Assembly: GCF_900107175.1 (NCBI RefSeq) | Contig: NZ_FNOZ01000038.1 | Location: 1-39,199 of the forward strand | Length of the DNA: 39,199 nt | Direction: 5' to 3' | Origin: Modestobacter sp. DSM 44400 | GTDB taxonomy: Bacteria > Actinomycetota > Actinomycetes > Mycobacteriales > Geodermatophilaceae | Shown: positions 1-39,199 of the stretch, one piece after another | Layout of the letters: each line of letters starts with the position of its first letter | Position numbering within the stretch: the first letter of the stretch is position 1 | The notes under the pieces: model-generated | Database searches by the model: none | What the model was told of the DNA's origin: nothing | The model's input: the letters and a program-made list of their open reading frames with translations, nothing else | Translations under genes and position numbers: made by a program

Positions 1-291
1 CAGCCGCTGCAGATCGGTGAGAAGCGTCGGGTCGGTCTCGGTCAACGGCCGGCGCCCGCCCCCGGGGCGACGCACCCGATCGGTCACCGGCGCGCCGCCG
101 GTCAGCTCCGCCATCCCAGCGGTCACGGTCTCCGGGTGCAACCCGCTGGCGCGGGCCACCCGGGCGGTGCCGCCCCGGCCCAGCGAACGTGCCTCGGCCC
201 CCGCCAGCAGCCGACGCTGCCGCTCGTTCAGGTGCGGAAACACGCTGGCGAACTTCTCGGCCAGTGCCTCATCGGACACACCGGTGGTCAC
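1..291 (-). CDS. ISAzo13-family transposase, N-terminal part (runs off window)
   Basis: Read leftwards from a GTG at 291, this frame gives a 97-residue start of a transposase and continues past the window edge. It shows the family-typical stretch ERQRRLLAGAEARSLGRGG, followed by an HTH-like segment (ARVARASGLHPETVTAGMAEL) and RVRRPGGGRRPLTETDP. In the ISAzo13 family this N-terminal region precedes a DDE catalytic domain, which would lie outside the window. The frame is open further upstream, to an ATG at 375, but that extension reads into the interrupted neighbouring gene, so GTG 291 is preferred. Transposition is the expected role; whether the element is intact cannot be seen. Confidence in the family is good and in the exact start moderate. 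Confidence 0.78.
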   Translation of the reverse strand, partial: MTTGVSDEALAEKFASVFPHLNERQRRLLAGAEARSLGRGGTARVARASGLHPETVTAGMAELTGGAPVTDRVRRPGGGRRPLTETDPTLLTDLQRL

Positions 292-345
292 CTCACCAAG
301 CTTGACCCCCGAAGCCCAATCCTGGAGTTGATCCCTGCCGGGCCC
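1..345 (-). mobile_element. End of an ISAzo13-like insertion sequence
   Basis: The transposase start lies within about 60-80 bases of a gene fragment that begins abruptly, so one IS end must fall between about 300 and 371. I could not define a terminal inverted repeat because the other end is outside the window. The right boundary given is approximate. Confidence 0.5.
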
Positions 346-364
346 TAAGGTCCGCGACCAGCAG

Positions 365-583
365 ATGGGGCGCATGGTGACCCTCGGCTCCTGGGCGTAC
401 TGCAAGGTGGACGCCGACGTGGCTCCGATCGAGGTCGGGGATCCCCTGACGACGAGTCCGACGCGGGGCCACGCGCAGAAGGCGACCGACCGGGCCCGTT
501 CCCGCGGGGCGGTCATCGGCAAGGCCATGGCGCCGCTGGCCTCCGGCCGGGGAGTCGTCCCCGTCCTGGTGGGGCTGCAGTGA
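365..583 (+). pseudogene. C-terminal remnant of a phage-tail/eCIS-associated protein, truncated by the IS
   Basis: The last ~70 residues of a protein remain: LGSWAYCKVDAD, then VGDPLTTSPTRGHAQKATD and RGAVIGKAMAPLASGRG, ending PVLVGLQ. As far as I recall, this beta-rich C-terminal module (typically CKVDA...GDLLTTS.TPGHAMKA...GAVIGKAL..L..G.G.VPVLV.LQ) closes large proteins found beside phage-tail-like and S74 fibre genes. The frame is open only from 332, just after an in-frame stop, and no plausible start or ribosome site precedes the ATG at 365, so the 5' part has been lost to the IS. Its stop overlaps the GTG of the next gene (GTGA), so it was once the upstream member of this operon. The exact function is unknown. 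Confidence 0.6.
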
Positions 584-852
584 GCGCGGCGGGGGACGCC
601 GACGTGCACGCGCGGATGTCGGCGCGGCTGGCCGAGCTGCACGAGGAGCTGCGGCGGGGCGAGGTGCAGCTGCGCGAGCTCGTGCAGCGGGAGACGGCCC
701 TGCGGGAGTCGATGCTGCGGATCAGCGGCGCCGCCCAGGTGCTCGCGGAGCTGCTCGAGGACGCGGCGGCGCCCGACACCGCCGGGCCCGGGAACGGGGC
801 GACGGCGGGGAGCGGGGCGGCCGACGTCCCCCGGGTCCTCACGGTCACCTAA
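580..852 (+). CDS. Small coiled-coil protein of the tail-like operon
   Basis: A 90-residue protein with GTG start overlapping the stop of the upstream remnant. Residues ~8-65 are a charged, Leu-rich helix (ARLAELHEELRRGEVQLRELV and onward to AQVLAELLEDA) with heptad spacing, which suggests a coiled coil. The last 25 residues are Gly/Ala-rich and probably disordered. No signal peptide, membrane segment or catalytic motif is visible and I do not recognise a named family. Its place between a tail-type module and the S74 fibre gene suggests a structural or assembly role, for example oligomerising the fibre base; this is inference from context only. The fibre gene starts 33 bases downstream. Confidence 0.6.
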   Translation: MSAAGDADVHARMSARLAELHEELRRGEVQLRELVQRETALRESMLRISGAAQVLAELLEDAAAPDTAGPGNGATAGSGAADVPRVLTVT

Positions 853-885
853 CGATGTGCGTCCCGGTGCGGTGATGGAGGAGCG

Positions 886-2571
886 ATGAGCACGGACCTG
901 GTGCGGACCCAGTACTGGAACCTCAACGGCGTCAACCGCACGCCGATCAGCGGCTCGACGGACAGAGCCGAGTCGCGGACCGACATGGAGCGGCACCTGC
1001 TGGCGGCGGACGCCGCGCGCAACACCGCGCTCTGCACGCCGGGTGTCGCCGCAGGTCTGCAGGTCTCCGGCACCGTCGGCGCCGCCGGTGTCACCGTGGC
1101 CCCGGGGACGGCGCTCGACGGCGCCGGACGCGTGGTCGTCCTCGCTGCCGGGGGGAGGGCCGTCGTCGACCCGCTGGCCGAGCCGGGCAGCGTGCAGGAC
1201 ATCCCTACCGTCCAGGTGACCGCGGCCGGGGTCGTGCTCGAGACCACGGGCCTGCAGGGCGGCGACCACCTGGTCACGGTGACCTGGCGGGAGACCGAGG
1301 AGAAGGACGCCGGCCTGCTGGTGCTGCGCCAGACGCCGTGGCTCCGCGTCGTGAAGCCGGCCACCTTCCTCGACGACGGCCTCCAGCTCCCGCTGGCCTC
1401 GGTGACGTTGACCGGCGACGGTGAGGTCGCCGGGCTGGTGGCGGGCGCCCGCCGGCTGGTGGGCAGCCGGGTGGGACGGCTCGAGCTAGGGGTACCGGTC
1501 ACGGCTGCCGGGGTCTCGGCCGGGCAGTCCCCGGCGGTCGAGCTCGTGCCGCAGGAGGACGGTGGCGCCGACCTGAGGGTCCTGCCTGCCACGGGCCCGC
1601 CGCGCCAGGTCCTCTCGGTGTCCGGGAGCTCCGGCGACGTCCACCTGGGGGCGGCACTGAGCGTGACCGGGGACGTCACCGCGCGGCGCGACCTGACGGT
1701 CGTCGGCGGCGCCCTGATCACCGGGCCGCTGACCGTCAGCGGGCCAGGGGCGCCCACGCTGTCCGTGGACGGCGCGGTCGACCTGTCCTCGTCGATGACC
1801 ACGGCGGGCGCGGCCGACTTCTCCTCGACGGTGACCGTCCACGGGGCGCTGACGGCGACGACCCAGGCGGTCTTCCAGGGTCCCGTCCACGCAGCGTCCG
1901 CGCTACGGGTGGACGGACCGTTCACGGCCGGCGGCGGTGCTCTCGACGCCCTCGCGGTGCACGGCAACGCAGTGGTCGGCGCGGGTGCGAACGGCTCGCT
2001 CCGGGTGCGGCACGTGGACGGCAAACAGGCCGGTGCGGACGGGTTCGACGGTCTCTTCCTCAACTGGGACAGCGGCACGACCGTCCACGTCGGCGGCGGG
2101 CAGCCGGCCGACCTGGAGGTGACGGGCAAGGCCACCGTCGCAGGGCCGCTCGGGGTGCGGACCACCGCCCCCGCGTTCGACCTGCACGTCAACGGCACCG
2201 CGTGCGCCGTGACGTTCTGCAACCCCTCCGATGCTCGGCTGAAGGCGAGGATCACCGAGCTCGACGACGTCGCCGGACGGCTGGCCCGCGTCCGGGCGGT
2301 GAGCTTCACCCTCCGGCATGAGGGCCGGGATGCCGGAGGTGCGCGTCGCGCCGGGGTGCTCGCCCAGGACGTGCAGGACGTCTTCCCCGAACTCGTCCTG
2401 CCGATGGGGGAGGACGGCCTCCTGGCGGTGGACTACGCCGGACTGGCCGGCGTCCTCGTAGGTGCGGTGAACGAGCTGCATGCCACCACCCAGGCCCTGG
2501 GTCGCCGCCTGGAGGAGCTGGTGTGCGCGCCGGGGCCGGACACCGGAGGTCAGGATGCTCACCAGCTCTGA
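886..2571 (+). CDS. Tail-fibre-like protein with C-terminal Peptidase_S74 (intramolecular chaperone) domain
   Basis: 561 residues. The ATG is preceded by a strong ribosome site (GGAGGAG, 877-883). The N-terminal ~200 residues form a beta-rich head (GVTVAPGTALDGAGRVVVL). Residues ~245-440 are short Gly/Val/Thr repeats such as GDVTARRDLTVVGGALITG, typical of trimeric beta-helical fibres. The end, from residue ~440, is a Peptidase_S74 domain: Ser448 in SDARLK with Lys453 five residues on matches the Ser-Lys self-cleaving dyad known from phage endosialidases. GVLAQDVQDVFPELV and a final helix (YAGLAGVLVGAVNELHATT) follow. In known members this domain trimerises the fibre and then cuts itself off. 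The probable role is a receptor-binding or decorating fibre of a tail-like particle. Its 3' end overlaps the start of the Thr-Cys repeat gene by 17 bases. Confidence 0.85.
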   Translation: MSTDLVRTQYWNLNGVNRTPISGSTDRAESRTDMERHLLAADAARNTALCTPGVAAGLQVSGTVGAAGVTVAPGTALDGAGRVVVLAAGGRAVVDPLAEPGSVQDIPTVQVTAAGVVLETTGLQGGDHLVTVTWRETEEKDAGLLVLRQTPWLRVVKPATFLDDGLQLPLASVTLTGDGEVAGLVAGARRLVGSRVGRLELGVPVTAAGVSAGQSPAVELVPQEDGGADLRVLPATGPPRQVLSVSGSSGDVHLGAALSVTGDVTARRDLTVVGGALITGPLTVSGPGAPTLSVDGAVDLSSSMTTAGAADFSSTVTVHGALTATTQAVFQGPVHAASALRVDGPFTAGGGALDALAVHGNAVVGAGANGSLRVRHVDGKQAGADGFDGLFLNWDSGTTVHVGGGQPADLEVTGKATVAGPLGVRTTAPAFDLHVNGTACAVTFCNPSDARLKARITELDDVAGRLARVRAVSFTLRHEGRDAGGARRAGVLAQDVQDVFPELVLPMGEDGLLAVDYAGLAGVLVGAVNELHATTQALGRRLEELVCAPGPDTGGQDAHQL

Positions 2572-2962
2572 CGGTGCCGTGAGCGGCGCCGTCCGGCTCG
2601 AGGTGCTCGGTGACGCGGGGCCGGCCGACGACTTCGACCTGGACCTGCGATGGGGTGAGCTGACGTCCGGCGACGGGGTCGAGCTGTACCTGCCGACCGG
2701 GCGCGACGTCCCCGGGGAGACGTGCGACACGCACAACCCGACCTGCCCGGACACCTGCCATGCCACGTGCCCGGCGACCTGCGTCAACACCTGCCCCGAC
2801 ACGTGCCGGAACACCTGCGCAAACACCTGCCGGAACACCTGCGGGAACACCTGCCGCGTCACCTGCGCGAACACCTGCGCGCACACCTGTCGTGACGACT
2901 TCTGCCAGACCAACGCGCAGACCCACTGCTTCACCTGCCGCTCCGGCTGCCGCGAGCCATGA
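2555..2962 (+). CDS. Putative class I lanthipeptide precursor with tandem Thr-Cys tetrads
   Basis: 135 residues from ATG 2555, which lies inside the end of the S74 gene. A longer frame reaches back to 2480 but would overlap it more and adds Arg-rich sequence without leader features. Residues 1-56 have no Cys and contain DFDLDLRW (26-33), which matches the F-(N/D)-L-D box recognised by LanB in class I leaders (nisin: DFNLDL) and the actinobacterial FxLD lanthipeptides. Residues 57-132 hold 18 Cys. From Cys64 to Cys112 a Cys occurs at every fourth position, always preceded by Thr (13 x-x-T-C units: PDTC, HATC, VNTC, RNTC, ANTC and so on), followed by DDFC, THC, FTC and SGC. The gene is coupled to LanC (ATGA overlap) and then LanB, so it is the obvious substrate. 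At ~80 residues the core would be unusually long for a lantibiotic. A disulfide-rich structural protein is the alternative. Confidence 0.8.
   Translation: MLTSSDGAVSGAVRLEVLGDAGPADDFDLDLRWGELTSGDGVELYLPTGRDVPGETCDTHNPTCPDTCHATCPATCVNTCPDTCRNTCANTCRNTCGNTCRVTCANTCAHTCRDDFCQTNAQTHCFTCRSGCREP
2741..2890 (+). repeat. 12-bp tandem coding repeat for x-x-Thr-Cys units
   Basis: An ACCTGC or ACGTGC-type Thr-Cys codon pair recurs every 12 bases, 13 times without a break. The other two codons of each unit vary (Asn or Asp before Thr most often; Arg, Ala, Pro, Gly, Val or His first). The strict period with varied flanks suggests growth by tandem duplication under selection for Thr and Cys. Confidence 0.9.
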
Positions 2963-4314
2963 CCGCGACCACCGTGCCGGTTCGCGACGTGGGCGGCCCG
3001 CCCCACCCGGCGACCCGGGTCGCCGTCGAGATCGCTCGGCGCTGTGCGGACCCGAAGACGCTGGGCCGCGCGGTCGTCGCGCATGCCCGGCAGTCGCGGT
3101 ACGCCGCGCAGCTCCCGTGGCGCCCGGCGTCCCTGGCCCAGGGTCACGCCGGCACGGCGGTGCTCTGTGCCGAGCTGGACCGCAGGGAGCCAGGGGCGGG
3201 CTGGGACCGCCTCGGGCACCTGCACCTGCAGACCGCGGTGGGAGCGGCCGGACCGCACGACGTCTCGCTGTTCTCCGGGCTCGCCGGCGTCGGGTCAGCC
3301 GCGCTCCTCCTGGCCGCGGGTCGGCCGCGCTACGGCCGGCTTCTCGGGCAGGTGGACGCGGCCCTGGAGGAGCCGGTGCGGTCGGCGGCGGAACGGTTGA
3401 CCACGGTGCGGGGGTGCGCGGCCGGCGACCTCGACCTCGTGTCCGGGCTGACCGGTGTCGGCGCGTACCTGCTCACCCGACGGCTGTCACCGGGTGACGC
3501 AGCCGGCCGCTCCGGATCGGCGGCCGGCAGCCTCGAGGTCGTCCTCTCCGTCCTGGCGCGGCTGCTGTCGGCCGCGGACGACCCCCGCCCGTGGCACACG
3601 CCCGCCTCCCTCGCTGCCGGCAGCCTGCGGAAGGTCCACCCCTCGGGCCACCACAACTGCGGCCTGGCGCACGGCGTACCCGGACCGCTGGGGCTGCTGG
3701 CGCTGGCCATGACCGCGGGCCTGCCGGTGCCGGATGGAGAGCAGGCGCTGCAGAGCACGGCGGGCTGGCTGGTCGAGCACCGGCTCGACACCTCGGACGG
3801 CCCCGACTGGCCGGACGCCGTCCCGCTGGCGCCGGTCCTCGGCCCCGTTCCCGACCCGTGCTCGGCGGGCCGCGCCGCGTGGTGCTACGGCGCGCCCGGA
3901 GTGGCGCGGAGCCTGTGGCTGGCCGGCGCCGCGGCCGGTGAGCGGCGGTGGCAGCTGCTGGCCGGCCGGGCCGTCCGGGCGATCGCAGCACGTCCCCCCG
4001 ACCGCTGGCTGCTGTCCACGCCGACCTTCTGCCACGGCTCGGCCGGGCTGCTGCAGGTCCTCCACCGGTTCGCCGAGGACCTGCCGGATCCCGACGTGGC
4101 CGCCACGACGCGTTCGATGTCCGCCGAGCTGGCCGCGCGCTTCGACGCGGCCACCGTGCTGGGGGTCAGGAGCGTCGAGCCGGACGGCGTCCTCGTGGAC
4201 CATCCGGGCCTGCTCGACGGCGCCCCGGGGGTCGCGCTGGCGTTGCTCGGACCACGGCAGGACGACGTCGGCGCGGCCGGGCCGTCCTGGGACAGGGTGT
4301 TCCTGCTGTCATGA
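2959..4314 (+). CDS. LanC-like lanthionine cyclase
   Basis: 451 residues; ATG overlaps the precursor stop (ATGA) and its own stop overlaps the LanB start the same way. The Gly-rich repeats of the LanC alpha-toroid are visible in order: SLFSGLAGVG, LVSGLTGVGAYLL, NCGLAHGVPGPL, AWCYGAPGVARSL, TFCHGSAGLL and LLDGAPGVALALL. By comparison with NisC, the zinc ligands are Cys309 (WCYG) and Cys358-His359 (CHG). His238 (AHG) and Arg305, four residues before Cys309, correspond to the catalytic His212 and Arg280 of NisC. The enzyme is therefore probably active: it would add Cys thiols to dehydrated Ser/Thr to form (methyl)lanthionine rings. There is no fused kinase or lyase domain, so this is a stand-alone class I cyclase acting in the cytosol with the adjacent LanB. 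Confidence 0.92.
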   Translation: MTATTVPVRDVGGPPHPATRVAVEIARRCADPKTLGRAVVAHARQSRYAAQLPWRPASLAQGHAGTAVLCAELDRREPGAGWDRLGHLHLQTAVGAAGPHDVSLFSGLAGVGSAALLLAAGRPRYGRLLGQVDAALEEPVRSAAERLTTVRGCAAGDLDLVSGLTGVGAYLLTRRLSPGDAAGRSGSAAGSLEVVLSVLARLLSAADDPRPWHTPASLAAGSLRKVHPSGHHNCGLAHGVPGPLGLLALAMTAGLPVPDGEQALQSTAGWLVEHRLDTSDGPDWPDAVPLAPVLGPVPDPCSAGRAAWCYGAPGVARSLWLAGAAAGERRWQLLAGRAVRAIAARPPDRWLLSTPTFCHGSAGLLQVLHRFAEDLPDPDVAATTRSMSAELAARFDAATVLGVRSVEPDGVLVDHPGLLDGAPGVALALLGPRQDDVGAAGPSWDRVFLLS

Positions 4315-7300
4315 CCCGCAGCCCGGCGACCACTCCGCTGTACCGCCCGCTGGACGGTGTGGTGGTCCGCGCGCCGCTGCTGCCCGCGTCGGTCTTCGCG
4401 GCGTCCGGCGCGGAACTGGACCGGTGGGTCGCCGACCCGGAGTTCCGCTTCGCGGTCACGGTGGCATCGGCGGACCTGACCGCGGCCGTCGACCGCCCGA
4501 TGGGTGCCGCACCCGCCGCGCGGGCGGCGCTGCAGCGTTACCTCATCCGGGCGGCGACCCGGCCGACGCCGTTCGGTGGCTTCGCCGCCGTCGGCCTGGC
4601 CCGCTGGGCCGACTGCACCGACCTGGCCGTGGGTGCCGGTCGCCGGCGGACCCGGACCCGCCCGGACCTCGGCTGGCTGACCGGGCTCGCCCTGCAGCTG
4701 TCGGCCGATCCCGCGTTGCGCCCCCGGCTGCGGCTGTACGCCAACCGCTGCGTGTTCGAGCACGAGGGTCGATACCACCTCACCGATCCCGGTACCGGTG
4801 GCGTGCGGAACGGTCCCGACGTCTCGGTCCGGGCGACGCCGGTCGTCCGGCGCGTCCTGGCGCTGGCCCGCGCCCCGATCGGACGGGAGGAGCTGCGGCG
4901 TGCGGTCGCGACCTCCCACCCGGGGGCAGGGGACGGCAGGGCCGACGAGGTGCTGGACCTGCTGGCCGAGCGCCAGTTCCTGCTGCCGGAGGTGCTGCCC
5001 ACCCTGACCGGGGACCCGCTGGCCTGGGTCGGCGCGGCGGTCGAACGCGCGCTCGGCACCCCGCCGTCCCCGGCCGCGGCACCTCCCGACCCGGCCGGCG
5101 CGTGGTGCACCCGCCTGCGGGCGGTCGCCGATGAATGTCATCGGGTGGACACCGCCGAGCCAGCCGAGGCAGCGGCTGCCCTCACCGGGTTGTCCCGGCG
5201 GCTGGCGACCGTCGCGGACGACGGCCCACGCCCACCGGACCAGGAACCGGACCCCGAGGCCGGCGCGCACCTGCAGGTCGACTCGGCGCTCACCTTCGAC
5301 GGGTCGGGGCTGGCCCGGTCCGTCGCCGTGGACGCCGCCACCGCCGTGGACCTGCTGTTCCGGCTGCACCCCGATCCGCTGGCGGACCCGCTGGCCGGCT
5401 ACCGGTCGGCGTTCCACCAGCGGTACGGCGAGCGCCGGGTCGGCCTGCTGGAGCTGCTCGACCCCCGGTTCGGCCTCGGGCCGCCGAGCGGGTACGTGGG
5501 CGCGGCCGGGGACCACGGCCGTTCCGGGGAGCGGACGGCTGCCCTGCAGGAGCTCGTCGCGGAGTCGATCCGGACCGGGTGCGCCGGGGTCGAGCTCGAC
5601 GACGCGCTCGTCGATCGGTTGTCCATGTGGACCCCGGCTCCCGCGGCCCTGCCGCCGTCCGTGGAGCTCAGCGCCTTCCTGGCGGCGAGCAGCCGTCGGG
5701 CTCTCGACCTCGGTCGCTATCTTCTGGTCGTCGGGCCCAATCTCGGCGCCCAGGCGGCCGGGCGCGGCCTGGGGCGGTTCGCCGACCTGCTCGGCCCGTG
5801 CGCCACGGGGCTCCTGACCGCCGCCGCGGACGCCGAGCAGGCGGTGACCGGGGCGGCGGGACCGACCGCCCCGGTCGTGGCGGAGCTGGTGTACCGGCCG
5901 CTGCGGGCCCGGTCGGCGAACGTGGCCGTGCGCCCCGTGGTGCGGTGCCACGAGCTCCCGGTCGGCGTCGCGCCGACCCTCCCGCCCGACCGGGTGGTCG
6001 GGGTGGACGAGGTGTCGGTCGCCGTCCAGGACGGGCGATTCCGGCTGTGGTGGGACCGCGAGGACCGGCCGCTGGTCCTCGCGGAGGGCCACATGCTCAA
6101 CCCCGCCGGAGCGCCACCCCTGTGCCGGTCCATGCTCGAGCTGTCCGGCGACGGGACGACCTGGCTGTCCCCGTTCGACTGGGGACCACTGGCCGGGATG
6201 CCGTTCCTGCCCCGCGTCCGCCGCGGACGCGTGGTGCTCTCCCCGGCCCAGTGGCGGCTCGGGCCCCCGACCGCCGGGGCTGCCGGGACGACGTCATCGG
6301 AGCCGTCCGCGTGGATCGAGCACTGGCGGGAGCGGTGGCACGTACCGCGGCTGGTCCATCTCACCAGCGCCGACAACCGGCTGCTGCTCGACCTCGACGA
6401 CCCCGGGCACCGGGCGCACCTGGTCGCCGCGGTCCGCGCTGCCGGTCGCCGTCCGGTGTACCTGCAGGAGGGGCTGCCCGCCCCCGAGGACGCCTGGCTC
6501 CCCGGCCCCCGGGGCCGGCACGTCGTCGAGCTGGTGGTGCCGCTGGTCCGCACAGCGGCGCGCCCGGGCCCCCCGTCACCTCCGGTGCCCTCAGCGATCC
6601 GGCACCCGGCCGGCGCGCGGCGTCGCCCGCCCGGGTCGGAGTGGCTCTACCTGGTCCTGGAGGGACCGCGCCGGACGGAGGACGCCCTGCTGACCGGGCC
6701 CCTCGGCGCTCTCGCGCAGGGCCTCGTCGACCGGGGGGACGCCGACGGCTGGTTCTTCGTCCGCTACGCAGATCCCGCGCCCCAGCTGCGACTGCGCCTG
6801 CACGGCCAGGGGGAGGCGCTCGTCGACCGAGCACTGCCGGAGCTGACGCGGTGGGCCGTGACGGCCATCGGCTCCGGTGTGCGCACGCGGCTGACGGTGG
6901 AGCCGTACGACCGCGAGCTCGAGAGGTACGGCGGGCCGGAGACCACGGCGATCTGCGAGCGTCTCGCGTGCGCCGACAGCACCGCCGTCCGGGGGCTGCT
7001 CACGGTGCTCGCCGGCCCGGCGCCCGCAGCGCCCGACCCGTTGGAACTCGCGTTGGTGTCCTTCGCCGACCTGCTGGGCTGTCTGACCGGCGCGAACGCC
7101 GCCGCGGCAACCCGCTGGGCCAGAGAGCTGGCGGCCGGCACGAGCGCGGCCGGACCGCTGTTCCGGCGCGGGAAGGACCGGCTGCGCGCCCTGCTCGGGG
7201 CCGTCGACGACGGCGCCTGGGCGGTGGCGGGAGAGCCGTGGGACCGCATCGGTGCCTCGGTGGGCACGGTCCTCACCCGGCGACGGGAGTCGGCGCGGCC

Positions 7301-7520
7301 GCTCGTCACGGCGCTGGCGGGGTGCGCAGCCGGCGGCAGCGGAACGCGGTCCGTCGAGCAGATGGCCGGTGACGTCCTGCACCTGCACGCCAACCGGCTC
7401 GGGCTGGACCGATCGCAGGAGCAGTGCGTCCTGGGACTGCTCGACCGCACGCTGCGCTCGCTGACCGCCTTCCCGCGGCCGGCCACCGCGGGCACGGAGC
7501 AGCCGGGAGGTCCGCCATGA
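4311..7520 (+). CDS. LanB-type lantibiotic dehydratase (tRNA-Glu dependent class), full length
   Basis: 1069 residues, similar in size to NisB. The start ATG 4311 forms an ATGA overlap with LanC; an in-frame extension to 3948 would run through the LanC gene and is rejected. The N-terminal glutamylation domain shows RYLIRAATRPTPFGGFAAV (residues ~75-93), the family signature. From ~776 the C-terminal elimination domain (SpaB_C, thiopeptide-type) begins with EWLYLVLEG and continues with FFVRYADPAPQLRLRL, YDRELERYGG and LHLHANRLGL. The last contains a His where NisB has His961. The usual HLRLR is QLRLR here. In characterised members, Ser/Thr are glutamylated from Glu-tRNA and then eliminated to Dha/Dhb. 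The expected substrate is the Thr-rich repeat protein at 2555-2962. Both activities appear to be in one chain, unlike split thiopeptide LanBs. Confidence 0.92.
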   Translation: MTRSPATTPLYRPLDGVVVRAPLLPASVFAASGAELDRWVADPEFRFAVTVASADLTAAVDRPMGAAPAARAALQRYLIRAATRPTPFGGFAAVGLARWADCTDLAVGAGRRRTRTRPDLGWLTGLALQLSADPALRPRLRLYANRCVFEHEGRYHLTDPGTGGVRNGPDVSVRATPVVRRVLALARAPIGREELRRAVATSHPGAGDGRADEVLDLLAERQFLLPEVLPTLTGDPLAWVGAAVERALGTPPSPAAAPPDPAGAWCTRLRAVADECHRVDTAEPAEAAAALTGLSRRLATVADDGPRPPDQEPDPEAGAHLQVDSALTFDGSGLARSVAVDAATAVDLLFRLHPDPLADPLAGYRSAFHQRYGERRVGLLELLDPRFGLGPPSGYVGAAGDHGRSGERTAALQELVAESIRTGCAGVELDDALVDRLSMWTPAPAALPPSVELSAFLAASSRRALDLGRYLLVVGPNLGAQAAGRGLGRFADLLGPCATGLLTAAADAEQAVTGAAGPTAPVVAELVYRPLRARSANVAVRPVVRCHELPVGVAPTLPPDRVVGVDEVSVAVQDGRFRLWWDREDRPLVLAEGHMLNPAGAPPLCRSMLELSGDGTTWLSPFDWGPLAGMPFLPRVRRGRVVLSPAQWRLGPPTAGAAGTTSSEPSAWIEHWRERWHVPRLVHLTSADNRLLLDLDDPGHRAHLVAAVRAAGRRPVYLQEGLPAPEDAWLPGPRGRHVVELVVPLVRTAARPGPPSPPVPSAIRHPAGARRRPPGSEWLYLVLEGPRRTEDALLTGPLGALAQGLVDRGDADGWFFVRYADPAPQLRLRLHGQGEALVDRALPELTRWAVTAIGSGVRTRLTVEPYDRELERYGGPETTAICERLACADSTAVRGLLTVLAGPAPAAPDPLELALVSFADLLGCLTGANAAAATRWARELAAGTSAAGPLFRRGKDRLRALLGAVDDGAWAVAGEPWDRIGASVGTVLTRRRESARPLVTALAGCAAGGSGTRSVEQMAGDVLHLHANRLGLDRSQEQCVLGLLDRTLRSLTAFPRPATAGTEQPGGPP

Positions 7521-10500
7521 CCGCCCACCAGCGGGAGCGGGTGCCGTCGGTGTCCGCCGCCGCACCGACCCGGGGACGTCCTGGCCGCGAGCCGGCTCGT
7601 CCCGGCCCGAACCTGCCGCCGGTGCTGGACCTGCAGGCCCGGATCGGCAACCGGGCGACCACCCGGCTCGTGCCCGTGCTGTCGGCCGCACCGATGCTGC
7701 CGGGTGCGGCGCTCGTGCAGCGGTGCGGAGGCCGGGAACCCTGCGGCTGTCACGACGAGGAGGAGAACGCGACGGCGCTGCAGCCCCGGCTGCGGATCGG
7801 ACCGGCTGGCGACCGGTACGAGCAGGAGGCCGAGCGGATGTCGGCCGCGGTGCTGGGGGCGCCGCCCACCAGCGATGCCCGACCGCGGCCCGGACCCGCG
7901 CTGGTCGATCAGCTGCAGCGGTCGCTGGACCCGGCGGACGAGACCGGACCGGGGTTCGATGCCGACCTGGAGCCAGCGGTCGACGTGGCGTCAGAGGTCG
8001 ACACACCGCCCGACGTCGACCGCGTCGAGGACGTCGAGGACGTCGGGGAGGTCGAGGACGAGGTCGGCGGGGATGCTGGCGGGGACGACGGGGACGACGC
8101 TGGTGGCGACGCGGAGCTCCGCTCCGCCGGCGCGGGGACGCCGGCCGGTCCCGCTGTCGAGCGGCCCGGCCCGGTAGAACTGCGGCGGCACCCGGCCGCA
8201 CCGGCGCCGCAGAGCTCCGGGGCGGACGTGCAGGGTTACGTGGCCGGACTCGGGCGCGGCGGCCACGCACTGCCGGCCGGCACCCGCGGGGAGCTCGAGC
8301 CACTGTTCCGGTACGACTTGTCCGACGTGCGGGTGCACGACGACCCGGCGGCCGCGCGCGCGGCACAGGCGGTCGGAGCGCTGGCCTTCACGGTCGGCCG
8401 GCACGTCGTCTTCGCCGCCGGTCAGTACGCCCCCGCCACCCGCACCGGCCGGGCCCTGCTCGCCCACGAACTGACCCACGTCGTCCAGCAGTCCGGGTCG
8501 CGTGGGGCACCGCCCGGGATCCAGCGAGCCCGCTGGGGCCCGTGCCCGCCGGGGCAGTCGCTCCCGGCGCACCACCCCTTCCGGTACACGGCTGCCGAGC
8601 TGACCATGCTCGCCTACTACCGCGCGGTCGGCGGCAGTTCGTGCTGGTCGAGCAACGTCGAGAAGTTCTGGGAGATGTCGTGCACCGGGCCGGCCGGACG
8701 GCGCATCCGGCAGTTCGCCCGGAACTTCCGCAGCGGCAAGGGCAGCCAGAACCGCCGGATCGGCGCGGATCCGGGGAAGGTTGCCGCTCCCGGGAGGGGC
8801 GAAGGCGCCCTGGACGCCATCGCCGGCGGCGAGGCAGCGATGACCGCGGTCGCGGCCTTCGTCCAGCCGGACATCATCGACTTCCAGCACCGCGAGATCT
8901 ACGACGTCACCACGGCCAAGCAGGCCGGGGCCAAGGTGGCGAAGGTCCATGGCTACGCCGTGCTGGCCTCGCGGATCACGGGTGAGCACTGGACGCCGGG
9001 TACCCGGCTGCAGAGCAGGCCGATGCCACCGCCGTACCGCTTCATGCCCGGCGAGACCATCTGCTTCGGGCCGACCGACCTGGCCGCCCGACCGGGCGTG
9101 CTGGCCTACGAGGTGATCGGTTCCGGGAAGAAGAAGTCGAAGAAGAAGGCGAGGGGGAAGAAGCAAAGGGCGAAGCCGACCAAGAAGGGCCCGAAGAAGA
9201 CCGGGCCGAAGAAGACGGCGCCGAAGAAGACCGCCTCGAAGAAGACCGCCTCGAAGAAGACCGCCTCGAAGAAGCCGGATGCGAAGAAGCCCGATGCGCA
9301 GACCCCGCCGAAGACGCTGCCCGTCGGCGGAGCGAACATCGGTTTCGGCATCAGCATCGGGAGCACCGGGGGAGGGTCGGCGAACGCCGGAGTCGGGATC
9401 TCGATCTTGTCCCGCGGTGCCAGCTACGGCACCGTGAGCGCGGGCGTCGTCTACGACTCGACCGGCTACGCCGTCGGCACGGTGGGCGTCGGGGCCGGGG
9501 CCGGCAACACCGGGGCGGCGGCCCTGAGCGCGGGGGCCGGGGCCGCCAAGGACACGACGTCGGCCGGTGTGGCGACCGCCGGTGCGGGGACGAGTTCGGG
9601 GAGCACCAGCGTCGCGGCCGCGAGCGCCGGCGCCGGGACCAGCAAGGACGACACCACAGCCGGCGTCGCGGTGGCCGGGAAGGGGTCGAGCGAGGGCAAC
9701 CTCGGTGCGGCGGCCGGGACCAGCGGTTCGGGGCGGAGCGAGGGCAACGTGACCGCCGTGGCCGGCGGCTCCGGGGGCACTGGCGGCTCCGGTCAGATCG
9801 GGGCGTCGTCCGCTGCGGGGACCGCCGCCGGGGAGACGTCCGCCGGGGGGACCGCCGCTGCGGGGACGTCCGCGCCGGGGGCGTCCGCCGAGGGGACCAC
9901 CGCTGAGGGGACCCGGCGTCCGGACGGCGGGTCCGGGGCAGGTCAGGGCGCAGGTGCTGCGGGTGCGCACGGTCTGGGGATCCCGGGGTCGTCGCCGGCG
10001 GACGCCGATCGGGCCGTCGACGAGGCCGCCGCGATGGAGCGGTTGCTGCGGAGCGCTTCGCCGGCTCAGCGGGCCTTCTTCACCGCCCTGATCCGCAAGA
10101 CCCAGGGCGGCAGTTTCGTCGTCCCCGGATCCCAGTGGGTGCAGCTGATGCTGACCGCGACCACGGACGTGTCCCAGGAGGACCTCGCCTACCTCATCAC
10201 CCTGGACTGGCACCCCGGCCAGGTCACCGCCGAGCAGTTGCGGCAGCAGGTCCGGCAGGCCCTCGCGCGACGGACCTCCGGGGCCCCACCCGGGCTGCCC
10301 GCCGATGCGGGGTCCGGTGACCGCGTCGCGGCCCACGTGAAGCCGCCGACCGCACCGGTGGCGGGCAAGGCCGCACCGACGCCTGAGGCAGGGAGAACCG
10401 GGACTCGAGACGCGAAGGACGAGCCGGGGGAGCCGGGGGAGTCGCAGCAGGAGCGGATCGAGCGCCTTGCCCACCGCGCGCGTGACCACGGACCGTCCGC

Positions 10501-10756
10501 CGGTCAGGACGTGCTCCTCTACTCGAAGTCCGCGAAGCCGGGTCAGCAGATCGACGCCACGGTCTACCTGCATCTCCAGGTCCCCGGCACCGGGGCCATC
10601 CTCTGGTGGACGGCAGACGTGCACGGCACGCTCACGGGCCGTGGCGACGCGAGCGGGTTCCAGGTGGCCAGTGGCACCGAGCTGGTCAGCGCCGGAGGCG
10701 ACGTCCTCCGCGTGGGATGGTGGGGCCAGCTCAACCCGCTCCGGTTCCGACCGTGA
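7517..10756 (+). CDS. DUF4157 (eCIS core domain) putative cargo protein with Lys-rich tail and 16-residue repeats
   Basis: 1079 residues; ATG 7517 overlaps the LanB stop (ATGA) and is preferred over a longer frame starting inside LanB. The N-terminus has a Cys cluster (RCGGREPCGCHD) common in this class and an Asp/Glu-rich linker (~145-200). Residues ~240-325 are the DUF4157 domain, with VRVHDDPAAARAAQAVGALA and LAHELTHVVQQ (HExxH at 317-321). Residues ~340-530 are a unique domain with PDIID (451-455) and REIYDVTT, resembling a PD-(D/E)XK nuclease core but lacking the usual Lys. Residues ~537-600 are histone-H1-like (repeated SKKTA). Five 16-residue Gly/Ala repeats start at ~672. The C-terminal ~250 residues are unrecognised. 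DUF4157 proteins are typically linked to contractile injection systems as cargo; the toxic function here is inference. Confidence 0.8.
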   Translation: MTAHQRERVPSVSAAAPTRGRPGREPARPGPNLPPVLDLQARIGNRATTRLVPVLSAAPMLPGAALVQRCGGREPCGCHDEEENATALQPRLRIGPAGDRYEQEAERMSAAVLGAPPTSDARPRPGPALVDQLQRSLDPADETGPGFDADLEPAVDVASEVDTPPDVDRVEDVEDVGEVEDEVGGDAGGDDGDDAGGDAELRSAGAGTPAGPAVERPGPVELRRHPAAPAPQSSGADVQGYVAGLGRGGHALPAGTRGELEPLFRYDLSDVRVHDDPAAARAAQAVGALAFTVGRHVVFAAGQYAPATRTGRALLAHELTHVVQQSGSRGAPPGIQRARWGPCPPGQSLPAHHPFRYTAAELTMLAYYRAVGGSSCWSSNVEKFWEMSCTGPAGRRIRQFARNFRSGKGSQNRRIGADPGKVAAPGRGEGALDAIAGGEAAMTAVAAFVQPDIIDFQHREIYDVTTAKQAGAKVAKVHGYAVLASRITGEHWTPGTRLQSRPMPPPYRFMPGETICFGPTDLAARPGVLAYEVIGSGKKKSKKKARGKKQRAKPTKKGPKKTGPKKTAPKKTASKKTASKKTASKKPDAKKPDAQTPPKTLPVGGANIGFGISIGSTGGGSANAGVGISILSRGASYGTVSAGVVYDSTGYAVGTVGVGAGAGNTGAAALSAGAGAAKDTTSAGVATAGAGTSSGSTSVAAASAGAGTSKDDTTAGVAVAGKGSSEGNLGAAAGTSGSGRSEGNVTAVAGGSGGTGGSGQIGASSAAGTAAGETSAGGTAAAGTSAPGASAEGTTAEGTRRPDGGSGAGQGAGAAGAHGLGIPGSSPADADRAVDEAAAMERLLRSASPAQRAFFTALIRKTQGGSFVVPGSQWVQLMLTATTDVSQEDLAYLITLDWHPGQVTAEQLRQQVRQALARRTSGAPPGLPADAGSGDRVAAHVKPPTAPVAGKAAPTPEAGRTGTRDAKDEPGEPGESQQERIERLAHRARDHGPSAGQDVLLYSKSAKPGQQIDATVYLHLQVPGTGAILWWTADVHGTLTGRGDASGFQVASGTELVSAGGDVLRVGWWGQLNPLRFRP
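9124..9300 (+). repeat. Lys-rich KKTAS-type coding repeat
   Basis: AAGAAG pairs recur every 15 bases, coding for PKKTG, PKKTA, SKKTA (repeated) and then PDAKK units. The composition resembles the C-terminal tails of histone H1 and HU-like proteins, which bind DNA without fixed structure. It lies between the nuclease-like domain and the Gly-rich repeats of the same protein. Confidence 0.8.
9530..9769 (+). repeat. Five 48-bp coding repeats (16-residue Gly/Ala/Ser/Thr units)
   Basis: Consecutive units read AGAGAAKDTTSAGVAT, AGAGTSSGSTSVAAAS, AGAGTSKDDTTAGVAV, AGKGSSEGNLGAAAGT and SGSGRSEGNVTAVAGG. Alternating small and polar residues at a fixed period suggest a beta-solenoid or a flexible stalk. 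A weaker unit precedes the array. Confidence 0.75.
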
Positions 10757-10768
10757 CCGGGGCTCCGG

Positions 10769-10780
10769 CCACGTACGTGG
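10769..10780. repeat. Perfect 12-bp palindrome between the two DUF4157 genes
   Basis: CCACGTACGTGG is its own reverse complement and sits in the 67-base gap, 43 bases before the next start codon. It could be a regulator site or a weak hairpin. A second small stem (CCCCTCGAAGGGG) lies just before the ribosome site of the next gene. Confidence 0.4.
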
Positions 10781-10823
10781 ATCAGCCCGTGACCCAGGGA
10801 TCCCCTCGAAGGGGAGGCTCCAC

Positions 10824-12635
10824 ATGAACGCCGTGGCACTGCTCGTCCGGGACGGGGAGCGACGGGCCGGCCCGCTCCGGCCGGCACCCGAGAACGCCCA
10901 GCGTCGCCAGCCGCGGCCGCGGGCACTGGACCTGCAGCAGACGGTCGGGAACCAGGCCGTCCGGGGGCTGGTCCAGCCCACGAGAGGTGCCGCGGCCGGC
11001 CAGGGGGCGGCGGGGGGTGCGCCGCTCGACGGGGCGACACGGGCGATGATGGAGGCGAGCTTCAACCAGGACCTCAGCGGTGTGCGGGTCCGACAGGACG
11101 TCTCCGCAGCTGCCACCGCCCGCCAGCTAGGCGCGCGCGCCTTCACCATCGGTGAACAGGTGCACCTGGGGCAGGACGTGCCCCCACTGGAGACGACGGC
11201 CGGCCGTTCGACGCTGGCGCATGAACTCGCCCACGTCCTGCAGCAGCGCCGCGGGGGACTCGAGCCGGCCGCCGACCCCGGCAGCGCCGCCGAGCGCGAG
11301 GCCGAAGCGGCCGGAGCCTCGGTGCTCGAGGGCGGTGGTCCGGGGCCCATCGCGCAGGGCACGGCGGTGGGGGTGGCACGGCAGCCCACCGACCCGCGGC
11401 ACGTGCGCGGGTACGCCGGCGAGCAGGGCATGGGCTTCGAGCTCTACCCACAGAAGGAAGGATGGATCTTCTTCGAGGGGCCGAGCGGCTCGGCCGGCCA
11501 CCAGACGACCAACCCGGGCTTCGACGGGGTCGTCTACAACACCCGGACCCGTGAGCTGCACCTCGTGGACAACAAGTCCTACAAGGCCACCGGGAACGTG
11601 CGCTCGGCAACGGCGATCGACCCGGCCAAGAACCTCGCCCAGAACGTGGACGACCTCATCCTGCGAGTGGAATCGGCCCGCGACGTGGAGGGCCGAATTC
11701 TGGTGCTCGGCCTGCTGCGGCGGACCAGGGCGGCCCTGGCAGCAGGCGGCCCTGTTCCAGGGGAGGTCCACCTGGTGGTCACCAGCGTCGGTGGCCGGAC
11801 CTCGGACGTGTCGAAGGCCCTCTGGGGCCGGGGCGTCGAGCACCGGCCGCCGAAGCCCTCGACACCGTCCCCGGCATCCCCGCCGAGCCCCACCACGGGT
11901 ACGCCACCGACCACGACCACATCAGCCGCGGGCGGAGCTGCCCCGGGAGCGGAAACCGCCGCGCACTCCAGCCCGACCACGTCCGGGGCGCACGTCCAGG
12001 CGCCCGAGCCGCACTCGCCGCAGGTCCCGCACTCGCCGCAGGTCCCGCACTCGCCGCAGGTCCCGCACTCGCCGCACGTCCCGCACTCGCCGCAGGTCCC
12101 GCACTCGCCGCACGTCCCGCACTCGCCGCACGTGCCGCGATCCCCGAAGATCCGCGGCGGACTGCTCATCGGCGTGGTGATCGCCGGGGTGACCTACTTC
12201 GTCACGGACGACGCCTACGCCGCCGGGCAGACGCTAAACCCGACGGCCAGTACGACGGACGCCGTGCGGAGCGGGGGCTCCGGCCTGGACGTGACCGTGG
12301 GGATTGCGAGGGACCTGGTCAGCCTCACCCCGCCCGGCGCGATTGCGTTCCTGGTCTGGGACCTGGGCCAGCCACGCGGAGAGTTCCGCTACGACCAGGA
12401 ACTCTACGACCGGGCGGTGCGGGAGGGCCGCAACCCGTTCTGTGCTCAGTGCCACGGGCCCGGCGGTGCACTCGATCCGAACAGCAGGTGGAACCGACGG
12501 TCCGCGTTCGACCTGTCGACCCAGCTCGGGGGAGTCCGCCAGGTGCGGTGGACCACCCTGTCCCCGGACGAGCAGGCAGAGGTCAGCCGGTTCCTCGGCG
12601 CTCCGCCGTCCGTGGCCGCCGGCAGCAAGCCATGA
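10824..12635 (+). CDS. Second DUF4157 putative cargo protein with nuclease-like domain, proline-repeat linker, membrane segment and CxxCH motif
   Basis: 603 residues; ATG 10824 follows a good ribosome site (GGGGAGG, about 7 bases upstream). An upstream in-frame extension overlaps the previous gene and is rejected. DUF4157 spans ~70-140 (LAHELAHVLQQ, HExxH at 133-137). Residues ~190-335 hold NPGFDGVVYN and LHLVDNKSYKATG; Asp234, Asp249 and Lys251 fit a PD-(D/E)XK-like D...(D/E)xK pattern, followed by ATAIDPAKNLAQNVDDLI. Residues ~396-437 are PHSPQV hexapeptides. A hydrophobic helix lies at ~447-465 (LLIGVVIAGVTYFV). The last ~65 residues include CAQCHGPGG (540-548), a cytochrome-c-type haem motif, and end with a cytochrome-like helix (LSPDEQAEVSRFL). 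I infer a DNA-targeting cargo protein of the injection system; the CxxCH part is unexplained. Confidence 0.78.
   Translation: MNAVALLVRDGERRAGPLRPAPENAQRRQPRPRALDLQQTVGNQAVRGLVQPTRGAAAGQGAAGGAPLDGATRAMMEASFNQDLSGVRVRQDVSAAATARQLGARAFTIGEQVHLGQDVPPLETTAGRSTLAHELAHVLQQRRGGLEPAADPGSAAEREAEAAGASVLEGGGPGPIAQGTAVGVARQPTDPRHVRGYAGEQGMGFELYPQKEGWIFFEGPSGSAGHQTTNPGFDGVVYNTRTRELHLVDNKSYKATGNVRSATAIDPAKNLAQNVDDLILRVESARDVEGRILVLGLLRRTRAALAAGGPVPGEVHLVVTSVGGRTSDVSKALWGRGVEHRPPKPSTPSPASPPSPTTGTPPTTTTSAAGGAAPGAETAAHSSPTTSGAHVQAPEPHSPQVPHSPQVPHSPQVPHSPHVPHSPQVPHSPHVPHSPHVPRSPKIRGGLLIGVVIAGVTYFVTDDAYAAGQTLNPTASTTDAVRSGGSGLDVTVGIARDLVSLTPPGAIAFLVWDLGQPRGEFRYDQELYDRAVREGRNPFCAQCHGPGGALDPNSRWNRRSAFDLSTQLGGVRQVRWTTLSPDEQAEVSRFLGAPPSVAAGSKP
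12009..12134 (+). repeat. Seven 18-bp tandem repeats coding PHSPQV/PHSPHV
   Basis: Seven hexapeptide units in a row (Q or H at position 5), then one degenerate unit, PRSPKI. The near-identical codons indicate recent tandem expansion. The Pro at every third position suggests an extended, stiff linker before the membrane segment. Confidence 0.9.
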
Positions 12636-12679
12636 CAGCGGCCGTGTGACGGCGGGCTGACGGGTCGTTGACGCGGCGC

Positions 12680-12696
12680 CCCGGACCCCGTCCGGG
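12680..12696. terminator. Possible transcription terminator after the cargo operon
   Basis: CCCGGAC and GTCCGGG form a 7-bp stem with a CCC loop 45 bases after the stop of the second DUF4157 gene. There is no T-run, which is common in high-GC actinobacteria, so the call is tentative. Confidence 0.35.
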
Positions 12697-12851
12697 TCGG
12701 ACAAGCCACGACGGTCCGACGGTGCCGGCCCGACCGGGACGGCCCCTCGTTCTGCCGGATGACACCGTGGTGACGACTGGCCCAGCCGGCACCACCTCCA
12801 CGTGGAGCGCCGAGGATCCGCCTGATGGTCAGGTCGGATCCAGGGTCGAGG

Positions 12852-13196
12852 TCATTGCCCGGTGTCAGCTTTGTCCGGGCCTCGTCCCTCACTCTCGGGC
12901 CGCCGTTCCGCAGCATGCGCGTCCACGCGCTCGAGGCGCTGACGGATTGCCGCGACGTTGAGCGCCAGGTCCTCGAGCGCCTCGACGGCCCGCGTCGCCA
13001 GCGCGAACGTGAGGTTCTCCCGCTGCTCCCCGGAGCTGGGCTCTCGGTGGCCGTGCGGGGTCTGGGCGCGCTCGCCCAGTCGACGCGTCACCTCCCCCCA
13101 CGGGTCGTCACTGCTCCGCAGATCGCCGAACAGCTCGCGCAGCATCCGCTGCGCCCGCTCCAGGAACTCGGCCGGATCAGGCCCGTTGGTCGCCAT
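12852..13196 (-). CDS. Hypothetical small helical protein
   Basis: 114 residues from ATG 13196, preceded by GAGAGGGG at suitable distance. An N-terminal helix (PAEFLERAQRMLRELFGDL) and a C-terminal helix (LATRAVEALEDLALNVAAIRQRLERVD) flank a Gly/Pro/His-rich loop; the end is charged. No family recognised and no membrane segment. The frame is open upstream to 13586 and could encode a longer protein (an internal ATG at 13376 gives MGVREIAEEVPAG), but that part has low-complexity composition and no good ribosome site. It is transcribed convergently with the cargo operon and away from the kinase gene. Role unknown. Confidence 0.5.
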   Translation of the reverse strand: MATNGPDPAEFLERAQRMLRELFGDLRSSDDPWGEVTRRLGERAQTPHGHREPSSGEQRENLTFALATRAVEALEDLALNVAAIRQRLERVDAHAAERRPESEGRGPDKADTGQ

Positions 13197-13870
13197 CCGT
13201 TTCCCCTCTCTGATCATGTCGAGCATCTCGCACGGATAGGGAGATGGCCGGTTGACGAGGCCCGGTGAGCGGCCGGAGTTGCGCGCGGCCGTCAGTCCAA
13301 CGGTCATCCACCACTCGGCACCGACACGAGGGTCTACCCCAGCGGGAACCTCCTCCGCGATCTCGCGCACCCCCATCCTCCGCCGAGGTGGCGTGCTCGT
13401 CACTGGCACGCCACTGGCACGCCGCCGGGAGGCCGATGGGTCGGCGGGCCAGTCGGCCTTGGCGGCCATCGTCGCGGTCCTCGGTGTCCGGTTTCGCGGC
13501 CAGAAGCAGGATGGTGACCCGGGGTCGACAAGCGGGTGCGTGGCGCTTGGGTCCAGGTGCAGCCGGGCGTCGGGGGCCAGGGTCACGGCTGGGATCGGAC
13601 CGGTACTGCCCGTCTCGGGCCAGGGCGGGTCAACCCGTGGTCAGAGGCCCACAGCGATGATGGGGAATCGGCGGGAGACGGGTAGTCCTGTGACGCGTCG
13701 GATTCCCCGGTAAGTGGGCGTGAGTTTGGGTGTGCGACGGGAGACGCGCTACATGCGCACACGCCGGCGAAGCGCGACCGCTTCCGTTGAGGAGCAGTCG
13801 CCCACGGCGTGGGTGTCGCTCGACCAGTCGGAGGACGAGCCGGGAGCCGTCGGCGAAACCCAGTCCTCGC
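13197..13870. other. Gene-poor interval between hypothetical gene and sensor kinase
   Basis: About 670 bases without a convincing gene. Frames are open on both strands but show no recognisable domain or start signals, apart from the possible upstream extension of the leftward hypothetical gene. A short direct repeat, CACTGGCACGC, occurs twice in tandem near 13400. The interval probably holds the promoters of the two divergent units and possibly decayed coding sequence. Confidence 0.4.
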
Positions 13871-13876
13871 TACGGT
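13871..13876 (+). promoter_or_regulatory. -10 box for a leaderless kinase transcript
   Basis: TACGGT is followed by six bases and then GTG 13883. In actinobacteria a TANNNT box at this spacing places the transcript start at the start codon. It supports the chosen start of the kinase. Confidence 0.4.
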
Positions 13877-13882
13877 TCGCCC

Positions 13883-15487
13883 GTGTCCCGACGGTGGCTG
13901 TCCCTCGTCGCGGTGGTTGCGGTGGCTGCCGTGGGGATCGCCGCCGCCCTCGACGAGGCCGCCGGTCCGGCGGAGTGGATGTTCGGCAGCGTTCTCTGCC
14001 TGTCCGCCCTCGGCGGGCTGCACCTCGCGATCGGCGCCGCTCGGAGGGCCCTTGCGGAGCGGGGGCGCGATCGGCATCTGGCCGCAATGTCCCCTGATCA
14101 CACCGTCCGTCAGGCGGTGCTGGCCGAGCGCGCCCGGCTGGCAGCCGACGTGCAGATGGTTATCCGCTCCGCCGTCCTCGGCATGGCCGATTCCGCCCGG
14201 CTGGCGGCGTGCACGTGGGAGCAGGACCCGGCGCCGGCCCTCGCGCCGGTGCAGGCCCAGGGGCAGACCGCCGTCCAGGAGTTGCGCAGGCTGCTCGGTC
14301 TGCTCCGTTCGGCCGCCGCAGAACCGGCACCGCCACCGGCGCCGCCCGCGCCTGCGGCGCACGGTCATCGCAGCGACCTGGCGCTGGCGCTCGGGACCGC
14401 GCTCCTGGCCGGGGTCGAGCAGTACGTGGCGGTGCGCCTGCCGGATGTCGGGCTGACCGCTGGCGACGAGTCCCTGCTGCTCGGCTGCGCCGCGGCCGCG
14501 GCGGTCGGGCTACGCCGTCGAGCTCCCGGCTGGGGAGCGCTGCTCTGCGGACTGCTGCCCCTCCTGTCCGTGGTGACGCAGCCGGTCCTCGTCGGTGTCG
14601 GATTGCTGGTCACCGCGAGCACCTTGATCTGGGCCGTTGTGCGCCGCGGCGGCCTTCTCGACGTCGGTGGCGGGGTGGTGCTCGTGGTCGGTGCCGCTGT
14701 CGCGACGGTCGCCGTGCTCCCGGAGAACCTGCCGGTCCTGCTCGTGGTCGTGGGCGCTGCCGCGGCGGGGGGTTCGGTGGCGCGAGCAGGAGATGAGTGG
14801 GCCCGGTCGTCCCGTCGCCTGGCCGACGATCGCGAGGCCTGGCTGCGGGCGGGCGCGGAGCGGGCGGTCCGGATTGAGCGGCTCGCGGTCGCGCGGGAGC
14901 TCCACGACGTCGTCTCGCACGCCGTCGGTCTCATGACGGTGCAGGCGGGCGCGGCGGCCGCCCAGCTCCCGTGCAATCGTCAGCGTGCCCGTGTCGCCCT
15001 CGACCGCGTCCTCGCCACCGCCGCCGACACGGTGGGGGAGCTCAGCCGGCTGCTCATTGCGGTCGAGGGCAGCCCGCTCGGCGGCGGCACGGTCCCCTCG
15101 GACCGCTACGGGCAGGCCCTGCGGGCGCTGGTCGACCGCATGGGTAGTGCGGGTCTGGACGTGCACCTGGACGCAGACGAGGTGCCGGCCGGGGACGCCG
15201 GCGCGGCAGTGCACCGCGTCGTGCAGGAGTCGCTGACCAACGCCCTGCGGCACAGCCCCGGCGCGCACGTCGTGGTGCGCGTCGACACCCGACCGGAAGT
15301 CGTCATCGTCGACATCGAAGACGACGGGCCAGGGCCCGGCCCGCAGGCGCCCTCCGGCTACGGCCTGGTCGGCATCGCCGAGCGAGTGCACCAGCTCGGC
15401 GGCGAGCTCAGCACCGGAACGCACGCCGGCGGATCCGGGTTCGCCGTCCACGTGCGCCTGCCGCTGACCGCTGGACAGCCGTCGTGA
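13883..15487 (+). CDS. NarL/DesK-like sensor histidine kinase with an additional degenerate HisKA_3 module
   Basis: 534 residues from GTG 13883. One membrane helix lies at the N-terminus (LSLVAVVAVAAVGIAAAL) and several more at ~175-285, so it is an integral membrane sensor. The catalytic core is canonical: ELHDVVSHAVGLMTVQAG with phospho-acceptor His341, then EDDGPGPGPQ and GYGLVGIAERV of the HATPase domain. Residues ~80-150 repeat the helical hairpin of a HisKA_3 domain (ERARLAADVQMVIRSAV...AVQELRRLLGLLRS), but the His-Asp pair is replaced by Gln91-Met92, so this copy cannot be phosphorylated. The stop overlaps the regulator start (GTGA). The signal sensed is unknown; proximity to the injection-system operon permits, but does not show, regulation of it. 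Confidence 0.85.
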   Translation: MSRRWLSLVAVVAVAAVGIAAALDEAAGPAEWMFGSVLCLSALGGLHLAIGAARRALAERGRDRHLAAMSPDHTVRQAVLAERARLAADVQMVIRSAVLGMADSARLAACTWEQDPAPALAPVQAQGQTAVQELRRLLGLLRSAAAEPAPPPAPPAPAAHGHRSDLALALGTALLAGVEQYVAVRLPDVGLTAGDESLLLGCAAAAAVGLRRRAPGWGALLCGLLPLLSVVTQPVLVGVGLLVTASTLIWAVVRRGGLLDVGGGVVLVVGAAVATVAVLPENLPVLLVVVGAAAAGGSVARAGDEWARSSRRLADDREAWLRAGAERAVRIERLAVARELHDVVSHAVGLMTVQAGAAAAQLPCNRQRARVALDRVLATAADTVGELSRLLIAVEGSPLGGGTVPSDRYGQALRALVDRMGSAGLDVHLDADEVPAGDAGAAVHRVVQESLTNALRHSPGAHVVVRVDTRPEVVIVDIEDDGPGPGPQAPSGYGLVGIAERVHQLGGELSTGTHAGGSGFAVHVRLPLTAGQPS

Positions 15488-16254
15488 GCATCCGTGTCCT
15501 GCTCGTCGATGATCAGGACCTGATGCGCGAGGGGTTGTGCGCCATCCTCTCGGCCAACGACGACATCGAAGTTGTGGCCGAGGCCTCCAGTGGCCCGTTG
15601 GCCGTGGCCGCCGCCCGAGCGCTCGGCCCGGACGTGGTGCTGATGGACGTCGAGATGCCCGGCGGCGACGGGCTGACGGCGACGCGGGACGTCCTGGCGG
15701 GCTGCCCCGGCACCCGAGTGCTCATGCTGACGATGTTCGACCTCGATGAGTACGTTCTCACGGCTCTCCGTGCCGGAGCTTCGGGGTTCCTGCTGAAGAC
15801 CACGCCCGCAGCCGCGCTCGTCGCGTCGGTGCGCGCCTGCGCGGCCGGAGACCTGCCGTTCTCCACCACCGTGACGCGGCGACTGGTGGAGTCCTTCGTG
15901 CACCAGCCCTCCGCCATGCCGCCGGGCACGCTTCCCGAGGCCTGCCGCGACCTGACCGACCGCGAGCTGGACGTGCTGCGTGCGCTGGCCCGCGGGCTGT
16001 CCAATGCGGAGATCGGCCACGAGCTCTTCCTGGCCGAGACGACCGTGAAGACCCACGTCACGCGGGTACTGGGCAAGCTGGGGCTCCGTGACCGGCTGCA
16101 GGCCGTCGTCTTCGCGTACGAGTCCGAGTTGGTCCGTCTCGGTAGCCGCGGACCCGCGTCGTTCACCCCACGGTCGTCCTCCGGCGGAGTTCCGGAGGAA
16201 GCAACGCTCCATCGGCCCCTCGGTGCCAGGGTCGATAGTGAGCACGGAGGCTGA
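15484..16254 (+). CDS. LuxR/NarL-family response regulator
   Basis: 256 residues from GTG 15484, overlapping the kinase stop. The receiver domain (1-~120) shows VLLVDDQDLMREGL, the phospho-acceptor Asp in VVLMDVEMPGGDG, Thr in LMLTMFD and Lys in GFLLKTTP. The C-terminal HTH_LuxR domain is complete: LTDRELDVLRALARGLSNAEIGHELFLAETTVKTHVTRVLGKLGL. The last ~45 residues are an extra Ser/Arg-rich tail. It is the cognate partner of the kinase immediately upstream and should act as a DNA-binding regulator; its targets are not evident. Confidence 0.92.
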   Translation: MSIRVLLVDDQDLMREGLCAILSANDDIEVVAEASSGPLAVAAARALGPDVVLMDVEMPGGDGLTATRDVLAGCPGTRVLMLTMFDLDEYVLTALRAGASGFLLKTTPAAALVASVRACAAGDLPFSTTVTRRLVESFVHQPSAMPPGTLPEACRDLTDRELDVLRALARGLSNAEIGHELFLAETTVKTHVTRVLGKLGLRDRLQAVVFAYESELVRLGSRGPASFTPRSSSGGVPEEATLHRPLGARVDSEHGG

Positions 16255-16278
16255 CCAGCAGAAACCGTGCCGAGACTG

Positions 16279-16363
16279 TGTCCGAGGGGGGACTTGAACC
16301 CCCACGCCCGATAAAGGGCACTAGCACCTCAAGCTAGCGCGTCTGCCATTCCGCCACCCGGAC
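16279..16363 (-). tRNA. tRNA-Leu (anticodon GAG)
   Basis: An 85-base class II tRNA with long variable arm. The acceptor stem pairs GTCCGGG with CTCGGAC (one G-T pair). The anticodon stem CTAGC/GCTAG encloses the loop TTGAGGT, so the anticodon is GAG, reading CUC and CUU. The T-arm GGGGG TTCAAGT CCCCC is complete and the discriminator is A. CCA is not encoded. Its 3' end points towards the two-component and cargo genes. Confidence 0.95.
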
Positions 16364-16452
16364 AAGGTGGGCACACCGCGAGGAGCGCCGTCGACGAGCA
16401 TAACGGAGGGCACGCCGGGTCCGGGACAGGGCCCGATGGCAGGATCGACGGC

Positions 16453-17781
16453 ATGTCGCAGCCCTCGCCCGCGCCTCTCGCCGGCGCCCAGCAGGAGGTC
16501 GCGGAGCTGCTCTCCGACCTCATCCGGATCGACACCACCAACACCGGCGACACCGCCACGAGCGCAGGCGAACGCAAAGCCGCCGAGTGGGTCGCCGGCA
16601 AGCTCGACGAGGTCGGCATCTCCAGCGTGATCCACGAGTCCGAGCCCGGCCGGGCCAACCTGGTCGCCCGCATCGAGGGCACCCACCGCGACCGCCCGGC
16701 GTTGCTCGTGCACGGCCACCTCGACGTCGTCCCGGCCGACCCCAGCGAGTGGAGCGTGCACCCCTTCAGCGGGGAGGAGCGCGACGGCTACGTCTGGGGT
16801 CGCGGCGCGGTCGACATGAAGGACATGGACGCAATGACCCTCGCGGTCGTCCGCGACTGGTCCCGCACCGGCGTCAAGCCCGACCGCGACATCGTGCTGG
16901 CCTTCGTCGCCGACGAGGAGGCCGGCGGCCGCAAGGGCGCCCACTTTATGGTCGACGAGCACCCCGACCTCTTCGAGGGCTGCACCGAGGCGATCAGCGA
17001 GGTCGGCGGCTTCAGCATCACCGTCCGCGACGACCTGCGCCTCTACCTCGTGCAGACCGCCGAGAAGGGCCTGGCCTGGATGCGCCTCACCGCGCAGGGC
17101 AAGCCCGGCCACGGCTCCTTCGTGCACGACGACAACGCCGTCACCCGCCTGGCCCATGCGGTCGCCCGGATCGGCAGCGCCCGGCTGCCCACCGTGCTCA
17201 CCCCGCCCATGCGCCAGTTCCTCGACGCGGTCAGCGACGCCTACGGCATCGAGATCGACCCTGACTCACCCGAGGAGGCGCTCGCCCGGCTGGGCAGTAT
17301 CAGCCGGATGATCGGCGCCGCCCTGCGCAACACGGTCAGCCCCACGATGCTCGAGGCCGGCTACAAGGCCAACGTCATCCCCGGCTCGGCCAGCGCCACC
17401 ATCGACGGCCGCTTCCTCTACGGCCAGGAGGAGGCCTTCGAGTCCCAACTCGCCGAGTTGATCGGCGAGGGCGTCCGGCGCGAGTGGATCGTCCAGGACC
17501 AGGCCGTGGAGACCACCTTCGACGGTCCGCTGGTCGACCTCATGGTCGAAGCTCTCAAGGCCGAGGACGACGGAGCGCGCCCGGTCCCGTTCACCATGAG
17601 CGGCGGCACCGACGCCAAGAGTTTCGAGACCCTCGGCATGCGGTGCTTCGGCTTCTCCCCGCTCAAGCTGCCCGCCGACCTGGACTTCGCCTCACTGTTC
17701 CACGGCATTGACGAGCGGATCGCCGTCGACTCGCTGCACTTCGGCATCAGGGTGCTCGACCGGTTCCTACGGAAGGCCTGA
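16453..17781 (+). CDS. M20/M25/M40-family metallopeptidase (dipeptidase/deacylase type)
   Basis: 442 residues. Di-zinc hydrolase signatures are all present: LLVHGHLDVVP (His ligand and catalytic Asp), WGRGAVDMKD (bridging Asp), VADEEAGG (catalytic Glu and Glu ligand) and a C-terminal His near the end (SLFHGIDERI). The lid/dimerisation domain lies between (GKPGHGSFVHDDNAVTRL). The family removes N-acyl or peptide groups from amino acids and small peptides in the cytosol; the exact substrate cannot be read from sequence. The ATG has no clear ribosome site but sits seven bases after CAGGAT, a -10-like box. The gene ends 31 bases before the SDR gene. Confidence 0.9.
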   Translation: MSQPSPAPLAGAQQEVAELLSDLIRIDTTNTGDTATSAGERKAAEWVAGKLDEVGISSVIHESEPGRANLVARIEGTHRDRPALLVHGHLDVVPADPSEWSVHPFSGEERDGYVWGRGAVDMKDMDAMTLAVVRDWSRTGVKPDRDIVLAFVADEEAGGRKGAHFMVDEHPDLFEGCTEAISEVGGFSITVRDDLRLYLVQTAEKGLAWMRLTAQGKPGHGSFVHDDNAVTRLAHAVARIGSARLPTVLTPPMRQFLDAVSDAYGIEIDPDSPEEALARLGSISRMIGAALRNTVSPTMLEAGYKANVIPGSASATIDGRFLYGQEEAFESQLAELIGEGVRREWIVQDQAVETTFDGPLVDLMVEALKAEDDGARPVPFTMSGGTDAKSFETLGMRCFGFSPLKLPADLDFASLFHGIDERIAVDSLHFGIRVLDRFLRKA

Positions 17782-17812
17782 GGGCCTGGTCCGGCTGTGG
17801 TGTGATCCAGGG

Positions 17813-18628
17813 GTGACCGACACCACTCTCGCCCCTGGATCACCCGCCCCCGGGAACGTCGCGCTGATCACCGGCGGGACCGGTGGCTTCGGCCGCGCCC
17901 TCGCCGGTCTGCTGCGTGAGCGCGACGTCACCGTGGTCCTCGCCGACCTCGACAGCGACCGGGCCCGGCAGACCGCCGCGGACCTCGGCGCGCACTTCGC
18001 TGTCCTGGACGTCACCGACCGGGCCGCCAACGCCGCCGTCGTCGCCCAGGTCGAGGCCGAGCACGGCCGGCTGGACGCCGCCTTCCTCAACGCCGGCATC
18101 GCCGGACAGTCCCGGCACGCCCTGGACGTCGACGAGTTCCTCAAGGTGATCGACGTCGACCTGTTCGGCGTCGTCTACGGCGCCGAGGCGGCCCTGCCCG
18201 CGCTGCGCCGGGCCGGCGGCGGCTCGATCGTGGTGACCGCCTCGCTGGCCGGGCTCTCCCCGATGGCCACCGACCCCGGCTACAGCGTGGCCAAGAGCGG
18301 CGCGGTGGCCTTCGTCCGGTCGATGGCGCCCAAGCTCGTCGCCGAGAACATCACCATCTCCGCCATCTGCCCCGGCTTCGCCGACACCGCGATCATCGAT
18401 CCGCTGCGCGAGGAGTTCGAGGCCGCCGGCTTCCCGGTGCTGAGCGCCCGGGAGGTGGCCGAGGCCATGGTGGCCGCCTGGGCCGGGGCCGAGCCCGGTG
18501 CCGCCTACGTCGTCCAGCCCGGCATCGGCGCGGTCCCGTACCGCTTCCGCGGCGTCCCGGCTGCCAAGACGGCCAGTGGCGACACCGCCGCCGTCCCCGC
18601 TGCGCTGCGCCCGCCGTCCATGCGCTGA
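17813..18628 (+). CDS. Short-chain dehydrogenase/reductase (SDR)
   Basis: 271 residues from GTG 17813. The NAD(P)-binding motif is TGGTGGFG. LADLDSD at the end of beta-2, LDVTD, then NAGIAG follow; the catalytic Ser lies in SIVVTASLAG and Tyr/Lys in YSVAKSG. The sequence ICPGFADTAI closes the active site as in classical SDRs. Asp after beta-2 favours NAD over NADP, by family rule. The substrate is unknown. The C-terminus carries an extra Pro/Ala-rich tail. It follows the peptidase closely on the same strand and may be co-transcribed. Confidence 0.88.
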   Translation: MTDTTLAPGSPAPGNVALITGGTGGFGRALAGLLRERDVTVVLADLDSDRARQTAADLGAHFAVLDVTDRAANAAVVAQVEAEHGRLDAAFLNAGIAGQSRHALDVDEFLKVIDVDLFGVVYGAEAALPALRRAGGGSIVVTASLAGLSPMATDPGYSVAKSGAVAFVRSMAPKLVAENITISAICPGFADTAIIDPLREEFEAAGFPVLSAREVAEAMVAAWAGAEPGAAYVVQPGIGAVPYRFRGVPAAKTASGDTAAVPAALRPPSMR

Positions 18629-18635
18629 GTCGGCC

Positions 18636-19724
18636 TCAGGCGCCGTCGCCGACCCGGACGGCCAGGATGGCCACGTCGTCCTCGAAGGTGCCCGGCAGGT
18701 GGGCGAGCAACGTGTCGCACACCTGCTCGAGCGGCCGGCCGGCGAGGGCGGTGAGCTCCCGCACCAGCCAGGCGGTGCCCTCGTCGAGGGTCGAACTACG
18801 GCGCTCGACCAGGCCGTCGGTGTAGAGCACCACGGTGTCCCCGGGCTCCAGCCGCAGCGCGTGGTCGGTGCGGGGCACGTCGGCGGCGACCCCGAGCAGC
18901 AGGTTCGCCGGATGCTGCAGCACGGACGCGTCGCCGTCGGCGGAGACCAGCACCGGTGGCGGATGGCCGGCGTTGGACCAGCACAGCCGCACGGTCCCGT
19001 CCCGCAGGTCCGAGCGGAGGGTGGCCACCGTCACGGTGACCAGGGTGTCGACCTGCAGGCGGCGCAGGGCCCGGTCCAGCGAGCTGAGCACCGCGGCGGG
19101 TGACCCGACCACCGCGGAGGCGATGCCGCGGAGCACCCCACGCGTCTGGGCCATGGTCGCCGCGGCCGCCACGTCGTGCCCGGCGACGTCCCCGATCACC
19201 AGCATCGTCGAGTCGTCCGAAGTGGCGAACGCGTCGTACCAGTCACCGCCGACCCGAGCGTGCTGCACCGCCGGCACGTAGCGGGCGACCAGCTCCAGCC
19301 CGGCAACCCGCGGTGGGTCGGTGAGCAGGCTCCGCTGCAGAGCCTCGGCCATCTGGACGGCGCTCCGGGACGTCGCCGCTTCCACGCTCAGCCGGCGGAC
19401 CAGCAGCTCCCGCCGCTGGCGCAACGTGCAGACCACCAGGGCGATTGCCCCGCCGAGGGCCACGCCGAACAGCCGGATGCCCTGGGCCGCCACGACGTCC
19501 GGCTGGTACTGACGGTCGTAGACGCCCAACAGCACCGCCGCCAGGAGAGCGAGGGCGGCGTACGCGGCGGTGGCCCGGCGGCCGACCGTGCTGGCGGCGA
19601 CCAGCGGGGCGATCACCACCAGCCCGAGCACCACCTGCCCGGGCGGCCTGACGAGGTCGAGCACCATGAAGAAGGCGAGGACGCCGAGTGGCAGCCCATG
19701 GCGCGCCCGTAGCAGCCGGTCCAC
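18636..19724 (-). CDS. Membrane-anchored PP2C (SpoIIE-type) serine phosphatase
   Basis: 362 residues from GTG 19724, which has GAGAGG at ribosome-site distance; an open frame reaches 19991 but is Arg-rich and lacks start signals. Three or four membrane helices occupy ~10-105 (PLGVLAFFMVLDLV, VVLGLVVIAPLVAAS, AYAALALLAAVLLGV, LFGVALGGAIALVV). A short helical linker leads to the SpoIIE domain: ARVGGDWYDAF, VIGDVAGHDVAAAATMAQ, CWSNAGHPPPVL, VVLYTDGLVE and FEDDVAILAVRV contain the metal-binding Asp residues. Such phosphatases dephosphorylate anti-anti-sigma factors (STAS proteins) in actinobacterial stress control. No sigma, STAS or anti-sigma gene is adjacent. Confidence 0.88.
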   Translation of the reverse strand: MDRLLRARHGLPLGVLAFFMVLDLVRPPGQVVLGLVVIAPLVAASTVGRRATAAYAALALLAAVLLGVYDRQYQPDVVAAQGIRLFGVALGGAIALVVCTLRQRRELLVRRLSVEAATSRSAVQMAEALQRSLLTDPPRVAGLELVARYVPAVQHARVGGDWYDAFATSDDSTMLVIGDVAGHDVAAAATMAQTRGVLRGIASAVVGSPAAVLSSLDRALRRLQVDTLVTVTVATLRSDLRDGTVRLCWSNAGHPPPVLVSADGDASVLQHPANLLLGVAADVPRTDHALRLEPGDTVVLYTDGLVERRSSTLDEGTAWLVRELTALAGRPLEQVCDTLLAHLPGTFEDDVAILAVRVGDGA

Positions 19725-19825
19725 CGGTCGCCCTCTCGTCCGTCCGCTGTCTCTCACGTCCCGTGGGCGTCCCGGAACCCCCGGCAGCGTACCGGCGGCA
19801 GACCGGACGGCGTCCGAACCGACGC

Positions 19826-19951
19826 TCACGGTTCCATGCCGCCCCTGTGGACGACCTGCTCGGCCATCTCCCGCAGCGTGCGGTTGCTGCGCTGACCGAT
19901 CCCGGTCAGGACGTCGGAGGCGGCGTCCTCGGTCATCGCGCGGCGGGCCAT
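19826..19951 (-). pseudogene. ANTAR-like domain fragment
   Basis: A 41-residue frame from ATG 19951. MARRAMTEDAASDVLTGIG plus NRTLREMAEQVV matches the second and third helices of the ANTAR RNA-binding domain (usual pattern: LM.R...t.deA...L...s...nr.lr.vAe.vv). The first helix is absent and nothing ANTAR-like is found in any frame immediately upstream, so this is either a decayed gene or an unusually short protein. Its start overlaps the stop of the small frame upstream (ATGA). It sits 101 bases before the PP2C phosphatase start, where signalling genes of this type often cluster. Confidence 0.45.
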
Positions 19952-20136
19952 CACGGCAGGGTGAGCTGCCGGGCGGCCGGCGGCAGGTCATAGCGGATGG
20001 AGAAGTCCGGGCCGTACGGGCGGAAGAGGTCGTCCACCAGCAGCTCGACCAGCTGCTGTGACGACGCCCCGGCGGTCAGTTCCGCCGACAGCCGCCCCAG
20101 CGTGGCCAGCACGGGGATGTCGTAGAGGGGGTCCAC
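19951..20136 (-). CDS. Small hypothetical protein upstream of the ANTAR fragment
   Basis: 61 residues from GTG 20136. An N-terminal helix (IPVLATLGRLSAELTAGASS) is followed by QQLVELLVDDLFRPYGPDFS. No named family recognised. The stop is shared with the start of the ANTAR-like frame, so the two may be pieces of one former regulator or a coupled pair. Codon third positions are GC-rich as in neighbouring genes, which favours real coding. Confidence 0.4.
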   Translation of the reverse strand: MDPLYDIPVLATLGRLSAELTAGASSQQLVELLVDDLFRPYGPDFSIRYDLPPAARQLTLP

Positions 20137-20274
20137 GGTGCCTCGGTACGTGTTGCTGCAACGGCGGCTGCCCGACGCTCCAACTCACTCGGCTGCGCAC
20201 AACTGACGATGCCTGCCGGGACATCCCGCGCCCCGAGTGACCCCGGTCACCACCGTTCTGGCAGGGTCGGGGGC

Positions 20275-21231
20275 ATGCGTGCATGGCGTGTCCACTCCCT
20301 CGGCGACCCGGCCGAGGTCATGTCCCTCGACGAGGTCGATCAGCCGACGCCGGGAGAGCGGCAGGTGCTGGTCAAGGTGCGGGCCGCGGGCCTGAACTTC
20401 CCTGACGTGCTGATGGCCCAGGGGAAGTACCAGGAGCGCCCGCCGCTGCCGTTCACCCCCGGCGTCGAGCTGTGCGGTGAGATCGTGGGTACGGGTCAGC
20501 GGGTGCTCGGATCGCCGTCCGGCGGCCCGGGCGCCTTCGCCGAGTACGCGCTGATGGACGCCGACGCCGCGTGGCCGGTGCCCGACGGGATGTCCAACGA
20601 GCAGGCCGCCTCGCTGTACCTGACGTACCAGACCGGTTACGTCGGCCTGCACCGCCGGGCCGCGCTGCAGGCGGGGGAGTGGCTGCTGGTGCACGCCGGA
20701 GCGGGGGGCGTCGGGACGGCGGCGATCCAGCTCGGCAAGGCGGCCGGCGCCAAGGTCATCGCCACCGCGGGAGGTGCCCGCAAGACGGCGATCTGCACCG
20801 AGCTGGGCGCCGACCACGTCATCGACTACACCGCCGACGACTTCGTCCCGGTCGTCAAGGAGCTCACCGGCGGGCACGGCGCCGACGTCGTCTACGACCC
20901 GGTGGGCGGCGACGTGTTCGACGGCTCGCGCAGGTGCATCGCCTTCGAGGGGCGGCTGGTTGTCGTCGGCTTCACCAGCGGCCGCATTCCCTCAGCGCCG
21001 GCCAACCACGTGCTGGTGAAGAACTACAGCGTCGTGGGCCTGCACTGGGGGCTGTACCGCAAGCATGAACCGACGGTGTTCGGGATGGTGCACGACGAGC
21101 TGTGCCGGCTGTTCGCCGACGGCGCGATCAGCCCGCTGGTCGGTCAGGTGCTGCCACTGGACCAGGCCCCGCAGGCGATGGCCGCGATCGCCGACCGCGG
21201 CACGGTCGGCAAGGTCGTGCTGAAGCCCTGA
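20275..21231 (+). CDS. NADPH:quinone oxidoreductase (zinc-free MDR family)
   Basis: 318 residues. The GroES-like N-terminal domain shows VKVRAAGLNFPDVLMAQGKY and FTPGVELCGEIVGTG without the structural zinc Cys cluster, typical of QOR proteins. The nucleotide-binding motif is HAGAGGVGTAAIQLGKAAGA, and LGADHVIDYTADDF, VVYDPVGGDVF and GTVGKVVLKP follow. It would reduce quinones or enones with NADPH in the cytosol. ATG 20275 was chosen because an extension to 20209 adds only low-quality sequence. The gene converges on the DUF5703 gene with a palindromic repeat in between. Confidence 0.9.
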   Translation: MRAWRVHSLGDPAEVMSLDEVDQPTPGERQVLVKVRAAGLNFPDVLMAQGKYQERPPLPFTPGVELCGEIVGTGQRVLGSPSGGPGAFAEYALMDADAAWPVPDGMSNEQAASLYLTYQTGYVGLHRRAALQAGEWLLVHAGAGGVGTAAIQLGKAAGAKVIATAGGARKTAICTELGADHVIDYTADDFVPVVKELTGGHGADVVYDPVGGDVFDGSRRCIAFEGRLVVVGFTSGRIPSAPANHVLVKNYSVVGLHWGLYRKHEPTVFGMVHDELCRLFADGAISPLVGQVLPLDQAPQAMAAIADRGTVGKVVLKP

Positions 21232-21250
21232 AGGCCTCTTCCCGGGTCCC

Positions 21251-21290
21251 GCCCCGAGCTTGCGAGGGGTGGGGAGGAAGGGGTCCTTAC
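21251..21290 (+). repeat. Dispersed palindromic repeat, copy 1 (CGAGCTTGCGAG core)
   Basis: The sequence has GCCCCGAGCTTGCGAGGGG at its centre and ends GGGGTCCTTA. It lies between two convergent genes and includes the stop codon of the leftward one, so it may serve both as a terminator. It is nearly identical in its core to the copy at 33771. Confidence 0.75.
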
Positions 21291-21490
21291 ACCATCGGGC
21301 GGGGCAGGTAGGACAGCCGCATCCGGCGCCGCATGATCACCTTGCGGGTGCCGTCGGCGTGCAGCTGGAGCCGGGCCAGCTCCCACCCGCCGGTGTCGGA
21401 CTGCATGCTCATCAGCTGCGCTGCCGCCGAACGGGACGTGCCCGCGGGAATGCGGAACGGGGCGTACTCGTACTCGCCGGGTGCGGACAC
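21287..21490 (-). CDS. DUF5703-family small protein
   Basis: 67 residues from GTG 21490; a longer frame begins at GTG 21526. YEYAPFRIPAGTSRSAAAQLM, GGWELARLQLHADGTRKVIM and a basic end (RRRMRLSYLPRPMV) match the actinobacterial DUF5703 pattern (YEY..L..P.G.sR..A...L......GGWELaRl.ly.DG.RKv.LRR). Function unknown; the fold is probably a small alpha/beta protein. The stop lies within the palindromic repeat shared with the convergent oxidoreductase gene. Neither start has a clear ribosome site. Confidence 0.75.
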   Translation of the reverse strand: MSAPGEYEYAPFRIPAGTSRSAAAQLMSMQSDTGGWELARLQLHADGTRKVIMRRRMRLSYLPRPMV

Positions 21491-21650
21491 GCGCCCGATT
21501 GTGCGCCCTGGGAGCGCTCCGGTCACGTGCCGGCCACCGCTGGACCGTGGTGGCGGGATCGCCCCGGGGTGTCAGCGACCGGTGCCGCGGGCAGGTGAGG
21601 ACGACGAACGCCGGCACCGCGCCGTCGTTCCGACCGTCTGGAGACTCCAC

Positions 21651-21905
21651 GTGACCGATCCCGAGGTAACCGAGGCCGACCGCCAGGAGCAGCAGCAGTC
21701 CGTGTTCCCGGGCGGCCCGGAGCTCGCCGGGGAGACGACTGCTCCCGCCGACGACGTCCCCGAGGCCGATGCCCAGGAGCAGCAGCTGACCGCCATCCCC
21801 GGCGGGGCAGGATCACTGCGCGCCACCGATCCGGAGGCCGACGAGGCCGACGTCCTGGCGCAGCAGACCGCCGTCCCGGACGACGAGGACGAGTTGCGGG
21901 GTTAG
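21651..21905 (+). CDS. Small acidic repeat protein (E-A-D-x-x-E-Q-Q repeats)
   Basis: 84 residues from GTG 21651, with GGAG eight bases upstream. Three imperfect ~25-residue repeats are visible: DPEVTEADRQEQQQSVFPGG, VPEADAQEQQLTAIPGG and DPEADEADVLAQQTAVPDD. The protein is strongly acidic, with no hydrophobic core and likely disorder. It resembles short actinobacterial proteins in which DPEADEADALEQ-type motifs recur (sometimes grouped near DUF5709). Role unknown. It is a stand-alone gene between divergently and convergently oriented neighbours. Confidence 0.6.
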   Translation: MTDPEVTEADRQEQQQSVFPGGPELAGETTAPADDVPEADAQEQQLTAIPGGAGSLRATDPEADEADVLAQQTAVPDDEDELRG

Positions 21906-21988
21906 ACCGGCCGGCCACCTGCACACGAACCGCTGCCGGAGTCGATCCGTCGATCTGTCGACAAGGGGACCGCCGCGGGGCCGGAAAC

Positions 21989-22993
21989 TCACCGCACGTC
22001 GATGAGCTCCAGTTCGCCGGTGGCCCGGCTGCCGACGAAGACCCGGCCGGTGGTCGGGTCGACGGCGACGGTGTTGGGCTGGCGGACGGTGGGGAAGCGG
22101 GCCACCTCGGTCAGCTCGTCGCCGGCCGTGGACAGCCCGACCACCTCGTTGGTCGCGGTGAGCGTCACCCACAGCACCTGGTCGGTCGTGTCGTAGGCCA
22201 GGCCGTAGGGAGTGCCGGGCAGCGGGTAACGCGCGGTCTGCCGCAACGGGTCGGCAGAGAACGTCAGGACGGCGTCGCCCCGGGTGTCGGCGACGAGGAA
22301 CCGGCCGCGAGTGTCGGCGACCAGGTGGGTCGGACCCTCCCCGGCGTCCACCACGTCCACCAGTTGGCCGGCCGGGACGTCGTAGGTAGTGAGCGAGAAC
22401 GCCCCCACGTCGACCACTGCCGCGACGTCGCCCAGGGCGGCCACCCCGGCCGGCTGGGTCTGGCTGGTGATCCGCTGCGTCACCGTCCCGTCGGTCACCA
22501 CCGAGAGCGTGCCGCCCTTCTCGTCGGCCACCAGCACCTGGCCAGTGGCCACCCGCGCGGCGTCGTGCGGGTAGTTGCCGACCGGGGTCACCGTCGTCCC
22601 GCCGTCCGGCAGCGCCACCTCGACCAGGCTGTTGGAGTCCTCGGCGGGTACGAGCACCGGGCCGCCGGGCGCGGCGAGCTGCAGGTGCCGGGCGTGCCCG
22701 GGCAGCGGCACCTCCCGTACCGGCATGCCGGTGTCCTCGTCGACCAGGAGCAGCCGGTTGGGGTTGCGTACCGCGACGGCCAGCAGCCCGGTGACCGGGT
22801 CGAAGACCATGCCCTCGGCGTCGGGGTCCAGCGGCACGACGGTGCCGGCCGGCTCGGCCATGAGCGTGGGGGAGTCGGCGGGTTCCGCCGCTCCCAGCGG
22901 CTCCGGTGCCTCCGCGGGGGCGGAGGCACCGGAACAACCGGCCAGTGCCAGGGTCAGGGGCAACAGAACGGCGGTGACCCGCATTCGGCGCAT
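21989..22993 (-). CDS. Secreted lipoprotein with YVTN-type beta-propeller
   Basis: 334 residues from ATG 22993 (ATG 22984 and GTG 23011 are alternatives). The signal peptide ends in the lipobox LALAGC, with the lipid-modified Cys at residue 20. About seven short blades follow, with the recurring pattern of YVTN/SMP-30-like propellers: GMVFDPVTGLLAVAVRNPNR, HLVADTRGRFLVADTRGD, GLAYDTTDQVLWVTLTATNE and TVAVDPTTGRVFVGSRATGE. It is expected on the outer face of the membrane; propellers of this type bind ligands or proteins, and no catalytic residues are evident. Monocistronic as far as seen. Confidence 0.85.
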   Translation of the reverse strand: MRRMRVTAVLLPLTLALAGCSGASAPAEAPEPLGAAEPADSPTLMAEPAGTVVPLDPDAEGMVFDPVTGLLAVAVRNPNRLLLVDEDTGMPVREVPLPGHARHLQLAAPGGPVLVPAEDSNSLVEVALPDGGTTVTPVGNYPHDAARVATGQVLVADEKGGTLSVVTDGTVTQRITSQTQPAGVAALGDVAAVVDVGAFSLTTYDVPAGQLVDVVDAGEGPTHLVADTRGRFLVADTRGDAVLTFSADPLRQTARYPLPGTPYGLAYDTTDQVLWVTLTATNEVVGLSTAGDELTEVARFPTVRQPNTVAVDPTTGRVFVGSRATGELELIDVR

Positions 22994-23486
22994 GCCGCGA
23001 TGGTCGGTCACACCCGGCCTTCGTGTCCTGCACGCCCTCTGGATGTGTTGCCTGTACTGCGACGCGTGCAACGCGGCCGAAGAGCGTGCAGAGACGACGC
23101 CGGGGTATCCCGGCGTCGCGACGACGACCTGCGCCGACAGCAGGGCTGGACCATGCGTCACCACGACTGCAGTTTTCGTTGCCGTGGCCCTCATCCTGAT
23201 CGGACTGCCACTGCTCGCCTGGTGGTTGGGCGGCCGCCACTTCTGGGCCCGCGTGAAGCCCAGCCGCGACCGCGACGTCTATGGCGGCTCGGTGCGCGCT
23301 CACGGATTGAGGCCGGCCGAGACCGCCCCAGGGGGAGAGCGCCGCTCTGTGAGGGCGCCGGCAGGGCGGTCGGTGGGTGATCGCCGACGCCCGTGGGCCG
23401 CCGAACAGGCCGGCCGCGCACCGGCTGCTGTGCGCCGCGCGGGGGTCGTGCCCGGGGCGCTGACCGCGGCCAGCGCCCCGGTGGGT
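22994..23486. other. Interval with a possible small membrane-protein frame
   Basis: On the plus strand from about 23160 a frame reads VAVALILIGLPLLAWWLGGRHFW, a convincing membrane helix, then ARVKPSRDRDVYGGSVRAHG. The only in-frame candidate start is GTG 23184, inside the helix, and the frame continues without a stop to 23933 across the opposite GlsB-like gene. It may be a small membrane gene that has lost its start or stop. Nothing else is recognisable in the interval. Confidence 0.3.
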
Positions 23487-23753
23487 TCAGCGGACCGAGC
23501 GCCTGCCGCCAGAGACACCCTCCGCGACGCCGATGAGCAGCACCGCGGCGATGATCGCCACGATGGCGCCGAGGATGTTGAGCTCGCCGAAGTCGCCGGT
23601 GCCCAACGCAGTAGCGACCACCCCGCCGATCAACGAGCCCACGACCCCCAGCACGAGGGTCATGAGGATGCTGAGGTTCTGTTTACCGGGCTTGATCAGG
23701 CGCGCGAGCGCGCCGACGACCAAGCCGAACACGAGGAATCCGATGATGCCCAT
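23487..23753 (-). CDS. GlsB/YeaQ/YmgE-family stress-response membrane protein
   Basis: 88 residues from ATG 23753. Three membrane helices (GIIGFLVFGLVVGALARLI, LVLGVVGSLIGGVVATAL, ILGAIVAIIAAVLLIGVAEG) carry the Gly-rich GVVGSLIGG signature of the transglycosylase-associated protein family. Members are small inner-membrane proteins induced by stress; the biochemical role is unclear. The gene follows the helicase gene on the same strand after a 38-base gap that includes the palindrome GATCATGATC at 23774-23783. That palindrome could be a regulator site or a weak terminator. Confidence 0.88.
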   Translation of the reverse strand: MGIIGFLVFGLVVGALARLIKPGKQNLSILMTLVLGVVGSLIGGVVATALGTGDFGELNILGAIVAIIAAVLLIGVAEGVSGGRRSVR

Positions 23754-23791
23754 GACTGGTATCTGCCCCGGACGATCATGATCAAAACCGC

Positions 23792-25828
23792 TCAGTCGGC
23801 GAGTTCGGCCAGCAGTCGCGCCAGCCGGGTGCGCCGGGGGCGGACGTCGACCTCCCGGACCGCCCGGGCCAGCGCCGCTCCGCTGGCGTGCACGATCGAC
23901 AGGTGCCGCTGGGCCCGGGTGAGCGCGGTGTAGACCAGCGGCCGGGACAGCATCCCGCCGGCCTCCGGCGGGAGCACCACGACGACCCCGGGCCACTCGG
24001 AGCCCTGCGCCCGGTGCACGGTGATCGCCCAGCCGTGTTTCAGGTCCGACAGCGCCTTGCCGTTGACGTTCACCGGTCCGGAGGCGAAGGCGATGTCCAG
24101 TGATCCCTCGCCGGTGCCGGTGACCACCCCGACCTCACCGTTGGCGAAGCCGACCGGCTCCAGGTCGAGGTGGTTGGCGGTGGCCACCACCCGGTCGCCG
24201 ACGTCGAAGCCGAACACCGTTCCGTCGCCGGGGTTGAGCTTGGCCTTCAGTGCCTTGTTCAGCTCGATCGTCCCGGCCGGCCCGCGGTGCACCGGGGTGA
24301 CCACCTGGACCGCCGACGGGTCGATCTGCAGCGCCCGCGGGATGGAGTCGGTGACCAGCTGCACGACCCGCCGGGCGGCCTCGGCGCTGCCGGTGGCCGG
24401 GACGATCACCACCTCCCGGTCCGGGGACTCGACGTGCACCAGCTCCCCGCCGCGCACGCCGGTGGCCAGCCGGGCGATCGCGCCACCGGCGGCCTGGCGG
24501 TGCAGGGTGGTCAGCTCGGTGACCGGGACGACGCCGGAGTCGATCAGGTCGCCGAGCACGTGCCCGGGACCGATCGAGGGCAGCTGCGCCGGATCGCCGA
24601 CCAGCAGCAGGTGCGTGCCGTCGGAACAGGCCTCCAGCAGGGCCGCGGTCAGCTCGACGTCCAGCATCGAGGCCTCGTCGACGACCACCACGTCGGCGTC
24701 CAGCGGCCACTCCTCGTTGCGGGCGAAGCTGCCGGTCATGCCCTGGGCGCCCAGCAGCCGGTGCACGGTCACCGCGGGGTGGTCGGTCAGCTCCTCCAGC
24801 CGCTTCGCGGCCCGGCCGGTCGGGGCGGCCAGCGCCACCTCCGTGCCCTTGGCCTCCAGCAGCTTGACCAGCGAGGCCACGGTGCGGCTCTTGCCGGTGC
24901 CCGGTCCGCCGGTCAGCAACGAGACCCCCGCACCCAGCACCTGCGCGAGGGCGGCCTGCTGCGCCGGGTCCAGCCCCTTGGCCACCGACCGCACCGAGGC
25001 CGGGTCGGCGATCCGCTCGCTGGTCGCGGCCAGCCGGTGCACGTTCTCCGCGACCGCCTCCTCGGCCATGCCGTAGCGGGCCAGCGAGAGCGTGCGTGAG
25101 GCCTCGGTCCCGGTTCCCTCGCGAGCTTGCGAGTGGAGGGGAGACCGGGGTCCTTCTGCGGGCTCGGGGAGCTCGGCGTCGTCCCCGACCGCGGCCTCGG
25201 TCAGGGTTCCCTCGCGAGCTTGCGAGCGAGGGGAAGACCGGGGTCCTTCTGCGTGCTCCAGCACCTCGCCGGACTCGACGGCGGCGGCGACCGCGGCGGC
25301 CGGGTCGGCGATGCCCTCGGCCCGCAGCGCGGCGACCACCAGGTCGGCCGGCAGCACGGTGTGCCCGTCGCGGGTCGCTGTGCGCAGGGTCAGGGCCACG
25401 ATGGCCCGGCCGCGGCGGGTGTCCTGCCGGTCGGCACCGGACAGCACGGCGATGGCCAGCCGGTCGGCGTCGGCCAGGGCTACGCCGGTCAGCGACAGCA
25501 GCGCCCACGGGTCGTCGCGCAGCCGGCGGGCGGCGTCCGGTCCGAGCGCGTCGGCGGAGTTGACCGCCAGCCGGGCGTTCAGCCCCGCGCCGACCAGGAG
25601 CTCGACGACGGAGTAGGTCGGCTGCGCGGACAGGAAGGAGGAGAACAGCCGCTCGGCCCGCTGCCGGCCGACCCGGGGGAGCTTCAGCAGCCGGTCGGCG
25701 GCGACGTCGTCCGGGCTGGTGATGCCGACCGCCGGGAGATCGGCCGCCGTCCGCTTGCCCAGGCCCGGCCACAGGCCGGCCGCGCAGAAGGCGGCGAAGA
25801 CGGGGTCGCCGGCGGGTGCTGCCGTCAC
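23792..25828 (-). CDS. RecD2-like ATP-dependent 5'-3' DNA helicase (superfamily 1B)
   Basis: 678 residues from GTG 25828, whose GTGA overlaps the stop of the aldo/keto reductase gene. The N-terminal helix-hairpin-helix region (GLGKRTAADLPAVG, LLKLPRVGRQRAERLF) is typical of RecD2. The helicase core has Walker A GGPGTGKS at 307-314, Walker B VVVVDEASMLD, LLLVGDPAQLPSIGPG (motif III) and, at the C-terminus, AITVHRAQGSEW and VYTALTRAQRHLSIVH. Expected role: unwinding DNA 5' to 3' in repair, independent of RecBC. Two segments in the linker before the core (~195-210 and ~225-241) are translated copies of a palindromic DNA repeat, both containing SQAREGT. They lie outside all motifs. Confidence 0.9.
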   Translation of the reverse strand: MTAAPAGDPVFAAFCAAGLWPGLGKRTAADLPAVGITSPDDVAADRLLKLPRVGRQRAERLFSSFLSAQPTYSVVELLVGAGLNARLAVNSADALGPDAARRLRDDPWALLSLTGVALADADRLAIAVLSGADRQDTRRGRAIVALTLRTATRDGHTVLPADLVVAALRAEGIADPAAAVAAAVESGEVLEHAEGPRSSPRSQAREGTLTEAAVGDDAELPEPAEGPRSPLHSQAREGTGTEASRTLSLARYGMAEEAVAENVHRLAATSERIADPASVRSVAKGLDPAQQAALAQVLGAGVSLLTGGPGTGKSRTVASLVKLLEAKGTEVALAAPTGRAAKRLEELTDHPAVTVHRLLGAQGMTGSFARNEEWPLDADVVVVDEASMLDVELTAALLEACSDGTHLLLVGDPAQLPSIGPGHVLGDLIDSGVVPVTELTTLHRQAAGGAIARLATGVRGGELVHVESPDREVVIVPATGSAEAARRVVQLVTDSIPRALQIDPSAVQVVTPVHRGPAGTIELNKALKAKLNPGDGTVFGFDVGDRVVATANHLDLEPVGFANGEVGVVTGTGEGSLDIAFASGPVNVNGKALSDLKHGWAITVHRAQGSEWPGVVVVLPPEAGGMLSRPLVYTALTRAQRHLSIVHASGAALARAVREVDVRPRRTRLARLLAELAD
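25112..25159 (+). repeat. Dispersed palindromic repeat, intragenic copy 2
   Basis: 48 bases with GCGAGCTTGCGAG at the centre and GGGGTCCTTCTGC at the end, inside the helicase gene and read from the opposite strand as EGPRSPLHSQAREGTGT. It is 44/48 identical to the next copy. Confidence 0.85.
25205..25252 (+). repeat. Dispersed palindromic repeat, intragenic copy 3
   Basis: 48 bases in the same orientation as the copy at 25112 and in the same reading frame of the helicase, giving EGPRSSPRSQAREGTLT. The two copies are 45 bases apart. Both are multiples of three long and free of stops on the coding strand. Confidence 0.85.
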
Positions 25829-26805
25829 TGTCCGGGCCGGCGTTCGGGATACCCGGCCGGCGGGGCGGACACGTCGTCGAGCGCGGTGCAGATGGCCGGG
25901 GGCAGCCGCACGTCCTCGGCGTCCAGCGAGGCCTGCAGCTGTTGCGCCGTCCGGGCGCCGACGACGGGGGCGACCACCCCGGGCCGGTCCCGCACCCAGG
26001 CCAGCGCCACCGCCAGCGGCGTGGTGCCCAGACCCTGCGCAGCGGTGATGACCGCCTCGACCACCCGGTCGGACATGGCCGAGCGGAGACCGTCGATGAA
26101 GCCGGACCACTGCGCCGACGCCCCGCGCGAGTCGGCCGGGGTGGCGTGCCGGTACTTGCCGGTGAGTAGGCCGCGGCCCAGCGGCGACCAGGGCAGCACA
26201 CCGAGCCCGAGCGCCTCGGCGGCCGGGACGACCTCGCGCTCGATGCCGCGCTGCAGCAGCGAGTACTCCATCTGGGTGCTGACCAGCGGGGTCCGCCCGG
26301 GCCAGGCGCGCTGGTGGGTGGCGGCCTGGGCGGTCTGCCAGCCGGTGAAATTGCTGACCCCGACGTAGCGGGTCCGCCCGGAGCTCACCGCCAGGTCGCA
26401 GGCCGCCAGCGTCTCCTCGAGCGGGGTGTCGTCGTCCCAGGAGTGCAGCTGCCACAGGTCGACGTGGTCCAGGCCCAGTCGCTCCAGGGAGGCGTCCAGC
26501 GCGGCGAGCAGGTGCCCGCGGGAGGCTCCCCGCCCCATCGGCCCCGGGCCGGTGCGACCCACGGCTTTGGTGGCGACCAGCACGTCGGTCCGGGGGACGA
26601 CGTCGGCCAACAGCCGGCCGAGGGTCCGCTCGCTCTCCCCGTCGACGTAGACGTCCGCGGTGTCGACCAGCGTTCCGCCGGCGTCGACGAAGGCGGTCAG
26701 CTGCATCGCAGCCTCGTCCTCGTCGGTGTCCCGGCCCCAGGTCATGGTGCCCAGCGCGAGCCGGGAGACGACCAGACCGCTGCGTCCGAGCGCCCGCTGT
26801 TCCAC
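25825..26805 (-). CDS. Aldo/keto reductase
   Basis: 326 residues from GTG 26805. The family pattern is complete: LGRSGLVVSRLALGTMTWG, catalytic Asp and Tyr in VDTADVY, Lys in VATKAVG, His in LWQLHSWD, then YVGVSNFTGWQ and the NADPH-binding segment near the end (VAPVVGARTAQQLQASL). It is a soluble NADPH-dependent carbonyl reductase of the AKR superfamily; the substrate is unknown. It is the first gene of a two-gene unit with the RecD2-like helicase (GTGA overlap). Confidence 0.92.
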   Translation of the reverse strand: MEQRALGRSGLVVSRLALGTMTWGRDTDEDEAAMQLTAFVDAGGTLVDTADVYVDGESERTLGRLLADVVPRTDVLVATKAVGRTGPGPMGRGASRGHLLAALDASLERLGLDHVDLWQLHSWDDDTPLEETLAACDLAVSSGRTRYVGVSNFTGWQTAQAATHQRAWPGRTPLVSTQMEYSLLQRGIEREVVPAAEALGLGVLPWSPLGRGLLTGKYRHATPADSRGASAQWSGFIDGLRSAMSDRVVEAVITAAQGLGTTPLAVALAWVRDRPGVVAPVVGARTAQQLQASLDAEDVRLPPAICTALDDVSAPPAGYPERRPGQ

Positions 26806-26813
26806 GACGGGTC

Positions 26814-26819
26814 AACCTA
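26814..26819 (-). promoter_or_regulatory. -10 box upstream of the aldo/keto reductase
   Basis: TAGGTT on the minus strand lies eight bases before GTG 26805. The spacing is slightly long for a strictly leaderless start, but the motif matches the boxes of the neighbouring genes. Confidence 0.35.
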
Positions 26820-27042
26820 CCGGGGCCACGGCTCGCCCGACCGCGGAGCACACCGGTGCGGCGGGGGTCGGAAGGGGTTGGCCGATGCCGAGCTCGGGGA
26901 CGTGCGGACGCTGCCCACCCCACCCGGTGCCCCCGCGATCACCGTGGCCCGCCGTCCCGTCGGCTGAGGTCACCGGGCATCCAGGTCATCGCCGAGACGC
27001 GGCGGACGGTGCCCGTTCCGCGTCCTTCCCAGCCGCCCGCCC

Positions 27043-27048
27043 TAGGGT
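27043..27048 (+). promoter_or_regulatory. -10 box for a leaderless transcript starting at a short upstream frame
   Basis: TAGGGT is followed by seven bases and the GTG at 27056, placing the probable transcript start at the upstream frame rather than at uppP itself. Confidence 0.4.
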
Positions 27049-27055
27049 GCCTGCC

Positions 27056-27112
27056 GTGTCCCGCCAACCCGACGCCGCTCCGTCCGCCTCCGTCCCGGCC
27101 CGGCGGGACTGA
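27056..27112 (+). CDS. Short upstream reading frame (18 codons) before uppP
   Basis: GTG 27056 opens an 18-residue peptide (SRQPDAAPSASVPARRD after the start) that stops at TGA 27110-27112, three bases before the GTG of uppP. It has a -10 box just upstream, while uppP has no ribosome site of its own, so translation of uppP is probably coupled to it. The peptide has no recognisable features beyond Pro/Ala/Arg richness. Confidence 0.45.
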   Translation: MSRQPDAAPSASVPARRD

Positions 27113-27115
27113 CCC

Positions 27116-27934
27116 GTGGGCTGGTTCGAGGCCGTCGTCCTGGGCCTGGTGCAGGGGCTGACCGAGTTCATCCCGGTCTCCTCCAGCGCGCACCTGCGCA
27201 TCGTCGGCGATGCCGTCGGCTGGGACGACCCGGGCGCGGCGTTCACCGCGATCATCCAGATCGGCACCGAGCTCGCGGTGCTCCTCTACTTCCGGCGCGA
27301 CATCGTGCGAATCATCCGCGCCTGGTTGACCTCGCTGACCCACCGCGACCGGCGCAGCGACCCCGACGCCCGGATGGGCTGGCTGATCATCATCGGCAGC
27401 ATCCCGATCGTCGTCCTGGGGTTGTTGCTGCAGGACCAGATCGAGACGACGTTCCGTGACCTGCGGATCGTGGCGATCGCGCTGGTGGCCTTCTCCCTGA
27501 TCCTCTACGCCGCCGACCGGTCCAGCAGCGGCCGCCTCGAGCTCGGCGACCTCACCGTCCGCCACGGCCTCATCTACGGCGCCGCCCAGGCGCTGGCGCT
27601 CGTCCCCGGGGTGTCCCGGTCCGGCGGCACCATCACCGCCGGCCGGTTCCTGGGCTACTCCCGCGAGGCGGCCGCCCGGTACTCCTTCCTGCTGGCCATC
27701 CCCGCCGTCCTCGGGTCGGGGCTCTACCAGGTGCAGCAGTCGCTGGACGGCGGGATCGACTGGGGACCCACGCTGGTGGCGACGGTCATCTCCTTCGTCG
27801 TCGGCTACGTCGTCATCGCCTGGCTGCTGCGGTACCTGGCGCACGGCAGCTTCACGCCCTTCGTCGTCTACCGGGTGGTCCTCGGGCTGGCCCTGCTGGC
27901 GCTGGTCGGCGCGGGAGTCCTCGACCCGAACTGA
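27116..27934 (+). CDS. uppP: Undecaprenyl-diphosphatase UppP (BacA type)
   Basis: 272 residues from GTG 27116. The two signature motifs are present: [11 protein letters not shown] near the N-terminus and [11 protein letters not shown] in the middle, which form the phosphatase active site. About eight membrane helices are visible (for example [50 protein letters not shown]). The enzyme converts undecaprenyl diphosphate to the monophosphate carrier for peptidoglycan and other wall polymers, and can confer bacitracin tolerance. It stands at the head of the conserved block leading to mshC; the upstream short frame probably couples its translation. Confidence 0.95.
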
Positions 27935-27936
27935 GG

Positions 27937-27994
27937 AACGGCCCCCTCCTCCCCACCCCTCGCACGCTCGGGGCGGTGCCCTGGAGGGGGCCGC
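27937..27994 (-). repeat. Dispersed palindromic repeat, copy 4
   Basis: Read on the minus strand it matches the copy at 33771: CCCTCCAGGGCACCGCCCC, then GAGCGTGCGAGGGGTGGGG. One base of the core differs (CGTGC for CTTGC). It starts two bases after the uppP stop codon region and ends just before the promoter of the next gene, so it may end uppP transcription. Confidence 0.7.
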
Positions 27995-27995
27995 C

Positions 27996-28001
27996 TAGGC
28001 T
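27996..28001 (+). promoter_or_regulatory. -10 box for a leaderless phosphatase transcript
   Basis: TAGGCT with a seven-base gap to GTG 28009. Confidence 0.45.
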
Positions 28002-28008
28002 CGTCCGC

Positions 28009-28710
28009 GTGACCACCGTTCTCCTGATGCGCCACGGCCGGACGACGGCCAACGCCGCCGGCGTGCTCGCCGGGTGGACCCCCGGCGTCCAGCTCGACGA
28101 GACCGGTGCCGGCCAGGTGCGGACCGTGGGCGAGCGGCTCTCCGCAGTGCCCCTGGCGGCGGTGGTCAGCAGCCCGCTCGAGCGCTGCCAGCAGACCGCA
28201 GCGGCGATGCTGGCCGGCCGCGACCTCGAGCTGCAGGTCGACGAGCGGCTGGGCGAGGCCCGCTACGGCGACTGGACCGGCCGGCCGATCAAGGAGCTGG
28301 CCAAGGAGCCGCTGTGGAAGGTGGTCCAGCAGCACCCGTCCGCCGCCGTCTTTCCTGGCCCCGACGGGGAGGGGCTGGCCCAGACCCAGGCCCGCGCGGT
28401 GGCCGCCGTCCGGGAGTGGAACGCGACACTGGGGCCGGACGCCGTCTGGCTGGCCTGCAGCCACGGCGACGTGATCAAGGCGATCCTGGCCGACGCGCTC
28501 GGCGTCCATCTGGACCAGTTCCAACGGATCGTCGTCGATCCGGCCTCGCTGTCGGTGATCACCTACACCGACACCCGGCCGTTCGTGGTCCGGGTCAACG
28601 ACACCGGCGGCGACGTGTCGGCGCTGATCCCGCCGAAGAAGAAGCGGCGCGGACGGCGGGCGGCGAGTTCCGACGCCGTCGTCGGTGGCGGGGCCGGCAC
28701 CCCGGCCTGA
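28009..28710 (+). CDS. Histidine phosphatase, MSMEG_4193-type putative phosphomutase
   Basis: 233 residues from GTG 28009, placed seven bases after a -10 box. LLMRHGRTTANAAGVLAGW carries the phospho-acceptor His of the RHG motif; SSPLERCQQTA, the acid residue in LGEARYGDWTG, and the second catalytic His in ACSHGDVIKAILAD complete the fold. A basic Lys/Arg tail (PPKKKRRGRR) follows. The actinobacterial subfamily named after MSMEG_4193 sits, as here, directly before DUF3090 and SCO1664-type genes and near mshC. The substrate is unknown. Confidence 0.9.
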   Translation: MTTVLLMRHGRTTANAAGVLAGWTPGVQLDETGAGQVRTVGERLSAVPLAAVVSSPLERCQQTAAAMLAGRDLELQVDERLGEARYGDWTGRPIKELAKEPLWKVVQQHPSAAVFPGPDGEGLAQTQARAVAAVREWNATLGPDAVWLACSHGDVIKAILADALGVHLDQFQRIVVDPASLSVITYTDTRPFVVRVNDTGGDVSALIPPKKKRRGRRAASSDAVVGGGAGTPA

Positions 28711-28745
28711 TCGGCTGGCCGCACCTGCGCGGCCCCTGGTCCGCG

Positions 28746-28751
28746 TAACCT
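28746..28751 (+). promoter_or_regulatory. -10 box for a leaderless DUF3090 transcript
   Basis: TAACCT with a six-base gap to GTG 28758. Confidence 0.45.
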
Positions 28752-28757
28752 GAGCGC

Positions 28758-29309
28758 GTGCCCCGTCAGGTCTTCCATTTCGACCGTCCCAGCCGATTCG
28801 TCGCGGGGACCGTCGGCCAGCCCGGCGACCGCACGTTCTACCTGCAGGCCGCCGACGGAGGCGGCCGGACGATCAGCGTCGCGCTGGAGAAGTCGCAGGT
28901 CCAGGTGCTGGCCGAGCGGATGAGCGAGCTGCTCGACGAGGTCGCCACCCGGGCGACCGTGCTCGTGCCGCCCGACGTCGAGGTCGACGACCTCGAGCCG
29001 CTCACCGCGCCGGTGGACGAGGAGTTCCGGGTCGCCGCGATGGGTCTGGCCTGGGACGGCGAGGCCGACGCGGTCGTCGTCGAGGCCGTGGCAGCCGGCG
29101 AGGAGCCGGTCGAGGAGGACGCCATCCTCTCCGACAGCGAGGAGGGGCCCGACGCGCTGCGCGTGATCATCACCCCGGCCGCGGCGCGGGCCTTCGTGGC
29201 CCGGGCCCGCCGGGTGGTCGCCGCCGGCCGGCCGGCCTGCCCGCTGTGCTCGCTGCCGCTGGACCCGGCGGGCCACGTGTGCCCGCGGCAGAACGGCTAC
29301 CGGCGCTGA
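28758..29309 (+). CDS. DUF3090-family protein
   Basis: 183 residues from GTG 28758, six bases after a -10 box. FHFDRPSRFVAGTVGQPGDRT at the N-terminus and a Cys-rich C-terminus (CPLCSLPLDPAGHVCPRQNG, a probable metal-binding ribbon of three Cys and one His) are the family hallmarks. Function unknown. The gene is nearly always linked to the SCO1664-type gene, which starts 16 bases downstream here, and to mshC, so a role connected to thiol or cofactor metabolism has been suspected; that is inference from gene order. Confidence 0.9.
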   Translation: MPRQVFHFDRPSRFVAGTVGQPGDRTFYLQAADGGGRTISVALEKSQVQVLAERMSELLDEVATRATVLVPPDVEVDDLEPLTAPVDEEFRVAAMGLAWDGEADAVVVEAVAAGEEPVEEDAILSDSEEGPDALRVIITPAAARAFVARARRVVAAGRPACPLCSLPLDPAGHVCPRQNGYRR

Positions 29310-29325
29310 TCGTGGTCCTCCTCCG

Positions 29326-30120
29326 ATGAGCGAACAGCCCGAGCACGAGGACGGCGACGTCGTCGAGCTCGACCTGGGCGGTTTCGACCACGGCGACCGC
29401 CGCCCGCCCGCGGACGACGCCGAGGTCGCCACCCTGCTGGCCGAGGGCGAGCTGGACCTCGAGGGCCGGCTGCTGGACGCCAGCAACGTGACCCTGATCG
29501 GTGCCATCCGCACCGACACCCTGGCCAGGGAGTGCGTCTACAAGCCGGTCGCGGGCGAACGGCCGCTGTGGGACTTCCCCGACGGAACCCTCGCCGGCCG
29601 GGAGATCAGCGCCCACCTGGTGTCCGAGGCGACCGGCTGGCGCGTCGTGCCGCCCACGGTGCTGCGCGACGGTCCGTTCGGCTTTGGCATGGTGCAGCTC
29701 TGGATGGACGCCGACCCGGGGATCGACCTCGCCGAGTTCGTCCGCCGCGACGACCCCGGGCTGCGCCGGATGGCGGTGTTCGACGCGGTCGTGAACAACG
29801 CCGACCGCAAGGGCGGACACATCATTCCGATGGCCGACGGGCACGTGTACGGCGTCGACCACGGCATCTGCTTCTCCGTCGACCCGAAGCTGCGCACCCT
29901 GCTGTGGCGCTGGGCCGGCAAGCCGCTGCCCGTGGCGGCGCTGGCGGTGCTGGAACGGCTGGACGCCGACCTCCGCGGCGACCTGGGCGAGCAGCTGCAC
30001 GAGCACCTCACCCGGCGCGAGGTGCGGCGGACCCAGCAGCGCGTTGCCGAGTTGTTGCGCACCCAGCTGCACCCCGAGCCCTCGGGTGACTGGCCGGCGC
30101 TGCCGTGGCCCCCCTTCTGA
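29326..30120 (+). CDS. SCO1664-family protein (PI3/PI4-kinase-like fold)
   Basis: 264 residues, ATG start. A Lys in CVYKPVAGERPLWDF is the likely ATP-contacting residue; DAVVNNADRKGGHII resembles the HxxDRxxxN catalytic loop of the lipid/protein-kinase-like superfamily, and YGVDHGICF the metal-binding motif. Similar domains occur in HipA-like kinases and PI4-kinase-like proteins. The substrate is unknown. It is likely translated from the same transcript as DUF3090, with a 16-base gap and CTCCTCCGATG before the start. Confidence 0.88.
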   Translation: MSEQPEHEDGDVVELDLGGFDHGDRRPPADDAEVATLLAEGELDLEGRLLDASNVTLIGAIRTDTLARECVYKPVAGERPLWDFPDGTLAGREISAHLVSEATGWRVVPPTVLRDGPFGFGMVQLWMDADPGIDLAEFVRRDDPGLRRMAVFDAVVNNADRKGGHIIPMADGHVYGVDHGICFSVDPKLRTLLWRWAGKPLPVAALAVLERLDADLRGDLGEQLHEHLTRREVRRTQQRVAELLRTQLHPEPSGDWPALPWPPF

Positions 30121-30217
30121 GGCTGCTGGCGCGGCGGGTGTGCGGTTGTCGGGGTGTCGACGACCGCTGAAGGACCGGGAAGTGCACAAGGGCGGGTCGC
30201 CGAGGGACCATGATCGC

Positions 30218-30604
30218 GTGCCGCACCGCAGCCGCCTGGCCATCCTGCTGCTCGACCTCCCGCCCGATCAGCACGCCGCCGGCCGGGACTTCTGGTCCGC
30301 GGCGACCGGGCGCTCGGCCAAGACCGACCCCACGGACGACAAGTGGAGCTCGCTCGGCTCGTTCGCCGGCGGGTTCCACGTCGAGGTGCAGCGCACCGGC
30401 GCCGGTACGCCACCCCGCTGGCACGTCGACATCGAGACCGACGACATCCCGGCCGAGGTCGCCCGGCTGGAGGCCCTGGGTGCCCGCCGGCTGGCCGACA
30501 TGGGCAGCTTCTGGCAGCTGACCGACCCGGCCGGGCTGGTGTTCTGTGTGGTCGGCATCCAGACCCGCGAGGAGTTCGAGCGGCACGCCACCACCTGGCC
30601 GTGA
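30218..30604 (+). CDS. VOC-superfamily (glyoxalase-like) protein
   Basis: 128 residues from GTG 30218; the frame is open to 30044 but the extension is Cys/Arg-rich and overlaps the previous gene. Two beta-alpha-beta units are recognisable: LAILLLDLPPDQHAAGRDFW, with FHVEVQRTGAG; and RWHVDIETDDIPAEVARLEALGA, ending SFWQLTDPAGLVFCVV. These match Glyoxalase_6-type proteins. His in WHVDI and Glu/Asp positions could hold a metal ion. The reaction cannot be predicted: the superfamily includes glyoxalases, dioxygenases and resistance proteins. Confidence 0.8.
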   Translation: MPHRSRLAILLLDLPPDQHAAGRDFWSAATGRSAKTDPTDDKWSSLGSFAGGFHVEVQRTGAGTPPRWHVDIETDDIPAEVARLEALGARRLADMGSFWQLTDPAGLVFCVVGIQTREEFERHATTWP

Positions 30605-30612
30605 CCCGGGGC

Positions 30613-31330
30613 CTACTCGAGCGTGACCGACGCCAGCAGCGCATCCGCCTTGTCCGCGTCGCCCTCGACGACCACTGCGCTGAGCGGCAGCCGCCGCCAG
30701 GCCATGAGCAGCAGGTCACCGGCCGGGCCGGTCAGGGTGTGCGCGGGAGCGGCATCGGCGTCGGGAAACCCGACGCGCTCGGCGCCGGCGTCGGTCGCAC
30801 GGAAGACCACCGGGAAGACGCCGGTCGGGACCCGCCCGGGAACGCCGCCGGCACCATCAGCTCCAGCCACTCGTCGAGCCCGTCCAGTGCCACCTCGGCA
30901 GGAATGCCGGTGACCCGGCCGAGTACCTGCTCTGCGTCCACCCGGTGCACGGTGCCCTCCTGGGCCTGTCGCCGGAGCACGAAGGCGACGTCCTGCTGGG
31001 GCGCCCACGTCCACACCGGGTCGGTCGGCCCGGCACGGGTGAGGGCGTCGGTCAGCTCGCGGGACCGCTCTGCGGCCCGGTCCAGCAGCGACTCGTCGCC
31101 GGGCGGGCCGGCGCGGGGTGGCCCGCCGGCGACGTGGCGCTGGTGCGTACGAGCCAGCCCCAGAAGTGCTGCACCTCGCCCAGGTGCCAGACCAGGTCGG
31201 CCAGGTCCCACTCCGGGCAGCCGGGCACCCGGGGGCGCCAGCCGTGCTGCTGCCGGGCCGCCGCCGCCGCGGCCGCGGCGAACCGGGCGTTCTCCTCGTG
31301 CAGGGTCGCCAGGTACGCGTCGCGGTCCAT
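30613..31330 (-). pseudogene. TIGR03083-type mycothiol-dependent enzyme gene, broken by two frameshifts
   Basis: ATG 31330 has an excellent ribosome site (GGAGGA) and opens MDRDAYLATLHEENARFAAAA, then PGCPEWDLADLVWHLGEVQHFW, the metal-binding DinB-like start of maleylpyruvate-isomerase-type, mycothiol-dependent enzymes. Near 31100 the match moves to another frame (DESLLDRAAERSRELTDAL, WAPQQDVAFVLRRQAQEGTV-like and HRVDAEQVLG). Near 30838 it moves again (RVPTGVFPVVFRATDAGAERV to the stop at 30613). Both shifts fit loss of one base in a G/C run. It is either a recent pseudogene or contains two assembly errors. It lies divergently beside mshC, which makes mycothiol. Confidence 0.75.
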
Positions 31331-31426
31331 CGTTCCTCCTCGGGTGGGCACCGATCCAGCCGTCGGTCGGCAACCTACGGCCGGGCACCGAACGGGCCGC
31401 TCGCCGTCCCTGTCGATGCCCGGCTC

Positions 31427-31432
31427 TAGGCT
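31427..31432 (+). promoter_or_regulatory. -10 box for a leaderless mshC transcript
   Basis: TAGGCT with a six-base gap to GTG 31439. Confidence 0.45.
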
Positions 31433-31438
31433 CGACCC

Positions 31439-32716
31439 GTGCTCAGCTGGCCTGCCCCCCTCCTGCCGACCCTGCCCGGGGCAGGTCCTGCCCTGCGGCT
31501 GTTCGACACCGCCCGCGGCGAGGTGGTCGAGATCTCCCCGGACCGGACGGCGCGGATGTACGTCTGCGGGATCACCCCCTACGACGCGACCCACCTCGGC
31601 CACGCGGCCACCTACCTGGCCTTCGACCTGGTCAACCGGGTCTGGCGCGATGCCGGGCACGCGGTGCACTACGTGCAGAACGTCACCGACGCCGACGATC
31701 CGCTGTTCGAGCGGGCGAACCGCGACGGGGAGGACTGGATCGTCCTCGGCATGCGGGAGACCGCGCTGTTCCGCGAGGACATGACCGCCCTGCGCGTCCT
31801 CCCGCCGGAGGACTACGTGGGCGCGGTGGAGTCCATCCCGCGGATCGCCGCCCACGTGGAGGCCCTCTGGGACGCGAACCTCGCCTACTCCCTCGACGAC
31901 GGCACCGGCGACGTCTACCACGACATCGCCCAGGCGCCCGGGTTCGGCACCGAGTCCGGCTATGACGAGGCGACGATGCTCCGGCTGTCGGCCGAGCGCG
32001 GGGGAGACCCCGACCGGGCCGGGAAGCGGAACGCCCTGGACCCGCTGCTGTGGCGCGGGGTACGGGAGGGCGAACCGTCCTGGCCGGGACCGCGCGGGGT
32101 CCCCGGCCGCCCCGGCTGGCACGTGGAGTGCGCCTCGATCGCGCTGGACACCATCGGCATGGGCTTCGACGTGCAGGGCGGCGGCAGCGACCTGGTGTTT
32201 CCGCACCACGAGTACTCCGCCGTGCACGCCGAGGCGCTCACCGCCACCAAGCCGTTCGCCCGGGCCTACGTGCACGCGGCCATGATCGGTCTGGACGGCA
32301 AGAAGATGAGCAAGAGCCGGGGCAACCTGGTGTTCGTCTCCCGGCTGCGCGGCGACGGCGTCGACCCGATGGGCGTACGGCTGGCGCTGCTGTCGGGCCA
32401 CTACCGCACCGACCGCGCCTGGACCCCCGACCTGCTCACCGCGGCGCTGGCCCGGCTCGACACCTGGCGCCGCGCCACGGAGCTTCCGCTCGGCGCACCG
32501 GCCGGCCCGGTGCTCGCCGCGGTCCGCGAGCGGCTCACCGACGACCTCGACACACCGGGCGCCCTCGCTGCCGTCGACGCCTGGGCCTCGGCCACCCTGG
32601 CCCCGGCCGCCTCGGGTGACGCTCCGCCCGCCGCTGCGTCTCTGGACGACTGGGACGAACAGTCGCCGACCGTCGTCCGCGACGTCGTCGACGCGCTCCT
32701 CGGGATCGCGCTGTAG
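31439..32716 (+). CDS. mshC: Mycothiol ligase MshC (cysteine:GlcN-Ins ligase)
   Basis: 425 residues from GTG 31439; the N-terminal [13 protein letters not shown] is characteristic of MshC. It is a class I cysteinyl-tRNA-synthetase relative: [20 protein letters not shown] (zinc Cys and HIGH-like HLGH), [11 protein letters not shown] and HHEYS (further zinc ligands), and the KMSKS loop ([11 protein letters not shown]). It lacks the long tRNA-binding tail of CysS. MshC joins cysteine to glucosaminyl-inositol using ATP, the third step to mycothiol, the main thiol of actinobacteria. Placement after MSMEG_4193, DUF3090 and SCO1664-type genes is standard. The stop is three bases from the dgt start. 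Confidence 0.95.
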
Positions 32717-32718
32717 GC

Positions 32719-33768
32719 GTGGAGGGGGTGGCGTCCCCGTACCGGCTGGCCGACCGGGCCACCCGGGAGCGGGCCGAGGAGCAGCTGGCCCCGGCGGCGG
32801 CCCGGTCGGTGCGCACCCGCGGGCGCGCGCGAGCCGAGCCGGAGGACGCGTTGCGCACCGCCTACGAGCGGGACCGCGACCGGATCCTGCACGCCAAGGC
32901 CTTCCGCCGGCTCAAGCACAAGACCCAGGTCTTCCTGCACCCCGACGGCGACCACTTCGTCACCCGGCTCTCCCACACGCTGCAGGTCACGCAGGTGGCC
33001 CGCTCGCTCGCCGAAGCGCTCAGCCTCAACGAGACCCTCGCCGAGGCCATCGCGCTGGGCCACGACGTCGGGCACTCGCCCTTCGGCCACATCGGCGAGG
33101 AGGCGCTGGACCCCTACGTGCCCGGCGGCTGGCACCACGCCGCCCAGGGGGTGCGGATCGTGGAGGTGCTCGAGGACCTCAACCTCACCTGGGAGGTCCG
33201 CGACGGCGTGCGCGCCCACAGTTGGAAGATCACGCCGCCGCCGGCCACCCGCGAAGGGGAGTGCGTGCGGTTCGCCGACCGGATCGGCTACCTGTCCCAC
33301 GACGCCCTGGACGCCGTCCGGGCCGGGGTGCTGCAGGTGCGCGACCTGCCCGCCCGCACCCGTTCGGTCTTCGGCGACCCGGGGAGCCAGATGGTCGGTG
33401 CGATGATCGAGGCGGTCGTCGACGGCACGCTGTCCCCGGCCAACACCACTGGCGCCGTCGTCATGGGCGCCGACGCGCTGGCGGCGATGGACGAGTTCCG
33501 CACCTTCATGTTCGAGCGGGTCTACGAGTCCGACACCGCGGCCGGGCAGAAGCACGTGGCCATCGAGGTCATCCGCCGGCTGGTCGACCACCACCTGGCC
33601 CACCCCGAGCTCATCCCGGCCAGCTACCGCGACACCGAGGCCGACCCGGTCACCCAGGTGGTCGACTACGTGACCGGGATGACCGACCGGTTCGCCCTGG
33701 CCACCCACGACCGGCTCTTCGACGACACCGCCGGGACCCGGATGCGGCCGCTGCTCGTCACGCCGTAG
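32719..33768 (+). CDS. dgt: Deoxyguanosinetriphosphate triphosphohydrolase-like HD protein
   Basis: 349 residues from GTG 32719, immediately after mshC. The HD-domain metal ligands are clear: His in RLSHTLQVTQVARSLAEAL, His-Asp in ALGHDVGHSPFGHIGEEAL, and a downstream Asp in FADRIGYLSHD. LHAKAFRRLKHKTQVF precedes them as in Dgt. The enzyme splits dGTP (and often other dNTPs) into nucleoside and triphosphate, lowering dNTP pools. Actinobacterial members are usually annotated as dGTPase-like; dnaG often follows, but here a convergent PAC2 gene does. Confidence 0.92.
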   Translation: MEGVASPYRLADRATRERAEEQLAPAAARSVRTRGRARAEPEDALRTAYERDRDRILHAKAFRRLKHKTQVFLHPDGDHFVTRLSHTLQVTQVARSLAEALSLNETLAEAIALGHDVGHSPFGHIGEEALDPYVPGGWHHAAQGVRIVEVLEDLNLTWEVRDGVRAHSWKITPPPATREGECVRFADRIGYLSHDALDAVRAGVLQVRDLPARTRSVFGDPGSQMVGAMIEAVVDGTLSPANTTGAVVMGADALAAMDEFRTFMFERVYESDTAAGQKHVAIEVIRRLVDHHLAHPELIPASYRDTEADPVTQVVDYVTGMTDRFALATHDRLFDDTAGTRMRPLLVTP

Positions 33769-33770
33769 GC

Positions 33771-33826
33771 CCCCCTCCAGGGCACCGCCCCGAGCTTGCG
33801 AGGGGTGGGGAGGAGGGGGGTCCTTC
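33771..33826 (+). repeat. Dispersed palindromic repeat, copy 5
   Basis: CCCCCTCCAGGGCACCGCC is followed by CCGAGCTTGCGAGGGG and GGGGTCCTTC. It fills almost the whole gap between the convergent dgt and PAC2 genes. The outer CCCCCTCC/GGAGGGGG and inner CCCC/GGGG pairs can form a long stem, so it may act as a two-way terminator. Confidence 0.8.
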
Positions 33827-33827
33827 T

Positions 33828-34691
33828 TCAGCTGGCGGACGGCCCCCGGCGGCGCAGGTACCGCTCGAACTCCCGGGCAATCGAGTCGCCGCTGGTCTGT
33901 GAGAGGTCGGTGGCCGTCGCCCGTTCCTCCAGGGAGCGCACGTACTCCACGACCTCGTCGTCCTCCTGGGCCATCTCGTCGACGGTGGTGACCCACTCCT
34001 CGGCCTGCTGCGGCAGAGCGCCCAGCGGCACCGTGACCTCCAGGACCTCCTCGACCCGCTGGAGCAGCGCTACCGTGGCCCGCGGCGAGGGCGGCTGGGA
34101 CACGTAGTGCGGCACGGCGGCCCAGAAGCTCACCGCCGGCACGCCGGCCTGGACGCAGGCGTCCTGGAAGACGCCCAGGATGCCGGTCGGGCCCTCGTAG
34201 CGGGAGGTCTCCAGGCCCCACTTCGCCGCGGACTCGTCGTCGTAGGCGGTGCCGGTCACCGGCGTGGGCCGGGTGTGCGGCGTGTCGGCCAGCAGAGCGC
34301 CGAGAGCGACGACGGTCTGCGCGCCGAGCTCCTGGCAGATCGCGATCAGCTCGGCGCAGAAGCTCCGCCAGCGCATGTTGGGCTCGATGCCGCGGATGAG
34401 CACGACGTCCCGCTCGCTGTCGTGGGGGCGGGCCACCGAGATGCGGGTGGTGGGCCACTCGAGCCGCCGGCTGATCCCGTCGACCAGGGAGACAGTGGGC
34501 CGGTTGACCTGGAAGTCGTAATAGTCCTCGGGGTCCAGCGCGGCCAGCGGGGTGGCGTCCCAGATGAGTTCGAGGTGCTCGAGCGCGCCGGTGGCGGCGT
34601 CCCCGGCGTCGTTCCAGCCCTCGAACGCGACCACCACCACGGGGTCGTCCAGCTGAGGCAGGTCGTCTGCTGCGGACTCGGGATCGGTCAC
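33828..34691 (-). CDS. PAC2-family protein (proteasome-assembly-chaperone-like)
   Basis: 287 residues from GTG 34691, six bases after a -10 box. VVVAFEGWNDAGDAATGALEH at the start and VVLIRGIEPNMRWRSFCAELI and VALGALLADTPHTRPTPVTG in the middle are the PAC2 pattern. In actinobacteria PAC2 proteins are related to eukaryotic proteasome chaperone PAC2 and occur in proteasome-bearing genomes, but a proven role is lacking. The C-terminal ~70 residues are acidic and helical. It converges on dgt. Confidence 0.9.
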   Translation of the reverse strand: MTDPESAADDLPQLDDPVVVVAFEGWNDAGDAATGALEHLELIWDATPLAALDPEDYYDFQVNRPTVSLVDGISRRLEWPTTRISVARPHDSERDVVLIRGIEPNMRWRSFCAELIAICQELGAQTVVALGALLADTPHTRPTPVTGTAYDDESAAKWGLETSRYEGPTGILGVFQDACVQAGVPAVSFWAAVPHYVSQPPSPRATVALLQRVEEVLEVTVPLGALPQQAEEWVTTVDEMAQEDDEVVEYVRSLEERATATDLSQTSGDSIAREFERYLRRRGPSAS

Positions 34692-34697
34692 CCGTCG

Positions 34698-34703
34698 AGC
34701 CTA
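34698..34703 (-). promoter_or_regulatory. -10 box for a leaderless PAC2 transcript
   Basis: TAGGCT on the minus strand with a six-base gap to GTG 34691. Confidence 0.45.
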
Positions 34704-34880
34704 CGTCGATCCCGTCGTCTGCCGTGGTCGTCGTGGGGCACCTGGGGCTGCCCGCGTGCCGCCCGTCCCGGGGTGTGCCCCCGAGGCGACCGGAAGTGAG
34801 ACCATGGGCAGGCTGTCCGAGGACGACGAGGTGGCTGATCGCCCGTCGGAGTTGCCAGGGCCCTGGCGCCGGACGCCTCT

Positions 34881-38714
<3,834 letters not shown>

Positions 38715-38770
38715 AGGACCCCGGTGCCCCTCACCGCTCGCAAGCTCGCGGCGGGCCCCTGCCCCGGGGC
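38715..38770 (-). repeat. Dispersed palindromic repeat, copy 6
   Basis: Adjoining the metH stop codon, GAAGGACCCCGG is followed by GCTCGCAAGCTCGCGG, the reverse orientation of the core. This copy is more diverged on its right side and resembles the intragenic copies (AAGGACCCCGGT) more than the copy after dgt. Confidence 0.7.
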
Positions 38771-38782
38771 CGCTCCAGCGCG

Positions 38783-38842
38783 TTGCGGGCCGTGCTGTTC
38801 GACATGGACGTGCCATGCGGTGTCGATCATGATTGGGTTTGA
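38783..38842 (+). pseudogene. Start of a HAD-family hydrolase gene, cut off after FDMD
   Basis: From TTG 38783 the frame reads LRAVLFDMD, the opening of HAD phosphatases (normally FDMDGTL.D...), then changes at ~38812 into VPCGVDHDWV and stops. HAD genes often follow metH in actinobacteria. The loss of motif I and the drop in GC content just after this point indicate that foreign DNA joins here. Confidence 0.55.
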
Positions 38843-38850
38843 CTGAAGGA

Positions 38851-38899
38851 GCAGGTCAGAGGCCAAGTCGGCGTACGGCCATGATTGATCGTGACCTGC
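38851..38899. repeat. Inverted repeat GCAGGTCA/TGACCTGC in the junction region
   Basis: Two 8-base arms separated by 33 bases lie between the HAD break and the XRE gene. CATGATTG also occurs twice as a direct repeat (about 38829 and 38880). These may be recombinase or regulator sites at the end of an integrated element. The rest of 38843-39017 holds no gene. Confidence 0.35.
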
Positions 38900-39005
38900 C
38901 TTTTCGAGTCCTGGTGTGTACCCGTTGTGTATCCAAGATCATTCTTTCGGGTGTCGGAAGCGCAGCTCTCGAGACGTCGCGGTAGTCGCCTACCTGCCAC
39001 TTGGC

Positions 39006-39011
39006 TACCCT
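39006..39011 (+). promoter_or_regulatory. -10 box for a leaderless XRE regulator transcript
   Basis: TACCCT with a six-base gap to ATG 39018. Confidence 0.4.
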
Positions 39012-39017
39012 CAGCTC

Positions 39018-39199
39018 ATGGCGAAGATGGGCCCGACCCGCGCGCGCGACTCGCACGGTCTCGCGGCCAACCTGGTGAAGCTTGCCCGGGCCAAGACCGG
39101 CGTGACGCAGGCCCGGATGGCAGCCCTCGCTGGTGTGCCGCGCTCGACTGTGGAGCGGATCGAGGCCGGCACCCGGCAGCCGTCGCTGCCCACGTTGGG
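39018..39199 (+). CDS. XRE-family transcriptional regulator, partial (runs off window)
   Basis: The first 60 residues are present. After a short basic start (MAKMGPTRARDSHG) comes a complete HTH_3 domain: NLVKLARAKTGVTQARMAAL, then AGVPRSTVERIEAGTRQPSL. This is a DNA-binding helix-turn-helix of the Cro/CI type; regulators of this kind commonly open phage, integrative-element or toxin-antitoxin operons. The frame continues past the window. Its position right after a broken HAD gene supports membership of an inserted element. Confidence 0.85.
   Translation, partial: MAKMGPTRARDSHGLAANLVKLARAKTGVTQARMAALAGVPRSTVERIEAGTRQPSLPTL

Follow-up and report, generated by a model that had tools for sequence, protein, structure and literature searches.

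Class I lanthipeptide genes that recur in contractile injection system operons of actinobacteria, with a possible stapled payload

Lanthipeptides are generally known as small compounds that cells secrete, and payloads of contractile injection systems (eCISs) as proteins. A stretch of Modestobacter sp. DSM 44400 DNA raises the question of why peptide-modifying enzymes of the antibiotic type are encoded among genes for a tail-like particle. The window, meaning the whole stretch analysed, measures 39,199 nucleotides (contig NZ_FNOZ01000038.1). The locus is read here as a class I lanthipeptide module that recurs in eCIS operons; tentatively, its predicted stapled product may be exported as payload of the particle. 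The probable broader reading is that a ribosomally made repeat peptide with thioether staples is carried by a contractile injection system, and that in several actinobacterial families enzymes of an antibiotic-type pathway have been co-opted to arm or build the particle. The features are listed below; C53 denotes another contig of the same genome, and G967 a genome which is very likely that of Actinoplanes sp. NBC_00393.

1..349, minus strand: ISAzo13-type transposase, N-terminal part, at the contig end (open frame; position and orientation)
350..583, plus strand: fibre-type gene, C-terminal half, the N-terminal part of which ends C53 (homology to a G967 protein)
580..852, plus strand: small coiled-coil-like protein (coiled coil by eye; 50% identical G967 counterpart)
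886..2571, plus strand: tail-fibre-like protein with a C-terminal Peptidase_S74 chaperone domain (PF13884, E 1e-11)
2555..2962, plus strand: lanthipeptide precursor with FDLDL-box leader, (xxTC)n core and THCFTCRSGC tail (translation, family alignment)
2633..2647, plus strand: FDLDL leader box, precursor residues 27-31 (translation)
2741..2889, plus strand: 12-bp tandem repeat coding for xxTC units (Tandem Repeats Finder: period 12, 12.4 copies, 71% matches)
2959..4314, plus strand: LanC, lanthionine cyclase (PF05147, E 2.3e-39)
4311..7520, plus strand: LanB, full-length lanthipeptide dehydratase (PF04738 and PF14028)
7517..10756, plus strand: LanB-coupled DUF4157/eCIS_core protein, HELTH motif present (PF13699, E 1.5e-31)
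10824..12635, plus strand: second DUF4157/eCIS_core protein (PF13699, E 7e-26 for the longer ORF; genome search)

The surroundings had been described in an earlier note as injection-system-like, and extension upstream had been proposed in search of sheath and tube genes. Both genes are present on C53, within an eCIS operon at the end of that contig (AAA ATPase, sheath, tube, hub, gp25, baseplate J, Tail_P2_I, fibre). The system is a genuine eCIS, its core genes apparently broken off from the window by a transposon, and the alternative of a neighbourhood merely resembling an injection system is ruled out by this operon. C53 terminates in an ISAzo13 transposase fragment (C-terminal part, PF07592), in an orientation matching the transposase part of the window, which has no model match of its own and was assigned by position and orientation. 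A single 329-aa G967 protein is matched by both fibre fragments: by that of the window with 47% identity (E 3e-17), and by that of C53 only weakly (E 0.08), in an overlapping segment just upstream. The reading frame is kept across the two. The C53 operon appears to continue into the window, a transposon copy splitting one fibre gene between them. Joined in this way, C53 and the window would give one operon holding genes for the sheath, tube, hub, gp25, baseplate J, ATPase and DUF4157 protein, a gene order supported by the chromosome of G967, where it is unbroken; expression in the strain of the window, where the operon is split by the insertion sequence, is uncertain. The S74 fibre has an N-terminal RTQYWN domain in common with the C53 fibre (44%). 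The small protein at 580..852 has no Pfam match, and its G967 counterpart is encoded between the fibre gene and the S74 fibre gene. PADLOC gave nothing useful. With its baseplate and Tail_P2_I genes, fibres, S74 and DUF4157 proteins, the operon resembles those of other actinobacterial eCISs, and differs from them in having a peptide-modifying pathway aboard.

The precursor, LanC and LanB described in the earlier note, fused by ATGA overlaps and placed between an S74 fibre gene and a DUF4157 gene, are confirmed by translation and by domain matches; PF13884 lies upstream and two PF13699 genes downstream. ATGA overlaps join precursor to LanC, LanC to LanB, and LanB to the eCIS_core gene. The precursor, with GGAGG just 5' of its ATG, measures 135 aa and combines an FxLD leader with a core of Ser/Thr plus Cys, as class I lanthipeptides require. 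Eighteen Cys fall within the 82-residue core, 15 of them preceded by Thr, and the Thr-Cys pairs mostly recur every 4 residues (Thr at 56, 63, 67, 71 ... 111, 127). When the core was shuffled 10,000 times such pairs averaged 3.9, with a maximum of 10, against 15 in the real sequence. The precursor family includes 92 members; the FD[LIV]D[LIV] box is found in 87, and Thr directly precedes 1143 of 1599 Cys. In the subgroup of the window the alignment shows fixed ends and a variable repeat number. The precursor matches no Pfam model, and no NCBIfam model above its cut-off; PF27846 is listed in the protein database for some family members, but gave no match in the local Pfam copy. AlphaFold modelling of the precursor is unconfident (mean pLDDT 48), and neutral on a fixed fold. 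Targets of radical SAM enzymes with Cys-Xaa-Xaa-Xaa repeats (TIGR04114, TIGR04117) are likewise short peptides for modification with Cys every four residues; here, in contrast, LanB and LanC adjoin the precursor, rather than a radical SAM enzyme. Membership of these families was rejected, the 9 peptides scanned falling below cut-off (best scores 18.9 vs 50 and 17.6 vs 20 bits).

LanC is encoded as a separate protein, related to the solved structures 8byk (8e-37) and nisC 2g02 (4e-13). Residues C309, C358 and H359, which correspond to the zinc-ligand positions of NisC, are present, in line with the intact zinc residues of the earlier note, and are kept in all 4 aligned eCIS-linked LanCs (CYG and CHG motifs). 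LanB, the sole PF04738 match in its genome, is full-length, with predicted glutamylation and elimination domains: it covers positions 1-649 of 649 of PF04738 (Lant_dehydr_N, 3e-146) and 1-254 of 255 of PF14028 (Lant_dehydr_C, 7e-45). The nearest solved relative is the lantibiotic dehydratase 5ehk (1.6e-81), followed by 9g04 and NisB 4wd9 (4e-24). RPTPFG is found in 4/4 eCIS-linked LanBs, and YDRELERYGG and HLHxNR are present too, G967 showing one small change and G822 two; the roles of these motifs are presumably those that they have in NisB. The HExxH motif of the LanB-coupled DUF4157 protein (residue 317) is only a candidate for the leader protease (LanP). Two-domain LanB, LanC and FxLD-type leader are features of NisB/NisC-type clusters, from which the locus differs in the xxTC-repeat core of about 80 residues, in the eCIS setting, and in having no ABC exporter gene nearby. 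No ABC transporter was found within 10 kb of LanC at any of the four eCIS-linked loci with one C39-ABC query; since transporters are absent also from 23 of 31 other loci (present in 8), their lack does not exclude class I membership, and was dropped as evidence.

The module adjoins eCIS genes in 4 directly read genomes, namely that of the window, Geodermatophilus saharensis (G056), G967 and G822, in line with the expectation of the earlier note that the linkage would be conserved, and recurs elsewhere by shared contigs. G967, G822 and G965 seem to belong to the Micromonosporaceae. In G967 the order S74 fibre, repeat peptide, LanC, LanB, DUF4157 is unbroken and the same as in the window. In G. 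saharensis, the only genome returned by a scan of genome contigs, the module lies beside the eCIS on the opposite strand, not adjoining the S74 gene, and two precursors are found. The core sequence of the module varies and, as in this genome, can be doubled. G822 has a distant LanBC pair, placed upstream of the sheath rather than in the 3' part, and the FDIDL precursor lacks the x-x-T-C repeat; the repeat protein, about the constant presence of which the earlier note had asked, therefore does not accompany every eCIS-linked LanC-LanB pair. The 818-aa gene in front of this precursor, the only G822 gene scanned for S74, gave no match, and baseplate J of G822 is so divergent that baseplate-J searches miss it. 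Sister eCIS operons in G093 and G965 share the core gene set, in a comparison limited to matches >60 bits, and lack the module. LanC patterns were matched five times in viral contigs, none of which was confirmed.

Flanks of mostly about 10 kb, in some cases up to 20 kb, were read at 35 LanC loci; a separate list of 35 places in the LanC survey includes 17 outside the stretches read. eCIS genes are absent from 31 of the 35 directly read loci, which hold more distant LanCs, in tblastn searches with C53 and window proteins at E 1e-5, or 1e-4 for part, thresholds that highly divergent eCISs could escape. Three of the LanC loci (G1139, G099, G767) are near contig ends, which makes their negatives weak. 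Several eCIS-free loci have FxLD precursors. The actinobacterial loci G1162, G1289 and G1137 resemble the window in the FDLD-type leader, the Cys-rich core and the tandem of LanC then LanB, but have irregular cores and no eCIS genes in the flanks covered, which extend to at most 20 kb on each side. The 31 loci without eCIS and the two sister operons without module mark the module as an accessory of eCISs, as cargo genes are.

Contig sizes extend the survey. Among 49 LanC contigs of at least 10 kb, 12 match exactly in size one of 69 baseplate-J contigs of at least 10 kb (120 control shifts: mean 0.04, maximum 1). This indicates that 12 further LanCs share a contig with eCIS baseplate genes, which on large contigs or chromosomes is not proof of closeness. 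Among the matches listed, 37 of the LanC contigs have no size match to baseplate-J contigs, and 54 of the baseplate-J contigs none to LanC or precursor contigs, so that the majority of related eCISs show no module; the protein lists are the best 120 of 631 and the best 120 of 452, and the shared contigs a lower bound. In the LanC tree a clade of 26 rows round the window (SH-aLRT 100) includes 13 linked rows, 2 read directly and 11 by matching contig size, no row read as unlinked, and 13 that may go either way. The linkage label changes 3 times on the tree, against 13.4 in shuffles, and none of 500 shuffles was as low. L052 and L056, LanCs on long branches read as unlinked, fall inside a wider 47-row clade. 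The tree was built by a quick method, its unlinked rows have long branches, and its placement of G822 is unsure; 8 rows, possibly gapped copies in the source, were aligned anew. Linkage is thus read directly in two families, and shared contigs indicate further genera.

Going by family membership, LanB would glutamylate Thr residues and eliminate to dehydrobutyrine with the FDLDL leader bound, and addition of the Cys thiols by LanC would produce a methyllanthionine ladder. Gene position suggests that the stapled peptide may be loaded in the cytoplasm together with its DUF4157-type neighbours, a proposal under which no dedicated exporter would be needed, and that after contraction it could be delivered to cells picked by the coupled S74 fibre. 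According to Geller et al. (PMC8213781), toxin cargo is placed in the 3' part of eCIS operons with DUF4157 genes. In the window and in G967 the module takes this very position, as an accessory beside DUF4157 genes; G822 is the exception. This position, the absence of the module from G093 and G965, and the variable or doubled core count for a payload.

The earlier note had viewed the product as a lanthionine-bearing structural part of the particle. The class I module in an eCIS operon stands; the structural role stays hypothetical, and G093 and G965, in which the same core gene set occurs without the module, point more to an accessory payload or a specialised fibre partner. It is possible, if less likely than a payload, that the stapled peptide serves the S74 fibre as a structural partner and forms a rod or tip on the particle, variable in length and reinforced by thioethers. 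In both the window and G967 the precursor and S74 fibre genes overlap, S74 is found in a fibre of 3/3 Lan-bearing operons of the window lineage and in 0/3 fibre genes scanned from 2 Lan-free operons, and the THCFTCRSGC end of the window subgroup, the copy-variable repeat and the fibre-gene overlap fit a structural partner equally well. A rod is harder to reconcile with G. saharensis, in which the module sits on the other strand away from the S74 gene, with the repeat-free precursor and S74-free 818-aa gene of G822, and with the 25 of 92 family members in which the longest xxTC run is only 2. The payload is favoured over the structural part.

An ordinary lanthipeptide, e.g. an antibiotic or a signal, co-regulated with the eCIS but released alone and physically independent of the particle, would be compatible with the 31 of 35 directly read actinobacterial loci without eCIS at the threshold used, several with FxLD precursors, and genes in one operon need not act together. 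It is nonetheless improbable, given linkage in two families, the shared contigs in further genera, the clustering on the LanC tree and the gene order common to the window genome and G967; that 10 kb on either side hold no ABC exporter, though frequent at unlinked loci too, is of the same sign. Least probable is a peptide free of thioether bridges, with free thiols, bound metal or disulfides, the enzymes acting on few residues or elsewhere. Eighteen Cys in 82 residues would suit such a peptide, but the leader box and the Thr before Cys are common in the family, and LanB and LanC, with the checked motifs present, lie beside the precursor at all four eCIS-linked loci. As judged from the genes, a Cys-rich peptide with two predicted stapling enzymes beside an injection machine is likely to be stapled and either carried or displayed by it.

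This pairing was not found described, and the statement of the earlier note that no such eCIS was known agrees with the titles and abstract openings retrieved, in which lanthipeptides are joined neither with contractile injection systems nor with phage tails. Abstract openings on FxLD, or on Geodermatophilaceae and lanthipeptides, hold no such join. Nothing was found on Cys-rich repeat modification targets. The eCIS papers word-searched contain no lanti- or lanthi- term, and those searched for LanC, RiPP and dehydratase lack these as well; Walker et al. (PMC7268733) contains no phage or contractile term on word search. If conserved, the join would either open a new way of delivering a natural product of peptide type or represent a new kind of chemically cross-linked particle part. 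The intact G967 operon makes the payload and structural versions directly testable by native-particle mass spectrometry. A conserved join would also give a setting to the precursor family, about 90 Thr-Cys repeat peptides mostly without a name. The window precursor is itself a long Thr-Cys repeat, and the module is found in this actinobacterium and in at least three others.

The repeat peptide gene (precursor), LanC and LanB form a module set among genes of an extracellular contractile injection system (eCIS). They lie on contig C46 (39,199 bp), all of which makes up the window, in a 5.0-Mb actinobacterial draft genome of 182 contigs from the same family as Geodermatophilus. The genes read as follows.

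Gene order at the left end of the window
1-349, end of an insertion sequence (ISAzo13-type)
350-583, plus strand, fibre fragment
580-852, plus strand, small coiled-coil-like protein
886-2571, plus strand, S74 fibre
2555-2962, plus strand, repeat peptide (precursor)
2959-4314, plus strand, LanC
4311-7520, plus strand, LanB
7517-10756, plus strand, first eCIS_core (DUF4157) gene
10824-12635, plus strand, second eCIS_core (DUF4157) gene

The repeat peptide, LanC, LanB and first eCIS_core genes are coupled by ATGA overlaps. Genome-wide, LanB and sheath have one match each and eCIS_core three, every one on C46 or on a second contig, C53. The latter carries genuine eCIS core genes (sheath, tube, hub, baseplate), which bears out the injection-system reading of the window neighbours made in an earlier note; both the sheath and the tube genes that were to be sought upstream of window base 1 reside there. 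In the right part of C53, genes for an AAA ATPase, sheath (the sole one detected in the genome), gp19 tube, eCIS_core, phage base V hub, gp25, baseplate J, Tail_P2_I and one fibre follow in one direction; the fibre gene leads into an ISAzo13 transposase with which C53 ends. A search of the genome gave five ISAzo13-type transposase ends, so the transposon alone cannot tell which contig follows C53. The fibre end of C53 and window 350-583 are in frame with each other, and a single 329-aa protein from another genome aligns to both in neighbouring segments, with a clear match to window 350-583 (E 3e-17) and a weak one to the C53 end (E 0.08). In G967, very likely Actinoplanes sp. NBC_00393, the counterpart of the 580-852 protein has a fibre gene on one side and the S74 fibre gene on the other, and the order from fibre to module is unbroken. 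On these grounds we infer that the window continues the C53 operon across the insertion sequence. One ISAzo13 copy (window 1-349 plus the C53 right end) appears to split a fibre gene of the operon, which may thus be expressed in two parts in this strain.

LanC-LanB pairs linked to eCIS genes, as envisaged in the earlier note, were read directly in three further genomes. In the G967 chromosome (11,433,213 bp) the order, on the minus strand, is ATPase, sheath, tube, eCIS_core, hub, gp25, baseplate J, Tail_P2_I, fibre, S74 fibre, repeat peptide, LanC, LanB, eCIS_core, followed by another fibre and eCIS_core gene; LanC and LanB are 59% and 54% identical to those of the window. In Geodermatophilus saharensis DSM 45423 (G056, NZ_FZOH01000002.1) the module (precursor, LanC, second precursor, LanB) faces an eCIS operon that has an S74 fibre. 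The two Thr-Cys repeat precursors flanking its LanC (L009:14787-15248 and 16659-17156) are different. Precursors P0134 and P0138 lie on contigs of equal size (23,687 bp). In G822, of the same family as G967, distant LanC and LanB (38% each) come after an FDIDL precursor, directly upstream of sheath, tube, hub, gp25 and baseplate genes. This precursor has no xxTC repeats, and the notion that an xxTC protein always accompanies eCIS-linked LanC-LanB does not hold.

The C53 baseplate J, used as query, identified 3/112 genomes in the window's family (the window's own, G056, G093) and 3/300 in the family of G155 (G967, G965, G834). The module is present in the window's genome, G056 and G967. The eCIS core and fibres of the module-bearing operons recur in G093 and G965, and in neither was a LanB/LanC match >60 bits, a repeat peptide or a Cys-bearing FxLD precursor found within 40 kb; nor was any found within 20 kb in G834. 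The module is therefore an accessory of the eCIS operon. An S74 domain was detected in all 3 module-bearing operons; a scan of three fibre genes from G093 and G965 detected none.

LanC relatives were found in 4/112 genomes of the window's family (E 1e-10), 27/397 of its order (1e-30), 6/394 of its class (1e-60), 7/300 of the family of G155 (1e-80) and 6/345 of the order of G622 (1e-85). Flanks were read at 35 LanC loci: 4 are eCIS-linked, and in the other 31 eCIS genes were not found at the search threshold. The 31 are more distant from the window LanC in tblastn (best 186 bits, versus 195 and 327 for G056 and G967). Linkage was assayed more widely by exact size identity of LanC contigs of ≥10 kb and baseplate-J contigs. 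Among the matches listed, at least 12 of 49 LanC contigs (window's own included) equal in size one of 69 baseplate-J contigs, versus a mean of 0.04 and a maximum of 1 in 120 shifted controls; 37 LanC contigs equal no listed baseplate-J contig, and 54 baseplate-J contigs no listed LanC or precursor contig. The 12 include Kribbella sp. NBC_01510, Nonomuraea rubra and Kineosporia babensis, on large contigs or a chromosome, where the genes may lie far apart. At least 8 of the linked contigs, pairing baseplate J with LanC or a precursor, measure <50 kb (35063, 47406, 44321, 23687, 17614, 14744, 11681, 10849). In a LanC tree of 83 rows, 16 linked, the linked label changes 3 times, versus 13.4 in shuffles (0/500 as low). 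Around the window LanC, a 26-row clade holds 13 linked, 0 unlinked and 13 unassigned rows, a wider 47-row clade 15 linked, 2 unlinked (on long branches) and 30 unassigned.

A search for the peptide family yielded 92 relatives. The leader box FD[LIV]D[LIV] is found in 87, a T[HR]C[FP][TS] tail in 48, and Thr precedes 1143 of the 1599 Cys residues. The longest xxTC run varies from 2 to 15 units, and is only 2 in 25 members. Most of 19 aligned rows of the window's subgroup feature the pattern DEFDLDLxWGEL - YLPTxREIPGETCDTHxATC - (xxTC)n - THCFTCRSGC. Among the matches listed, at least 17 of 33 precursor contigs of ≥10 kb (window's included) double as LanC contigs. In a few members a long N-terminal domain precedes or replaces the short leader; in P0206, P0210, P0211, P0214 and P0215 it spans roughly 110 residues and is GFLGxSDREGYxRLYFT-like, and a small ORF in front of the G828 LanC has a similar stretch.

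By family knowledge, LanB would convert Thr to dehydrobutyrine, while methyllanthionine rings would arise from the addition of Cys thiols by LanC. Adjacent Thr and Cys are not expected to bridge each other, so rings would have to reach a neighbouring xxTC unit, plausibly forming a ladder or chain of small rings. The predicted stapled peptide is tentatively viewed, from its gene position, as an eCIS payload. The gene coupled to LanB encodes a DUF4157 protein; payloads lie at DUF4157 genes and at the 3' end of the operon (PMC8213781, PMC11297309); and a Streptomyces DUF4157 protein was reported to bind a cargo protein, which it is proposed to connect with the baseplate (PMC13277306). That the peptide is instead a fibre or other structural partner of the particle is less probable: the best argument for it is that the peptide gene overlaps the S74 fibre gene, but the module-free sister operons and the variable cores argue most strongly against it. 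A free lanthipeptide is unlikely, and an unstapled Cys protein more improbable still; a payload is preferred to all three. The lanthipeptide half and the eCIS half are each already known; their join was not found in the available text of the published literature, word searches within eCIS papers included.

The first DUF4157 protein (7517-10756) has a lysine-rich stretch (~9130-9300) and a glycine/alanine-rich region beyond the HExxH domain, the second (10824-12635) a PHSPQVPHSPHVP-type repeat in the linker (~12000-12140). A HisKA_3 sensor kinase and a GerE response regulator (window 13883-16254) lie immediately downstream of the eCIS locus; such pairs are possible eCIS regulators according to Geller et al. 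(PMC8213781). A tRNA-Leu (gag) gene is found at 16278-16363, on the minus strand.
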